The position numbers were made by a program, and so were the translations under genes. A DNA stretch of 54,656 bases, from IMG/VR virus record IMGVR_UViG_3300021335_000022, positions 1 through 54,656 of that record, one strand, 5' to 3'. The notes under the pieces were generated by a model. That model did not search any database. It saw nothing but the letters and a program-made list of their open reading frames with translations, and was not told where the DNA came from. Shown here piece after piece: positions 1 to 54,656 of the stretch. Numbering within the stretch: the stretch's first letter is position 1; every line of letters begins with the position of its first letter. This stretch comes from a virus.

Positions 1-1
1 T

Positions 2-3000
2 ATTCCGGCAGGAGTTACTGTTAAAGGTGAAGGCATTAGATCAGTTACTATTCGTCCTACAGCTGGCACAAACACAAATGACGCATTTTTACTCAACGGT
101 GAAACAACTGTTGAAGATTTAACAATCTCAGGTTTTTACAGCCCAGGTTACGCATTTAAGTATGCACCTGGATATACAGCAACAAGCCGCTCACCGTACA
201 TTAGAAACATTACAGTAATTACAGAAGGTTCGAGTGTAGCCGCTGCAACAAATAGTCCGGATGATCCTAGAGGGTTCAACGACGGAGATGCAGGTAAAGG
301 TGTATTCTTAGACGGTGCAGTAGCAACAAGCAGCTCTGCAAACACAGCACTACTATTCCACTCAGTAACATTTATTACTCCGGGTGTTGATGCAGTAGTA
401 CTAACTAACGGTGCTAGAGTCGAATGGCTTAACAGCTTTACATACTTTGCAAACCGTTCAATATATGCATATGATAGTCCACAAGGACGTAGAAATGCAG
501 GTAAAACAAAATTAACACTAAGCGGCATTACGGGAACCTTTACAGCAGGTAATACATTAACAATTACATCAACAGATGCATCAACTGTGCTAACAGGAAC
601 AATTGATAGTGTAGATGGCAACGATGTATATGTAAGCAGTTACTTGGATCTTGCAGGTTTTGATTTAACACCGCAGAGCATTACAGACGGCACAGCAACA
701 GCAACAACTATTGATAGCTTTGACTTACGAGAATTTGGTGCAGAAGTACGCTTGATTGCATCAGCAGCAGTATACGGTAACTTTGGCCTAGTAGGCGAAG
801 GACCGGGTGTTATTATGTATGCTATCGGACAGAATCTAGCATATATCGGTAACGGCAAAGAAGTTACAAACGACCCAACAACAGTTATTCAAGCAAATGA
901 AATTGTTGAAATAGATGAAGCAAAAATACGTTATAACTCAGTTGATCACAAAGGTGACTTTAGAGTTGGCGACTTGTTTTATGTAAATCAAGAAACAGGT
1001 AGTGTAACATTTGCAGTTAGTGATTTTGAAATTAACACGCAGAACGGTGTTACATTTACTACAGGCGCAGACAGCACATTTATCGACGGCACAAAGATTG
1101 AAACAGGCGACTGGCGCATTAGCGGTAAAACAGTAGAAACGCTAACACAAGATGCTAACTTTGAAGCAGGAAGCGGAGAAATTACTTTAGACGGTGATGT
1201 AAATGTTACAGGAAGTTTAGATGTTACTGGCGATGTAACTATCGGCGGAAACATTACTATTGGTGATGAAGCAACAGACACTATTCAAATTATTGCCGGT
1301 ATTGATTCTGATATTATTCCTAAAGTAGATAGAACATATGACTTAGGTACTGCTACTAAGAAGTGGAATACACTCTATGTTAATAATGTTTTCTTAGATA
1401 GTTTAACAACCACAGGTGCAGCACAATTTGAAGAAATACTAATTGAAGATAACTTTATTACAACAACATCATCTAATGTAGATTTAGAGTTACGTGCTAG
1501 TGGCACAGGGCAAATAGTTATTCCAGATAATGATGTACAAATTGTAAATGACTTAACAGTTGATGCTGATATTAGTGCTAACAATATAAACATATCTGGC
1601 ACAACTACTTCTGAGAAGTTTAGCACCGGCGATATATTAATTGACGATAATTATATCGAAACTACAACATCAAATAGTGATCTTACTTTACGTGCAGCAG
1701 GCACAGGTAGGGTTTACATTCCTAGCAACAATGTTTATGTAGAACAAGATTTTACAGTTGCAGGAACATCTAACTTAACAAACACAACTATTCAAGGTAA
1801 TCTTACACAAGTTGGCAACACTACACAAACTGGAAATATCAATTTAACAGGCAACTTAGGAATTACAGGAGATATAACTGTATCAGGAGTTGCACAATTT
1901 GAAGAAATAAAAGTTGAGACAAACTTTATTACAACGACAGAATCTAATGCTGATATAGAGTTGCGAGCTACACAGTTTGGCGATATATTAATACCTAACA
2001 ACAACCTACATATTACTAATGATTTAATTGTTGACGGAACAATTACAGTAGGTGATATTAATTCGGCAGGTACAATTACTGCTAATAGATTCAGCACTGG
2101 TGACATACTAATTGACGATAACTTTATAACAACAACGTTGTCAAACAGTAATTTAGAATTACGTGCTAATGGTACAGGTGAAGTTTATATACCAAGTAAC
2201 GATGTAGTAATTGACAATAATTTAACTGTTAATGGCAACACTAATCTAAAAGAGACAACAATAGTAGGCGATATCACTCATACAGGTAATACTACACAAA
2301 CAGGTGATATTAATTTAACTGGCAACCTAGATGTTACTGGCGAAGTTATTATTAGTGCAAGCCTAATACAATTTGAAGACATTCAAATATCAGGTAACAG
2401 AATTACAACAACTGAATCAAATTCAAATTTAGATTTACGTGCAAACGGAACTGGACAAATTTATATTCCAGATAATAATGTTGTTATTGAAAATAATTTA
2501 GCAGTTAATGGCACTATAACAGTGGGCAATATTACAAGCTCAGGCACAATTACTGCAAACAGTTTTAGCACAGGTGATATCTTAATTGATGACAATTATA
2601 TAACAACTACATTGTCTAATAGTAATTTAGAATTACGTGCTAATGGAACTGGGTCTATTATTATAGACACATTTACTATTAATGATACTACAATTACATC
2701 AAGCGGCGATTTTAATATTACTCCAGGCAGTAACCTTGTTAATATTAACAGCACAGGTGCATTAAAATTACCTGTAGGAACAACATTAGAAAGACCAACC
2801 GAATCAACTGGACAAATTCGTTATAACACTGACTTAACACGTTTCGAAGGTTATAACGGAACTAACTGGATTAACCTAAAAGGTGTAGAAGATTTAGACG
2901 GTGATACAAGAATTACAGCAGAAGCAACAGAAGGTGCAAACGACGGTATAGTAAGATTTTATGTTAACGGATCTGTACTAGCAACAATCGACAGCACAAG

Positions 3001-3427
3001 ATTAACTGTTCCACAAGTTCAAATTGATGATATAAAAATAGACGGCAATGTAATAGAAACTACCACAGCAAATACAGATTTAGAATTTACTGCAAACGGA
3101 ACTGGCACAATTAACTTTGACAATTTCGCTTTTAAGGATAGTAGTATTACAAATACAGTAACTAACAGTATAACAACTTTTTCAAATACTGGTGATGGTT
3201 ATGTTAAGTTCGGCGGTTCATACGGTGTTGTATTACCGATAGGTACAAGTGGTCAACGACCGCCATTAGCGTATACTGAAACCGGGCAAATGAGATTTAA
3301 CACGCAAGATAGTCGTGTTGAAATATGGGACGGAAGTAACTGGGTATCAGTTGCAGGGTCTGGTTCAGGTATTACTAGAGGTGATGCTGAAGAAATTGCA
3401 CTAGCAACAGTATTGGTATTAGGATAA
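2..3427 (+). CDS. Long repetitive tail fibre / adhesin, 5'-truncated by window edge
   Basis: The reading frame is open from base 2, so the gene begins upstream of the window; 1141 residues are visible. The first ~170 resemble a right-handed beta-helix (short valine/asparagine-rich turns such as VEDLTISGF and IRNITVITE). Around nt 940-980 comes DHKGDFRVGDLF, a motif that recurs near the C-termini of the two giant proteins downstream. From about nt 1420 to 3100 there are seven copies of a beta-repeat centred on ITTT.SN..LELRANGTG, arranged as three tandem super-units of about 158 residues plus a final single copy. Two terminal blocks of the type RP..(S)TGQIRYNT..., G.NW close the protein; such blocks are frequent near the ends of marine phage fibres. 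The gene is followed 4 bases later by the next ORF. It is probably a virion fibre contacting the host surface. Family assignment is by architecture only; the receptor is unknown. Confidence 0.8.
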   Translation: MPAGVTVKGEGIRSVTIRPTAGTNTNDAFLLNGETTVEDLTISGFYSPGYAFKYAPGYTATSRSPYIRNITVITEGSSVAAATNSPDDPRGFNDGDAGKGVFLDGAVATSSSANTALLFHSVTFITPGVDAVVLTNGARVEWLNSFTYFANRSIYAYDSPQGRRNAGKTKLTLSGITGTFTAGNTLTITSTDASTVLTGTIDSVDGNDVYVSSYLDLAGFDLTPQSITDGTATATTIDSFDLREFGAEVRLIASAAVYGNFGLVGEGPGVIMYAIGQNLAYIGNGKEVTNDPTTVIQANEIVEIDEAKIRYNSVDHKGDFRVGDLFYVNQETGSVTFAVSDFEINTQNGVTFTTGADSTFIDGTKIETGDWRISGKTVETLTQDANFEAGSGEITLDGDVNVTGSLDVTGDVTIGGNITIGDEATDTIQIIAGIDSDIIPKVDRTYDLGTATKKWNTLYVNNVFLDSLTTTGAAQFEEILIEDNFITTTSSNVDLELRASGTGQIVIPDNDVQIVNDLTVDADISANNINISGTTTSEKFSTGDILIDDNYIETTTSNSDLTLRAAGTGRVYIPSNNVYVEQDFTVAGTSNLTNTTIQGNLTQVGNTTQTGNINLTGNLGITGDITVSGVAQFEEIKVETNFITTTESNADIELRATQFGDILIPNNNLHITNDLIVDGTITVGDINSAGTITANRFSTGDILIDDNFITTTLSNSNLELRANGTGEVYIPSNDVVIDNNLTVNGNTNLKETTIVGDITHTGNTTQTGDINLTGNLDVTGEVIISASLIQFEDIQISGNRITTTESNSNLDLRANGTGQIYIPDNNVVIENNLAVNGTITVGNITSSGTITANSFSTGDILIDDNYITTTLSNSNLELRANGTGSIIIDTFTINDTTITSSGDFNITPGSNLVNINSTGALKLPVGTTLERPTESTGQIRYNTDLTRFEGYNGTNWINLKGVEDLDGDTRITAEATEGANDGIVRFYVNGSVLATIDSTRLTVPQVQIDDIKIDGNVIETTTANTDLEFTANGTGTINFDNFAFKDSSITNTVTNSITTFSNTGDGYVKFGGSYGVVLPIGTSGQRPPLAYTETGQMRFNTQDSRVEIWDGSNWVSVAGSGSGITRGDAEEIALATVLVLG

Positions 3428-3431
3428 AAAT

Positions 3432-3761
3432 ATGGCAACAACATTTAAAAACGTAGTAAGACCTAACATTGGAACAGCAAGAGAAGAAGTCTTGGCTACA
3501 AACGAAAACGCTAGAGTTACAGTAGTAGGCTTTAGTTTAGCTAACACAACGAGTGGTACAGTTCTTGTAGATGTAGAATTACAAGATGCTGCTAGTACTA
3601 CAGGATATTATGCAAAAGAAATAGTAGTTCCACCTAACACAAGTTTGAGGGTTCTAAACGGCGGTGAAAAACTTATTTTAACACCAGACAATAATTTATA
3701 TGTAACAGCAAACGTCGACGACAGTATTGACGCAATACTAAGTACTGTCGAGATTGTTTAA
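3432..3761 (+). CDS. Small virion-associated beta-sandwich protein (unknown)
   Basis: This encodes 109 residues. It starts at an ATG 4 bases after the fibre stop, with AGGA overlapping that stop as ribosome-binding site. The predicted pattern is all beta: alternating hydrophobic strands, a hydrophilic central loop (STTGYYAKEI), then a VPPNTSLRVLNGGEKL turn and a final strand ending VEIV. The same strand plan, including a 'PN' turn in the middle and a Gly-Gly/leucine stretch followed by a 'V.AN' strand, is seen in the gene at 24292, suggesting distant paralogy. There is no signal peptide or membrane segment. Its position between adhesin genes suggests a small structural or fibre-accessory protein, but I do not recognise a named family. 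Confidence 0.7.
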   Translation: MATTFKNVVRPNIGTAREEVLATNENARVTVVGFSLANTTSGTVLVDVELQDAASTTGYYAKEIVVPPNTSLRVLNGGEKLILTPDNNLYVTANVDDSIDAILSTVEIV

Positions 3762-3771
3762 GGAGAGATAG

Positions 3772-4212
3772 ATGTCATCATTTTACGTAGGCGGACAACC
3801 AAGTATAACAGAACTGTTAGGAGTAGGGCAACCTAGATACTTTTATGCACTTCGCAGAACAGAAGATGGAACACTTTTCTTTGCTAAAATTGATCAGTTA
3901 AAAGATACTGATACAATAACAGTAAACAAACCAGGACCGTCAAGAGACGACTTTACTGAATTTGAATATGGTGTAGACTTCTTTGACGGAAGACTAGAAG
4001 AAGATCATTCAAGACCGTTTACTAACTTAGCTTGGGATCAGTACCGCTGGGACAACAAAAATATTAATTATTATGTTAACGAAGAAGGTGAATTAGTTGT
4101 TAGAATCAATCAAGCGTTTACATATTTGCCATCACAAATAGTAGTAGATTCGGATACAGGACGAACTCAAGAAGATGTAGCTAACAATTTACCCGGCAGC
4201 GGCGGCTATTAA
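3772..4212 (+). CDS. Unknown virion-associated protein, 146 aa
   Basis: It begins with ATGTCATCA after a strong AAGGAGAG ribosome-binding site, 10 bases beyond the previous stop. The N-terminus (MSSFYVGGQPSITELLGVGQ) is followed by an aromatic-rich core with several short acidic segments (FTEFEYGVDFFDGRLEEDH) and NYYVNEEGELVVRINQAF. There is no cysteine cluster or membrane helix. It ends in a Gly-rich tail. Its placement in the fibre operon suggests a structural role, such as a hinge or trimer cap. I do not recognise the family. A late-promoter box overlaps its stop codon and serves the next gene. Confidence 0.65.
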   Translation: MSSFYVGGQPSITELLGVGQPRYFYALRRTEDGTLFFAKIDQLKDTDTITVNKPGPSRDDFTEFEYGVDFFDGRLEEDHSRPFTNLAWDQYRWDNKNINYYVNEEGELVVRINQAFTYLPSQIVVDSDTGRTQEDVANNLPGSGGY

Positions 4213-4219
4213 ATAAATA
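4212..4219 (+). promoter_or_regulatory. T4-type late promoter box AATAAATA
   Basis: AATAAATA overlaps the preceding stop codon and lies 25 bases upstream of the ATG at 4245, with TTAGGAAAC as a weak ribosome-binding site between. It matches the TAAATA core that gp55-type late sigma factors recognise and is one of a series of such boxes in this window. Confidence 0.6.
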
Positions 4220-4244
4220 TGTAAAATAATTAGGAAACATATAG

Positions 4245-7200
4245 ATGTCAGAATTTAAAATAAGCAGATTAAGATTTAGTTGGGTAGGCGAATGGACCGA
4301 CTTGAGATTGTACAATAAAGATGAAATTGTACAGTTCAACGGTAAGGCATACGTTTGTTTAATACCTCATACAGCAAGTGGATTTTACAATGATTTAAAT
4401 GCAATCGAACCAAAGTGGGATCTAATGATGACAGGTCAAACTTGGAAAGGGCCTTGGCAGCAGTTTACATTTTATAGTTTAGATAACATTGTTATTTTTG
4501 GTGGTGTTGTTTACAAATGTAACGAACAGCATTTAAGTACTGCGGATATTAATACCGACATTGATAAATGGGACATTTATGCCGAATCGAAAACTTGGCA
4601 AAGCGAGTGGACGTCTAATAACTTATACGGTGTGGGCGATGTTGTGTACTACGGTGGTTCAACATACGAATGTACTGTACCGCACTTATCAGCTGCAACA
4701 GATTTAGAAGGACTAGAAGCAGATTATACTGACATCGACGATAGCACAGAACGCTATTGGAAACTGCTTAATTATGGCGTTCAATATAGAGGAATTTATG
4801 CAACTGAATCCGAAGACAGTTCGCAAGTAAGATACAAATTAAATGACGTTGTAAAATATGGACCTACATTATACAGATGTATTTGGGGTCACGCACCTAG
4901 TGTAGAATTTGAAGATTTTGCAGACTCAACAGAACTTTACGAAACATTTATTACTGCATACTGGGAAGAGTATCTACCAGGATTAGACTTTGACGGTGTA
5001 TGGAGTGAAAATTCTGTTTACCAACCCGGTGATGTTGTTCAATACGGTGGATACCTATTCCAAAGTACAATTATCAATAATATTAACAACAAGCCGTCAG
5101 TTCATTATGGAAATGACGACTCAACTGCACAATGGGAACTTATTACAAAAGCATATGATTTAGAAGGTGAATTTGATCCTTCTAGAGAATACAAAGTAGG
5201 ACATATTGTTACATACGGTGGAGATTTGTATGTTGCAATTTTAGATAATACAGGAAAAATACCAGGAAATTTTGAAGTACAAGCAGTGTACGAAGCAGAA
5301 GGGTCAACTGGTAATATTATTAAGCTAAACACAGCTGACTCTACTAATCCATTAGCAATCACAGTAGGTATGAGTGTTATAGGCGAAGGGTTTGCAAGTG
5401 GCCAGCAAGTAGAATATGTTGTTACAGATGAAAATACAGGTATTACAACAGTTACTCTAAATTATGCACCAGACGGATCTATCTCAGATGAAGCAATTTT
5501 AACCTTTGTTGGTACAAATTATGAATATTGGCAGTTATTAATTCCTGGTGTACAATGGGAAGGCCGTTGGACAGATTCTAGATTATATAATATTGATGAT
5601 ATTGCCTATTACGGAAATGCAACATATAGATGTACCAGAGAACACACTTCTTCTTTAGTAAGTCGTCCTGATAATGATTTACAAAATAATTATTGGACGC
5701 TTTACCTACAGCACGACCAAAGAAACACATTAAGTAATCCTGGTGAAATACTTTCATTCACATCAGCTACTGGCAATACACCAATTCAAATCGGGGCCCA
5801 GGCTACAATTTTAAAAGTTGTAGACGGACTACCTGCTTGGAGTACAATTGACCTTACTCCAAATGTTTATTATGTAGCTACTAATGGTATTGATGTGCCT
5901 GCAGGAGGTAAAACACCTGATACAGCTTGGGCAAGTGTAAAATATGCTTGTGAACAAGTATTGGAAGGTGTATTACAACAGAATGCAAAACAGTTATTAT
6001 TACAAAATAAAGAATGGGTAATTCAGGAAACATTTTATTGGTTCTTGTATCAGCAAAACAACGATTTAACACCATTTGATAACTCATACAACTTTGACAA
6101 TGAGAAAGTTTTAAGAGATGCACGATTAATTTACGATGGTGTTGTTAGAGATCTAGTTAGAGGCGGGAATGCTGTAACAGTAGAAAATGCACTATCTTAC
6201 TTTGACCTCGAAAGTACAAATAGTTTTACAAATGCAGGTGTAGCCGAACAAGCACCATTCTTCCTAGCATTTTTTGTAGAATTGTTTAACTATATCGAAA
6301 GAGCACTGACAAATACTATCCCTTCAGAGAATTATCAACAGCTTGAAATTGATAGATTGGGTGCAGATTATGTACCTGGTTCAATTAATGTTGTAACACA
6401 ATATATTAATAGTGGACTAACTCTTGAAAGCGACACTCTAACAAGAGTACAAGCTATGGAAAGAATCTACTTAGAATCATTTGCAGCAGGATCTCCAGAC
6501 AGTATTCCTCCAGCAAACGAATCTGCATACTCAACAATCTTTATTAGAGCAGGAACATACAATGAACAAATTCCTATTGTTGTACCAGCATTTACAGCAT
6601 TAAATGGCGACGAACTTCGTGGTACAACTATCCAACCTAAAAATCCAGTAAACACACTTTGTACTAGAACTATTGGTGATATTAACTTGTTTGAAGTTGG
6701 TTCTACTGTAAATATGCAGCACAATACACCTGTTCAATTTGTTTCGTTAAATCCAGTTACTGAAATTAGCACAGTTTTCGGCGATGTTATCGCAGGTCAA
6801 ACTTATTATGTAATTGGTAACAGCATTACAGACACAAGATTTAGTGTTTCTGAAACACCAGACGGACCACCGCTTGAATTGTTTACTAATATTGGTAATA
6901 TGTATGTATACGGCGGCGAAGCATTACACGATATGTTCTATGTTAGAAACGGAACCGGTATTAGAAATATGACAGTTAAAGGGTTGCGAGGAACGTTATC
7001 AGCTGAAAATGAATACTTAACAAGACGCCCAACAGGCGGAGCATATGTTTCGCTAGATCCTGGACAAGGACCAGACGATACACGTGCCTGGATTACTAGA
7101 AAGTCACCGTATGTACAGAATGTAACTACATTTGGTAAAGGATGCGTCGGACTTAAAATCGATTCAACTCTACACAACGGCGGCAACAGATCAGTAGTTT

Positions 7201-10200
7201 CAAATGACTTTACCCAGATTTTGTCAGACGGTATTGGCATTTGGTGTAAAGGCGGCGATGCTTTAACTGAAGCAGTTTCTGTGTTCTCGTACTATGGATA
7301 TGCAGGTTATTTTGCAGAAGATGGTGCTAAGGTACGTGCTACAAATGGTAACTCATCTTATGGTACATTTGGTTGTGTTGCTGAAGGATTTGATATTACT
7401 GAAACACCAGCTACCGGAACAGTTAATAATACTTCAGGAGAAGCAAACGCAAAAGCAGTTGGTGCATTAGGTGCAAATTCTGAAGTTTTAAAAATACAAT
7501 ACAATCACGCAGGTGAACAATATTACCAATCAACTACTAACTTACTACGTAACTCAAATAACCTACTAGAAAGCACTTGGGCTAATGATTCTAATGTAAG
7601 TGTAACAAGAGCAGCTACAACACCATATGAAAATGAGTTTGCTTGGAGAGCAACTGCAAATACGTCTCTTACAGATAGTGCATACATATCGCAGTCAGTA
7701 TCTGTTGCTCCGCAAGGTAGAACATATTCAAACGTCGGAGGTTTTAATATTTCTGGTTCTGGTATTAATGCAACATTTGATGTAACAGTTACAGGAAAAG
7801 AGTACCAGGTAGCAGTAAACAACGGAGGTGAAAACTACGTTGTCGGAAATCAAATTACACTAAGTGGTAAGAGCTTCGGCGGTCGTAGTCCAGAAAATGA
7901 TATTACTATTACTGTTGATGATCTAAGTATTACAGCAATTAGCGGCATACTATTCGAAGGCACAGTACCAGAAGGATCTGCACTTGCTTATAACATAAGC
8001 ATTCACGCTAAACAAGGCAATACTTCTTATTTTGATATGTATAGTACTTTTAGCGGATTTGATCCAAGACCATATTTCACTAGATTTAACTTTGACACAG
8101 AAGATTTTACTACAGGCACGGTATTAGGCAGCATCGAACTTCCTACTAACTTGCGAGCTGATTTCTTAGAAGACGGATGGTGGAGACTGTCATATACAGT
8201 ATTTGACGAAACTGCTCAAAACAATAATCTAGAAATGAAAATTTATCCTAGAGGAATAGATGGTATTGCAGGATTTACAAACTTCTACGGTGCTCAAATT
8301 ACAATTGGAGATCAGCCTTCGTTCTTCTTAGAAACAGGCAATAATCAACCATCTGCGTATGCTAATATTAAAATTACAGGTGCAGGATCAGGTGTTAATG
8401 TTGTAGCCGACGAACTTAGAACTGGCTCCGTATTCCAATCAAGAATTTTAGAAACTGAAGAAGTAAGACTCGGTGGTCTTGGTTATTTACTACAAAGTAA
8501 CAACGCACAGGCAGGTAATACAGAATATCTAACACTAGCAGGATCAGAAGTTGCAGAAGCATCAGAATACGAAGGTATGAAACTAGTTGTAAGATCGGGT
8601 AAAGGAGCAGGACAGTTTGGAATTATTGCAAATTATAATCCAGCCTCTAAACAAGCATCAGTTGTTAAAGAATCCTTTGATCAACAAGAAGTTGTATCTT
8701 CAGTCTCGTCAACTGATAGATTTTTACTAGGTCCAGGTAGCGATTTTTATAACCTCTACGTTGGACAAAAAATTCAGTTTACTCCAACTTTCTACGATAT
8801 ACTAGTACCTAGTACTTCTCAGAGTAAAATTAATGTTACAGGTACATTAGGTGATCTAAACAACTATATGTTTGTTGATAGTACAGCAAGATTACGTACA
8901 GGACAAAAAATTAACTTCAGTGGCACACCATTTGGTGGTGTTATAACTGGATTTGATTATTATATTATTGATATCATCGACGAAAGAAGTATTCAGTTAT
9001 CTACCTCATTAGGTGGAGCTGTTTGGCCGTTATCTAACGTAAATATTGAAGACCCGGACGACTCTCCGATTGTATTAACAGGTGAAGTACCAGGCTTCGA
9101 GTTAAATTATCCAGACGCTACAAGTTACCTAACAGCAAGTACAACTGCTAATATGGAGGCAACATTACCAATTCAGTTTACAAGTATTAGTATTGGTGGA
9201 ATTACACTAGGTGATGTTTATTACATTCAAGACATATTTAATGATACACAGTTTAGTATTTCTACTTCACTGTTAGATGTGACTGTTACAAATACAGATG
9301 CAGCTGATAACGGATTAACTGTTGCTGACTCTTCAAACTTACTTCCATTAAATCCTATTATATTTAAAGGAACAATGTTAGGTGGACTTGTTGAAAAGCA
9401 ACGTTATTACATAAATGAAATTATCGACGGAACTACATTTACTCTATCAAGCGGTATAAACACAACTTCTGCAACAGCAACTGAAGGCGTGTCTAACCTA
9501 ATCACAGTTACTAGTACAGCAGGATTTATTGCTAACGCTCCTATTCAATTTACAGGTGTTACTTTTGGTGGTATTACTAATGATAAAACTTACTATATTC
9601 AGGTTGTTAACGATGCAACAACATTTACGATTTCTGAAACGCCAGGCGGAGCAGCAGTTCCATTACTTACAGCAGTAGGTGAAGTAATTGTAAGGACTGT
9701 TACTGACGAAGTTACAGTTACCACAGCAGCGGGCACTATGCTAGGTAAAACAACAGGAGCTAAAGTAGTTGTAGAGTCTGGAAGAGGTGGTATGGAAGCC
9801 TCATTCTACACAGAAATTTTTGGAGGAATTACAGCAGGTCAAACTTACTATGTTAGAAATAAGTTTGATGTAAATTCAGAATTTGAAATTGAAATATCAG
9901 ATGCACCTAGTCTTAATACAACAGTTGCACTAACAGATGCAGACGGATCTATGCAGATACAAGCAGTAGGATGGGATCATATTAATGCAGGTACACCACC
10001 TGTAGCAAACTTTGACTCCACATCAGTATATGCAATTGAACCGAGAATTACTTACTCTGCTCCAACTTTCGCAGCGTATGACCTTATTGATCCTAATACA
10101 TCACTACCAGCAGAATTACCTGTTACACCTGATGATAACAATGACACATTGGGTGACGGCTATTGCACAATAGTAAGTGACGGATTTAAACCATATGCGA

Positions 10201-12140
10201 TTCCTAGAGCTGGTGATACAGTTCGTAGTACAAGTAATTTTGAAACTTGGGATCAAGAATATACTTTACCGCTATCAGGATTATCATCAACTAACGGCGG
10301 TTGGGCTGACGCTGCATTTGGTAATAACTGTTTTATAATTATTTCAAAATCTGGACAAGATTCTTTACGTTCTGTTTCAAACGGACTAACTTGGCTTACT
10401 ACTAACCTTCCTACTTTACCAGGTGGAGAGTTTTCTGCAATAACTTTCGGTAACGGAAGATTTGTTGCTGTTGCAAAAGGAATTGAGAATAGTTGTTGGT
10501 CAGACAATAACGGTGCTACTTGGAATGAAGTTACAGGCCCAATAGACATTCAAGGAAACGAAGATTGGGTAGACGTTGCATACGGTAGAGAAACATTTGT
10601 TGCAATAAGTGGTTCGTCAGACACTATAAAATATTCTACAGATGGCGGAGAAACTTGGACAGCAAGCGAAATTAGTGATACATCAACAATTAATAACTGG
10701 AGACGTATTGAGTTTGGAAATGGTAGATTTGTTGCTATTTCTGAGGAAAGTAGACCTTCTGCGTACAGCTTTGATGGCATAACTTGGTACACATCTAACA
10801 CTAATGTAAACGGAACATTAATGAAATATGGACAGGGTGTATTTTTAGCACTTGATCCTGTAACAGGTATTAGTTATACATCTTCAGATGGATTCAACTG
10901 GAAACAGCGCACCGAAACTGCTGGAGGAAATTATGGCACACTAGGATTTGGTATCGATAGTGTAACAAGAAAAGGATGGTTCTTAACGCTAGATGATCAA
11001 GGTATTACAAGTGAAAAGATAACAGCTGGTACTAAAGCCCAAGGCAGAGCCGACGTGCTTGCAGCAAAAATTTCAGACATTAGTATGCTAGAGCCAGGAT
11101 CAGGATACACTGACGACAGTTTTGGACCTACAGTAAAAATTACAGATCCTAACAATTCAGAAGAAGCGTTAATCCAATTACGTGTTGGTAATGGTACGTT
11201 AGGTGCTCCGACATTTGTTGATTTCGGTAGTGGCTACAATACTACTTCTACAGCTATTGCAATTAGAGGTGCAGGCTTTAGTGATGCATTCCAGACTGGG
11301 TTAAAATTTATTGGTAAAAATATTACAAGGCTTCCTAGTCCTGGTGATAACTTACAGTTTGAAGGTAATCCTGAAGTTTACAGAGTTGCTACAGCAACTA
11401 TTCTAAGAGGTACTACAACACCAAACTTGGAATGCGAAATTTCAATTAGTCCTCAACTTACACAAGAAACATCGCCAGTAAACGATGCAAACTTCACTAT
11501 TAGAAGTAAGTTTAGTCAAGTACGTATTACAAACCACGATTTCCTAAATATTGGATTTGGTAACGAACAACAGTCTAACTATCCAAACTTACCAGAAAAT
11601 ACAGGATTAGAACCTCAAGACGAAATTGTTGAAACAAATAACGGGCGTGTGTTCTATTCAAGTACAGACCAAGATGGTAACTTTAGAGTTGGCGACTTGT
11701 TTGCTGTTGAACAGGCTACTGGTGTTGTTACATTGAGTGCTTCAGAATTCGGACTTGAAGGTCTAACAGAATTAACAATTGGTGGTGTTGCACTTGGTGG
11801 CTCTCCAGTTGTTGTAACAGAGTTTAGTACAGACGGTACATTTGTTGCTAACTCAAATAATATTGTACCAACTCAGAAAGCAATCAGAACGTTTTTAGCA
11901 AGTAGATTGTCACAGGGTGGTTCAGATACGTTTACAGGCTTATTACAAGCTGGTACTGTAAAAGTAGGTGGACCAGACGAAATTACATCCTCAATTCCAC
12001 AGGGCGGAGAAGGATGGCAAGTTAAAATGGGTGCTAAGACAAACGTCGAAGGACCACTAGCAGGATGGGGCGGTGACGGTTTGGCAATGGCTTATTTTAT
12101 GAAGACATTTGTCGATCCTACACGCGGCGATCTGCAATAG
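4245..12140 (+). CDS. Giant adhesin/tail fibre, 2631 aa
   Basis: Multi-domain surface protein. Residues ~11-485 hold seven ~50-90-residue modules of the pattern W.G.W....Y..GDVV.YGG..Y.C...H, resembling CBM5/12-type carbohydrate-binding folds. From ~540 (NVYYVATNGIDVP) a pectin-lyase-like region begins, interrupted by one helical insert (LRDARLIYDGVVRDL...GGN, ~620-720), then IFIRAGTYNEQIPIVVP (~763) and a long beta-helix at ~897-1050 that is very similar to the downstream 4033-residue paralogue. The middle (~1150-1950) is repeated Ig/beta modules such as FTGVTFGGITNDKTYYIQ. Residues ~2010-2220 contain BNR/YCF48-like propeller repeats (FGNGRFVAVA, S.DG.TW). The C-terminus carries STDQDGNFRVGDLF (~2475), shared with the two other long fibres. 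The lack of a signal peptide and the phage context argue for a virion fibre. Function is inferred from domain style; no catalytic residues were identified. Confidence 0.8.
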   Translation: MSEFKISRLRFSWVGEWTDLRLYNKDEIVQFNGKAYVCLIPHTASGFYNDLNAIEPKWDLMMTGQTWKGPWQQFTFYSLDNIVIFGGVVYKCNEQHLSTADINTDIDKWDIYAESKTWQSEWTSNNLYGVGDVVYYGGSTYECTVPHLSAATDLEGLEADYTDIDDSTERYWKLLNYGVQYRGIYATESEDSSQVRYKLNDVVKYGPTLYRCIWGHAPSVEFEDFADSTELYETFITAYWEEYLPGLDFDGVWSENSVYQPGDVVQYGGYLFQSTIINNINNKPSVHYGNDDSTAQWELITKAYDLEGEFDPSREYKVGHIVTYGGDLYVAILDNTGKIPGNFEVQAVYEAEGSTGNIIKLNTADSTNPLAITVGMSVIGEGFASGQQVEYVVTDENTGITTVTLNYAPDGSISDEAILTFVGTNYEYWQLLIPGVQWEGRWTDSRLYNIDDIAYYGNATYRCTREHTSSLVSRPDNDLQNNYWTLYLQHDQRNTLSNPGEILSFTSATGNTPIQIGAQATILKVVDGLPAWSTIDLTPNVYYVATNGIDVPAGGKTPDTAWASVKYACEQVLEGVLQQNAKQLLLQNKEWVIQETFYWFLYQQNNDLTPFDNSYNFDNEKVLRDARLIYDGVVRDLVRGGNAVTVENALSYFDLESTNSFTNAGVAEQAPFFLAFFVELFNYIERALTNTIPSENYQQLEIDRLGADYVPGSINVVTQYINSGLTLESDTLTRVQAMERIYLESFAAGSPDSIPPANESAYSTIFIRAGTYNEQIPIVVPAFTALNGDELRGTTIQPKNPVNTLCTRTIGDINLFEVGSTVNMQHNTPVQFVSLNPVTEISTVFGDVIAGQTYYVIGNSITDTRFSVSETPDGPPLELFTNIGNMYVYGGEALHDMFYVRNGTGIRNMTVKGLRGTLSAENEYLTRRPTGGAYVSLDPGQGPDDTRAWITRKSPYVQNVTTFGKGCVGLKIDSTLHNGGNRSVVSNDFTQILSDGIGIWCKGGDALTEAVSVFSYYGYAGYFAEDGAKVRATNGNSSYGTFGCVAEGFDITETPATGTVNNTSGEANAKAVGALGANSEVLKIQYNHAGEQYYQSTTNLLRNSNNLLESTWANDSNVSVTRAATTPYENEFAWRATANTSLTDSAYISQSVSVAPQGRTYSNVGGFNISGSGINATFDVTVTGKEYQVAVNNGGENYVVGNQITLSGKSFGGRSPENDITITVDDLSITAISGILFEGTVPEGSALAYNISIHAKQGNTSYFDMYSTFSGFDPRPYFTRFNFDTEDFTTGTVLGSIELPTNLRADFLEDGWWRLSYTVFDETAQNNNLEMKIYPRGIDGIAGFTNFYGAQITIGDQPSFFLETGNNQPSAYANIKITGAGSGVNVVADELRTGSVFQSRILETEEVRLGGLGYLLQSNNAQAGNTEYLTLAGSEVAEASEYEGMKLVVRSGKGAGQFGIIANYNPASKQASVVKESFDQQEVVSSVSSTDRFLLGPGSDFYNLYVGQKIQFTPTFYDILVPSTSQSKINVTGTLGDLNNYMFVDSTARLRTGQKINFSGTPFGGVITGFDYYIIDIIDERSIQLSTSLGGAVWPLSNVNIEDPDDSPIVLTGEVPGFELNYPDATSYLTASTTANMEATLPIQFTSISIGGITLGDVYYIQDIFNDTQFSISTSLLDVTVTNTDAADNGLTVADSSNLLPLNPIIFKGTMLGGLVEKQRYYINEIIDGTTFTLSSGINTTSATATEGVSNLITVTSTAGFIANAPIQFTGVTFGGITNDKTYYIQVVNDATTFTISETPGGAAVPLLTAVGEVIVRTVTDEVTVTTAAGTMLGKTTGAKVVVESGRGGMEASFYTEIFGGITAGQTYYVRNKFDVNSEFEIEISDAPSLNTTVALTDADGSMQIQAVGWDHINAGTPPVANFDSTSVYAIEPRITYSAPTFAAYDLIDPNTSLPAELPVTPDDNNDTLGDGYCTIVSDGFKPYAIPRAGDTVRSTSNFETWDQEYTLPLSGLSSTNGGWADAAFGNNCFIIISKSGQDSLRSVSNGLTWLTTNLPTLPGGEFSAITFGNGRFVAVAKGIENSCWSDNNGATWNEVTGPIDIQGNEDWVDVAYGRETFVAISGSSDTIKYSTDGGETWTASEISDTSTINNWRRIEFGNGRFVAISEESRPSAYSFDGITWYTSNTNVNGTLMKYGQGVFLALDPVTGISYTSSDGFNWKQRTETAGGNYGTLGFGIDSVTRKGWFLTLDDQGITSEKITAGTKAQGRADVLAAKISDISMLEPGSGYTDDSFGPTVKITDPNNSEEALIQLRVGNGTLGAPTFVDFGSGYNTTSTAIAIRGAGFSDAFQTGLKFIGKNITRLPSPGDNLQFEGNPEVYRVATATILRGTTTPNLECEISISPQLTQETSPVNDANFTIRSKFSQVRITNHDFLNIGFGNEQQSNYPNLPENTGLEPQDEIVETNNGRVFYSSTDQDGNFRVGDLFAVEQATGVVTLSASEFGLEGLTELTIGGVALGGSPVVVTEFSTDGTFVANSNNIVPTQKAIRTFLASRLSQGGSDTFTGLLQAGTVKVGGPDEITSSIPQGGEGWQVKMGAKTNVEGPLAGWGGDGLAMAYFMKTFVDPTRGDLQ

Positions 12141-12148
12141 GATAAATA
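12141..12148 (+). promoter_or_regulatory. T4-type late promoter box GATAAATA
   Basis: GATAAATA begins at the base after the previous stop and ends 25 bases before the ATG of the 4033-residue gene. A CACGGAG ribosome-binding sequence lies in between. It is the same box sequence used upstream of gp13 (38966). Confidence 0.65.
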
Positions 12149-12173
12149 CATTAACACGGAGTTAAAATAAAAA

Positions 12174-15100
12174 ATGGCAGAGTTTAAACTAGGTAGAATT
12201 AGATTTGTTTGGCAAGGAGACTGGAGTGCTTCAAGGGCATACGTTGCAGATGACGTAGTAAGCTTCGGTGGTAAGTCATACATTTGTATTAAAAATCATA
12301 CATCGTCAACTGACTTTCAAACAGACTTTACAGATGCTATTCCAAAATGGGATATTGTATCAGATGGTACAAGTTGGCAGGGCGACTGGCAACCAGAATT
12401 TACATACGCACCAGGTGACGTTGTAAAATATGGCTCATTAGTATATATTGCAGAAACAGGACATACGTCAGCTACATTTGCTGCACCAGATTACCTAGGT
12501 TTGGAAGCAGATTTAGACAAGTGGACACCGTTTGCTACATCTTTTGATTGGAAGGGTGACTGGACAATCAACACAAGATTTAAAATTAACGACCTAGTTA
12601 AATACGGTGGTTATGTATATCTCTGTAATACTGCTCACGTATCTTCTGCAACAGTGGCACTTGGATTAGAAGCTGATCAATCAAAATGGACTCTGTTTAC
12701 TGAAGGATTAAATTATTTAGGTGACTGGACTACAGCCGTACGTTATAAAGTAAATGATGTTGTTAAATATGGCGGTAACGTGTTTATTGCTATTACTCCA
12801 CACACTTCTACAGGATTTGTAGCAGATGAAGCAAATTGGGCTGTATTTATTGAAGGTTTCCAGTTTGAAGATAGCTGGGATAATTCTACAAATTACCAAA
12901 TTGGTGATACAGTTACATACGGTGGTTATGTATATGTTGCAAAAACTAATAACTCAAATGCACAACCGACTGCAAGTCCAGATGACTGGGACGTATTTAC
13001 AACAGGTTTTGCATTCCAGGGAGACTGGAGCTCTTTAGACTCTTACAAAGTCGGTGACGTAGTACGTGTAGGCGGAACAACATATGTTGCTATCGCAGAC
13101 AGTACTGATGAAGTTCCACCAAACGCTTCTTTTTGGAGTAGATTAAACTCAGGGATTAATTGGACACAAAGCACAGAGTCTTACTCACAACTATCGGGAA
13201 CTAACGCAGCAGGCGGCTCAGGGTCTGGTGCAAGATTTGACGTTACAAGATCTAAGACAGTTTATACAGTTAGTGTATCGACAGGATTTGCAGGAAGTGG
13301 TTATGCAGAAAACGATGTAATTACTATTTCAGGCGCAGACATCGGCGGCGTAACACCTGCTAACGATCTTGTAGTAACAGTTACAGCAGTTGATGGTGGT
13401 GCTGTAGATACAATTACACACACAGGTTATTCTTCCAGCTGGATTGCAGGAAGAACATACAACGTGGGTGATGTTGCTATTTACGGTGCAAGCTCATTTA
13501 TTGTTACAGCAACGCATACTTCAGAAACTGCAAACAGACCAGATAACGATTTAGATGCAAGCTACTGGAATCTACTAACATTAGGTTCAGAAGCACTTGC
13601 ACTTGAAGTAGAAGGTGATTTGGTTTACTATGGTAACCAAGGACCGACTAGACTTCCAATTGGTGTTGACGGACAGATTCTTCGTGCAACAGGCGGATTC
13701 CCAGACTGGGCAAACTATGGACTTATTGACAATGTTATCTATGTAGGACCATTAGGTACAGATGTACCTGCACCTGACTCGGGGTTAACAATTGACAAAC
13801 CGTTTAAATCTGTAGGTTATGCATTAAATCAAATTAAATTAGGATACCTAAACCCCCAGACAAGGGATATCCTAAAACATAACAAACAGTTTATGCTTAA
13901 AGAAATTACAAACTGGCTAAAATACACATACAGTATTGTAGTAACATCTACAAGTGCAGGCACACGTAGATTTACTTGTGCATCTACAGAAAACTTACAA
14001 GACAATCAACCAATTGTGTTTACTGGTGAAGTATTTGGTGGTGTAGTTGCAGGTAAAACATATTATATCGATTCGATCATTAATTCTTCAGAATTTAGAA
14101 TTTCAGAAACTCCTGCAGGTGTTTCGTTTATTCCAACTGATGCTACAGGACAGATGAACGGTGACTTAGCATACGATGAAGTTAAATGTGAAAGAGATAC
14201 AGGATTAATTATTGATGCATTAATTTATGATGTATCAAGAGGCGGCACACTCAAAACCACAGAAGCTACAAAATCTTACTATACCGAAGCAGGTAACGAA
14301 TATATTAGTAGCAACTTAGGTTTCCAAAGAGAGCAAACTGTTAGAGCATATCAACAACTAAAATCACTAGTACAAACTGTTGTTGCTAATCAAACACCTG
14401 TTAACTTTCAGTCATTAACTAATATTGAACACGGCTTTAGAGCCCAACAGGTTGTTGACTTTACGCTAACTGCTGAAGATGACGGCAAAACAAAATTAAA
14501 CACACTAATGGATATTGTAATTGACGGGATCGAAGCAGAGTCGAATACAGCTATTGCACTTCCGGTGCTTCCAAACACCACAGTGTTTATTAAGACAGGT
14601 ACATACAACGAAATACTGCCTATGATTCTTCCAGAATATACAGCAGTTGTAGGTGATGAACTTCGTACAAGTGTTGTACAGCCTAAACCTGCAGACGAAT
14701 TATTATCAAGTGACAAAGCAAAAACTACAAGTGCTCTTAATAGAATTAAAGATATTTCATCTGAGCTTATTCAAAATGTTGCTGTAACACCAACTGTAGG
14801 AAATACAACACCACAAGGTTATGTAAACGGTTATGGCGGCAATACTGAAGGTACTAACAGAATTAATAATGGTATTGAAGTAACACAAGATGTTTTACGC
14901 ACAGGACTTAGTATTGTAGATACAATGCCAGCTGTTGGACCAGCCCCAACAGGTGGAACAGGAAACGCAAGCGATGCAGGATATTCTAATGCAGTAGCAC
15001 AAATTGAAGCAAACTATCAGTTTATTAAAGACGAGATTACTGCTTGGATTGCAGTACAAGTTGCAGGACCTATTGCACCATTTGCAGGTTCTTTCACTTA

Positions 15101-18100
15101 CAATGCAGACAAATGGAACGAATATATTGAATATACACTTGATGCATTGAGATATGATGTCACATATGGCGGTAACTTCCAAACTACTGTACAAGCAAGA
15201 AGTTTCTTTGTAGACGGTAGTCCTGCATATGCTGCAGGGGAAAAGGAAGAATTACTTGCAACATTTGCACACTTAAAAACAATCGTTGGTGATGTAATTA
15301 CTGAAACAGCAATTACACCGAGTGCTGGTAATAGTACTACACAAGACACAGACGGTACAGCAGGTAGTGCAGCCGCAGAAACTTTTGCAGAAACTCTTGT
15401 ACAAGAAATTTATGATACTATTGATACTGACGGTACATTAGCATCAGAAGTTACACCAGATACATCTTGGATTAGTACATCATTAACAACTTGGAGATCT
15501 GAAATTGACACTAAGAAATCAGAAATTCAAATTTCTGTTATTGATTACATAAATTCAAACTTTGGTGATTTTGATTATGACAGCGGATCTTGCAGAAGAG
15601 ATTCTACAATTTTACTTACTAGCTCAGCCTACGATACTGCACTAGGAACAAACTTTAATAGTATTAGAGACGGTCTTGCTTATAGAAGACAAATGGGTAT
15701 TAATGTTATTCAAAATCAGTTAACACAAACTGTAGGTACTATTACAGCAGAAAGAGATCTAGCAGTTGCACTTATTTCAGATTCAGTTGCAATTACAAGA
15801 AACACTGCATACTGGAATGAAGTAATTGATATTGTCCAAAATGGCACCGCAAGTGCAGATGTTATTTCTTGGTCAAATCCTGGTGTAAATACAGATAAAA
15901 CTACCGCACGTGAATCTATCCAAACTAACAGAACAACAATTATTAATGCTCTAACTAGCTGGATTAATACAAACTATCCAAACTTAAACTATAGCCAAGA
16001 AATTTGTGAAAGAGACACAGGTCGTGTGTTAGATGCAGTAAGTTACGATATTCAGTACGGCGGTAATAGTGCATCGTACGAAGCAGCAAAAGCGTACTTT
16101 GAAGGATATGCAGAAACACTACCAGTATCTCAGAGAGATGCTTCAGTAGCAGCATTTGAGCAACTTTCTATAATTACTCAAGGATATATTACTTCAGCAC
16201 CAGAGCAAGCAGAAGCTAATACATTGATTTCTATTGTTTCAAAAGCAATTGAAGCAGGAACACTTGTTGCTCTGCCAACAAAAACATATCCAGACTACAC
16301 TTGGGCAGCAGCAGCTATCGAAGCTGACGCAGATACATTGTTAGCCGATACAACTGTTGTACCTGCTACATTACAATATGTAACAGACAACTATAGTACG
16401 TTTGAATACAATCATACTAAATGTTCAAGAGATATTGGATATATTGTTGATGGATTAGAATACGATCTATTGTTTAATTCAACGTTTAACAGCTTAAAGT
16501 CAGGAATGGCGTACCATAGAGGACTGACTTCAACTGACTTTGTGTTAGCACAACAGTTAGAGCCTTCATTGGCTGCACTTGATGTTGTACGTGAAGAAAT
16601 TAAAGAGATCACAACAGGAACTCAAGATGTTAAAGATAGTATTGAAACTATTATCGATATCCTTGTAAATGATACAAATCCAAGTTCTTATACAATTACC
16701 GATCCACCAAACTATGACACAGGATTCTTTAATGCAAGAAGACTAGTAGTTGCAAACAAACAGTTTATCATTGACGAAGCTGAAGCATACTTAGTTGACA
16801 ACTATAATGCAGTATGGACTGCACTAACAACTGCAGAACAAACAGAATGGTTAGAAGAAGTTGGTGAAACTGTTGATTCATTAAGATATGATTTAACTTA
16901 TAGAGGAAACTTAGAAACAATAGTTACTGCAAGAAGATACTATGTAGATAATCTTTTTGTAAAACCAGCGGAAGACAAAGCAGCATTTCTTGCATTGCAC
17001 GTAAGACTAGCAGATATTATTGATGATATTGCAACAGGTAGTGCTATTACAAGATCTGCAAGCAACGTAAACACCCAAGATGTAAGCGGAACTGCCGGTA
17101 GTGTAGGTGCAGGTGCATTTGCTTTAGATAGAATTACAGAAATCAAAAACACAATTGATACTGGATTACTACCTGCGTTAATTACTCCGTCAGTGGCTTT
17201 TGTAGATTCAGAATTACAAAATCTAAAAAAATCAATTGATGCAAGAGTTGAAAATATTAAAACAGGTGCTATTGCATATATTGATCAAGTATATCCTAGC
17301 TTGACTTATGACAAAGTTAAGTGTGCAAGAGATGTTGGATATATTGTAGATGCAATTACATATGACATCTTATTTGAAAGTGACTTCCGTAGTTCGCAAG
17401 CAGGACTAGCATACCGTAGAGGTATTACATCTACCGATTACGTATTAAATAATCAACTGAATGCTACAGTTCAAACAATTGAATTTATTGAAGAACAACT
17501 ATTAGAACTTACAATTGGTCAATATGCAGAAGAAGGTTCAAGAGAATCTTCAAACAAAGCATACGATCTTACAATTGGTATGCAGACTATTGTACAAAAT
17601 GGTCTTGAAGCTCTTCCACCGACAGTATACCCAACACACGATGAATGGGGCACTGACGAATATGCTAATACAGCGTATGCATCAGCAAGCAATACAACAG
17701 GTAATACAGAAACATTTAATCACGCAGTTGATAGAATTGTTGCAAACCACGCATTCATTCGAGATGAAGTTAGACATTGGTTAGAAGATCCAACTAACGG
17801 ATACGATACATTCTGGAGTGGACTAACAACAGCTTCACAAGATGCTTGCATTAGAGATGTAGGATATATTCTTGATAGCACACGCTACGATATGATTTAT
17901 GGTGGTAACACACAATCTCTAGTAACTGGTAGTGCATATTTTGTAAACTTTGTACTAACAATTGATTCAAGCGAAATTGGTGCAACTATTGCAGCTTATG
18001 GTAGACTTAAAACTGTACTTGGTGAAGTGATTGCCGGAACAACAGTTACTACAAGTCCAGGTGTTACTGAAGTACAGGATACAAGTGGATCATCAGGTAA

Positions 18101-21100
18101 TGCAGCAACAGTAGAATTTGCACAAGATCGTGTAGACGATGTATTAGATTGGATTAACAATTCAGGACCTAATGCAACTATAGATATTGCAACTGATTGG
18201 AGTGAAAATGCATATACAAATTCTTATAACCAATTAGTAGCACGTAAGAATGAAATTGTCGAAGATGTTGTATATTGGGTAGAAAAATTCTATCAGGAAC
18301 TAAAATATAATCAAGACACGTGTCGAAGAGACACAGGACTTATGGTAGATGCTATTGCACGTGATGTACTTACAGGTTCAAACTTTGCAACTACAAAAGC
18401 TGGAATGGCTTACTATAGACAAACAACATCTGCTAAAGCAGTAATTAATGATCAGTTAAAAGCGACAGTTGGATCGATTCAATTTTTAGCTGAAAAAGTT
18501 AAAAGAGTTGCAGCAACAAATCCAACAGCAGCAGTTGAATTGATTATTGATGATATTAATGCTTATATCAATGGTGGCGAACAACCAACACCTAAATGGT
18601 GTGCAACTGAAAGTTCAGACGCTAACGATGTAGCAGCATCATCTATTATTTGGGAAAATAAGAAATATATTACAGCAGAAGTTATTGAATTTATTGCACA
18701 AAATTCACCTACACTAACATATAACGTAGAAGATAAGAAGCAAGAAATTAGTAATGTTATTGATGCACTAAGATACGACCTAACATACGGAAGTAGTAGT
18801 GCAACAGTAGATGCAGGCAACTATTATTATCCAAACGGACAAGATAGTTTTATTATGTCTGAAGAAGAAAAGCAAGCAACTCTTGATGCTTATGATTATA
18901 TGAAGCAAATTGTAAGTGGACTAGCAGTTAACTCTGTTACAAGTCCTGGCGCAATTCAAGACGTTGAAACGCCTGTTTTAAGAGATTCTTTACAGATTAC
19001 AGGTAATGCTGGATCTGTTACAAAAGTGGAAGAATTAATGACTTCACTTTACAATGTACTTAGAGATCAAACAAATGTAGAAGAAATAGTAGTAACTGAT
19101 ATTACATCTAATGTGCTTACTTCAGGAACACACAATTTAAAATTAGGTGATACAATTACGTTCTCTGGATTAAACGACGGTACAATATACAATGTTAAAA
19201 CAACACCAACAGGAACTACGTTTACTGTATCTGAATACTTTAACGGTCCAACAGCATCCTTTGCCGACCAGCCAGGGACACTTATTCCAGGATATCCAAG
19301 TAGGAATGCAAACCTTACAGATGTAAATGCAACTATTAGACAACAATTTACAAATTTAACAGGATCTTTAGATGCAATTAAGACTTCTGTAACAGAATAT
19401 ATTGTTGAAAACTATCCAACTCTTGTGTACGACAACAATGCTGCGCAAGCAAATGTAGCAGACATTGTAGATGCAGTTGGTAGAGATATGATGAGCAATA
19501 CAAATTATCTAACAAATAATATTGCTAAATCATACTTCTATGATTTCAATCCAAAACTAATTGGCAATAACACAAATGCAACTGTACAAACATACAGAGA
19601 GTTGAAAAACAAAATTGCAACTTATGTAAACGGAAGTTCGCTTGCATTAAAACGTACAAACAACTTAATGGATATCATTATTCATATGATTGATAAAGGC
19701 AACGGCCAGACTCCGGAAATTAATGGTACAATGACGTACTTTAATGATAGAGAAACAATCAATGCAGTTGATGTACTAAAAGCAAATAGAAACTTCTTAG
19801 CTAGTGAAGCAGTTGCTTGGATTAACGCAAACTATGGCGGAACAGTAAATGATATCAACGGTTCACCGGGAACACTTACATTTACAGCAGCACATAACTT
19901 GGTTGTAGGAGATCCAGTTGTATTTGATTCAAACGCTTTCGGTGGCGCAGTTGCAGGCACAACATACTGGGTAACTAATGTACCAAGTACAACTACTATT
20001 GAAGTATCAGACTCAAAAGGTGGAGAAGCACTTACATTTGATGGCGGCGCTGGCTCTAGTGTTGTAACATACAAATTAAACGAAGAACAGCACCGTGCTT
20101 ATATTATTAGGTATATTGACTCTATTGTATATGATTTACAATATCCAGGTAATCATAAGTCTTGGAAGTCTGCAGAGCTATATCTTAATGCAATTAACGG
20201 ATCACTACGCTCTGATATGTATCACGTAAGAAATGCAACAGGTGTACGTAATATGACTGTTAACGGTTTACGTGGTAACTTGACAGAACTAAACAACTTT
20301 GGAACAAGACGTCCAACAGCAGGTTCTTATGTATCACTTGATCCAGGCTTTGGTCCTTGGGATACAGAAGCGTGGGTAACTAACAAATCTTGTTATGTAC
20401 AAAACGTAACTACATTCGGTGTAGGCTGTGTTGGTTGTAAGATTGACGGTGCATTACACGCAGGCGGTAACAGATCTATTGTTAGTAACGACTTTACACA
20501 GGTACTAAGTGATGGTATTGGTGTGTGGTGTAGCGGTAACAACTCACTAACAGAACTTGTTTCTGTGTTCGCATACTACAACTATTCAGGTTACTTAGCA
20601 GACTTTGGTGGACGAATTCGTGCAACAAACGGTAACTCATCTTATGGTACTTACGGTGTTATTGCTGAAGGTACTGACACTGGCGAAAATCCAATTTATG
20701 CAGAAGTTGATAACTTATCACAAGATGCACTTATCTCAAATGTAATTACAGACGGTGAAGAACAAGTGTTGCGTTTTGAATATTCAAATGCTGGTAGAGA
20801 CTACACTAATGCAGAAATTGCAATTAGTGGAGCAGGATTTAATGCAGCAGTTATTCAAGATGAATTTAGAGACCAAGCAGTTATTGAAACAAGACTGATA
20901 GATCTAGATGATAACAATGGCACAGGTGGTGATGACTATGTTTCAGCACAAAACGTTGCCCAGGGTGGTGATACAGTTTCAGCAACTATTGCTGCAACAG
21001 ACACAGCACTAGGCGGCGCTTATGTAGGAATGAATATTCAACTTACTGCTGGTACAGGTGTTGGACAATTCGGTAGAATTATATCTTTTAACAACGGTAC

Positions 21101-24100
21101 AAAACAAGTTAAAGTTTACAAAACAACTTCAGAACCATTTAATATTATTGGTACTGCATCAGCTAATAATAGAGTGTTTTATGACGCTGGAGAATTTACA
21201 CAGTTGTACGATAATATGCCAGTATACCTAAGTGCAGATATTGGAGGACTGACAGCGGCAACTCTTTACTATGTTGTATTCTTTGACGGTAGTTCGTTAG
21301 AATTAAGTACATCCGAAGGTGGCGCAGCAGAAACACTTACAAACTCTTCAGATAATGTTAAAATGTATGAAGCTGGTTGGGATCATATTATTCCAGGTAC
21401 TCCAATTGCAGCAGGCTTAGACCTAACAACAGGTTATAGAATTGAAGCAGCAATTGATTATACAGAACCAGGATTTACAGCAGTTGATCAAACAATGGCA
21501 ACAGCTAACATTAATTACGGTGCCCATACATATGCAGACAATAAATTTATTGCTCTACAGGACGGCGGGACAGCAACTAACATATCAACAGATGGTAAAA
21601 CTTGGACAGCAGGTGGCACATTGCCAGTATCCGGTAGTTGGACTAAAGTAGCATACGGAGGCGGCCAAGGCGCAACTGCAACAGCTATTGTTGGAGGATT
21701 AGGCGGATCTGGCGCTATATTAGAAGCAGAACTAGGCGAACTTAACAGCATTGGTTTACCAGGACCGACACAGATTGCTAGAGTAAATGTTGTAAATGGT
21801 GGACGCGGCTATGTAACTGCTCCGACTATTGTGTTTACAGCAGTACAAGGTGGCGGCGGCGCAAGTGCTGTTGCTACAGTTAAAGACGGTATTATTCAAG
21901 AAATTATTATTACAAGTACTGGTGCAGGTTATGCAGCAGCACCAACAGTAACAGCAGAAACAGACAAAGTTACTGAAATTATTGTTAATAGTTTTGGTAG
22001 AGGATATTTAAATGTTCCAACTATCACATTGACAGGTGGCGGAGCAAGCACACAAGCAAGTGCTACAGCAACAATTAATAATCAAGGTCTTGCAACAGTT
22101 ACTATCGATGTAGACGGAGATGACAATCCATTACGCGGTGAAGGATATACAAGTGCTCCAGAAGTAGTAATTACTGATAACAATGCAGGGTGGGTAGCAA
22201 TTTCTGAAGGTACTGCAAACAATGCATTCCTTGCAGCAGGTCAAACAGCAGCTACAAACTGGACAGGTGGATCTCCACTACCAGGTACTGCACACAATGA
22301 CATTGCTTATGGTAATGGTACTTGGGTAGCAGTAGGCGGCGACGGCAATGGTGGCGCAGCGACATCAACAGATGGTAGTGCTTGGGTGTCAAGAACAATT
22401 ACAACACTTGCAAGCGGTACTGACGAATTTATCGGAGTTGCGTATAACGGCATAAACTTTGTTGCAATTTCACAAAGTGATGAATCAGCAGTAAGTTCAA
22501 ACGGTATTACTTGGACAGCAGGTGGCGCACTTCCTACAGCAGTAGGTGATTGGGTAGCAATTGAATATGGTAACGGAAGATTTGTTGCTATTGCTACTAC
22601 AGGAGAAGTTGCAGTAAGTACCGATAATGGAACTAATTGGAGAGCTTCAAATGCAGGACTTGTAAATATTACAGACCCAACATTCTGGACAAACATTGGA
22701 TACGGTCAAGGTTTATTTGTAGCAGTAGGTGAAAACGTAATTGCTACAAGCCAATACGGATTAGATTGGAGCAGACGCTTTATTGATGGCACTGCTGAAA
22801 AATGGTATGGTGTTGCATTTGGTAACCCAGACAATGATCCGATTTGGTCAATTGGTAACGGACCGAGTGCAGCTACTCAAGGTTTACAACTAAGACTTAA
22901 AACTGGTGCAAAAGCATTTGGTAGATGTTTAGATGAAGATGGTTCTATAACAAGTATTAGACTTGCAGAACCAGGAAGTGGTTATCCTTGTGGTACAATT
23001 CTAAGCACAACTGCACCAAATACACTAGAAGTAAGTAGCTCAGATAATTTAAGACTAAATCAACCAATTGTATTTGAAGGAGTTAGCACCGGTTCTTCAG
23101 CAGGCGGCAGCGGCGGTGGCAGTGGCGGCGGTGGCTACAGCATATCAAATGTTGGCACTGGCACAGATACTACTGCAACCCCGATAGGATTAGATACAGA
23201 AACAGTTTATTATATTAAGTCAATTGTTGGTACAAATATTACTATTAGTTTAATTAAAGGCGGAGATGCATTTGATATTAGTACGGTAGATGCAGCGGAT
23301 ATTGGAGATGTATACTTTAAGGCAGGACCTGAAGTGACAATTACAGATCCTAATTCTACAATTCCTGCAGCAGTTTGGCCAAGACTTAGAGACGGAGCAT
23401 TAGCTAACCCAACCTTTACTAACAGAGGTACAGGCTATACAACTGCAACTGCTGAACTAGCAGGTGACGGTAGTGCAGACTTATATCAACCGGCAACATT
23501 TATTGCAGTACGAGGACTGTTCGAATTACCAGAACCTGGATCAAACGTTGAATTTGCGAACATTCCAAACGCTTGGTATAAACTTGTTACAATTAGTAAT
23601 GTTATTGGTCAACCAGGCAGCTATACGGCAACATTCCAAATTAGTCCAGGACTAACAGTATTAAATGCACCAAAAGACGGAATACGCCTTACTACAACTA
23701 ATAAGTATTCACAAGTACGTCTAACAGGACACGACTTCTTGTATATTGGTACAGGAAACCAAGCTAAGACAAATTATCCGTTTGTTGATATTACAACAGC
23801 GTATATTGAAGCTCAGCAACTAAGTTCGGGCGGTGGTAGAGTGTTCTTTACAAGTACTGACCAAGACGGTAACTTTAACGTTGGTGGCTTGTTTGGAGTT
23901 CAGCAGTCCACAGGTACTGCGACATTGGATGCTGACGCATTTAACTTAGCAGGCTTGCAGTCATTGCAGCTTGGCGGTATTGCAGTTGGTATTGGATCAG
24001 CTGTTATTACACAATTTAGTACTGACCCGTTCTTTACTGAAAACAGTGACAACATTGTTCCAACGCAACGTGCAATTAAATCATATATTACTGCACAAAT

Positions 24101-24275
24101 TGGTGGTGGACAATCAAGTCTAAACGTTAACACACTAACAGCAGGTGTAATATTCATTGCAAACGATGAAATCACTACTACCAGTGGAGGACAGCTAAAT
24201 ATTAAAGCTAAAATGAACTTTACAGGCGGTATTGACGGAGCTCCAGTAGCACTTGGATACTTCTTAAGCAGATAA
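12174..24275 (+). CDS. Giant adhesin with tandem helical modules, 4033 aa
   Basis: At 12.1 kb this is the largest gene in the window. Residues ~11-466 repeat the seven carbohydrate-binding-like W.GDW...Y..GDVV.YGG..Y modules of the upstream paralogue. A pectin-lyase-like start (NVIYVGPLGTDVP ~520; VFIKTGTYNEILPMILP ~801) is split by inserted helical modules. Between ~660 and ~2680 about twelve ~130-160-residue helical modules with the signature C.RD.G...DA..YD...GGN alternate in two flavours. The beta-helix resumes at ~2681 (YHVRNATGVRNMTV) and runs to ~2830. BNR/YCF48-like repeats (GNGRFVAIA, S.DG.TW) fill ~3105-3540, a Gly/Ser linker follows at ~3643, and STDQDGNFNVGGLF lies at ~3894. The ribosome-binding site and late box support the ATG at 12174. 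It is probably a host-recognition fibre. The paralogue next door has only one helical module, so the array is an expansion. Confidence 0.8.
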   Translation: MAEFKLGRIRFVWQGDWSASRAYVADDVVSFGGKSYICIKNHTSSTDFQTDFTDAIPKWDIVSDGTSWQGDWQPEFTYAPGDVVKYGSLVYIAETGHTSATFAAPDYLGLEADLDKWTPFATSFDWKGDWTINTRFKINDLVKYGGYVYLCNTAHVSSATVALGLEADQSKWTLFTEGLNYLGDWTTAVRYKVNDVVKYGGNVFIAITPHTSTGFVADEANWAVFIEGFQFEDSWDNSTNYQIGDTVTYGGYVYVAKTNNSNAQPTASPDDWDVFTTGFAFQGDWSSLDSYKVGDVVRVGGTTYVAIADSTDEVPPNASFWSRLNSGINWTQSTESYSQLSGTNAAGGSGSGARFDVTRSKTVYTVSVSTGFAGSGYAENDVITISGADIGGVTPANDLVVTVTAVDGGAVDTITHTGYSSSWIAGRTYNVGDVAIYGASSFIVTATHTSETANRPDNDLDASYWNLLTLGSEALALEVEGDLVYYGNQGPTRLPIGVDGQILRATGGFPDWANYGLIDNVIYVGPLGTDVPAPDSGLTIDKPFKSVGYALNQIKLGYLNPQTRDILKHNKQFMLKEITNWLKYTYSIVVTSTSAGTRRFTCASTENLQDNQPIVFTGEVFGGVVAGKTYYIDSIINSSEFRISETPAGVSFIPTDATGQMNGDLAYDEVKCERDTGLIIDALIYDVSRGGTLKTTEATKSYYTEAGNEYISSNLGFQREQTVRAYQQLKSLVQTVVANQTPVNFQSLTNIEHGFRAQQVVDFTLTAEDDGKTKLNTLMDIVIDGIEAESNTAIALPVLPNTTVFIKTGTYNEILPMILPEYTAVVGDELRTSVVQPKPADELLSSDKAKTTSALNRIKDISSELIQNVAVTPTVGNTTPQGYVNGYGGNTEGTNRINNGIEVTQDVLRTGLSIVDTMPAVGPAPTGGTGNASDAGYSNAVAQIEANYQFIKDEITAWIAVQVAGPIAPFAGSFTYNADKWNEYIEYTLDALRYDVTYGGNFQTTVQARSFFVDGSPAYAAGEKEELLATFAHLKTIVGDVITETAITPSAGNSTTQDTDGTAGSAAAETFAETLVQEIYDTIDTDGTLASEVTPDTSWISTSLTTWRSEIDTKKSEIQISVIDYINSNFGDFDYDSGSCRRDSTILLTSSAYDTALGTNFNSIRDGLAYRRQMGINVIQNQLTQTVGTITAERDLAVALISDSVAITRNTAYWNEVIDIVQNGTASADVISWSNPGVNTDKTTARESIQTNRTTIINALTSWINTNYPNLNYSQEICERDTGRVLDAVSYDIQYGGNSASYEAAKAYFEGYAETLPVSQRDASVAAFEQLSIITQGYITSAPEQAEANTLISIVSKAIEAGTLVALPTKTYPDYTWAAAAIEADADTLLADTTVVPATLQYVTDNYSTFEYNHTKCSRDIGYIVDGLEYDLLFNSTFNSLKSGMAYHRGLTSTDFVLAQQLEPSLAALDVVREEIKEITTGTQDVKDSIETIIDILVNDTNPSSYTITDPPNYDTGFFNARRLVVANKQFIIDEAEAYLVDNYNAVWTALTTAEQTEWLEEVGETVDSLRYDLTYRGNLETIVTARRYYVDNLFVKPAEDKAAFLALHVRLADIIDDIATGSAITRSASNVNTQDVSGTAGSVGAGAFALDRITEIKNTIDTGLLPALITPSVAFVDSELQNLKKSIDARVENIKTGAIAYIDQVYPSLTYDKVKCARDVGYIVDAITYDILFESDFRSSQAGLAYRRGITSTDYVLNNQLNATVQTIEFIEEQLLELTIGQYAEEGSRESSNKAYDLTIGMQTIVQNGLEALPPTVYPTHDEWGTDEYANTAYASASNTTGNTETFNHAVDRIVANHAFIRDEVRHWLEDPTNGYDTFWSGLTTASQDACIRDVGYILDSTRYDMIYGGNTQSLVTGSAYFVNFVLTIDSSEIGATIAAYGRLKTVLGEVIAGTTVTTSPGVTEVQDTSGSSGNAATVEFAQDRVDDVLDWINNSGPNATIDIATDWSENAYTNSYNQLVARKNEIVEDVVYWVEKFYQELKYNQDTCRRDTGLMVDAIARDVLTGSNFATTKAGMAYYRQTTSAKAVINDQLKATVGSIQFLAEKVKRVAATNPTAAVELIIDDINAYINGGEQPTPKWCATESSDANDVAASSIIWENKKYITAEVIEFIAQNSPTLTYNVEDKKQEISNVIDALRYDLTYGSSSATVDAGNYYYPNGQDSFIMSEEEKQATLDAYDYMKQIVSGLAVNSVTSPGAIQDVETPVLRDSLQITGNAGSVTKVEELMTSLYNVLRDQTNVEEIVVTDITSNVLTSGTHNLKLGDTITFSGLNDGTIYNVKTTPTGTTFTVSEYFNGPTASFADQPGTLIPGYPSRNANLTDVNATIRQQFTNLTGSLDAIKTSVTEYIVENYPTLVYDNNAAQANVADIVDAVGRDMMSNTNYLTNNIAKSYFYDFNPKLIGNNTNATVQTYRELKNKIATYVNGSSLALKRTNNLMDIIIHMIDKGNGQTPEINGTMTYFNDRETINAVDVLKANRNFLASEAVAWINANYGGTVNDINGSPGTLTFTAAHNLVVGDPVVFDSNAFGGAVAGTTYWVTNVPSTTTIEVSDSKGGEALTFDGGAGSSVVTYKLNEEQHRAYIIRYIDSIVYDLQYPGNHKSWKSAELYLNAINGSLRSDMYHVRNATGVRNMTVNGLRGNLTELNNFGTRRPTAGSYVSLDPGFGPWDTEAWVTNKSCYVQNVTTFGVGCVGCKIDGALHAGGNRSIVSNDFTQVLSDGIGVWCSGNNSLTELVSVFAYYNYSGYLADFGGRIRATNGNSSYGTYGVIAEGTDTGENPIYAEVDNLSQDALISNVITDGEEQVLRFEYSNAGRDYTNAEIAISGAGFNAAVIQDEFRDQAVIETRLIDLDDNNGTGGDDYVSAQNVAQGGDTVSATIAATDTALGGAYVGMNIQLTAGTGVGQFGRIISFNNGTKQVKVYKTTSEPFNIIGTASANNRVFYDAGEFTQLYDNMPVYLSADIGGLTAATLYYVVFFDGSSLELSTSEGGAAETLTNSSDNVKMYEAGWDHIIPGTPIAAGLDLTTGYRIEAAIDYTEPGFTAVDQTMATANINYGAHTYADNKFIALQDGGTATNISTDGKTWTAGGTLPVSGSWTKVAYGGGQGATATAIVGGLGGSGAILEAELGELNSIGLPGPTQIARVNVVNGGRGYVTAPTIVFTAVQGGGGASAVATVKDGIIQEIIITSTGAGYAAAPTVTAETDKVTEIIVNSFGRGYLNVPTITLTGGGASTQASATATINNQGLATVTIDVDGDDNPLRGEGYTSAPEVVITDNNAGWVAISEGTANNAFLAAGQTAATNWTGGSPLPGTAHNDIAYGNGTWVAVGGDGNGGAATSTDGSAWVSRTITTLASGTDEFIGVAYNGINFVAISQSDESAVSSNGITWTAGGALPTAVGDWVAIEYGNGRFVAIATTGEVAVSTDNGTNWRASNAGLVNITDPTFWTNIGYGQGLFVAVGENVIATSQYGLDWSRRFIDGTAEKWYGVAFGNPDNDPIWSIGNGPSAATQGLQLRLKTGAKAFGRCLDEDGSITSIRLAEPGSGYPCGTILSTTAPNTLEVSSSDNLRLNQPIVFEGVSTGSSAGGSGGGSGGGGYSISNVGTGTDTTATPIGLDTETVYYIKSIVGTNITISLIKGGDAFDISTVDAADIGDVYFKAGPEVTITDPNSTIPAAVWPRLRDGALANPTFTNRGTGYTTATAELAGDGSADLYQPATFIAVRGLFELPEPGSNVEFANIPNAWYKLVTISNVIGQPGSYTATFQISPGLTVLNAPKDGIRLTTTNKYSQVRLTGHDFLYIGTGNQAKTNYPFVDITTAYIEAQQLSSGGGRVFFTSTDQDGNFNVGGLFGVQQSTGTATLDADAFNLAGLQSLQLGGIAVGIGSAVITQFSTDPFFTENSDNIVPTQRAIKSYITAQIGGGQSSLNVNTLTAGVIFIANDEITTTSGGQLNIKAKMNFTGGIDGAPVALGYFLSR

Positions 24276-24278
24276 ATG
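24271..24278 (+). promoter_or_regulatory. Weak late-promoter-like box GATAAATG
   Basis: GATAAATG overlaps the stop codon of the giant gene and precedes the ATG at 24292, with GGAG (24278-24281) as the likely ribosome-binding site. It differs from the other late boxes in the last base, so promoter activity is uncertain and read-through from upstream is equally plausible. Confidence 0.3.
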
Positions 24279-24291
24279 GAGATAAAATAAA

Positions 24292-24612
24292 ATGGCAACA
24301 GGAAGATTAGGAGTACAGGATCTAACAGCTAATACCGACGTAACTGTGTATACAGTACCGGTTGGTAGTTACGCTGTTGCGAATGTATCAATTACAAATA
24401 GAAATGCAACTTCGATTTCAATGAAGTTAGCAATGGCAACAACATCAACGCCAAACGATGAAGAATGGATTGAGTGGAATACAGTTATTATTCCAAACGG
24501 TGTGTTTGAACGTACAGGCTTAGTTATGCAAGGCGGACTAAATATAGTAGCTAATGTAAATTCAAATGACGTAGGAATTACAGTTTACGGCATTGAAACT
24601 TCAACTACGTAA
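24292..24612 (+). CDS. Small beta-rich virion-associated protein, 106 aa
   Basis: It starts with ATGGCAACAGG 17 bases after the giant gene, with GGAG upstream. The sequence is all-beta in pattern: VYTVPVGSYAVANVSITNRNA, then a DEEWIEWN loop, VIIPNGVFERTG, and a final strand VGITVYGIE. It shares strand order and the mid-protein 'PN' turn with the protein at 3432, so the two may be paralogues flanking the giant fibres. There are no cysteines, signal peptide or membrane segment. Similar small proteins are common between fibre genes of marine T4-like phages, where they are annotated only as structural. Its exact role, such as fibre connector or cap, cannot be told from sequence. Confidence 0.7.
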   Translation: MATGRLGVQDLTANTDVTVYTVPVGSYAVANVSITNRNATSISMKLAMATTSTPNDEEWIEWNTVIIPNGVFERTGLVMQGGLNIVANVNSNDVGITVYGIETSTT

Positions 24613-24632
24613 TTTGACAGGGGAAAATATAA

Positions 24633-26852
24633 ATGGCACGTTATAATACAGCACCACAGACACTAGAAGTTACAGGAGAAACAGAATTTACCTATGCATT
24701 TACAGGTGGGATTATTAGTTTAACTGGTACTCCTGGCTACGAAGTGACAATGGTAAGTCCAGTGTTTTTCCCAGGAAGTAGACAAACATTTTATAATGCT
24801 ACTGCGGATATGATCACATTGACAACCGCAGCAGGACAAATTACTGGTAACGGTGTTACACTTGGAACATCAGTAGACATTCCAACAAACTCTACATATC
24901 AATTAACATCAGACGGCACAAACTACGTTCTAACAAGTGCGTTAGCAGGTACAACAGTATTTGAATTACCGTTAACAACAAATGACGTACTAAACGCAGA
25001 CGGTAAAGTAGAACTAAATCCTTTAGATAATAATGTAGAAATTAAACCAACAGGTTCGGGTACAGTTGATATCAGCCCTCAAAGTTCTGTCTCCATTCAG
25101 CCAGGGGCAACGGCTACTATTCGACCTACAGCTGATTTAATTTTAGCATCTGCATCAGGTACAGTTACACTAGGCGAAGTTGGAAAAGCATTAGTACTAC
25201 CAGGTAATTTAGATTTTACAGCAGCAGGACAAATAATTAATTTAGCACCAACTGGATCTAGTTCATCTGTTACTATTGACCCAGGCGGTGATACAATAAT
25301 TGGCGCAGGTGGCACACTTACTATTAGCTCAGATACACTAGGTAATATGAGCAATGTAAGAATTGGTGCAAGTAATCCTGCACAAGCAAACTTTACAAGT
25401 TTAGGCGCAACAGGTGCAGTAACATTCACTGCTAACACAGCATCGTCTAGCACGACATCAGGAACACTAGTTGTTACAGGTGGACTAGGAGTAAGTGGCG
25501 CAATTTACGGTGGTAGTTTACAAAGTACTCCAATTGGTAATTCAGCTCGTAGCTCGGGTGCGTTTACTTCACTAACATCAAACGGCGCAACAACATTTAC
25601 TGCTAACACAGCAGCAACAAACACCACAACAGGTACACTAGTTGTAACAGGCGGTATTGGCGCAAGTGGTGCAATTTATGCAGGAAGTATTCAAAACACT
25701 CCAATTGGTAGCTCAACTGCCAACAGTGGTGCATTTACAAGTTTAACAGCAAATTCTACTGTAGACTTTACAGGAACTACTGACGCTACTAATAACTCAG
25801 GCGACACAGGTACATTACGTTGTGAAGGCGGTGCAAGTATTGCCAAGCGTGTTTATTCAGGAGGCGGCTTTGTAGGTCCAATTGGTAACGTATCTCGCAG
25901 CACAGGTCAGTTTACAAGTTTAAGTGCAACTAGCACAGTAGGATTTAGTCCTGCAAATGCTAACGTAACAATTTCACCAAGTGGTACTGGTACAGTTACA
26001 ATGTCACCAGCAGGCGGTGGCTCAATTAACAATATGTCAATTGGTGCAACTACGAGAAGTACTGCACGATTCACAAGTTGTGATGTTAGTGGTAACTTAG
26101 ATGTTGCACGTTATATTAGACACACAGGCGATACTAATACGTATATTGACTTTGAAGGCGATACAGTAAGTATATACGCAGGTGGAAGTAGAGAAGTTAC
26201 AATTAATACTACAGGTGTACGTTTAGGTGACACAGGTAATGCATATATACAACCAGTAAGTGGCAACTATGGTTCACTCCAAATTGACGGTGGAGCACAC
26301 GGTGGTTGGGAAGGCTTAAACATTGGTGGCCGTTTTGTAATGATGCACGACAATTCAAATACAATGGGCCTTTACAATGACGTAGATAACCACTGGATTT
26401 TAGAACACAGTCGTAATGCTTGGACAAGATTGTATTACGATAGTGGTAATAAATTCGAAACACGAAGTGATGGCGCACAGACAAACGGCATTCATTACGC
26501 AACTGGTAATATTATTTCAAATACTTCAGATGCTAGACTTAAGACTAACATCGAAAACATACCAAACGCACTAGAAAAAGTGCTATCACTTAATGGTGTA
26601 ACATACAACTGGAATGAAAAGACTCCAGCAGAATTTAGTAAAGACAAAACAGAAGTTGGTTTAATTGCACAAGAAGTTGAAGCAGTGCTTCCTGAAATTA
26701 TACATAATGCACCGTTTGATAGAGACGAAGCAGACGTAAGTATTTCAGGTGAAGATTATAAAACATTGCAGTACGAAAGAGTTGTTCCTTTACTTGTAGA
26801 GGCAATTAAAGAATTAAAACAGGAAATAAATAGTTTAAAGGGAGATGCATAA
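24633..26852 (+). CDS. Tail fibre with C-terminal S74 intramolecular chaperone
   Basis: This encodes 739 residues. Residues ~1-115 form a beta-rich head, followed by Gly/Thr/Ser repeats with recurring 'TPIGNS.R..GAFTSL' and 'TGTLVVTGG.G.SGAIY' units (three to four copies, residues ~245-440), typical of trimeric beta-prism fibres. The C-terminal ~108 residues are a peptidase_S74 domain: NTSDARLKTNIENIP, then GLIAQEVEAVLPEII and a terminal coiled-coil-like VPLLVEAIKELKQEI. In this family the Ser and Lys of the SD.RLK motif (here S632 and K637) carry out autocleavage just before the Ser, releasing the chaperone after trimerisation. The ribosome-binding site is AGGGGA before ATG 24633. The stop is directly followed by the ATG of the Cys-rich gene (TAAATG), indicating translational coupling. 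It probably acts like a T4 gp37-type distal fibre. Confidence 0.88.
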   Translation: MARYNTAPQTLEVTGETEFTYAFTGGIISLTGTPGYEVTMVSPVFFPGSRQTFYNATADMITLTTAAGQITGNGVTLGTSVDIPTNSTYQLTSDGTNYVLTSALAGTTVFELPLTTNDVLNADGKVELNPLDNNVEIKPTGSGTVDISPQSSVSIQPGATATIRPTADLILASASGTVTLGEVGKALVLPGNLDFTAAGQIINLAPTGSSSSVTIDPGGDTIIGAGGTLTISSDTLGNMSNVRIGASNPAQANFTSLGATGAVTFTANTASSSTTSGTLVVTGGLGVSGAIYGGSLQSTPIGNSARSSGAFTSLTSNGATTFTANTAATNTTTGTLVVTGGIGASGAIYAGSIQNTPIGSSTANSGAFTSLTANSTVDFTGTTDATNNSGDTGTLRCEGGASIAKRVYSGGGFVGPIGNVSRSTGQFTSLSATSTVGFSPANANVTISPSGTGTVTMSPAGGGSINNMSIGATTRSTARFTSCDVSGNLDVARYIRHTGDTNTYIDFEGDTVSIYAGGSREVTINTTGVRLGDTGNAYIQPVSGNYGSLQIDGGAHGGWEGLNIGGRFVMMHDNSNTMGLYNDVDNHWILEHSRNAWTRLYYDSGNKFETRSDGAQTNGIHYATGNIISNTSDARLKTNIENIPNALEKVLSLNGVTYNWNEKTPAEFSKDKTEVGLIAQEVEAVLPEIIHNAPFDRDEADVSISGEDYKTLQYERVVPLLVEAIKELKQEINSLKGDA

Positions 26853-27716
26853 ATGGCAACTTGTTTATATAATGACGGCATTAGATTTCCAGACGGTACT
26901 TGCCAGAGAACACAGGGCCAGGCACCGGGCGGATTATTCCAATGCTATAATACTTGCTTAGTATGTAACGGCACACACAGATGTAGAGCACACTGTGGTC
27001 GCTGCGGATGTTGGTTTGCGTGTACTTGTGCAACTGCTATTACATTTGAAGTATGGAGCGGCGGCGGTTCAGGATCTGGACACTGCTGTTACGGTTGTCG
27101 ATGCGATATGGCAAACTGTGCCTCATTTGGAGGATATTACGGTAAAAAAACAATTAGAAGAATTGACGGACAGTTTAACCCAGGATGTTGTTATACATTC
27201 TGTGTAGGATCTGGAGGCAACGGAACATCAAACAATGGTTGTGGATGTTTTACTGCTTGCTGTCAGGGACCTAGAGGATGTTCTAGTTGGTGGAGCGGTG
27301 CAGGACTATGTTGTACTTGTATGCCAGGAGGACTAGGAGCATATGTAAGATATTGTACTTGTAAGTGTATGAGTATGGCAAACAGAACAGAAGGTTTTTG
27401 TAACCTTGGTATTTGTATTGGATGTAAATGGGACTTTGCAGACACAGGCGGTGAACCAGAATGGGACAAATCAGACAGTGGTTGTCAGTGCTGGGATAGA
27501 ACACAATCAACGGCTCCGTCGTATATGCTAAACAACAGACACACATATTATATGGCCAACAGTAGAACATACTGTGGATGTGCAAGTTGTTGTAGAGGAT
27601 TTAGACTTATTGCAATGGGTGGTATGAGTAATATGAAATCTTGGTGCGGTAACTTTATTTGTTTCTGTCGAGGAACACCTGGTATGCCGGGTATGGTCAG
27701 AGTAACTTGGAGTTAA
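26853..27716 (+). CDS. Extremely cysteine- and glycine-rich protein, candidate fibre-tip adhesin
   Basis: This encodes 287 residues with 42 cysteines (about 15%) and 46 glycines (about 16%), by manual count. Cysteines occur along the whole length as CC and CxC groups (for example CGRCGCW, CTCKC, CGCASCC, CFC), spaced by Gly-rich loops such as VWSGGGSGSGHCC. The N-terminus (NDGIRFPDGTCQRTQG) resembles the 'F.DGT.Q.T' opening of small tail-fibre proteins, and the C-terminus ends in VRVTWS. There is no signal peptide. It starts on the base after the stop of the S74 fibre and is followed by a tail-fibre assembly-type protein. This is the position occupied in T-even phages by gp38, a glycine-rich tip adhesin. 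The tip-adhesin role is inferred from position and composition; the cysteines could form disulfides or bind metal. No known family is recognised with confidence. Confidence 0.75.
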   Translation: MATCLYNDGIRFPDGTCQRTQGQAPGGLFQCYNTCLVCNGTHRCRAHCGRCGCWFACTCATAITFEVWSGGGSGSGHCCYGCRCDMANCASFGGYYGKKTIRRIDGQFNPGCCYTFCVGSGGNGTSNNGCGCFTACCQGPRGCSSWWSGAGLCCTCMPGGLGAYVRYCTCKCMSMANRTEGFCNLGICIGCKWDFADTGGEPEWDKSDSGCQCWDRTQSTAPSYMLNNRHTYYMANSRTYCGCASCCRGFRLIAMGGMSNMKSWCGNFICFCRGTPGMPGMVRVTWS

Positions 27717-27720
27717 CAAT

Positions 27721-28533
27721 ATGGCAAAAATAGATTTAAAAACAAACTTAGGTGTAGACATTGACGAAATTGAGTTGACCGACGAATACGGCACTGAATG
27801 GATCAAAGTTGAATACAGCTATGAATGTCCCAACAGCAACTATTTAGAAGGTTGGGACGATACTGATACTATAGACACAGTTTACATAGGACCAAAATAC
27901 CTATACTTTTATGCTAACAAAGAAGACGGATCGTTTGAACGTGTATATAGAGAACACGAACTGCAAGCTGCTGATCTAGAACCAGATCCAGAAACTTCTT
28001 TGATTAAATTTGACTGTGAGACTGATCCATTGGCAGCAGAAGTGTTAAGTGACTATCACAATAACTTTATGGATGCAGACGAATACGAACACGAAGTTGG
28101 TATGAAAATTATTGAATCTCCAGAAGGGTACGAAAATTTTGATTATCCTTATCCAATTCATCCAGATGAATTGTATTGCGATCAACGTAGCTATTGGAAC
28201 TTTGATGAGAAAAAAATTGTATTAGTAAAAATGGTTAACGAAGACTGGATCGGAAAGGCGACACCGTGGGCAGAAATTAGAATAGAAAGAGATATTCTAT
28301 TAAGAAACACAGACTCTTTATATATGACTTTTAAGGCTATGGACCCAGAAGGCGAAAAAACTTTAGAACTTGAAAAATATCGTCAACTACTACGAGATAT
28401 GCCACAGGCATTCGAAGGCACTGATATTCCCCTAATCTTTATCGATTCTATGTATCCAAAAACAAAATTAATCGAATATGATATTACAAGTTATGATGAC
28501 TACAATCCTAATGAAGATCCTAACAACGATTAA
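27721..28533 (+). CDS. Tail-fibre assembly chaperone-like protein
   Basis: This encodes 270 acidic residues. The C-terminal third contains WAEIRIERDILLRNTD, then a spacer and YRQLLRDMPQAFEG. This W..IR..RD.LL..TD ... YRQ.LRD.P arrangement is the hallmark of the phage tail assembly chaperone family (Phage_tail_APC type), usually encoded immediately downstream of the fibre it helps assemble. The first ~150 residues are acidic and unfamiliar, so it is longer than typical family members. It follows the Cys-rich gene by 4 bases, with TTGGAG as ribosome-binding site, and is the last gene before a strong terminator. It is likely a cytoplasmic helper for the upstream fibre genes and not necessarily a virion component. 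Confidence 0.65.
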   Translation: MAKIDLKTNLGVDIDEIELTDEYGTEWIKVEYSYECPNSNYLEGWDDTDTIDTVYIGPKYLYFYANKEDGSFERVYREHELQAADLEPDPETSLIKFDCETDPLAAEVLSDYHNNFMDADEYEHEVGMKIIESPEGYENFDYPYPIHPDELYCDQRSYWNFDEKKIVLVKMVNEDWIGKATPWAEIRIERDILLRNTDSLYMTFKAMDPEGEKTLELEKYRQLLRDMPQAFEGTDIPLIFIDSMYPKTKLIEYDITSYDDYNPNEDPNND

Positions 28534-28552
28534 ATATTAAAAATATAATAAA

Positions 28553-28584
28553 GATAAAAGGCAGTTTACACACTGCCTTTTATC
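28553..28584 (+). terminator. Strong hairpin terminator after fibre operon
   Basis: A perfect 13-bp inverted repeat (GATAAAAGGCAGT / ACTGCCTTTTATC) with a 6-base loop and a T-rich 3' arm lies 19 bases after the last fibre-operon stop. It separates the adhesion operon from the sugar island and is symmetrical enough to work in both directions. Confidence 0.85.
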
Positions 28585-28624
28585 ATCTTTGCAACCACAT
28601 TTGTAATTCTAATTAATAGTATGC

Positions 28625-28632
28625 TATAAATA
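28625..28632 (+). promoter_or_regulatory. Consensus T4 late promoter TATAAATA
   Basis: This is a perfect T4 late-promoter octamer, 32 bases upstream of the glycosyltransferase ATG and downstream of the fibre-operon terminator. It is the only candidate promoter for the three-gene + strand sugar-transfer unit and places that unit in the late programme together with virion genes. Confidence 0.75.
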
Positions 28633-28664
28633 TTTTCGTAATTACATAAAGGTACCTAACAACA

Positions 28665-29687
28665 ATGAAAAGATCTACAGTATTTTTTATCAACGGCGGC
28701 GCCGGTCGTGTGGTAACGTCAATCCCTGCATTTGAATTATACGAGAAAGAAAATCCCGATGATGATTTTATTATTGTATGCGAAGGCGGTATGGATTTTT
28801 ATAAAGGACATCCTACACTACATAAACGTGCTTATGATACGTGGCACAAGGGCTTGTTTGAACAGTTTATTAAAGATAGAGACTGTGTAAGTCCAGAACC
28901 GTATCGTATTTGGGAATATTATAATCAAAAGTGTAGTATTGCACAAGCATTTGATATCGAAATTAACAAAAAAGGTATTAGAGATTTACCTACTCCAACG
29001 ATTAGTCTTAATAAATCAGAAATTGCACAAGGTAAGTCAGTAGTTGATGAAGTCAGATCAGTAACAGGATTTAGTAAGGTAGTTGTAATCCAGCCTTTTG
29101 GTAGAGGAGTAGAACAAAACTTAATCGACCAAACATCAAGAAGTTTTAGAGTAGATGATATGCTTGCTATTGCAAATCAGCTAAAACAAGAATACGGCAT
29201 TATTGTTATGAGTGAATTACCGCTAAATCTTTACGAAGAAAACGAAAACGAGCACCCGTTGGCCTTACCACAAATTCCTGACTTACGTATTTGGTCAGGA
29301 GTAATTAAAGAAGCAGATCATTTCTTAGGATGTGATAGTGTAGGACAACACGTAGCAAAAGCATTAGGTACAAAAGCAACAGTTGTAACCGGCAGTACAT
29401 TTCCAATTAATACATCTTATCTAAATGATAAAGATGTTACCGTATTTGATATCGGTGAAGGTAAAAGAGTTTATGCTCCAATTAGAGCCAGTATGGAAGA
29501 AGAACCAGATAGGATAAACGATAAATCTATGGATATGAGTAAACAACACATTAATGATATTGTAAAATCAATTAAAGAAACAACAGGCAAATCTGTAAAA
29601 AGTGCGCCTAAGCCGCCGCAAGAAATGCAACAACCGCAAGGCGAAGTTTGCCCAACACACGGTGTAGTTCATCAAGGAGGTTATTAA
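28665..29687 (+). CDS. GT9-family (heptosyltransferase-like) glycosyltransferase
   Basis: This encodes 340 residues. The N-terminus MKRSTVFFINGGAGRVVTSIPAF is the GT9 nucleotide-sugar transferase start (G..G....S.P), and the C-terminal half has VVIQPFGRG and ADHFLGCDSVGQHVAKALG followed by VVTGSTFPIN, the conserved donor-site region of ADP-heptose:LPS heptosyltransferases. A Pro/Gln-rich tail (KPPQEMQQPQGE) ending CPTHGVVHQGGY is extra. With HldE, HldD and a GmhB-like phosphatase on the opposite strand, the likely donor is ADP-heptose; the acceptor (host LPS or phage fibre glycan) is unknown. The stop codon overlaps the next ATG by one base (TAATG), so the unit is translationally coupled. It is transcribed from the late promoter at 28625. 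Confidence 0.75.
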   Translation: MKRSTVFFINGGAGRVVTSIPAFELYEKENPDDDFIIVCEGGMDFYKGHPTLHKRAYDTWHKGLFEQFIKDRDCVSPEPYRIWEYYNQKCSIAQAFDIEINKKGIRDLPTPTISLNKSEIAQGKSVVDEVRSVTGFSKVVVIQPFGRGVEQNLIDQTSRSFRVDDMLAIANQLKQEYGIIVMSELPLNLYEENENEHPLALPQIPDLRIWSGVIKEADHFLGCDSVGQHVAKALGTKATVVTGSTFPINTSYLNDKDVTVFDIGEGKRVYAPIRASMEEEPDRINDKSMDMSKQHINDIVKSIKETTGKSVKSAPKPPQEMQQPQGEVCPTHGVVHQGGY

Positions 29688-31483
29688 TGAGTTTATGGAT
29701 CGCAGGTATTGCTAGAGGTCACAACGCAGGCGTATGCTTATTAAAAGACGATGAAATTGTATTTTCAATCGAAGAAGAAAGATTAACACGTAGCAAGTAT
29801 GATGGCGGACCGTTAGCGTCAATATTGAAAATTTTAGAGTACACAGACAAACTAGATTATATGGTTGTCTCGCATACTCAAACACTTAACGAAACTGCTG
29901 GTAGACTTGATTATACCAATGAAGATATCTATACAGGACTTGCAAGAAAAATGGGTCTTATCGAAGATGGCCATCCTTGGAATAAGCATCCACAAGTTAT
30001 TGATACTGCGATGTTGCATCATAAAATGCACGCCAGTTTAGCATTTTATAGATCAGGGTTTGAGGAAGCAGTTGCAGTAATTGTTGACGGTGCAGGAACG
30101 TGTTTTGCAATTGACGCAGATGGTGACCCTAGGTATATGTGGGAAACTGAAACAATTTATAAGTGTTCGTATCCTGACAATATTCAAACATTATACAAAA
30201 CATTAGGTTGTAAAGATTGGTTACCGACTGTAGCAAACGAAGCACCGGACACAGATATCTTTAACAACACTACTGGAACATTTGGCGCTTCACTTTCTGA
30301 CAGAGCAGGTATTGTTAAATGTTATGAAGCAGTAACCGAGTACTGTGGTTGGGACGCAATTGAAGCAGGAAAAACTATGGGACTATTTCCATATGGAGAA
30401 GAAAATTCTGGGATTCCTGAAATTTTTGATAGCACAGCACAGTGGCCTACTCCAATAAGCAACAGAAACTTATTTGTACCAAAGTATCCAAATAGTTCTA
30501 TGGTAAACGAAAGTCTATACGAACAACTGCGAGATCAACCAGGCGACAGTGATCCCACACTAATGAAAAATAGAAGAGATATGGCATATGCTGTACAAAC
30601 GCAAACTCAAAAAGCAGTAGCAGATGTAATTAAATATGCTGTAGAAATTAGTGGCTGTAAAAATGTAGTCATTAGTGGCGGATATGGACTGAACTGTGTT
30701 GCAAACTATTACTACCTTAAAGAATTAGAAAATGAAGGTTTAAGTATCTATGTAGAGCCAGTGTCAAATGACGGTGGTACAGCAATGGGTGCAGCGTTAT
30801 GGGCTTATAGAAGTATTACTAAAGATACTACAATACATCCACAGGCAGAAACTGTATATCTCGGACCTGAACACAATATCAGTGACAAAGATGTAACAGA
30901 AATGTGTGAAAAGTTTAATGCTACTGTAACTGAAGCTACAGATCAAGATATTGTTGATCTAATCACTAGTAGAAACATTGTAACAATATTTCAAGGACGT
31001 TCAGAAAATGGACCTAGAGCATTAGGTAATAGAAGTATATTATACGATCCAACAGATCCGGACGGTAAAGACTTTGTTAATAGTGTAAAGCATAGAGAGT
31101 ACTTCCGCCCATTTGCAGGTAGCATTTTAGAAGAAGATGTACACGAATGGTTTGATTTACGTGGTATGAAAAATTCACCTACAATGATGTATGCTGTAAA
31201 CTGTCAACCAGGTGTTGAAGAAAAGATTCCTGCTATTATTCACGTAGACGGAACTTGTAGAATTCAAACAGTAAATCAAGAACAGAATCCGAATTACTAC
31301 AATCTCATAAAAGCATTCAAAGATAAAACAGGTTGTCCTATTGTATTCAACACTAGTTTTAATTTAGGAGGCGATCCTTTAGTAGAAACACTAGAAGATG
31401 CATTTACAACATTAGCTAAAAGTGCTATTGAATATTTGTACCTGCCAGAATTAGGTAAGCTAGTAAAGGTTGAAAATGTTTGA
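29687..31483 (+). CDS. NodU/CmcH-type carbamoyltransferase
   Basis: I start this at ATG 29687 (MSLWIAGIARGHNAGVCLL) because AAGGAGG sits 6 bases upstream; an upstream in-frame alternative start at 29648 would lie inside the preceding gene. It encodes 598 residues, the normal length for the family. The Kae1-like N-terminal half shows GHNAGV, EEERLTRSK, the HHKMHA metal-binding motif (H-H-x-x-H), VDGAGT, and SGGYGLNCVAN. The C-terminal half has FQGRSENGPRALGNRSI and KHREYFRPFAGSI, diagnostic of carbamoyltransferases that transfer carbamoyl from carbamoyl phosphate to sugar hydroxyls. It overlaps the next gene by 8 bases. It probably carbamoylates the glycan built by the neighbouring GT9. Confidence 0.88.
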   Translation: MSLWIAGIARGHNAGVCLLKDDEIVFSIEEERLTRSKYDGGPLASILKILEYTDKLDYMVVSHTQTLNETAGRLDYTNEDIYTGLARKMGLIEDGHPWNKHPQVIDTAMLHHKMHASLAFYRSGFEEAVAVIVDGAGTCFAIDADGDPRYMWETETIYKCSYPDNIQTLYKTLGCKDWLPTVANEAPDTDIFNNTTGTFGASLSDRAGIVKCYEAVTEYCGWDAIEAGKTMGLFPYGEENSGIPEIFDSTAQWPTPISNRNLFVPKYPNSSMVNESLYEQLRDQPGDSDPTLMKNRRDMAYAVQTQTQKAVADVIKYAVEISGCKNVVISGGYGLNCVANYYYLKELENEGLSIYVEPVSNDGGTAMGAALWAYRSITKDTTIHPQAETVYLGPEHNISDKDVTEMCEKFNATVTEATDQDIVDLITSRNIVTIFQGRSENGPRALGNRSILYDPTDPDGKDFVNSVKHREYFRPFAGSILEEDVHEWFDLRGMKNSPTMMYAVNCQPGVEEKIPAIIHVDGTCRIQTVNQEQNPNYYNLIKAFKDKTGCPIVFNTSFNLGGDPLVETLEDAFTTLAKSAIEYLYLPELGKLVKVENV

Positions 31484-32099
31484 GTTAGTTTTTGGTAGTT
31501 TAATTTTTAAAACAAAAATGCCTAATCACGAAGAAATTAAACAAGGATTTTTGCCTTTTTTAAATGATGACAACGCATTTAATACTTCTAATAGATGGGA
31601 CTGTAACTGTGATACTACGATGCATCACGAAGACCTTAATAGTAAATTACCTTGGAATTTATTTTTCCAAAATATACAACCAGGACTAGGACCGTACTTG
31701 CAAGAAATCGGTCTTAAACAAGAATATAAAGACAAAATACAATCTTATGCGTGGGCTAATAGATATCATCAAGGACAACATCAAGAAGTACACGCACATT
31801 CCGGCGATAATAATTTAGTGAGTTGTGCGTATATTTTAGATCAAGCAGGAGAAAATACTGCTGAAAATGACGGTATGTATGGTCAATTTATTTTTTATAA
31901 TAGTGCGTCAGAGCCATTTTCTCCGTTTCAAATGCATTTATTTGAAGAACCCGAAAGATGGACTGCAAGACACAATCCGTTTTTACAAGAAGGGGATATT
32001 GTGTTTTTTCCGAGTACGCTAAATCATTATGTCACGTGGAATAAAAGTGATACTATAAGAGCATCAATTAGTGCTAACTTTAGGATTTTAGAAGATTAA
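31476..32099 (+). CDS. 2OG-Fe(II) oxygenase-like protein
   Basis: This encodes 207 residues starting at ATG 31476 (MFELVFGSLIF), overlapping the carbamoyltransferase stop by 8 bases. It has a double-stranded beta-helix pattern with candidate iron ligands in HQEVHAHSGDNNLVSCAYIL and, near the end, GDIVFFPSTLNHYVTWN followed by DTIRASISANF. The last His would be the distal ligand and the Arg would bind 2-oxoglutarate. This matches the small 2OG oxygenases (TIGR02466-like) that are common in marine T4-like phages. The substrate is unknown; the context suggests a sugar or a glycoprotein side chain. Its stop overlaps the stop of the opposite-strand phosphatase by four bases (TTAA). Confidence 0.7.
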   Translation: MFELVFGSLIFKTKMPNHEEIKQGFLPFLNDDNAFNTSNRWDCNCDTTMHHEDLNSKLPWNLFFQNIQPGLGPYLQEIGLKQEYKDKIQSYAWANRYHQGQHQEVHAHSGDNNLVSCAYILDQAGENTAENDGMYGQFIFYNSASEPFSPFQMHLFEEPERWTARHNPFLQEGDIVFFPSTLNHYVTWNKSDTIRASISANFRILED

Positions 32100-32779
32100 C
32101 GATCTAAATAATCTGCAAACTGAGCAAGATCGTCAAATATGATGGTCTTTTTCTTTATCTTTTGATTACTAAATTTATTTAATTCTTTAATAGTCTCTTC
32201 GCCATAACCGGTACGTACTAATACAGGTTTTGCACCCATTTTAAATGCAGCTTTTAGATCTGATATCTTATCACCTACAAAGAATCCTTTGGAAAATTTA
32301 ATAAAGGGCATTTCTTCTTCACACCTCTTAAACATACCCGTGTTAGGTTTTGCAAAGCCGTCTGCTCTTAGACTAGTCTCACTGTAATACAATGCATCAA
32401 TACTGGAACACCCTGCTTTGCCCAATAGATCAAACATATGATCGTGTACACGTTCTACATCGTCTGTTGTATAGATACCTTTTGCTATTCCGCCTTGATT
32501 AGTAATAATTGCAATTTTATGACCCAAACGTCTAATCTTAGCAATAGCTTCTAAACTACCCGGTATAGGCTCAAAGTCTTCAACTCGATAAGTATATTCA
32601 CCCCTATCAACATTGATAACACCGTCTCTGTCTAAGCCGACAACAACTTTAGGTGCAATATTATGAACAGGATCATAAAAAGGAATGTCCTCAGGTTTAG
32701 GCTGATTAGTCCATCCCATATTAGTTTTAGGTGTTTGTTCTTGTTTCTTAGGAGCATTACTCCACATATTGTATGCCAT
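32096..32779 (-). CDS. gmhB-like: GmhB-like HAD phosphatase (heptose bisphosphate phosphatase family)
   Basis: This encodes 227 residues. After a ~45-residue polar N-terminal extension it shows the GmhB/HisB-type HAD order: GLDRDGVINVD (nucleophile and acid aspartates), a FEPIPGS..AI segment, IITNQGGIAKG (motif II Thr), KPNTGMF (motif III Lys) and FFVGDKISDLKAA (motif IV). GmhB removes the 7-phosphate from D-glycero-D-manno-heptose 1,7-bisphosphate between the two HldE steps. The zinc-binding Cys/His loop of Escherichia coli GmhB is absent: the equivalent stretch reads YYSETSLRADGFAKP. It is therefore a zinc-loop-less variant, and a different sugar-phosphate or histidinol-phosphate-type substrate is possible. 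It is the last gene of the - strand unit, with its ATG adjoining the preceding stop. Confidence 0.72.
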   Translation of the reverse strand: MAYNMWSNAPKKQEQTPKTNMGWTNQPKPEDIPFYDPVHNIAPKVVVGLDRDGVINVDRGEYTYRVEDFEPIPGSLEAIAKIRRLGHKIAIITNQGGIAKGIYTTDDVERVHDHMFDLLGKAGCSSIDALYYSETSLRADGFAKPNTGMFKRCEEEMPFIKFSKGFFVGDKISDLKAAFKMGAKPVLVRTGYGEETIKELNKFSNQKIKKKTIIFDDLAQFADYLDR

Positions 32780-33346
32780 CTAAATACCTACATTAAATGC
32801 AATAGTAGTCCTTACTACGTCTATTCTTTTTGTAACTACCTTGTGTTTTAGATATGAAGGGAACAACACTAGTCTTCCTTTTTCTGCTTTAACATCATAA
32901 TGTGCTTGAAAGAAGGGTTTAGAGCCATCGTGATGTTGTACATATTCTGCAATAGTATTCGGATTATAAAATCTAATGTAGCCTGCATTTTCGTTAGCAC
33001 GTAGCCAGTAAACGCCACTAATACCATCAATGCCGTGGCCGTGCATATCGTGGCCTTCATCGTCTTTGTAGTCTTGGGTCCAGTAGTGCAGTCCTTCGCC
33101 AGTTTGTATACTGGTTGCTTCTTTATATTCAGCAATACATTTAGCCCATTCGTCGGTTAGCTCAGGAGCAATTTCGTGATACCGGATTTTAGTTTCCCAG
33201 AAATCTGAACGACGGTAATCATAATCATCTCCGTTGTTTTCTAACTTGTCTAACTCTGGGACAATACGTGTTTCTAATTCATCTGCTAAATCAGCAGGAA
33301 TACGGTAGTCTAAAATTGGAACTGCAAAAAAACTACTTACTGTCAT
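32780..33346 (-). CDS. 2OG-Fe(II) oxygenase-like protein (second copy)
   Basis: I choose ATG at 33346 (MTVSSFFAVPIL, 188 residues); an in-frame GTG at 33358 would add four residues. The core GHDMHGHGIDGISGVYWLRAN supplies candidate iron ligands and the SG.Y strand typical of phage 2OG oxygenases, and the C-terminal GRLVLFPSYLKHKVVTKR...VRTTIAFN gives the distal His and the 2OG-binding Arg. It has the same fold class as the gene at 31476 but is divergent in sequence, so these are not recent duplicates. The start overlaps the end of the cupin gene by 14 bases and its stop adjoins the ATG of the GmhB-like gene, so it is translationally coupled in the heptose unit. The substrate is unknown. Confidence 0.7.
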   Translation of the reverse strand: MTVSSFFAVPILDYRIPADLADELETRIVPELDKLENNGDDYDYRRSDFWETKIRYHEIAPELTDEWAKCIAEYKEATSIQTGEGLHYWTQDYKDDEGHDMHGHGIDGISGVYWLRANENAGYIRFYNPNTIAEYVQHHDGSKPFFQAHYDVKAEKGRLVLFPSYLKHKVVTKRIDVVRTTIAFNVGI

Positions 33347-33737
33347 CTTGTTTGTCACTCAACTTTTGACTGTCACCTGGACCGATACGGTAATTGTCTT
33401 CTACACTGTCAGGTGTACTTACTTCAGTAACACTACCTTCTTTAGATAAGCAAATTAATTGATGCGGCTGTAATGGTGGATTATGCCAAGTAGAACCTTC
33501 TATTAGCTCTTGCTCATAAAGTTTAGAATCTTTAGTGTCGATCCATTTTACTTTAAACTTGCCACTATTAACAAACCAAGTCTCGTCTTTTTCCCTATGA
33601 AAATGCATACTGGTCTGTGCCATTTCTCTGTTGAATACCATAATTTTACCACAATACTTTTCATTTGTGGCCCAAATCATTTCGTAACCCCAACCTTTTT
33701 GGTCGACGCCACTTTTTCTAGTTGGTTGCTGTTCCAT
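33333..33737 (-). CDS. Cupin, mannose-6-phosphate isomerase-like
   Basis: This encodes 134 residues with a single cupin barrel. Motif 1 is MHFHREKDETWFVNSGKFKV (H-x-H-x4-E-x6-G), and motif 2 contains PLQPHQLICL with the fourth metal ligand. The opening KGWGYEMIWATNEKYCGKIM is typical of the cupin domain of type II phosphomannose isomerases. There is no nucleotidyltransferase domain, so a full isomerase/GDP-mannose enzyme is not present. In context it could isomerise or bind a sugar phosphate feeding the heptose pathway. It overlaps the HldD gene by 20 bases and the downstream oxygenase by 14 bases, a tight operon. Confidence 0.75.
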   Translation of the reverse strand: MEQQPTRKSGVDQKGWGYEMIWATNEKYCGKIMVFNREMAQTSMHFHREKDETWFVNSGKFKVKWIDTKDSKLYEQELIEGSTWHNPPLQPHQLICLSKEGSVTEVSTPDSVEDNYRIGPGDSQKLSDKQDDSK

Positions 33738-34536
33738 TAATATATTCCTCTACTGTTGCAAAGTTAATATCTGTAACTTTACTTAATTTATCTATGTTTG
33801 CACACGTATATTCCTGATACTGTGATTGTAAGTAATCGGGCATTGGAATATACTCTATAGTTGCATTGTATGTTTTTGCAACTAGATCTGCTATTTTTTG
33901 AAAGCTCTCAGCTTTTCCCGTACCAATATTAAAAAGGCCCGGTTTTTTATTTTCTAACAACTGCTTATGTGCTTCGCAAACATCGCCTACAAATACAAAA
34001 TCTCGTTCGTATTGGTCGCTGTTTTCAAATAGTGCAATAGTGTTACTTTCTTTTGCTTGTTTAATAAATTTTGTTATAGGACTTGCTTGATTACCTTTGT
34101 GATCTTCTAGTGGTCCGTATACATTAAAATAACGAAAGCCCTGAACACAAACTTTATGCTCTTGTTGCCACACCCATCTGTCGAACAAATACTTACTCCA
34201 CGCATACGGTGATTGTGGAGACTTTGGATCATCTTCTCCAAATTTTTCATACGGTCCGTAAACACTTGCACTAGAAGCATACTGAAAATTAACTCCTTTT
34301 GAGTTGCATTGGTTATAGAGCCATTTACTAAATTCGTAATTCTGTAGCATTACTTTATCTACATCTTGTTCTACTGTGCTTGATATTGCACCAACGTGTA
34401 TAACCCAATCAAACCCTTCAACTTCGGGTAAGTGTTCTTCCTGCCATTCATATCCAAATAGTTCGTGATCTGGTTGTAAATAAAAAGTTAGGTTTTGACC
34501 AATGAAACCTTTGTGTCCTGTAATTAAAATTTTCAT
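33718..34536 (-). CDS. hldD: ADP-L-glycero-D-manno-heptose 6-epimerase-like (HldD)
   Basis: This encodes 272 residues, slightly shorter than E. coli HldD. It is an SDR-extended fold with ITGHKGFIGQN (NAD(P) loop), SSASVYGP, catalytic YAWSK (Y-x-x-x-K), and the HldD-diagnostic run FRYFNVYGPLEDHKGNQAS. Further on come RDFVFVGDV, FNIGTGKAESFQ and IEYIPMPDYLQSQYQ, all with direct counterparts in E. coli HldD. The enzyme converts ADP-D-glycero-D-manno-heptose to the L-glycero form. Its ATG overlaps the HldE stop (ATGA). This is one of the more confident assignments in the island. Confidence 0.88.
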   Translation of the reverse strand: MKILITGHKGFIGQNLTFYLQPDHELFGYEWQEEHLPEVEGFDWVIHVGAISSTVEQDVDKVMLQNYEFSKWLYNQCNSKGVNFQYASSASVYGPYEKFGEDDPKSPQSPYAWSKYLFDRWVWQQEHKVCVQGFRYFNVYGPLEDHKGNQASPITKFIKQAKESNTIALFENSDQYERDFVFVGDVCEAHKQLLENKKPGLFNIGTGKAESFQKIADLVAKTYNATIEYIPMPDYLQSQYQEYTCANIDKLSKVTDINFATVEEYINGTATN

Positions 34537-35672
34537 TCCTGTGCCTCTAATATTTTAGTTGTACTGTAACCATTGACTGTAGGTACAATGTGTACAGGTG
34601 CTAGATCGTGTCCAACAATTTCTTCTACGGTATAATCACCACCTTTAACAATTAGATCCGGTTGCAATTCTTTGATAAGCTCGTATGGAGTATCGTTGTC
34701 AAATACAATAACTTCGTCTACATACGGTATTAATAATAGTTGTTCCATACGTGTTTCCACGTCGTTAAACGGTCTTAGAGCGCCTTTTAAACGCTTTACG
34801 CTGTCATCGCTGTTAAGACCTACAATTAACTTATCACCTTGCATACGAGCTTCTTTTAGCAAGGTAAGATGTCCTTTATGTAATATATCAAAGCATCCAT
34901 TTGTAAACACGACCTTTTTCTTTAGATCTTTTTCTGTTAAAATGTATGTGCCTACGTGCTTAACACTTTCAGTTGATCCTTGTACTGCAAGTGTAATTGC
35001 GCTTTCGTAATCATATTTTTTAGTAAGTGCATAAACAAATGTTGCTAAGAAGCAATCGCCTGCACCTGTAACGTCTGATACTTCAATACGTTCTACAGGC
35101 ACGTTATACATAATATCGTCTATATTTCCAACAACATTATCGCCTGCATTAGTTACGATAAAATTACCCTTCCAATTTGTAAATTCAAAGTCCTTGAACT
35201 CTTTGTGGTTAGGTTTTACAAGCCACGCACCTTCGTATTGATCTGCGTGTTTTTTAGGATCTACAATTACCTTACAGCCAAATGTGTTTAGATGTTCTAT
35301 AATTTCTAATGACTTGTCTAGCACACCTTTGTTGTAATCACTTAGTATAACATATGTGTATTCGCTAAAATCTTTCTTTAGGATATTCTCTAATACAAGT
35401 TCACTGTTTGCAATAACATCGTCGTCTATACGTGTAATATAATGTCCATCGCATAATACTCTTGTTTTAATACTTTTAGGATAGTCATAATCAAATAGGT
35501 CTACATCAACACCTAGACTTTCTAAGTTTTTGTAAACTAATCCTGCACCACCCTGTGTTTCTATAATGTGTTCTTGTGTAACTACAGGTACAGGAGCCTC
35601 CGGACTCAAACGTGTGCTTGTTCCGTAGATATATCTGTCAATTATTATGTCACCGATTATAAGAACTTTCAT
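34533..35672 (-). CDS. hldE: Bifunctional heptose-7-phosphate kinase / heptose-1-phosphate adenylyltransferase (HldE)
   Basis: This encodes 379 residues from ATG 35672 (MKVLIIGDIIIDRYIYG). An upstream in-frame start at 35687 would lie within the promoter -10 region, so it is rejected. The N-terminal ribokinase-like domain (to ~235) has the sugar-binding start, SPEAPVPVV, GGAGLVYKN and the anion-hole/catalytic DVTGAGDCF. The C-terminal nucleotidyltransferase has TNGCFDILHKGH (HxGH), GLNSDDSVKRLKG and DLIVKGGDY. Both halves match E. coli HldE, but the protein is roughly 100 residues shorter (E. coli 477), mainly from a trimmed kinase lid region. It phosphorylates heptose-7-phosphate and, after dephosphorylation, makes ADP-heptose. 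It is the first gene of the - strand unit. Confidence 0.9.
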   Translation of the reverse strand: MKVLIIGDIIIDRYIYGTSTRLSPEAPVPVVTQEHIIETQGGAGLVYKNLESLGVDVDLFDYDYPKSIKTRVLCDGHYITRIDDDVIANSELVLENILKKDFSEYTYVILSDYNKGVLDKSLEIIEHLNTFGCKVIVDPKKHADQYEGAWLVKPNHKEFKDFEFTNWKGNFIVTNAGDNVVGNIDDIMYNVPVERIEVSDVTGAGDCFLATFVYALTKKYDYESAITLAVQGSTESVKHVGTYILTEKDLKKKVVFTNGCFDILHKGHLTLLKEARMQGDKLIVGLNSDDSVKRLKGALRPFNDVETRMEQLLLIPYVDEVIVFDNDTPYELIKELQPDLIVKGGDYTVEEIVGHDLAPVHIVPTVNGYSTTKILEAQE

Positions 35673-35678
35673 ATTACT

Positions 35679-35707
35679 ACTATACAATCTTTTACCGGAT
35701 TAGTCAA
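35679..35707 (-). promoter_or_regulatory. Sigma70-type promoter for the HldE unit
   Basis: Read on the - strand, TTGACT (35707-35702) is followed after exactly 17 bases by TATAGT (35684-35679). The expected start of transcription, 6-7 bases downstream, coincides with the hldE ATG at 35672, so the message may be leaderless. The two boxes match the host housekeeping consensus in all but one and two positions, which predicts early or host-polymerase expression, unlike the late box of the facing unit. Confidence 0.75.
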
Positions 35708-36134
35708 GTAAATCTATTACTTCAAACACAGTTTTTAATTTAGAAAGATTGACCTTTTTTGTAAGAGTGTTTTGCAAACCAAAATGTAACGGCTTGGGCC
35801 AATGCCCGAAACTAACCCAAGCATAACCGTCGTGTTCGTTATTAAGTGCAGGCAAAAATTCATTGTTTACTACACACAAATACGTATGAAAATGAAATTT
35901 AGTGTCGTTAGATACAAATGTTTCTAACGGAATAGTTTTTTTAATTTTTATTGTTCCTATCTCTTCAAATATTTCACGTTTTAAGCCTTCCCAAGGAGTT
36001 TCTTCTCCTTCGTTAGTGCCGCCAACAAGCCCCCAAACTTTTTTGTTTTTGCCGTTAACTCTATGTAAAAACAAAAAACGTTTAGTATCGAGAGAATATA
36101 GTAGTGCTCCACTACAAATAATTTGCTTGCTCAT
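35700..36134 (-). CDS. Nudix hydrolase
   Basis: This encodes 144 residues. A complete Nudix box lies at residues ~39-61: GTNEGEE..., then REIFEEIG, fitting G-x5-E-x7-R-E-U-x-E-E-x-G. MutT-like strands precede it (GALLYSLDTKRFLFLHR) and a WVSFGHWP segment follows. Nudix enzymes hydrolyse nucleoside diphosphates linked to another moiety. T4-like phages often carry one, and here a nucleotide-sugar substrate such as ADP-heptose is possible, though housecleaning of oxidised nucleotides or RNA cap removal cannot be excluded. The ATG is 14 bases after the gp15 stop. A TATAAT hexamer (36147-36142 on -) lies 7 bases upstream of the ATG without a clear -35, so it may have its own weak leaderless promoter. 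Confidence 0.85.
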   Translation of the reverse strand: MSKQIICSGALLYSLDTKRFLFLHRVNGKNKKVWGLVGGTNEGEETPWEGLKREIFEEIGTIKIKKTIPLETFVSNDTKFHFHTYLCVVNNEFLPALNNEHDGYAWVSFGHWPKPLHFGLQNTLTKKVNLSKLKTVFEVIDLLD

Positions 36135-36147
36135 ACTAGTAATTATA

Positions 36148-37578
36148 TTAGAAATTTAAACGCCAGGTGCCGTTTGGATACTCGCCTTCGAAAGAAAGCA
36201 ACCAATCATTACCATCAAATTTATATTGTACACCAGTGGTTAAATTTGTAGTATAAACAGTTCCATAAACACTTAGGTCAACGTCTGCGTCAAATACAAT
36301 AGTCCACTTTGATCCATCCCATTCAATTATGTCATTAGCGTTTGCTACAAAATCACTATTGTCTAGATTCTTCCAAGCATCTGCACCATCTGTATTTGCA
36401 GAATTTCCTATATCACCTAAAATAAGTATTCTTGGATTACCAGACAATTGAAGATCATTCGGATTAGTTTTTAGAGGATCTATGATATAGTCAATTTTAT
36501 TCCTTGTCCCAGCTTCGCTTGATATTGAAGTGTCTGTAGGAATTGTATCTTCGTCCCAAATGACGGTTGCTTCTGTTTCATCCAACGGATTAATTGCTAA
36601 TGCTCCTATGACATCAAAGGGCATATCTGCTCTGGTTAGTCTAACTTGTGTAATTCCGTCTTGGAATTTTTGAGGAAATGCAAGCAAAAACTCTGGCCAA
36701 GATTTGCCGCCTACATTGCCTTTGTCGATTAATTTAATTGTAGTGTTAAGAACAAGTAGTCCTGTGTTTTGGTAACTAGTTGGCGCAACAGTAAGCCTAG
36801 TTTGAGTATTTTCCCAGTATGCTTCTGTTTTTCCTCTTTGTAAGTCGCCATTTTCGTCGATATAAATCTTTGTACTAATTTCAGCTGCATCGTCGATATC
36901 GTCAATTTCACCACCTTGGAATACTCTACTAATAACGTCAGTAACAATGCCCAAACGCTTAACTTTAGTGGGCGGACTAATATAAATCGGTGTTGTAAAA
37001 GTTAATGAACCTACATCAATTTCTGATTCAGTTCCTGTAGGAATACTTCTTGAACTCCAAGAGATATTATCTAAGTTAACAACACTTAAACTAGTCCAGT
37101 CAAGATAATTATCAGTAGTTTGTATTTCTAAACTTGGATTAAACAACATTAAAACTTGTTCCATAATCTGTAACTTTTGTTCTGTATTTGTAGTCCAAAT
37201 GTCAACATTTACTGATAAAGTATATGGTGTAGGCATTAATCTTTCAACTGTATAGTTTTTACCTTCTTTGTTTAGATACTCATTATTATTTTCGTCGAAC
37301 GCTCTTTCTCTAATGTGTGCTTTACTTACATAACTAGAATCACTAGTTCTGCTTCTATCCATTTCAAGGCCAGTAACGTAAATTCCCATTCTAGGAGCAC
37401 TTGGAATTTTATTTTCTGAATTATCTCTTAAAATACTTCCTACTTGTCTTGTAATATCTCCATACATTACAGGAATTGTTGTAAGATTGCCTTTACCGTC
37501 TTTGTAACTAAAGCCACTCATCATCCTAATCAACTGTGTAAGATAACGTCTTATTTGTCCGTCATAAAAATGTTGCAT
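36148..37578 (-). CDS. 15: Tail sheath stabiliser / tail completion protein, gp15-like
   Basis: This encodes 476 residues. The N-terminus MQHFYDGQIRRYLTQLIRMMSGF, followed by TIPVMYGD and a TPYTLSVNVDIWTTNTEQKLQIMEQVL segment, parallels T4 gp15 (FY...RRY..L, a P.t. strand, then a PSPI..IYELSIFT...QIVEQIL segment). In T4, gp15 caps the tail tube at the neck and stabilises the sheath. The protein is longer than T4 gp15 (272 residues) because of a C-terminal extension from ~250 with beta-rich, acidic sequence. The gene shares one base (TAATG) with the upstream gp14 stop. It is transcribed opposite to gp13, unlike the co-directional 13-14-15 order in T4. Confidence 0.72.
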   Translation of the reverse strand: MQHFYDGQIRRYLTQLIRMMSGFSYKDGKGNLTTIPVMYGDITRQVGSILRDNSENKIPSAPRMGIYVTGLEMDRSRTSDSSYVSKAHIRERAFDENNNEYLNKEGKNYTVERLMPTPYTLSVNVDIWTTNTEQKLQIMEQVLMLFNPSLEIQTTDNYLDWTSLSVVNLDNISWSSRSIPTGTESEIDVGSLTFTTPIYISPPTKVKRLGIVTDVISRVFQGGEIDDIDDAAEISTKIYIDENGDLQRGKTEAYWENTQTRLTVAPTSYQNTGLLVLNTTIKLIDKGNVGGKSWPEFLLAFPQKFQDGITQVRLTRADMPFDVIGALAINPLDETEATVIWDEDTIPTDTSISSEAGTRNKIDYIIDPLKTNPNDLQLSGNPRILILGDIGNSANTDGADAWKNLDNSDFVANANDIIEWDGSKWTIVFDADVDLSVYGTVYTTNLTTGVQYKFDGNDWLLSFEGEYPNGTWRLNF

Positions 37579-38957
37579 TATAAGTCTGCCTTAGGTCTAA
37601 GCACAGTACTGAGACTCTGTCTTTGTGCTTCTCTGTTGTTATAAATTATTACTTCCCATTGACCTGTATATTTGACAGAGGATTGTACTCCGTTGACCAC
37701 AGGTAAATTAACAACAGCCTTGCCATTACCGTTGTCTGTTATTAAATCTGGATAGTCTGCTATTACAAAACCATCTTCAACAACTTTGTACTTAAGAACA
37801 AGATACAATCCTGTAATAGGGTAATTAATGTCTGTGCTGAATGAAGTATCACCTTCATAAAGATTTTTAAAATCACTAATAACTTTGTCGTTATAAGTAA
37901 ATTGTGTATTATTAATAAACGAAGTTTTCTGAGTCATTCTATCATTACTATTTGTCATTGTCATACGTACAGCGTCTTGTACTTTGACCCACCTAGTACC
38001 GTCATATCTAAACATACGTTTTGGTAAAAAGTCTGTACGTAAAAAGTAGTCTCCTGGATTAGCGCCATTTGGAAATTGAATTCCGTGACCAAATGATTCT
38101 CCATTTGGTGCGCCGTCATCTCCTAATAAGTATCCGTCATACCCTGGTTTAGGAGGATGAGTAGTAACTGTTTCTCCGCCTACTTTTTCTACTTCGACAT
38201 TGCCTTCAGTATCTGTATTGAGAGTATAATAGTGTCCTACATCATATCCACTTTTACCAGCATCTACTTCTGCTTGTTCTAACACTGCATTATTAATTTG
38301 CATTTCTTTTTCGTAAGTAGAAAGCATATTTCTAAGAGTATCACCGTTATCATTATCTGCGTCAGCAGGTAAATCAAGAATTTCTTTAAATTCTTGCGAG
38401 TCAACTATTTGTTTTAGTTTAAGTCTATATAAATGAGGATACCACGTAGGACTAAATCCTTCGCTTGCACGATTCACATCTTCTACAACATAAAAGCGTT
38501 TTAATGCTAATTTATAATCGTTAAGTGCGTATTCGTCTTTTTGGTGTGGAAGTTCAAGGACATCACCGCTCATAATTTTTCTACCAAGAGTTTTTACACT
38601 ACTATTGATAGGAATAGTCATAAACAACGTGTCGTTATCTAAAAACATACCAAATTGTGAAAGATTAAAGTCTACATCTTGCACATTATAAATGCCACGC
38701 ATTGTATAGATATTAGGATCGTATTTTCTATCTCTGTTTTCTAAAAATAACAAATCTTGAATATTTGTTTCTTTAACAGCGTCATAGCGAGGACGATCAG
38801 CTGTAGCATCTACCTCATCTGGATTTTCTGGGCCTAGGTACTTGTGAACATTGATGTCAGTGCCACCAATAGTAAACATTTCTGTGATCTGTCGATCTAA
38901 AAATGTGTAGTCCTTACCCTTTTCTGGTTTGTATAAACTTAATCTTGGCATATACAT
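37578..38957 (-). CDS. 14: Neck protein, gp14-like
   Basis: This encodes 459 residues from ATG 38957, or 457 from the internal ATG at 38951 (MPRLSLYKPEKGKDYTF), which better fits the predicted transcript start. The segment SQFGMFLDNDTLFMTIPINSS..., GRKIMSGDVLELPHQ..., FYVVEDVNRASEGFSPTWYPHLYRLKLKQI corresponds to the T4 gp14 segment FGMQVQDEVTLSIN ... EGDLIYFP ... FEINWVEPYDPF. A long insert (~200-340, acidic and Gly-rich) makes it nearly twice T4 gp14. In T4, gp14 and gp13 form the neck ring that joins head and tail. It sits divergently from gp13 across a 34-base spacer containing facing late boxes. Confidence 0.72.
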   Translation of the reverse strand: MYMPRLSLYKPEKGKDYTFLDRQITEMFTIGGTDINVHKYLGPENPDEVDATADRPRYDAVKETNIQDLLFLENRDRKYDPNIYTMRGIYNVQDVDFNLSQFGMFLDNDTLFMTIPINSSVKTLGRKIMSGDVLELPHQKDEYALNDYKLALKRFYVVEDVNRASEGFSPTWYPHLYRLKLKQIVDSQEFKEILDLPADADNDNGDTLRNMLSTYEKEMQINNAVLEQAEVDAGKSGYDVGHYYTLNTDTEGNVEVEKVGGETVTTHPPKPGYDGYLLGDDGAPNGESFGHGIQFPNGANPGDYFLRTDFLPKRMFRYDGTRWVKVQDAVRMTMTNSNDRMTQKTSFINNTQFTYNDKVISDFKNLYEGDTSFSTDINYPITGLYLVLKYKVVEDGFVIADYPDLITDNGNGKAVVNLPVVNGVQSSVKYTGQWEVIIYNNREAQRQSLSTVLRPKADL

Positions 38958-38964
38958 ATTTATT
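38957..38964 (-). promoter_or_regulatory. Late promoter box AATAAATA on - strand
   Basis: On the - strand the octamer AATAAATA directly abuts the gp14 reading frame, overlapping the first base of the ATG at 38957. Initiation about six bases downstream would fall at the second in-frame ATG (38951). It forms an almost perfect palindrome with the + strand box at 38966. Confidence 0.55.
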
Positions 38965-38965
38965 C

Positions 38966-38973
38966 GATAAATA
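38966..38973 (+). promoter_or_regulatory. Late promoter box GATAAATA for gp13
   Basis: GATAAATA is followed by CAGAGGA (ribosome-binding site, 38979-38985) and the gp13 ATG at 38992. It faces away from the - strand box at 38957-38964; together they read TATTTATTCGATAAATA. Confidence 0.7.
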
Positions 38974-38991
38974 CTTTACAGAGGAATTCAT

Positions 38992-39747
38992 ATGTCATTA
39001 GCTACACAGAAACAAGAAATATTTGATTACGTAAACGCAATGCTCGGTGGAGGTATGATTGATGTTGAGTTAGACCCAGTTCATTACGAAACTGCTCTAG
39101 CAAAAGCATTATCTCGCTTCAGACAAAGGAGCGATAATGCAGTAGAAGAATCATATATGTTTATGCCCACAGTACTTGATCAAAATACTTACACATTGCC
39201 AAAAGAAGTGGTAGAAGTTCGTCAAATCTTTAGACGTTCAATTGGCTCGCGTAGCGGCGGCGGCGATGGCGGAACATTGTTTGAGCCGTTTAATATGGCA
39301 TATACAAATACCTATATGATGGCAAGTAGTAATTTAGGTGGTTTAGCAACATATGATTTCTTTAGCCAATATCAAGAATTAGTAGGACGTATGTTTGGTT
39401 CGTTTATAGAATTTAAATGGAATACTACAAGCAAGCAACTTACAATTCTTCAACGCCCGCGAGCAGAAGAAAACCTAATGTTGTACGTTTATAACTATCG
39501 TCCTGATAGTGAATTACTATCAGACTATCTAGTGGTACAGTGGATTAAAGATTATACACTTGCTAGTTGTAAGTATATGCTAGGCGAAGCACGTTCAAAG
39601 TTTGCTACTATTGCTGGACCACAAGGCGGGTCAACTCTTAATGGAGATGCATTAAAGGCAGAAGCTCAACAAGAGATGGAAAAACTTGAACAAGAAGTTA
39701 TTCAACAGGTAGCAGGCGGTGTAGGCTACGGCTTTACTATCGGTTAA
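38992..39747 (+). CDS. 13: Neck protein, gp13-like
   Basis: This encodes 251 residues. It is the expected size for T4-like gp13 (T4: 309) and shows the family pattern: N-terminal helical DYVNAMLGGGMIDVELDPVHYETALAKALSRFR, VVEVRQIFRR, a Gly-rich loop, FIEFKWNTTSKQLTILQRPR, then LYVYNYRPDSELL and WIKDYTLASCKYMLGEARSKFA. The late promoter box and a GAGGA ribosome-binding site support the ATG. In T4, gp13 forms the neck ring with gp14 beneath the portal. It lies divergently from gp14 and gp15, and a short unknown ORF follows 37 bases later. Confidence 0.82.
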   Translation: MSLATQKQEIFDYVNAMLGGGMIDVELDPVHYETALAKALSRFRQRSDNAVEESYMFMPTVLDQNTYTLPKEVVEVRQIFRRSIGSRSGGGDGGTLFEPFNMAYTNTYMMASSNLGGLATYDFFSQYQELVGRMFGSFIEFKWNTTSKQLTILQRPRAEENLMLYVYNYRPDSELLSDYLVVQWIKDYTLASCKYMLGEARSKFATIAGPQGGSTLNGDALKAEAQQEMEKLEQEVIQQVAGGVGYGFTIG

Positions 39748-39767
39748 TGTTAACGCTATAATCTAAA

Positions 39768-39787
39768 CATACTGTAAATACAGTATG
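39768..39787. repeat. 20-base inverted repeat spanning a start codon
   Basis: CATACTGTA-AA-TACAGTATG is a perfect 9-bp inverted repeat with a 2-base centre. It contains the late box TGTAAATA (39773-39780) and ends with the ATG at 39785. The TAAATACAGTATG part is repeated exactly at the HNH gene start on the - strand (40885-40873). Confidence 0.7.
39773..39780 (+). promoter_or_regulatory. Late-like promoter box TGTAAATA
   Basis: TGTAAATA ends 4 bases before the ATG at 39785, leaving no room for a Shine-Dalgarno sequence. It is embedded in a 20-base inverted repeat. The core TAAATA and the following CAGT are identical to those before the HNH gene. Confidence 0.5.
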
Positions 39788-40009
39788 ACATATTTTCAAC
39801 ACAAAGAAGCAAATCGTTTGTACTGGATGGTCAAAGGACAACTTATCCCAGAATCTTGGCAAGAAAAAGATATTATGGCAACATATGAGTCATATATAAA
39901 AAGACTTTGGGGTAATTGTGAGAGAGCTGAATACAGCCTTCTCGGCTTTGATGCTGCCTGGGCAAGGCGACAAGCCAAAAACAGTAAAAAATACTTGACA
40001 AACACATAA
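39785..40009 (+). CDS. Small unknown protein, 74 aa
   Basis: This encodes 74 residues, basic and aromatic-rich (MTYFQHKEANRLYWMVKGQ ... KRLWGNCERAEYSLLGFDAAWARRQAKN). It is probably helical, with no cysteine pair or membrane segment. I do not recognise it. The start is predicted to be leaderless because a late-like box ends 4 bases before the ATG. The -35 element of the next gene's promoter lies inside its last codons. It could be a small regulatory or DNA-associated protein, but nothing in the sequence proves this. Confidence 0.6.
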   Translation: MTYFQHKEANRLYWMVKGQLIPESWQEKDIMATYESYIKRLWGNCERAEYSLLGFDAAWARRQAKNSKKYLTNT

Positions 40010-40023
40010 ATCTTCTATATACT
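39995..40023 (+). promoter_or_regulatory. Sigma70-type promoter for dNMP-kinase-like gene
   Basis: TTGACA (39995-40000), a 17-base spacer and TATACT (40018-40023) precede the ATG at 40050, which has AAAGGA as ribosome-binding site. An inverted repeat, ATATACT-ATAG-AGTATAT (40017-40034), overlaps the -10 box and the expected start site and may be an operator. Confidence 0.75.
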
Positions 40024-40049
40024 ATAGAGTATATTGTAAAGGATATTTT

Positions 40050-40610
40050 ATGTTACCTAAGTTATTAGTTGTTGGCCACGGCAGACACGGTAAAGATACA
40101 GTCTGTGAAATGTTAGAAGTATATGGGTATAAGTTTCAATCATCGTCTAAATTCTGTTCTGAACTCTTTATCTACAATGATCTAAAAGACAAGTACGGAT
40201 ATAAAAATGAGGATGAATGTTATACCGATAGACATAATCATCGTGCTGAATGGTATGATATGATTCATAATTATTGTAGCAACGATCTGGCAAGACTAGG
40301 ACGTAATCTATTTGCAGAACACGACATTTATTGTGGTCTACGTAATAGGCGTGAATTTTTTGCAATGAAAAATGAAGAGCTTTTTGATTATGCTATTTGG
40401 GTAGATCGTTCCGATCATTTACCTGCAGAAGATAGTACATCAATGAGTATCGAACAATGGATGTGTGATTATACATTAGACAATAATGCATCATTAGATA
40501 GATTAGAAAGAAACGTAGAAATCTTAATACGTACTATTTTTAAAAATCAGGGACTAAGTCTCCCTGCTTCCACGTTACTCCATTCTTTTGAAGAATACGC
40601 TGACAGTTAG
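40050..40610 (+). CDS. P-loop nucleotide kinase, dNMP-kinase-like
   Basis: This encodes 186 residues. It opens with LLVVGHGRHGKDTVCEML, a Walker A of the G-x4-GKDT type used by T4 gp1 (dNMP kinase) and dephospho-CoA-kinase-like enzymes. Further on are CGLRNRREFFAM and YAIWVDRSDHLPAEDSTSM, a pattern found in short kinases of marine T4-like phages. It is shorter than T4 gp1 (241). In that role it would phosphorylate deoxynucleoside monophosphates for DNA synthesis. It is under a sigma70-type promoter, consistent with early expression among late genes. The last ~24 codons overlap the 3' end of the HNH gene on the other strand and may have been altered by that insertion. Confidence 0.7.
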   Translation: MLPKLLVVGHGRHGKDTVCEMLEVYGYKFQSSSKFCSELFIYNDLKDKYGYKNEDECYTDRHNHRAEWYDMIHNYCSNDLARLGRNLFAEHDIYCGLRNRREFFAMKNEELFDYAIWVDRSDHLPAEDSTSMSIEQWMCDYTLDNNASLDRLERNVEILIRTIFKNQGLSLPASTLLHSFEEYADS

Positions 40611-40875
40611 CACAAATTGTTTTTAAGTTACTAGGACGGCAATTATCAAGATTGCCATCTATATGAAATACATTAAACTGTTCTTCGTGTTTGCTATGAT
40701 ATCCGCACTTCTCACAAGTATCTAGCTTTTCGTAACCACGTTGCTTCCACTTCGGTATTCCGTGCCCTACACCATTTCGCAAACAAGTTTCACACAGCCT
40801 ACGATAGTATGTTCTTTTTCCTTTTTTATAGTTTATAGCAGCAGGACGTTGTCCGCACTTACATAACGGTCTCAT
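40540..40875 (-). CDS. HNH endonuclease, zinc-finger type
   Basis: This encodes 111 residues. It has two zinc-ligand pairs (CKCGQ ... RLCETC and CEKCGY), then FNVFHIDGNLDNCRPSNLKTICANCQRI, the HNH core with H, N and the closing CxxC. It is typical of free-standing phage HNH nucleases that act as mobile homing elements. It lies antisense to the kinase gene, overlapping its 3' end by 71 bases, and points away from gp18. Its ATG is 4 bases after a GCTAAATA box on the - strand, so a leaderless late transcript is predicted. Alternatively it may aid packaging or host DNA degradation. Confidence 0.82.
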   Translation of the reverse strand: MRPLCKCGQRPAAINYKKGKRTYYRRLCETCLRNGVGHGIPKWKQRGYEKLDTCEKCGYHSKHEEQFNVFHIDGNLDNCRPSNLKTICANCQRILQKNGVTWKQGDLVPDF

Positions 40876-40879
40876 ACTG

Positions 40880-40887
40880 TATTTAGC
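40880..40887 (-). promoter_or_regulatory. Late promoter box GCTAAATA for HNH gene
   Basis: On the - strand GCTAAATA (40887-40880) is followed by CAGT and the ATG at 40875. The thirteen bases TAAATACAGTATG are identical to those at the start of the 39785 gene. Confidence 0.6.
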
Positions 40888-40942
40888 TCACCTTTTTGAC
40901 CCCTTTTTCAGGGTGTTTAACGCACCGTTTTTATTACAAGCT

Positions 40943-40950
40943 GCTAAATA
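40943..40950 (+). promoter_or_regulatory. Late promoter box GCTAAATA for gp18
   Basis: GCTAAATA lies 41 bases before the sheath ATG at 40992, with CAGGAGAAC as ribosome-binding site. The same GCTAAATA and AACAGGAGAAC pair is repeated in front of gp19. Confidence 0.75.
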
Positions 40951-40991
40951 CAAGTAGCAAAACTACGATTCGTAATAACAGGAGAACGATA

Positions 40992-43900
40992 ATGGCATTA
41001 ACATCCCCAGGAGTAGAAGTCAAAGTAATTGACGAAAGTTTCTACACTCCGGCAGAGCCTGGCACAACACCGATGATCTTTGTTGCTTCTGCGTCCAACA
41101 AGCTAAATGCTAGTGGAACAGGAACAGCACAAGGTACGCTCAAGGCAAACGCTGGTAAACCATACTTATTAACATCACAACGTGATCTAGCAGATACGTT
41201 TGGTGATCCGTTGTTTTATACAGATAACAACAATAACCCAATTCACGCTGGCGAGCTTAACGAATATGGATTGCAAGCAGCATATTCATATTTAGGTGTT
41301 TCAAACAGAGCGTGGGTTGTTAGAGCAGATATTGACTTAGCAGAAATCCAGCCTAGCTCAGATGCACCGGCATCAACTCCAGCAGCTGGCACATATTGGC
41401 TAGACACACAAACATCACAATTTGGTATTCAAGAATGGAATGGCGCAGGTGCTACAACAACTGGCGGTCAAACATTTACAAGCAAAACACCGATTGTAAT
41501 TACAGATTCGACAAAATTAACAGACGGAAGTTCAGTAGTTAACGGAACAACTGGTAAAATGCCAAAAGCAACTGTCGGTGCAATTGGCGACTATGCAGTT
41601 GTATTTGGATCAACTATTGCTAGAATGTTCTATAGAAATGCTACAGGTACTTGGGTATTAGTAGGATCAGAAGCTTGGACAAAGAGTTGGGCAACAGTAC
41701 GTGGCAACAAGTCTAACCCATCTTTTTCACAGTCATCTACAACATTTACAATTAACGGAACAACAGTTACAGTAACAAGTTCTAATACAATTGGCGAAGT
41801 TGCAACAAATATTGTTTCACTATTTCCATTAGGAAATATTAGTGCAGCAGCAGTAGACGGACGTTTAGAAATTTACAGCGATGGTACAGACAGTGCTGAA
41901 CAGGATTCTTCAGCAGTAGGTTCTCTAGAAATTAGCGGTGATTCAACACTACTAGGCGAACTTGGTATTGCATCAGGTACTTACTATCCACCAGAACTAC
42001 ATATTGACAAGCATACTAGAGTTCCTGCATTTAAAGCAAGTGATTCTTATCCACGTCCAACAGGGTCTGTATGGATTAAAACAACTGAGCCTGGAAATGG
42101 CGCACGTTGGAGAATGAAAGTATTTAACGATGCTACTAAAATTTGGGACGCAGTAGACGCTCCGATTTATGCATCAAACGAAGAAGCATTATATTGGTTA
42201 GATAAATTAGGCGGCGGCGAAAATATTGCAGCTGGTGATGTTTATGTACAGTCTAATGTAGCAGGCGATTCACAAAAACTAGCAACTTTTAAAGTATTCA
42301 GACGTAATGCAGTTGCACCAACAACAATTATTGGAGCAGCTATTGGATCAAATGGTATTACAGCAGATACATATAACTTAGGTATCCAAGCAACAGCACC
42401 TAACTCTAATGCACTAAGCACTATTACTGTTATTGAATTTACAACAACAGGTGCAGCAACTGATGCAGATGTAATTGCAGAAGCTATTACAAATGCAGGT
42501 GTAGCCCACGTTAATGCAGAAGTTACTACAGGAAACAAAATTGTAATTACACACGCAAAAGGCGGAGATGTTAAATTAACTGACGACGGTTCAACACCAG
42601 TGTTAGGTAATGCAGGCTTTGCACATTTTGCAAATGTAAACAACGGAACACCAAACCTATACTACGAGCCAGGAACAGATGGCGACACTGCTCCACTACA
42701 ACTTCGTGGTACATTATGGAAGGCAACAATTAACTCTTCAGGTACAGAAGTAGCATTTTATACTGCATCTGATGATGAAGTTACAGCACTAACAACTGAT
42801 GGTGCATTATGGTATAATTCAATTGTTGACGAAGTTGACATTATGATTCATAATGGTGACACTTGGGTTGGTTATCATAACTACAGTGCAGAATATGCTG
42901 ATTGTGATCCTAACGGACCGATTGTAAGTGCAAGCACACCATTACTACAAAGTGACGGTACAGCTCTTGTAAATGGTGATTTATGGATTAGCACAGCTGA
43001 TTTAGAAAATTATCCATTAATTTATCGCTACAATGCAGACCTACAAAACACACCAATTGCAAATCGTTGGATTCTACTAGATAAAGCAGATCAAACAAGT
43101 GAAAATGGTGTACTATTTGGAGATGCACGTTACAACACAGCAGGTGCAAATAGCGATGTAGCAGGTGATATTGATGTATTACTAACTTCAAATTACTTAG
43201 ATCCAGATGCACCAGATCCAGCACTATATCCAAAAGGTATGCTGCTTTGGAATTTAAGACGTTCTGGCTTTAATGTTAAGAAGTTTGTACGCAACTACAT
43301 TGATATTAACAGTGACAACGAACGTTTAAATGACGAAGCAATGGGTTCTTACTATCCACATAGATGGGTAACAGAGTCAGGTAACCAAGGTGATGGTTCA
43401 GGTAGCTTCGGACGTATGGCACAGCGTAAGGTAGTTGTACAAGCGTTACAAGCTATGTTAAACAGCAACGATGATATTAGAGACGACGAATCAAGAATCT
43501 TTAACTTGATGGCAACTCCAGGATATCCAGAGCTAATTGGTGAAATGATTACACTAAACTATGACAGAGGACTAAGTGCATTTGTTATTGGTGATACACC
43601 AGCTAGATTAAAATCAGATGCAACATCACTAAACAACTGGGCAACAAACCAGGCACTAGCACCAGAGGACAACGACGATGGCTTAACTAGCCGCGATGAG
43701 TACTTTGGTATCTTTTATCCTTGGGGCTTCACAAGTGACAATGCAGGAAATAACGTAGTTGTTCCGCCAAGTCATATGATGCTACGCACAGTTGCACTAA
43801 GTGATCAAGTTAGCTATCCTTGGTTTGCACCAGCAGGCACAAGACGTGGTGGTATTACTAATGCAACAGCAACAGGGTTTGTAGATGCAGAAGGTGAATT

Positions 43901-44351
43901 TGTAACAGTAGCGTTGAACGAAGGTCAACGTGATACATTATACGCACAAGCAATTAACCCAATTACATTCATTAGTGGTGCAGGACTTGTAAACTACGGT
44001 CAAAAGACTCGTGCAAGAGGTTCAAGCGCATTAGACAGAATCAACGTAGCACGTTTGGTAATTTACCTACGCAGCCAGTTGAATCAACTTGCTAAGCCTT
44101 ACATCTTTGAACCAAATGATAAGATTACACGCGATGAGATCAAACAAGCAGCAGAGAGCTTAATGCTCGAGCTTGTAGGTCAAAGAGCATTATACGACTT
44201 CTTAGTAGTATGTGATGAATCAAACAATACTCCAAGCAGAGTTGATAGAAATGAACTATACTTAGACATTGCTATTGAACCTGTTAAAGCAGTTGAGTTT
44301 ATTTACATTCCACTAAGACTTAAAAACACTGGAGAAATAGCAGGGTTATAA
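40992..44351 (+). CDS. 18: Contractile tail sheath protein, gp18
   Basis: I start at ATG 40992 (MALTSPGVEVKV) because AGGAGAAC precedes it and the N-terminus matches T4 gp18 (LLSPGIELKE). An in-frame TTG at 40896 lies upstream of the late box. It encodes 1119 residues, well above T4 gp18 (659). The conserved C-terminal sheath core is clear: RDTLYAQAINPITFISGAGLV..., SSALDRINVARLVIYL, ALYDFLVVCDESNNTPSRVDRNELYLDIAIEPVKAVEFI. The N-terminal handshake region and an APAGTRRGG motif are also visible. The excess length is in beta-rich inserted domains (~110-760) with repeated 'G.LWI.T' and 'WIL/D' segments that should project from the sheath surface. It forms the contractile outer tube of the tail. 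Confidence 0.92.
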   Translation: MALTSPGVEVKVIDESFYTPAEPGTTPMIFVASASNKLNASGTGTAQGTLKANAGKPYLLTSQRDLADTFGDPLFYTDNNNNPIHAGELNEYGLQAAYSYLGVSNRAWVVRADIDLAEIQPSSDAPASTPAAGTYWLDTQTSQFGIQEWNGAGATTTGGQTFTSKTPIVITDSTKLTDGSSVVNGTTGKMPKATVGAIGDYAVVFGSTIARMFYRNATGTWVLVGSEAWTKSWATVRGNKSNPSFSQSSTTFTINGTTVTVTSSNTIGEVATNIVSLFPLGNISAAAVDGRLEIYSDGTDSAEQDSSAVGSLEISGDSTLLGELGIASGTYYPPELHIDKHTRVPAFKASDSYPRPTGSVWIKTTEPGNGARWRMKVFNDATKIWDAVDAPIYASNEEALYWLDKLGGGENIAAGDVYVQSNVAGDSQKLATFKVFRRNAVAPTTIIGAAIGSNGITADTYNLGIQATAPNSNALSTITVIEFTTTGAATDADVIAEAITNAGVAHVNAEVTTGNKIVITHAKGGDVKLTDDGSTPVLGNAGFAHFANVNNGTPNLYYEPGTDGDTAPLQLRGTLWKATINSSGTEVAFYTASDDEVTALTTDGALWYNSIVDEVDIMIHNGDTWVGYHNYSAEYADCDPNGPIVSASTPLLQSDGTALVNGDLWISTADLENYPLIYRYNADLQNTPIANRWILLDKADQTSENGVLFGDARYNTAGANSDVAGDIDVLLTSNYLDPDAPDPALYPKGMLLWNLRRSGFNVKKFVRNYIDINSDNERLNDEAMGSYYPHRWVTESGNQGDGSGSFGRMAQRKVVVQALQAMLNSNDDIRDDESRIFNLMATPGYPELIGEMITLNYDRGLSAFVIGDTPARLKSDATSLNNWATNQALAPEDNDDGLTSRDEYFGIFYPWGFTSDNAGNNVVVPPSHMMLRTVALSDQVSYPWFAPAGTRRGGITNATATGFVDAEGEFVTVALNEGQRDTLYAQAINPITFISGAGLVNYGQKTRARGSSALDRINVARLVIYLRSQLNQLAKPYIFEPNDKITRDEIKQAAESLMLELVGQRALYDFLVVCDESNNTPSRVDRNELYLDIAIEPVKAVEFIYIPLRLKNTGEIAGL

Positions 44352-44360
44352 GGCATTAAA

Positions 44361-44386
44361 TTAGGCCCCTGAAATATGGGGTCTAA
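44361..44386 (+). terminator. Hairpin between gp18 and gp19
   Basis: TTAGGCCCC and GGGGTCTAA pair over nine positions with one G-T pair and an 8-base loop, just after the gp18 stop and before the gp19 late box. The T-run after the stem is short (ATTT), so it may be a weak terminator or an mRNA 3' end stabiliser. Confidence 0.5.
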
Positions 44387-44390
44387 ATTT

Positions 44391-44398
44391 GCTAAATA
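44391..44398 (+). promoter_or_regulatory. Late promoter box GCTAAATA for gp19
   Basis: GCTAAATA ends 21 bases before the tube ATG at 44420. AACAGGAGAAC follows as the ribosome-binding region, copying the arrangement before gp18. Confidence 0.75.
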
Positions 44399-44419
44399 CT
44401 TGTAACAGGAGAACATAGA

Positions 44420-45046
44420 ATGGCAATTTCAACACTATCAAAAATTACAGTTCCACTAGCGACAGGTGACTCAGCTGCAAGCCAAGGCTTGTTAATGCCA
44501 AAGCTACAGTACCGTTTCCGTGTAACACTAGAGAACTTTGGTGTATCAACACCAACAACAGAATTGACAAAACAAGTTGTTGACGTAACTCGTCCAACAG
44601 TAAGTTTTGAAGAAATGACAATAGATGTTTATAACTCACGTGCTTACCTAGCTGGTAAACACGCTTGGGAAGCAATTACTCTTAACTTAAGAGAAGACGT
44701 AAACAACAACGTTCAGAAATTAGTCGGCGAACAGCTACAGAAGCAGTTCGACTTCTACGAACAGTCAAGCGCAGCATCAGGACAAGATTACAAATTCACA
44801 ACACGTATTGAGATCCTAGATGGTGGTAACGGTGCTAACACACCAAACATATTAGAAACATTCGAACTATACGGTTGTTTCGTACAAAACGCAGCATACA
44901 ATCAACTTGCATACAGTGCAAACGAGCCTGTAACAGTAACACTTGCTATACGTTACGATAATGCTATCCAAACACCAGAAGGTACTGGTATTGGTACAGC
45001 AGTTGGACGTACAACAAATACGCTAGTTACTGGTGGCGGCGTTTAA
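44420..45046 (+). CDS. 19: Tail tube protein, gp19
   Basis: This encodes 208 residues, close to other marine T4-like tail tubes. Typical features are LMPKLQYRFRVTLENFG, TRPTVSFEEMTIDVYNSRAYLAGKHAWEAITLNLREDV, QFDFYEQSSAASGQDYKF and FELYGCFVQNAAYNQLAYSANEPVTVTLAIRYDNA, the conserved core of T4-type tube proteins. It polymerises into the inner tube beneath the sheath. It has its own late promoter box and ribosome-binding site and is bounded by a hairpin upstream and a strong terminator downstream, so it is probably expressed as a separate abundant transcript. Confidence 0.92.
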   Translation: MAISTLSKITVPLATGDSAASQGLLMPKLQYRFRVTLENFGVSTPTTELTKQVVDVTRPTVSFEEMTIDVYNSRAYLAGKHAWEAITLNLREDVNNNVQKLVGEQLQKQFDFYEQSSAASGQDYKFTTRIEILDGGNGANTPNILETFELYGCFVQNAAYNQLAYSANEPVTVTLAIRYDNAIQTPEGTGIGTAVGRTTNTLVTGGGV

Positions 45047-45070
45047 TACAACTCTTTAAGCCATTCGTTA

Positions 45071-45097
45071 AAAAGGGAGCCACTGAGCTCCCTTTTT
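45071..45097 (+). terminator. Rho-independent terminator after gp19
   Basis: AAAAGGGAGC and GCTCCCTTTT form a 10-bp stem with a 6-base loop (CACTGA), ending in a run of six T. It lies 24 bases after the gp19 stop and is a textbook intrinsic terminator. Confidence 0.9.
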
Positions 45098-45123
45098 TAT
45101 TATATACTCACTTAATTTCTAAA

Positions 45124-45131
45124 GATAAATA
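45124..45131 (+). promoter_or_regulatory. Late promoter box GATAAATA
   Basis: GATAAATA ends 5 bases before ATG 45137 (spacer TTAGT). There is no Shine-Dalgarno sequence between box and start, so the predicted late transcript would be leaderless. Confidence 0.7.
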
Positions 45132-45136
45132 TTAGT

Positions 45137-46417
45137 ATGGCAAAGTTCACAGGTTTTTTAGATAACGTAGCAAATGGTATATTAAGTCCAAAAGGCAATA
45201 TGGCTGATTGGCAACACGCCTCTCGACTATATGTTACAGATACACAGAAACACGCACCTAAGGTTTCTTTCCTTTATCACGTAACATTTTATCTTACTGA
45301 ACAAGCAAAGGCAATTATACCTGAAGTTGATCAGTATAAACACGAAATTGGAATGCTTGTAAAACAAGCAGACTTACCTAAGTTTACTGCACAAGTTGAA
45401 GTAAAAAACAAATATAACAGAAAAAAGAATGTTCAGTCAAGACTAGACTATTCTCCAATCAATATTACATTCCACGATGACAATTATGGTGCTACTACAG
45501 CACTTATGGAGGCGTATAATAGATATTATTTTGCAGACATAAATCATTCTCTAAACGACGGTGCATATGGTAATAGACGTACTGGCGATACACTATATGA
45601 CGGCCCAGGAACAAATACATTTAAATTTGGTATGGACAATAATATACCAAATGTTCCATTTTTTGATAGAATAGAAATTGCACAAATGGCTCGTAAGAGC
45701 TATACAAAGTATACCCTAGTAAACCCGATTGTTACTGGTTGGGAACACGATAATGTAAACAATTCAGATAGTAATCCTTTAGAAAATAGAATGACTATCC
45801 AATATGATACTGTGTTCTATGACAGGGGTCACGTAGATGCAGGTGAAAACGGAGATCCAGCTGGATTTGGTAAATCCGATCATTATGATAGAACACCAAG
45901 TCCTATTACACCATTAGGTGGCGGACAACTAGGAATAGATGGTATTTTTGGAACAGGTTTAGACTTATACGAATATATCACACAAGGTAAGAATTTTAGT
46001 AATCCACTAGAAGCAGGAATTGCAGCAGTTAATTTGTTCCGTAGTGTTAGAGACAACGGAACCGATGGCCTTAGAGAAGGCGGATTTAGATTACTTACTG
46101 ATGTAATTGGCGGCGCAGCAGGAATTGACGTATCAGGTGTTTCTCAAACATTCTTTCCAAAAAGTCAAGGAAGGGGCGGAGATGCAGGATCATTACTTGT
46201 TGCTACAGCAGCGGTAGCAGGACTAACTTCTGTTGTTAGAAATTCAAATACATCAACATCAAGCAGCACCGGAGATACAAGTCCGCAAACAATTGATGAT
46301 TTAAGATTTCAAAACTTTCAAAAACAATATCAAGCCAACGGAGGGACTGGCGGAATAAACGGAGCAAGAGTAAGTTTTGATGCATTGTCAGATGCAGCAA
46401 AAACCACATTCGATTAA
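45137..46417 (+). CDS. Tail-tube-fold virion protein (second tube-like)
   Basis: This encodes 426 residues. The segment ~40-130 (FLYHVTFYLTEQAK..., HEIGMLVKQADLPKFTAQVEVKNKYNRKKNVQSRLDYSPINITFHDDN, ALMEAYNRYYFAD) has the tail-tube/baseplate-tube-initiator pattern: a beta strand, a 'VK.ADLP.F' turn, a 'Y.rkk..q....y.pi.i.F.DD' hairpin and a helix. The first half may therefore be a gp19- or gp54/gp48-like ring component. The C-terminal ~170 residues are Gly/Asp-rich and low complexity (residues ~255-426). A specific T4 counterpart cannot be assigned. The ATG is placed five bases after a late box, so a leaderless message is expected. It follows the gp19 terminator, which makes it a separate transcription unit that continues through gp16. 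Confidence 0.6.
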   Translation: MAKFTGFLDNVANGILSPKGNMADWQHASRLYVTDTQKHAPKVSFLYHVTFYLTEQAKAIIPEVDQYKHEIGMLVKQADLPKFTAQVEVKNKYNRKKNVQSRLDYSPINITFHDDNYGATTALMEAYNRYYFADINHSLNDGAYGNRRTGDTLYDGPGTNTFKFGMDNNIPNVPFFDRIEIAQMARKSYTKYTLVNPIVTGWEHDNVNNSDSNPLENRMTIQYDTVFYDRGHVDAGENGDPAGFGKSDHYDRTPSPITPLGGGQLGIDGIFGTGLDLYEYITQGKNFSNPLEAGIAAVNLFRSVRDNGTDGLREGGFRLLTDVIGGAAGIDVSGVSQTFFPKSQGRGGDAGSLLVATAAVAGLTSVVRNSNTSTSSSTGDTSPQTIDDLRFQNFQKQYQANGGTGGINGARVSFDALSDAAKTTFD

Positions 46418-46429
46418 TAAGGAATTAAA

Positions 46430-46798
46430 ATGTCAAGTTTACCAAAAGAAGCCCCAGATAATTATAGCGACAAAGGAGTAACTAAATTCTTTGATAACTA
46501 CTTTTCAAAAGAATTAAGTTTTCCATCTAATCAAGTAGATGCTGTTGTAACCTTTTTTACAAAAAGAGGCTTTGATAAAACATCAGCAATTAGTGTTGCA
46601 ACTACATTACTTCAGCAGGCAAAGATCGATAATGTAAAAATATTTCAGCTACTAGATACATTAACAGGATTAAATGAAATTCAATTAAGTTCAATTGTTA
46701 CAGAAGTATTAAACTATAATAGGCCAAAAACAAGTACATTAGGATTTAAACGAACCGAGTCAGCTGATAAGATTGAAAAAAGAAATATAGTAGCGTAA
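46430..46798 (+). CDS. Unknown structural-region protein, 122 aa
   Basis: It starts with ATGTCAAGTTT, 12 bases after the previous stop, with AAGGAA as ribosome-binding site. The protein is mostly helical: FFDNYFSKELSFPSNQVDAVVTFFTKRGFD, a Q-rich middle, and LNEIQLSSIVTEVLNYNRPKTSTLGF. It ends one base before the gp4-like gene, with near coupling (TAAGATG). I do not recognise the family. Conserved small genes occur at this position in marine T4-like phages, but its function (assembly factor or head/tail completion) is unknown. Confidence 0.7.
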   Translation: MSSLPKEAPDNYSDKGVTKFFDNYFSKELSFPSNQVDAVVTFFTKRGFDKTSAISVATTLLQQAKIDNVKIFQLLDTLTGLNEIQLSSIVTEVLNYNRPKTSTLGFKRTESADKIEKRNIVA

Positions 46799-46799
46799 G

Positions 46800-47240
46800 A
46801 TGGCTAGGTTTGCCCAAGGAAAGTTTACACCTAAGTTTCCTGAAAAATACATAGGAACACGCACTCCAACTTACAGAAGTAGTTGGGAATTCCACTTTAT
46901 GAAATTTTGTGACGAACATCCTAGTGTAGAAAAATGGGCAAGTGAAAGTATTCGTATTCCTTATAAGAATCCATTAACTGGCAAGCACACAATTTATGTT
47001 CCAGATTTTTTTATTTCATATACTGACAAGTCGAAGGGTAAAAGGGTCGAACTTATAGAAGTAAAACCAGCAAATCAAACAATTAGAGAAAAAGTCGGTA
47101 AATCAAGAGTAAATCAAGCAAGTTATATTGTAAATCAAGCAAAGTGGGCAGCAGCATATGCATTTTGTAAACAAAAAGGTATCATATTTAGAATAATTAC
47201 TGAAAATGATATTTTTCATCAAGGAGGCAAAAGACGCTAA
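46800..47240 (+). CDS. 4: Head completion protein, gp4-like nuclease fold
   Basis: This encodes 146 residues. MARFAQGKFTPKFPEKYIG..., TYRSSWEFHFMKFCDEHPSVEKWASESI, IYVPDFFISY, ELIEVKPANQT and AKWAAAYAFCKQKGIIFRIITENDI match the T4 gp4 (gp50/65) head-completion family. That family has a PD-(D/E)xK nuclease-like core (PDF ... E-V-K). In T4 the protein acts at the portal after DNA packaging, before tail joining. It is directly downstream of the unknown 122-residue protein and upstream of the terminase genes. A late box for the next gene overlaps its stop. Confidence 0.85.
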   Translation: MARFAQGKFTPKFPEKYIGTRTPTYRSSWEFHFMKFCDEHPSVEKWASESIRIPYKNPLTGKHTIYVPDFFISYTDKSKGKRVELIEVKPANQTIREKVGKSRVNQASYIVNQAKWAAAYAFCKQKGIIFRIITENDIFHQGGKRR

Positions 47241-47243
47241 ATA
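47236..47243 (+). promoter_or_regulatory. Late promoter box GCTAAATA for gp16
   Basis: GCTAAATA overlaps the stop of the gp4-like gene and ends 25 bases before ATG 47269. No good Shine-Dalgarno sequence is seen before that ATG. Confidence 0.55.
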
Positions 47244-47268
47244 ATAGTAGCATTTAATGGTATAAACA

Positions 47269-47769
47269 ATGACTAAAAAATTAGAAGAACTTCTAAACTT
47301 GCCAGATTCGAAAGAAATTGTAGATGACGCAAAAGCAGAAGATAAAAAAACAAAAAAAGATACTGCTATTATTGAAGCAGAAGAAACTCAACGCGATATT
47401 CAAGAACTAGATAAAATTGCGGCTGCTTTACCTAGCGTTAAAGGCTTGGGCGAAATGGCCGATAAAGAATTAAATGAAGTTGCAGATAAAGCAATGAACG
47501 CATATGAAGATTTAATGGATCTTGGTATGAATGTTGAAAGCCGCTATAGCGGTCGTGTTTTTGAAGTAGCAGGGGGTATGCTAAAAACATCATTAGATGC
47601 TAAAGTTGCAAAAATGGATAAGAAATTAAAAATGATTGAATTGCAACTTAAAAAAGAAAAAATGGATAGAGACGGGTCTTCCGGTGAAGGAAATATTGTA
47701 TCAGGTGAAGGATACGTAGTTACAGACCGTAATAGTTTATTAGAGAAACTAAAGAATATGGATAAATAA
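47269..47769 (+). CDS. 16: Small terminase subunit, gp16-like
   Basis: This encodes 166 residues, nearly the length of T4 gp16 (164). It is highly charged and helical: an acidic/lysine-rich N-terminus (LEELLNLPDSKEIVDDAKAE), a long central helical region (YEDLMDLGMNVESRYSGRVFEVAGGMLKTSLDAK), then a coiled-coil-like KMDKKLKMIELQLKKEK. The C-terminal VVTDRNSLLEKLKN resembles the T4 gp16 ending VFMGSPTELMDEIGD. Position near gp17, with two unknown genes between, supports the call. Small terminases recognise the DNA and stimulate the motor. Identification is by length, pattern and synteny, since this family diverges fast. Confidence 0.7.
   Translation: MTKKLEELLNLPDSKEIVDDAKAEDKKTKKDTAIIEAEETQRDIQELDKIAAALPSVKGLGEMADKELNEVADKAMNAYEDLMDLGMNVESRYSGRVFEVAGGMLKTSLDAKVAKMDKKLKMIELQLKKEKMDRDGSSGEGNIVSGEGYVVTDRNSLLEKLKNMDK
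47761..47768 (+). promoter_or_regulatory. Late promoter box GATAAATA
   Basis: GATAAATA overlaps the gp16 stop and precedes GCGGGA (47776-47781) and the double start ATGATTATG at 47785/47791. Confidence 0.6.
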
Positions 47770-47790
47770 TACAAAGCGGGAATAATGATT

Positions 47791-48348
47791 ATGAAAAGTT
47801 TTTCAGAATATTTAACAGAGTCTAAAAAGACTTATGATTTTAAAATTGGTGTAGCAGGTGACTATGCTAGTGAATGCAAGTCAGGACTAGAAAACGCACT
47901 CGGAAAATACGGTTTAGTTAAAATAACAGACGGTAAAAGAGTACCTATTTCGAAACGTCCATTAGACTTTCCACAATTAGATAATATTGATGTAACTTAT
48001 TTTGAAGCAGAAGTTACATACCCTACTACAGTGCAAGTATTACAAGAGTACCTAGGAAAATGTTGCAATATCCCGCAAAGCAATATTATTGTACGTGACC
48101 CACTTGCTCCACAAGAAGATTATCAAGAAGAAAGATCAAACGAACCATACGAAGCTAAACTTAATACAGAAGATATGGGCGGCGAAAGTGCTCAAGCTGA
48201 TGTAGCAGGTAATAGAGTTATGGACTTACTTAAAGAATTAGAAGTTGCTCGTAAGGAAAGAGAAGTCGATCCAATTGCAGGCACTCCGCCAGGCGAGTCT
48301 AAAGATATTGGTGAATCAGAAAACAGCAAATCGGTCGTAGGAGGCTAA
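47791..48348 (+). CDS. Unknown protein with capsid-targeting-like N-terminus
   Basis: I choose ATG 47791 (MKSFSEYLTESKKTY, 185 residues) because the GCGGGA ribosome-binding site is 9 bases away; ATG 47785 is an in-frame alternative two codons earlier. The N-terminus resembles the capsid-targeting sequence of T4 internal head proteins (MKTYQEFIAE, cut by the gp21 protease after L/I-x-E); here the equivalent is YLTE then S. The body ~15-110 looks like a small alpha/beta domain, and the C-terminal third is acidic and probably disordered. Its position between gp16 and gp17 also fits head assembly. If right, the protein is packaged in the prohead and cleaved. The family is unknown to me. Confidence 0.65.
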   Translation: MKSFSEYLTESKKTYDFKIGVAGDYASECKSGLENALGKYGLVKITDGKRVPISKRPLDFPQLDNIDVTYFEAEVTYPTTVQVLQEYLGKCCNIPQSNIIVRDPLAPQEDYQEERSNEPYEAKLNTEDMGGESAQADVAGNRVMDLLKELEVARKEREVDPIAGTPPGESKDIGESENSKSVVGG

Positions 48349-48352
48349 TACA

Positions 48353-49069
48353 ATGGATATGAAAAAAATCTTAGAAAATATGGATGCTGCGGCAGCTGGC
48401 AACAAACCATCAGCAGGTGCAGGAAACATAAATGATATGAAAACTATTTTAGAGTCAATTCAATCAGTTGAAGAATGTGGAATGACAGAAACTGGAATTG
48501 AAGAAGGCGGCTGCGGAAGTGATATGAGTATGCCAAGTGAACCAGAAGACAAAGTGTCAATGAATGTTACACTTAATGCACGTGGTGACGCTGTTGAAGA
48601 CCTAATTAAATTAATGGGCGGAGCAGCAGCTCCACAAGATGCCCCAGTTAAAATGCCACCGCCACCGATGGCAATGCCTGGACCAGACCCACGTGATGCA
48701 GAAATGGGCGATATGAAAAAGATGATGAAAATCTCAACAGATGGTCCAGAAATGATGGACGATGATGTTGAAGAAGATTGGGATAACAGTCCAGAAGAAG
48801 AATACAGTGATACTAAGACAATGACTAAAGATTTGTCAGGTGGTATCAATAGAGAAAAGAAAGCATACAAAGCTACACAAGATGGCGACAATCCAATGGC
48901 TGTTGAAGCTGAGGAATTAACAAAGTCTATCAAAGAACAATTACTACAAGCATTAGAAGAAAAGTATTCAAGTGATGCACAGCGCAAAGCAGTACACGCA
49001 AGTAAAGACGAGGACGACGAGAAGACTGATGAAGCTTCTTGTGGTTCAATGAAAAAGAAGAAAAAATAA
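48353..49069 (+). CDS. Acidic, Met/Asp/Pro-rich protein of unknown function
   Basis: This encodes 238 residues starting MDMKKILENMDA. It has near-duplicate short segments (DMKKILENM and DMKTILESI), CGMTETGIEEGGCGSD, a proline/methionine run (MPPPPMAMPGPD) and acidic stretches. A helical segment (ELTKSIKEQLLQALEEKY) precedes an unusual lysine C-terminus, MKKKKK. Low complexity and acidity suit a scaffold or prohead-core-like or internal head protein. Its I-x-E sites (KILE, TILE) match the T4 gp21 cleavage rule. No enzymatic motif was found. It follows the previous gene by four bases and ends 24 bases before a strong terminator. Its role is inferred from location only. Confidence 0.6.
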   Translation: MDMKKILENMDAAAAGNKPSAGAGNINDMKTILESIQSVEECGMTETGIEEGGCGSDMSMPSEPEDKVSMNVTLNARGDAVEDLIKLMGGAAAPQDAPVKMPPPPMAMPGPDPRDAEMGDMKKMMKISTDGPEMMDDDVEEDWDNSPEEEYSDTKTMTKDLSGGINREKKAYKATQDGDNPMAVEAEELTKSIKEQLLQALEEKYSSDAQRKAVHASKDEDDEKTDEASCGSMKKKKK

Positions 49070-49093
49070 TAATAATATAGCAACATAAAATTC

Positions 49094-49120
49094 AATAGGC
49101 ACTTTGGTGCCTATTTTTTT
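49094..49120 (+). terminator. Rho-independent terminator before gp17
   Basis: AATAGGCAC and GTGCCTATT form a perfect 9-bp stem with a TTTG loop, followed by T-rich sequence to 49120. It ends the gp19-to-gp16 neighbourhood transcription unit. The late box of gp17 begins two bases later. Confidence 0.9.
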
Positions 49121-49121
49121 C

Positions 49122-49129
49122 ACTAAATA
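49122..49129 (+). promoter_or_regulatory. Late promoter box ACTAAATA for gp17
   Basis: ACTAAATA ends 5 bases before ATG 49135 (spacer TTAAT), directly after the terminator's T-run. No Shine-Dalgarno sequence is possible, so the large-terminase message is predicted to be leaderless. Confidence 0.65.
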
Positions 49130-49134
49130 TTAAT

Positions 49135-50715
49135 ATGGCAGCATCATTAGACGGCGTCTTAATTAAAAAGGCGAATAAACAAGAAACATTTACAGAAGAT
49201 CAGATTGCTGATATTGCAAAGTGTATGGATCCTAATACAGGCTATCTATATTTTGCAGAAAACTTTGCGTATATCCAACATCCTGTACAAGGCAAACTTT
49301 TGTTTGAACCTTACAAATACCAGTTAGGATTAATGGATACTTATCATAACTATCGCTTTAATATTAATATGATGCCTCGACAGACAGGTAAAACTACTTG
49401 TGCTGCTATCTATCTTGCTTGGTATGCGATGTTTAATCCAGACCAAACTATTCTTATTGCTGCACACAAATACACAGGTGCCCAGGAAATTATGCAACGT
49501 ATACGTTATGTATATGAGATGTGTCCTGATTATATTAGAGCAGGTGTTACAAGTTACAATAAAGGCAGTATTGAGTTTGAGAACGGATCACGTATTGTAT
49601 CACAAACAACAACGGGCAACACAGGACGTGGTATGAGTATCTCGCTACTATACTGTGACGAGTTTGCTTTTGTTATGCCTAACATTGCGGAAGAGTTTTG
49701 GACTTCGATATCACCTACATTAGCAACAGGTGGTCGTGCTATTCTTACAAGTACACCTAACTCAGACGAAGATACTTTTGCCACTATATGGAAGCAAGCA
49801 GAACAACGCTTCGACGAGCACGGTAATGAAAGTGAACTAGGAATTAATGGCTTCCGTTCGTTTATGGCACACTGGAGCGAACATCCTGATCGTGACGAAG
49901 ATTGGAAAACAACAGAAATTGGCCGTATTGGAGAAGAAAAATTCCGTCGCGAGTACGGCTGTGAATTCTTAGTATTTGACGAAACATTAATTAACAGTAT
50001 TAAATTAGCAGTAATGGAAGGCGACAATCCTATTCTTAATATGGGTCAAACACGGTGGTATAAAAAGCCTAATCCAACATATACATATGCAGTGGCACTT
50101 GATCCTAGTATGGGCACTGGTGGAGATAACGCTGCTATACAAGTTTTTGAACTACCAACATACGAACAAGTTGCAGAGTGGCAACATAACAACACAGCTA
50201 TACCTGGACAAATTAGAGTATTGGCTGATATATGTAGATATATAGAAGAATGTACTAAAAACCCGCAGGGAATTTACTGGAGCGTAGAGAACAATGGATT
50301 GGGCGAGGCTGCCCTAATCGTTATAAATGACTTTGGAGAAGAGAATATTCCGGGTTTATTCGTCAGTGAGCCAATCCGAAAAGGACACGTTCGTAAATTC
50401 CGCAAAGGCTTTAATACTACACATAGTACAAAAGTAACTGCTTGCAGTAGGCTAAAAACTATGATCGAAAACGATAAGATGACTTTGCATTCTAAACCAT
50501 TCATATCAGAACTAAAAGGATATGTAGCAACAGGGTCTAGCTTCCAAGCAAAGGTTGGGATGACAGATGATCTAGTAAGTGCAACCCTATTAGCAATACG
50601 TATGATGGCTGTACTAAAAGACTGGGATCCTAGAATATATGATTCTTTCAACCAAGCAGAGCACGATGAAGATTATGAACCACCAATGCCAATCTTCATT
50701 AGTAGCAATTATTGA
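49135..50715 (+). CDS. 17: Large terminase subunit (packaging ATPase/nuclease), gp17
   Basis: This encodes 526 residues. The ATPase domain has Walker A MMPRQTGKTT (residues ~79-88), Walker B LLYCDEFAFV (~171-180) and the coupling motif ILTSTPNS (~203). The RNase H-like nuclease half has ALDPSMGTGGDN (~320), SVENNGLGEA (~383) and GMTDDLVSATLLA (~477), supplying the acidic triad. All match T4 gp17, which is 610 residues, so this is a compact version. It pumps DNA into the prohead and cuts the concatemer. Its transcript is predicted to begin at or near the ATG. It is separated from gp16 by two unknown genes and a terminator, unlike T4 where 16 and 17 overlap. Confidence 0.95.
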   Translation: MAASLDGVLIKKANKQETFTEDQIADIAKCMDPNTGYLYFAENFAYIQHPVQGKLLFEPYKYQLGLMDTYHNYRFNINMMPRQTGKTTCAAIYLAWYAMFNPDQTILIAAHKYTGAQEIMQRIRYVYEMCPDYIRAGVTSYNKGSIEFENGSRIVSQTTTGNTGRGMSISLLYCDEFAFVMPNIAEEFWTSISPTLATGGRAILTSTPNSDEDTFATIWKQAEQRFDEHGNESELGINGFRSFMAHWSEHPDRDEDWKTTEIGRIGEEKFRREYGCEFLVFDETLINSIKLAVMEGDNPILNMGQTRWYKKPNPTYTYAVALDPSMGTGGDNAAIQVFELPTYEQVAEWQHNNTAIPGQIRVLADICRYIEECTKNPQGIYWSVENNGLGEAALIVINDFGEENIPGLFVSEPIRKGHVRKFRKGFNTTHSTKVTACSRLKTMIENDKMTLHSKPFISELKGYVATGSSFQAKVGMTDDLVSATLLAIRMMAVLKDWDPRIYDSFNQAEHDEDYEPPMPIFISSNY

Positions 50716-50721
50716 TAAATA
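50714..50721 (+). promoter_or_regulatory. Late promoter box GATAAATA
   Basis: GATAAATA overlaps the gp17 stop (TGA at 50713-50715) and ends five bases before ATG 50727 (spacer CTTTT). It is another box-plus-five arrangement. Confidence 0.65.
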
Positions 50722-50726
50722 CTTTT

Positions 50727-52241
50727 ATGAAGAGTCTTGACAACATAGCAGAAGATCTATTTAATAAAATTCGCGGAAGGTTCCCTAGCGTTACTATCGG
50801 CGACGAAGCAGGAAAAGTTACTAATGATCCAATTGTAGCTCGCTTTTTTGATTTTGATTACAAAGAAGGAGATAGAAATATCGGTAAAGTAAGTATTTCT
50901 ATCAGTGAAGATAAACTTGCTGTTATGTATAGCAACAGTTTTGTAGAAAACGAAGATACAATTACTAGGCAAAACTGGTATAACTTTTTGAAAGAATTAC
51001 GTGTGTTTGCTAAGAAAAGATTACTACAGTTTGATACTAGAGATATTACTAAATCAAACTTAGACAAGAGAGATTATAAATTCCTGGCGCAACAACGAGG
51101 CGGAGAACAAACAATGAGCGAGTCAACAATGTACGGTACAAGTAAAGTCAGCTACCAAGATATTGGTAATGCAAGACTAACTATTAAGCATACTGAAAGT
51201 GTAAACCAAGAACAATCAACAGGTAGAACAAGAAAAATTGGTGCTATCTACGTAGAAAACACAGACGGTGAAAGATTTAAATATCCTTATAAACATCTAA
51301 ATGGTGCAAGAGCAATGGCAAGACACGTTGCTGAAGGTGGTAAGCCATATGATGATTTCGGCAAACATATTACAGGACTTTCAGAAGAACTAGCCAACCT
51401 ACGCAAATTCAAAACTTATATGAATCGCTCAAGCGTAATGGCAGAAGGTCTAGCAGGATATATGGGTGCTGTTGCTGAAAGACTTGAAACGATTAAAAAG
51501 ACTGAGTCCGGCCTACAAAAAGAATCATTCTATAAACAAGCATTTGAATCTTATGAAGTACCTGTTGTAGAAGATGTACCAAACGATGTTGCAGAAAATT
51601 GGATCGACGAACTTACTATTCGTCAGTTTAACGAAGATCTAAAAGATGTATTTCCGTTTGTATACAAACTAGTAGGCGAAGCAACTCGTGCAGAAGAACT
51701 TACACCAGATGACTTAATGAGTGAAAAGAAAAGCTCACCAGCTGGCGGCCCTGCTTGTTGGGACGGTTATAAGATTGGTAATCCTAAAACTAAAGAAGGT
51801 AAAAACGGTAAACGTGTAAACAACTGTGTACCAGAAGGGTCGGATCCAATCACTGATGCACTAGATGACATAATGGGACAATTTTCCGATAAACCACAAG
51901 CACAGGAAAAACCACAACCAGAAAAACCAAAAATTCCAATGACAGAATTTATTCTATCTTTGTTCGATAGAGAAGAAGGACAGTTTCCAAAAGGCGAAAC
52001 AGCAGTACTAACAGCTATTGAAAAAGACTACGGTGAAGAATATATCGATCCTGCAAAGCAGTTTATTGAGCGTATTCAGGAAACATATGCTACATATGCA
52101 GAAGGTAATGCGTATGGAGATACAATCCGTAAGGCAAAAATGAATGGCGCTGAAAAAGGCGACAAAATTGATCATCCGGACGATGACGAAGAAAAGATTA
52201 CAATCGAAAAAGGCGACTTATTAAGATTAGCCGGTATGTAA
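50727..52241 (+). CDS. Unknown head-region protein with targeting-like N-terminus, 504 aa
   Basis: The ATG at 50727 is preferred over an in-frame TTG at 50712 because the latter overlaps the late promoter box. The N-terminus MKSLDNIAEDLF contains an I-x-E site (IAE then D) resembling the T4 capsid-targeting/gp21 cleavage signal. Residues ~1-130 are a mixed alpha/beta domain; ~170-230 contain a YPYKHLNGARAMARHV motif. Near 350-375 a 'CWDGYKIGNPKTKEGKNGKR' segment then NCVPEG forms a short basic Cys-containing motif also known from other marine phage head proteins. The C-terminal region is acidic with a final helix. No catalytic motif is recognised. It is probably a virion or prohead component. 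Confidence 0.65.
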   Translation: MKSLDNIAEDLFNKIRGRFPSVTIGDEAGKVTNDPIVARFFDFDYKEGDRNIGKVSISISEDKLAVMYSNSFVENEDTITRQNWYNFLKELRVFAKKRLLQFDTRDITKSNLDKRDYKFLAQQRGGEQTMSESTMYGTSKVSYQDIGNARLTIKHTESVNQEQSTGRTRKIGAIYVENTDGERFKYPYKHLNGARAMARHVAEGGKPYDDFGKHITGLSEELANLRKFKTYMNRSSVMAEGLAGYMGAVAERLETIKKTESGLQKESFYKQAFESYEVPVVEDVPNDVAENWIDELTIRQFNEDLKDVFPFVYKLVGEATRAEELTPDDLMSEKKSSPAGGPACWDGYKIGNPKTKEGKNGKRVNNCVPEGSDPITDALDDIMGQFSDKPQAQEKPQPEKPKIPMTEFILSLFDREEGQFPKGETAVLTAIEKDYGEEYIDPAKQFIERIQETYATYAEGNAYGDTIRKAKMNGAEKGDKIDHPDDDEEKITIEKGDLLRLAGM

Positions 52242-52292
52242 GCATATTTGGCTAATAAAATTGATTTTTTGCAAGTTTTTTTAAGAAAAGAC

Positions 52293-52321
52293 TTGACAAG
52301 CTAAGTAGTTTAGTGTATATT
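52293..52321 (+). promoter_or_regulatory. Consensus sigma70-type promoter for gp32
   Basis: TTGACA (52293-52298), a 17-base spacer and TATATT (52316-52321) precede the gp32 ATG by about 60 bases; GGAGG (52369-52373) is the ribosome-binding site. An inverted repeat AGTGTATA-T-TATACACT (52312-52328) overlaps the -10 box, so a repressor or activator site is possible. Confidence 0.8.
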
Positions 52322-52380
52322 ATACACTGTGCTACAAACAAAGGCACAAAACATAGGCAACATTTATAGGAGGCATAACT

Positions 52381-53367
52381 ATGGCATCATTAGCAGAAAT
52401 CCGAGCAAAGCTCAAAGAACAAGAAGCAAGCTCTTCCGGCAACCGCAGTTCAGGCGGTGGCGATAACAGCATTTACCCATTTTGGAATATTAAAGAAGGC
52501 GATAGCGCAGTGCTACGTTTTCTTCCTGATGGCAACGCTGATAACACGTTCTTCTGGCAAGAACGACTTGTTATTAAACTCCCATTTGCAGGCGTAAAAG
52601 GTCAAACTGACTCACGTCCTGTACAAGTACAAATTCCGTGTATGGAAATGTACGGTGAGACTTGTAACATCCTTAATGAAGTAAGAGGATGGTTTAAAGA
52701 CTCAAGTCTTGAAGATATGGGTCGTAAATATTGGAAGAAACGTTCTTATATTTTCCAAGGCTTTGTAGTGGATAATCCACTAGCAGAGGACACAACACCA
52801 GAGAATCCAATTCGTAGGTTTATTATTGGTCCTCAAATCTTCCAGATCATTAAGCAGGCGCTTATGGATCCAGATATGGAAGAACTGCCAACAGATTATA
52901 CTGCTGGTGTAGACTTCCGTCTTAACAAAACTTCAAAAGGCGGATACGCAGACTATTCAACATCTAACTGGGCTCGTAGAGATCGTCCACTAGGTGATGC
53001 AGAAATGAATGCGGTTAATACACACGGCTTATTTAATCTTAATGACTTCCTACCTAAAAAGCCAGGTGAAGTAGAACTTAAAGTGATGCAAGAAATGTTT
53101 GAGGCGTCAGTAGACGGTGAAGCATTTGATATGGATCGCTGGGGTCAATACTTCCGTCCAGCAGGTATGAGTCAGGCAACTGGTGATCCAAATAAACCAA
53201 AGGCACCGGCAGCATCAACTCCGGCACCAGCGGCAACACCAGCGGCTGAGACTGCACCAGCACCACAACCAGAAGCAACTCCAGCACCAGCGGCTGAAGC
53301 GGCTCCTGCAGGTGACGGTAATGCTCAAGACATTCTAGCAATGATTAGAGCACGTCAAGGACAATAA
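52381..53367 (+). CDS. 32: Single-stranded DNA-binding protein, gp32
   Basis: This encodes 328 residues. The N-terminus (MASLAEIRAKLKEQE) gives the cooperative-binding LAST-like basic segment. The OB-fold core includes YPFWNIKEGDSAVLRFLPDG, FFWQERLVIKLPFAGVKG, VQVQIPCMEMYGETCNI, SYIFQGFVVDNPL and RRFIIGPQIFQIIKQ. T4 gp32 coordinates zinc by His and three Cys; only two Cys are visible here, so zinc binding may be lost or different. The C-terminal ~60 residues are an Ala/Pro-rich linker before AQDILAMIRARQ. It coats ssDNA in replication, recombination and repair. Driven by a consensus sigma70-type promoter, it is expressed with uvsX. Confidence 0.92.
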   Translation: MASLAEIRAKLKEQEASSSGNRSSGGGDNSIYPFWNIKEGDSAVLRFLPDGNADNTFFWQERLVIKLPFAGVKGQTDSRPVQVQIPCMEMYGETCNILNEVRGWFKDSSLEDMGRKYWKKRSYIFQGFVVDNPLAEDTTPENPIRRFIIGPQIFQIIKQALMDPDMEELPTDYTAGVDFRLNKTSKGGYADYSTSNWARRDRPLGDAEMNAVNTHGLFNLNDFLPKKPGEVELKVMQEMFEASVDGEAFDMDRWGQYFRPAGMSQATGDPNKPKAPAASTPAPAATPAAETAPAPQPEATPAPAAEAAPAGDGNAQDILAMIRARQGQ

Positions 53368-53374
53368 AACCAAT

Positions 53375-53458
53375 ATGTCTTTACTAGCAAAATCGAGAAC
53401 AGAGATTCACGGTTTACCTGTCAACGTTCCAAACGCTAGTAAAGACTTTGCTTTTTAG
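53375..53458 (+). CDS. Possible 27-aa peptide between gp32 and uvsX
   Basis: ATG 53375 opens a 27-codon frame (MSLLAKSRTEIHGLPVNVPN, then ASKDFAF) that ends just before the uvsX ribosome-binding site. There is no strong Shine-Dalgarno sequence (AAGGA lies about 15 bases upstream). Its codons contain both arms of a perfect 12-bp inverted repeat. It may be a real leader or micropeptide or simply structured leader RNA; nothing recognises it as a known family. Confidence 0.4.
   Translation: MSLLAKSRTEIHGLPVNVPNASKDFAF
53377..53446 (+). repeat. 12-bp inverted repeat between gp32 and uvsX
   Basis: GTCTTTACTAGC (53377-53388) and GCTAGTAAAGAC (53435-53446) are perfect reverse complements separated by 46 bases, and the second arm is followed by TTTGCTTTTT. 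The RNA could fold to mask the tiny ORF's start or act as an attenuator before uvsX. Confidence 0.6.
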
Positions 53459-53471
53459 ATAGGAGAAACAT

Positions 53472-54554
53472 ATGGCGAATAAAGCATTCGACCCAACGAA
53501 GTTTAGAACTTCACTAACTAAATCTATTACAGGTATGAGTAGTGGATTCAATGATCCAACAGATTGGATTAGCACAGGTAACTATGCACTCAACTATCTT
53601 ATTTCCGGAGACTTTAACAAAGGTGTTCCAATGGGTAAGGTAACAGTATTTGCAGGAGAATCTGGTGCAGGTAAATCATATATCTGTGCAGGTAACATTG
53701 TAAAATACGCACAAGATCAAGGCATCTTCGTAGTTCTAATTGACTCAGAGAATGCACTTGATGAGTCTTGGCTACACGCACTAGATGTAGATACAAGCGA
53801 AGAAAAACTACTTAAACTTAATATGTCAATGATTGATGACGTTGCTAAAACTATTAGTGTGTTTATGACAGACTATAAAGCAATGCCAGAAGAGGATCGT
53901 CCTAAGGTACTGTTTGTTATTGATAGTTTAGGTATGTTGCTAACACCTACTGATGTTGATCAGTTTAACAAAGGTGATATGAAAGGTGATATGGGTCGTA
54001 AGCCTAAGGCATTGACTTCACTTGTTCGTAACACAGTTAATATGATCGGCTCACATAACGTAGGCTTAGTATGTACTAACCACACTTATGCATCACAAGA
54101 TATGTTTGATCCGGATGATAAGATTAGTGGTGGACAAGGCTTTATCTATGCATCAAGTATTGTTGTTGCAATGAAGAAACTAAAACTTAAAGAAGATGAA
54201 GACGGCAACAAAATTAGCGAAGTGCGTGGTATTCGTGCAGGTTGTAAAGTAATGAAGACTCGTTACGCAAAACCTTTTGAAGGCGTACAAGTTAAGATTC
54301 CTTACGAAACAGGAATGAATCCATACAGTGGACTAGTAGAACTTTTTGAAGCAAAAGGTGTAATCGAAAAGAGCGGTAACCGCTTGAAGTATGTTACAAG
54401 CGAAGGCGAAGAACTATTAGACTATCGTAAAAAATGGACTGGAGAGTTACTTGACACAGTTATGTCAGATTACTTAATTAAGGAAGCTTCTATGGTAAAT
54501 ACCGCTGATGACACTTCCGAAGAAGAAGTCGAACCTGAATTAACTGAGGAGTAA
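53472..54554 (+). CDS. uvsX: RecA-like recombinase, UvsX
   Basis: This encodes 360 residues. Walker A is GESGAGKSY (residues ~62-70) and Walker B is VLFVIDSLG (~146). Further RecA core segments are ALDESWLHALDVD, LVRNTVNMIGSHNVGLVCTNH, and ISGGQGFIYASSIVVAMKK. It matches T4 UvsX (391 residues) in order and spacing. It catalyses strand exchange for recombination-dependent replication and works with gp32, its upstream neighbour. GATAGGAGAAAC precedes the ATG. The C-terminus is acidic (EEEVEPELTEE). Confidence 0.94.
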   Translation: MANKAFDPTKFRTSLTKSITGMSSGFNDPTDWISTGNYALNYLISGDFNKGVPMGKVTVFAGESGAGKSYICAGNIVKYAQDQGIFVVLIDSENALDESWLHALDVDTSEEKLLKLNMSMIDDVAKTISVFMTDYKAMPEEDRPKVLFVIDSLGMLLTPTDVDQFNKGDMKGDMGRKPKALTSLVRNTVNMIGSHNVGLVCTNHTYASQDMFDPDDKISGGQGFIYASSIVVAMKKLKLKEDEDGNKISEVRGIRAGCKVMKTRYAKPFEGVQVKIPYETGMNPYSGLVELFEAKGVIEKSGNRLKYVTSEGEELLDYRKKWTGELLDTVMSDYLIKEASMVNTADDTSEEEVEPELTEE

Positions 54555-54557
54555 CTT

Positions 54558-54656
54558 ATGGACGAAAGTCAAGTTGTTGAAGTCTGGACAATGTTTAAAG
54601 AATACATCGATAAAAAGCACATCGAACTAGCCGCAGAGAGATATGTCGATTTATGT
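54558..54656 (+). CDS. Unknown small protein, 3'-truncated by window edge
   Basis: ATG 54558 follows the uvsX stop by three bases, with GAGGAG as ribosome-binding site. The 33 visible residues (MDESQVVEVWTMFKEYIDKK, then HIELAAERYVDLC) look helical and resemble a small conserved protein commonly found after uvsX in marine T4-like phages. Its function is unknown and the rest of the gene is outside the window. Confidence 0.6.
   Translation, partial: MDESQVVEVWTMFKEYIDKKHIELAAERYVDLC

Follow-up and report, generated by a model that had tools for sequence, protein, structure and literature searches.

A predicted phycobiliprotein fold and a candidate bilin-attachment site in the repeated modules of a phage tail adhesin

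We lean towards the view that the helical modules repeated along a 4033-residue phage tail adhesin are beads of the phycobiliprotein fold, many of which probably bind a bilin. Whether a bilin or a similar ligand is bound in at least some of the phages is evenly balanced in our judgement; given the predicted phycobiliprotein shape and the often-kept attachment site, some marine phages may carry bile-pigment-binding tail beads. In the proposed mechanism, 12 phycobiliprotein-fold beads would be strung along the adhesin, ten of them (copies 2–11) inserted between parts shared with a paralogue. An open-chain tetrapyrrole (bilin) would be attached at the C-x-R-D of the modules, its source being either the cyanobacterial host or a phage-encoded heme oxygenase and bilin reductase. 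The first-pass annotation of this DNA described the repeats, and its interpretation overlooked the main point, the phycobiliprotein fold together with the bilin-attachment motif.

The adhesin, P0001, lies in a window of 54,656 nucleotides (the whole stretch analysed) and matches cyanophage-type tail-fibre profiles (PHROG 4527 and 9851). Seven CBM5/12 matches near its N-terminus are followed by the 12-module array and a C-terminal tail-fibre part. An iterated HMM placed the 12 divergent modules at window positions 14055–20216 and found one module in the paralogue P0002, in agreement with the earlier count of about twelve copies against a single one; the last of the twelve is partial. The two proteins and their modules, all modules being placed by the iterated HMM, are as follows.

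4245–12140, + strand: P0002, paralogue, 2631 aa, one module (ORF, profile matches, iterated HMM)
5979–6314, + strand: single module of P0002 (VLRD; Cys lost)
12174–24275, + strand: P0001, tail adhesin, 4033 aa (ORF list, profile matches)
14055–14390, + strand: module 1 (KCERD), counterpart of the P0002 module
14979–15305, + strand: module 2, YF flavour, C.RD lost (KWNEY)
15483–15779, + strand: module 3, YRR flavour (SCRRD)
15894–16193, + strand: module 4, YF flavour (ICERD)
16335–16616, + strand: module 5, YRR/YHR flavour (KCSRD)
16725–17036, + strand: module 6, YY/YF flavour, C.RD lost (EWLEEV)
17211–17507, + strand: module 7, YRR flavour (KCARDVGY), HMM core; Cys at P0001 residue 1717
17715–18035, + strand: module 8, YF flavour (ACIRD)
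18210–18512, + strand: module 9, YYR flavour (TCRRD)
18627–18926, + strand: module 10, YY/YF flavour, C.RD lost (KKQEI)
19335–19631, + strand: module 11, C.RD lost (AAQAN)
20061–20216, + strand: module 12, partial (~52 residues), no Cys

The copies are mutually linked at about 20–43% identity (tile BLAST), and in a self-comparison of P0001 with 40-residue windows they align well above background, with scores up to 147 against at most 46 in shuffled controls. The alternation of two flavours that had been proposed is borne out for copies 2–10, each of which finds its best within-protein match in its own flavour (3, 5, 7 and 9 versus 2, 4, 6, 8 and 10). The C.RD motif, which had been taken as the module signature, is present in seven of the 12 copies (1, 3, 4, 5, 7, 8 and 9), and the Cys is absent from copies 2, 6, 10, 11 and 12. 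Copies 2–11 make up a single insertion near P0002 residue 808: P0001 residues 660–845 correspond to P0002 603–807, and P0001 2557–2877 to P0002 809–1093, the flank after the insertion being 62–70% identical to P0002.

The structure of module 7 (window positions 17196–17642) was predicted with AlphaFold2 in template-free mode, giving a pLDDT of 88.9 and a pTM of 0.85. In a Foldseek comparison with the PDB the best 50 rows were all phycobiliproteins or derived from them, at probability 1.00 and with E-values of only about 0.01. By VIA, too, the best 50 rows were all phycobiliproteins (Z 15.2, 2.2 Å, 128 residues). Residues 1–134 of the model align with residues 31–177 of the phycobiliprotein chain, so the likeness covers nearly the whole module; the N-terminal helices X–Y may be missing or supplied from elsewhere. 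In a two-module model (17193–18191, with module 8 as its second module), both modules match phycobiliproteins with Z of about 15, the biliverdin-binding smURFP is among the matches, and some matching rows cover chain residues 2–177. Modules 7 and 8 are each predicted as a compact globin-like domain and are joined by a low-confidence linker; the telescoping stalk suggested earlier gains no support. Models of tail proteins from S-H9-1, S-PM2, S-CAM1 and S-WAM2 resemble the module model. Judged from these predictions, the module is very probably a phycobiliprotein-fold (bilin-globin-like) domain of ~100–150 residues.

Profile comparisons point to the same family. Phycocyanin alpha accounted for 20 of the 21 PDB profile hits (best E 0.012), in register on Cys84. 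Phycobilisome (PF00502) was the most recurrent Pfam family, with matches in 8 of 99 modules (best 1.9e-5), the next most recurrent being found in 2 modules (0.05). The PF00502 cut-off was passed in 4 of 23 records; the copy in the window gave an E-value of 5e-4 and 20.5 bits, under the 22.2-bit cut-off. An hhalign comparison of the modules with cyanobacterial phycobiliproteins gave a probability of 88.6 and a score of 41, relative to at most 16 for the controls (40 column shuffles, a heme-oxygenase profile and a reversed alignment). With the four CxRD columns masked, the score falls to 15.7, the background level, and the register is unchanged. Given this drop, the sequence evidence for homology is weak once the motif is set aside; the sequence similarity to phycobiliproteins, as these profiles measure it, depends mostly on the C.RD motif.

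The C.RD of the modules aligns with the bilin-attachment residues Cys84-x-Arg86-Asp87 of phycobiliproteins and is complete in 84 of the 99 modules. Of the 114 cysteines in these modules, 87 fall at this single site. Arg is kept in 84 of 87 Cys-bearing modules versus 2 of 12 Cys-less ones (Fisher p 1e-9), and Asp in all 87 versus 5 of 12 (Fisher p 5e-8). That the three residues are retained or lost together is also the trend in cyanophages, in bilin-reductase contigs and in the clade of the window. CXRD is the bilin site both in phycobiliproteins and in the bilin biosynthesis-associated globins (BBAGs) of heterotrophs (PMC10151467). The lone Cys at one site, lost along with R and D, makes C.RD look more like a ligand site than a packing element. 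As far as the aligned sequences indicate, most modules of the family keep Cys-x-Arg-Asp at the phycobiliprotein bilin position, where a bilin is probably bound; the Cys-less copies are probably structural only.

The modules could also be structural spacers or rigid beads, with a phycobiliprotein fold owed to chance or to descent, in which C.RD serves packing or capping and nothing is bound. We regard this as a possibility of lesser weight. It would accommodate the five Cys-less copies of the window, which are still members of the array, as well as module-bearing phages in which bilin genes were not detected and module-free phages that have such genes; it does not sit well with the concentration of Cys at one site and its joint loss with R and D, nor with the gene neighbourhood in cyanophages. 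In all six cyanophages checked, cpeT (bilin-lyase-like) lies just upstream of the tail gene that carries the modules, and the two genes share a strand; none of the tested jumbo-phage contigs has cpeT. A point against the bilin reading is that lyases of the CpeT type are reported to serve a Cys153-type site (PMC10452541).

Among named phages, modules are limited to cyanophages and one 'Marine' record (248 of 50,697). A 275-kb relative (terminase 87% identical) encodes ClpS, heme oxygenase and bilin reductase, as do three further module-bearing records; in the relatives, the heme oxygenase and bilin reductase genes stand elsewhere in the genome, away from the module tail genes. Neither of these two genes was found in the window record or in a 268-kb module-bearing record. 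No module was detected in Pelagibacter phage Mosig, which has heme oxygenase and PcyX, or in P-SSM2. Modules occur in 16 of 50 bilin-reductase contigs versus 3 of 19 marine T4-like controls, no significant excess (p 0.24); a carbamoyltransferase-based control set consisted mostly of small contigs and was left out. In view of this comparison, the module-free Mosig and P-SSM2 and the 268-kb record, a strict coupling of module and bilin reductase was dropped. A cyanophage origin of the window is unsupported: the terminase is closest to those of Pseudomonas PA5oct-like jumbo phages (55%), and a search of the window record for psbA found none.

It is highly unlikely that the array serves as a stalk or ruler of variable length, fixing the reach of the adhesin, with copy number altered by recombination. 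The comparison with related phages gave the variation that such a ruler would have: in phages whose terminases are 83–92% identical to that of the window, same-locus homologues carry 2, 2, 2, 3, 5, 5, 6 and 12 modules, the window has 12, and the neighbouring paralogue keeps one. However, in the nearest relatives each of the 12 copies has its single orthologue at the corresponding position (36–77% identity), copies within P0001 are at most 42% identical to one another, and no tandem DNA repeats were found in the array region. Recent growth by unequal recombination, as first proposed, is thus unsupported; on this comparison the array is not growing now, and a copy number that varies across the clade is supported. 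Moreover, the bulk of the array sits in a single insertion flanked on either side by sequence shared with the paralogue, so the array may lie off the fibre axis.

Two further readings are very improbable. Binding of heme, another tetrapyrrole or a metal instead of bilin, e.g. for iron supply, would fit the globin-like fold and the iron supply discussed as a role of phage hemO (PMC11480375), but a search of the 99 modules found no conserved His column, so that the proximal His which classical heme globins need is lacking and a heme-globin identity is rejected, and in phycobiliproteins and BBAGs CXRD marks the bilin site. Receptor-binding or host-range modules, in which surface variation matters and the core is incidental, would agree with the mutations gained by S-PM2d088 and S-PM2d218, two large module-bearing tail proteins of S-PM2, during coevolution with Synechococcus (PMC9910659), but would leave the kept C-R-D core unexplained, and the CBM5/12 matches elsewhere in P0001 already offer glycan binding.

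If the beads do bind bilin, what would the pigment do? Real bilin binding, pigment in virions and any role, e.g. light-dependent host attachment, are what we infer from the computed features. Light control of attachment is unlikely, and equally so is the broader idea that many marine T4-like and jumbo phage virions are pigmented, with tail-fibre bilin beads serving as a photoreceptor through which light switches attachment to the host. The photoreceptor reading fits P-HM2, which has 5 modules and is modelled as effectively non-adsorbing in the dark, versus P-SSP7, which shows no light effect and has no modules. If true, it would tie phage bilin genes, phage cpeT and light-dependent adsorption together.

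Compared with known systems, the modules share with phycobiliproteins (phycocyanin, phycoerythrin and allophycocyanin) the C-x-R-D at the bilin site, followed by Y and G-G/D positions, at about 10–15% identity. Phycobiliproteins form alpha/beta light-harvesting discs, whereas the modules are tandem beads in a phage tail adhesin. The BBAGs of heterotrophic bacteria, too, are bilin globins with no part in light harvesting; two of them, BBAG-1 and BBAG-3, carry CXRD and acquire bilins without the help of a lyase (PMC10151467). The BBAGs are encoded inside a bilin gene cluster, unlike the phage modules in tail genes. Cyanophage CpeT, a T-type phycobiliprotein lyase, is not an acceptor and is thought to act on a Cys153-type site of host phycoerythrin. 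Every one of the 99 modules has a match to phrog_4527 (short tail fiber protein); this and the tail-fibre and virion structural families PHROG 5342 and 701 are annotated as tail fibre or structural, with no fold or ligand given. The open-licence literature searched yielded no phage biliprotein, which is no proof of novelty. Even with nothing bound, a repeated tail bead predicted to use the phycobiliprotein fold seems not to have been described in that literature.

Why heme oxygenase and bilin reductases are found in phages, even those whose hosts lack phycobilisomes, has been called enigmatic or unclear (PMC11480375, PMC2984593). A tail-borne, bilin-globin-like acceptor would give the phage bilin enzymes a product to decorate, and bile-pigment-binding tail beads could help to account for bilin synthesis by such phages, an idea that can be put to the test in phages already available, S-PM2, P-HM2 and S-RSM4 among them. 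The modules would also offer a virion-side candidate for the light-dependent adsorption of cyanomyoviruses, and would give a first function to some of the largest unannotated tail proteins of the sea.

The genes for the 4033-residue protein P0001 and its 2631-residue paralogue P0002 lie in a 54.7-kb linear virus record, among genes encoding a baseplate wedge, further tail fibres, tail sheath, tail tube, terminase and a single-strand DNA binding protein, and their products are therefore most likely tail adhesins. Both reading frames match their description in the first-pass annotation, and both show tail-fibre PHROG matches and CBM5/12 domains. The closest relatives of the terminase are those of PA5oct-like jumbo phages. 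The features of the window are as follows.

4245-12140 (+): P0002
4245-5700: six CBM5/12 carbohydrate-binding matches, those placed being N-terminal
10467-10721: P0002 residues 2075-2159, weak YCF48/BNR propeller match (E 2e-4, below cut-off); YCF48 is a photosystem II assembly factor family
12174-24275 (+): P0001
12174-13600: seven CBM5/12 matches, likewise N-terminal as far as placed
29648-31483 (+): carbamoyltransferase gene
32096-35687 (-): sugar/heptose cluster (phosphoheptose isomerase-like, nucleotide-sugar epimerase, heptose kinase/adenylyltransferase-like, 2OG-Fe(II) oxygenase)
40896-44351: tail sheath protein, up to 1151 residues (TTG start), with the match beginning at residue 33

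The helical module array first described by eye in P0001 was recovered by self-comparison, in which the best 40-residue window scored 147 and shuffled controls did not exceed 46, and tile BLAST linked the copies to one another. An iterated profile located twelve modules in P0001, spanning window 14055-20216, and a single one in P0002, in agreement with the estimated number. The C.RD motif given for the module is kept in seven of the twelve and missing from the other five. The two proposed flavours are real: copies 3, 5, 7 and 9 form one and copies 2, 4, 6, 8 and 10 the other, the best within-protein match always being of the same flavour. Copies 2-11 constitute a single insertion at about residue 808 of P0002. 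No tandem DNA repeats were found among the array copies.

In the window's clade, each of the eight contigs that reach 60 kb carries modules. Same-locus homologues in this clade carry 2, 2, 2, 3, 5, 5, 6 and 12 modules, compared with 12 in the window; some of these counts derive from sequences truncated at their ends. The paralogue has one module throughout. The length of the array thus varies in evolution, as had been suggested, yet nothing points to expansion at present. The nearest relatives possess the same 12 modules in the same order, with 36-77% identity position by position; a 13th match in some of them is a fragment. Two relatives have the array divided between two neighbouring reading frames, with 1 + 4 modules (L452:3834-12121; L453:2210-10806).

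Because P0001 gave only a weak Pfam match to Phycobilisome (E 5e-4, below cut-off), a set of 99 modules was assembled from the window together with related viral contigs. Phycobilisome was their most recurrent Pfam family (8/99, best 1.9e-5; the runner-up matched two modules at 0.05), and it exceeded the Pfam cut-off in 4 of 23 phage records. When the PDB was searched with the module profile, 20 of 21 matches were phycocyanin alpha chains (best E 0.012), in register on the bilin cysteine. A template-free AlphaFold2 model of a single module (pLDDT 88.9, pTM 0.85) retrieved only phycobiliproteins or their derivatives among the best 50 rows of both Foldseek and VIA (Z 15.2, 2.2 Å, 128 residues for the latter), and was also matched by models of cyanophage tail proteins in a viral structure library. 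Two adjacent modules modelled together (pLDDT 80, pTM 0.68, linker 41-49) each matched phycobiliproteins with Z about 15. Against 24 cyanobacterial phycobiliproteins, hhalign gave a probability of 88.6 and a score of 41.3, the controls being 15.8 for heme oxygenase, at most 16.0 for 40 column shuffles and 12.9 for the reversed alignment. A phycobiliprotein fold with the motif at the corresponding position is therefore supported. With the four CxRD columns masked the score falls to 15.7 in an unchanged register, so that sequence apart from the motif gives no proof of common ancestry.

CXRD is the bilin site of phycobiliproteins, in which the pigment is bonded covalently to Cys and kept in place by Arg and Asp (PMC10151467). 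All three residues are present in 84 of the 99 modules, and the motif position accounts for 87 of their 114 cysteines. Arg is found in 84/87 and Asp in 87/87 of the Cys-bearing modules, versus 2/12 and 5/12 of the Cys-less ones (Fisher p 1e-9 and 5e-8, for related sequences that are not independent). This joint trend recurs in cyanophages, bilin-reductase contigs and the window's clade. No conserved His was found across the 99 modules.

Modules are present in 248 of 50,697 named phage records (Synechococcus 184, Cyanophage 53, Prochlorococcus 10, Marine 1); by profile, none were found in T4, KVP40, PA5oct, HTVC008M, Mosig, P-SSM2, P-SSP7, S-CRM01 or Ma-LMM01. In six cyanophages of different genera (S-PM2, S-H9-1, S-RSM4, S-CAM4, Syn1 and S-WAM2), cpeT, of a bilin-lyase family, directly precedes the tail gene that bears the modules, on the same strand and separated from it by nothing more than tRNAs and a few small genes. 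The S-H9-1 gene (L034:4075-4578, S-H9-1 32008-32511; PF06206, E 4e-43) is unannotated in its record. The reported target of CpeT-type lyases is a different cysteine from that of the module motif, and a set of 18 jumbo or bilin-reductase contigs yielded no cpeT.

Four module-bearing non-cyanophage records have heme oxygenase beside or near bilin reductase, adjoining ClpS; they include a phage of 275 kb that shares 87% terminase identity with the window.

L448:8480-10055: ClpS, heme oxygenase, bilin reductase (275-kb relative)
L053:1575-4609: the same group
L054:6637-8145: the same group
L055:8721-11766: the same group

A tryptophan halogenase intervenes in one case, and in one the group comes with two fatty-acid desaturase-like genes. 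Modules occur in 16 of 50 contigs picked by bilin reductase, including 6/6 above 90 kb, and in 3 of 19 marine T4-like controls, a difference that is not significant. In the Pelagibacter phage Mosig, whose isolation host is a heterotroph, PcyX and heme oxygenase sit amid structural genes (L148:9651-10887), flanked by those for a neck protein and a 2OG-Fe(II) oxygenase, and modules were not detected. What heme oxygenase and bilin reductase do for phages has been termed enigmatic, a bilin globin partner being raised only as a possibility (PMC11480375). Among the open-licence papers searched, we found no description of phycobiliprotein-like domains in phage virions.

The most striking idea is that the bilin would act as a light switch for host attachment. 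Attachment requires light in some cyanomyoviruses, and Jia et al. 2010 reportedly placed S-PM2 among the light-dependent phages. Modules are present in P-HM2 and absent in P-SSP7 and P-SSM2, a comparison of a few phages that proves nothing. Two large module-bearing proteins of S-PM2 acquire mutations in coevolution with the host (PMC9910659). Photoprotection and bead stability are possible roles for the bilin, as is a plain structural role for the beads. As for the array itself, we think that it is a string of phycobiliprotein-fold beads within the tail adhesin, in a module family many of whose beads would hold a bilin, the Cys-less ones serving as fillers.

Follow-up and report, generated by a model that had tools for sequence, protein, structure and literature searches.

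The open reading frame at positions 26853–27716 (plus strand) of the window, the whole stretch of 54,656 nucleotides analysed here, raises the question of what a protein packed with cysteines does among the fibre genes of a phage. The frame is intact and encodes 287 residues, including 42 cysteines and 46 glycines. A sequence-only reading had given the length and the cysteine count, which were re-obtained exactly, and had described CC and CxC clusters alternating with glycine-rich loops, a pattern that is found as described. The protein (P0001) consists of 14.6% cysteine and 16% glycine. In the 14 neighbouring genes of the same strand there are 57 cysteines among 12,292 residues (mean 0.46%), and against this background 42 cysteines in 287 residues correspond to a binomial P of ~2e-48. 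P0001 probably forms the distal tip of a myophage tail fibre, the part that binds the receptor. For this tip we infer virion location, trimer state, receptor binding and cysteine chemistry.

The gene and its neighbourhood

The following features, all on the plus strand, surround and include the gene.

12174–24275, plus strand: giant fibre protein of 4033 residues
24292–24612, plus strand: small fibre-region protein of 106 residues, resembling PSSM2_302 of P-SSM2 by eye
24633–26852, plus strand: long-fibre protein of 739 residues with a C-terminal Peptidase_S74 intramolecular chaperone
26853–27716, plus strand: the putative fibre-tip protein P0001, rich in cysteine and glycine (287 residues, 42 Cys, 46 Gly)
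26853–26930, plus strand: N-terminal segment of P0001, residues 1–26 (MATCLYNDGIRFPDGTCQ...), mostly of low model confidence
27721–28533, plus strand: Phage_tail_APC fibre-assembly chaperone of 270 residues with 3 cysteines
28665–32099, plus strand: sugar-modification genes for a glycosyltransferase-like protein (no Pfam match), a NodU carbamoyltransferase and a 2OG-Fe(II) oxygenase

The ATG of the gene follows the stop codon of the preceding S74 fibre gene without a gap, and the chaperone gene begins a few bases past the end of the tip gene. The assignment of both neighbours, on which the location proposed earlier depended, is borne out by Pfam matches to Peptidase_S74 upstream (PF13884, E 2e-19) and to Phage_tail_APC downstream (PF16778, E 1.3e-8). 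In each of the six orthologous loci examined, the S74 fibre gene abuts the tip gene, and the order of S74 fibre, cysteine-rich tip and chaperone recurs in relatives of P0001. Among 61 equivalent open reading frames neighbouring tip relatives, 14 match PF16778 at E≤0.01. The protein encoded at 27721–28533 is probably the folding chaperone of the tip, and residues 1–26 of P0001 are probably the segment by which it is attached to the fibre.

Length and start of P0001 are conserved in the orthologues of the IMG/VR contigs L002, L003, L004, L007, L012 and L014, which argues against a frame artefact. Identity to P0001 is 80–97% for L002–L004 and ~64% for L007–L014. The orthologues have dN/dS values of 0.06–0.20, except for L002 (0.46), which is 97% identical and offers few changes. 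In L003 all 42 cysteines are kept despite synonymous changes in 14 of their codons. Over eight orthologues with identities down to 63%, 37 of the 42 cysteines are invariant, versus 73 of the 199 residues that are neither cysteine nor glycine (Fisher P 7e-10). The gene is real and under purifying selection.

Judged by its gene content, the window represents part of the genome of a large T4-like myophage. The tail-sheath protein shares ~33% identity with its counterparts in PA5oct and Atu_ph07, and the window also encodes a terminase and UvsX. The N-terminus of the giant fibre protein (MAEFKLGRIRF...) resembles the fibres of P-SSM2 and S-SSM7 that precede their cysteine-rich tips, and sugar-modification genes adjoin the tip in the window as well as in cyanophages.

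A larger surface-sugar cassette lies beside the fibre genes at 28665–36134. It comprises the glycosyltransferase-like protein, the NodU carbamoyltransferase, two 2OG-Fe oxygenases, a GmhB-like HAD phosphatase, an epimerase, HldE-like PfkB and cytidylyltransferase proteins and a NUDIX protein. Similar genes follow the cysteine-rich tips of P-SSM2, S-SSM7 and S-CAM1. Its products may alter sugars on the host surface, or else the fibre.

Family and predicted fold

The earlier statement that no named family fits P0001 does not hold. Residues 35–287 match positions 33–285 of the 287 positions of phrog_4205, a profile of unknown function, with E 5.2e-17. A Pfam search of P0001 gave no match at E≤1, and the protein stays below the cut-off of Gly_rich_2 (PF21722), as do L007 and L014 (64% identical; 19.4 and 18.0 bits, cut-off 24.3). 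Two of the three S-SSM7 members score above this cut-off, 13 of 18 diverse relatives match Gly_rich_2 at E≤0.1, and the relatives above the cut-off cover nearly the whole domain. In terms of sequence, P0001 is a Gly_rich_2 homologue through intermediates, not a member by score.

In Synechococcus phage S-SSM7 the phrog_4205 profile identified three tandem genes, and in P-SSM2 it identified two; the products of all of them are rich in cysteine and glycine (28–36 Cys). S-CAM1, S-CAM3 and Sf-FS3 have three members each (24–36 Cys). All of these cyanophage members are annotated as hypothetical. Profile-profile alignment of P0001 yielded E 5e-9 over 211 columns with the S-SSM7 proteins and E 3e-6 with those of P-SSM2. 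The gene order of fibre, cysteine-rich tip or tips, chaperone and carbamoyltransferase is found in S-SSM7, S-CAM1, S-CAM3 and Sf-FS3, and P-SSM2 has a variant of it.

Scans of IMG/VR with cyanophage members reported 205 and 192 related stretches. Hundreds of relatives are present in marine phage contigs, often two or three in tandem, and 436 open reading frames in 174 loci have at least 6% cysteine and at least 10% glycine; the highest cysteine fractions are those of P0001 and its closest orthologues. Homology of P0001 to this set is supported by HMM matches as well as by the profile-profile alignments. The family match is not an artefact of composition, since E 0.01 was reached by 22 real relatives but by none of 2,772 sequences obtained by shuffling or reversal. 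In tblastn searches of annotated phages neither P0001 nor its chaperone gave a match; for P0001 low-complexity masking is the probable cause, because tblastn did find relatives of other types. A pattern scan of bacterial and archaeal genome contigs found no relative, PDB sequence searches gave chance matches or none, and no description of these cysteine-rich tips was found in the open-licence literature.

In S-SSM7-type loci three tandem paralogues are present nearly throughout. This points to a tip built as a hetero-oligomer, or to several tips. Locus L177 (21–4933) contains five cysteine-rich open reading frames in tandem.

AlphaFold2 models were built on alignments derived from the window and the collected loci only. 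The model of P0001 is of moderate confidence (mean pLDDT 66, pTM 0.74); that of an S-SSM7-type relative reaches pLDDT 79 and pTM 0.78. For P0001 the best match in the PDB is the Pam3 fibre (7ypx_A, Z 14.7 over 188 residues), and the relative aligns to the same chain with Z 17.8 over 190 residues (2.7 Å, Foldseek E 2e-7). Next come the tail tip of mycobacteriophage Bxb1 (Z 11.0 for P0001) and the ALK/LTK glycine-rich domains (Z 7–8 for P0001, 7–10 overall). For both models these matches lie well above unrelated entries. Matches in BFVD include S-CAM3, P-SSM2 and many phage proteins annotated as glycine-rich domain-containing. According to the models, P0001 has the TNF-like plus glycine-rich fold of the Pam3 gp24 type. 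S16 gp38 (6F45) is absent among the structural matches listed.

Separately, matches to the glycine-rich domain lie inside open frames of 3182 and 3702 residues in Sinorhizobium phage Phosso (PV764938, 50936–64877). This jumbo phage from soil has a tail sheath protein similar to that of the window.

In the proposed arrangement, the tip would cap the S74 fibre encoded just upstream, and the chaperone from the next gene downstream would fold it. The core of the tip would be a TNF-like β sandwich, whose connecting loops would extend into a lattice of glycine-rich strands that ends in variable contact loops. No virion proteome of a phage carrying the cysteine-rich family was found in the literature; S-SM1, S-PM2 and Syn9, for which virion proteomes exist, have no cysteine-rich members.

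Fibre tips set the host range of abundant marine phages. At hundreds of loci, including those of textbook cyanophages such as P-SSM2, tips with 6–15% conserved cysteine are annotated only as hypothetical. Their recognition as receptor-binding tips would make them host-range genes open to study in cultured phages.

Role of the cysteines

Throughout the family cysteine is the least substituted residue (0.7% in 125 close pairs, versus 3.2% for glycine and 17% for serine). The number of cysteines per protein is even in 66 and odd in 68 of 134 representatives. Among the close pairs, 28 differ in cysteines, 17 of them at one position only. Since odd and even counts are equally frequent and single changes outnumber paired ones, it is unlikely that all cysteines pair up in disulfides within a chain. 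These data allow free thiols, metal sites, bonds between subunits, or a conserved core of paired cysteines to which unpaired ones are added. One possible disulfide pair is C53–C113: exactly these two cysteines, both in predicted strands, are lost together in L004, a single event that may reflect their bonding.

The preferred reading, held tentatively, is partial or inter-subunit disulfide stapling of the tip after release. The cysteines would stay reduced during chaperone-assisted folding in the host cytoplasm. After release into oxic water, part of them would form disulfides within and between subunits and would rigidify an otherwise floppy glycine lattice. A broader proposal, possible but less secure, is that many marine phages make the tip in reduced form inside the host and that it is oxidatively cross-linked or metal-loaded only after lysis, maturing in seawater.

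Thioredoxin was found in none of seven phage records, with a control positive in 13 of 14 genomes. A search for Erv/ALR sulfhydryl oxidase gave no match in the phage records searched, but its control likewise matched nowhere, so that this negative carries no weight. PSSM2_312 (L031, 17637–17993), annotated as cysteine dioxygenase, is located ~4.5 kb downstream of the second cysteine-rich tip of P-SSM2.

Alternatively, the fibre-tip cysteines could bind iron, zinc or copper in thiolate clusters that are assembled in the cytoplasm and carried by the virion, comparable to the iron-loaded fibres of the Ferrojan or Trojan horse proposal. The CxC, CC and CxxC clusters and the conservation of nearly all cysteines without parity are consistent with this, and marine phage fibres have been proposed to bind iron, there through HxH motifs (PMC11705849). 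However, neither P0001 nor its relatives match a metal-binding family; Pfam searches of the relatives returned Gly_rich_2 only, plus one sub-threshold match to NTS_2. A cytosolic zinc-ribbon family, a match to which the sequence-only reading had named as refuting its proposal, is likewise not matched, nor is any other cytosolic metal-protein family. The PDB entries that match strongly are adhesin-like or receptor domains. Furthermore, many different residues, mostly polar ones, replace cysteine at the variable positions (N, T, G, Y, Q, H, E), and metal ligands, His included, are not favoured. An enrichment of Cys-to-His changes that at first seemed possible vanished once events were grouped. 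Metal binding is considered rather unlikely.

Most cysteines could also be free thiols, providing a compact polar surface of the lattice or exchanging with thiols of the host surface. The counts without parity, the frequency of single changes and the mostly polar replacements fit this explanation. So do the proteins at the equivalent fibre locus of Syn9, which manage with few cysteines and far more glycine: gp36 has 35% Gly and 8 Cys, and gp38 has 22% Gly and 2 Cys. As Syn9 gp38 is among the BFVD matches, the high-cysteine tip is one version of a fold that can also function when cysteine is scarce. Within the cysteine-rich set, no trade of cysteine for glycine is seen (Spearman −0.05). On the other hand, one would expect free surface thiols to be replaced by Ser or Ala over time, whereas cysteine is the most conserved residue type. 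General chemistry also predicts that free thiols oxidise in oxic water. This explanation is regarded as rather improbable.

A zinc-ribbon or metallothionein-like protein that binds metal or regulates in the cytosol and lies among the fibre genes by chance is suggested by the high cysteine content alone and is extremely improbable, as P0001 has no zinc-ribbon or metallothionein match in Pfam at E≤1 and fold, family, operon and chaperone context all favour a fibre protein.

Syn9 gp39 (L200, 19150–20328) contains two near-identical copies of a glycine-rich stretch that is also common to gp38. The segment between the copies reads as if out of frame, an arrangement suggestive of a recent duplication accompanied by a frameshift.

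Comparison with known systems

The sequence-only reading had likened P0001 to gp38, the tip adhesin of T-even phages. The position of the tip between fibre and chaperone supports this part of the comparison; the predicted fold is that of Pam3 gp24 and not specifically that of S16 gp38. T-even and S16 gp38 have in common with P0001 the position after a fibre gene, glycine-rich loops and presumed receptor contact. The Pam3 paper describes gp24 and S16 gp38 as greatly different in structure.

The TNF-like plus glycine-rich arrangement of the P0001 model is also present in the ALK/LTK receptors. These are ectodomains of animal receptors, and no functional link is implied.

Among the closest known systems are phrog_4205 and the cyanophage proteins SSSM7_114-116, PSSM2_304/306, SXBG_00224-226, T040910_100-102 and SfFS3_97-99, which are rich in cysteine and glycine like P0001. 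They share the opening W..P...FE.WG.GG and the fibre locus with P0001. Unlike P0001, they occur as two or three tandem paralogues with 24–36 cysteines (~8–12%), and in the cyanophages examined no S74 fibre lies directly upstream of the tips. The hosts of these phages are Synechococcus and Prochlorococcus. The gene psbA is present in P-SSM2 and S-SSM7, whereas it was not found in the window's group, whose records are partial.

Pam3 gp24 (PDB 7ypx, 7yfw) resembles P0001 in predicted fold over 188–190 residues, and in both cases a fibre-assembly chaperone (gp25 in Pam3) is encoded alongside. Cysteine and disulfides are not mentioned in the Pam3 paper. The glycine-rich domain of gp24 has 39% glycine, whereas P0001 has far less glycine and is rich in cysteine. 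Furthermore, gp24 is a single protein with its own helical shaft, whereas P0001 would be a separate tip behind an S74 fibre.
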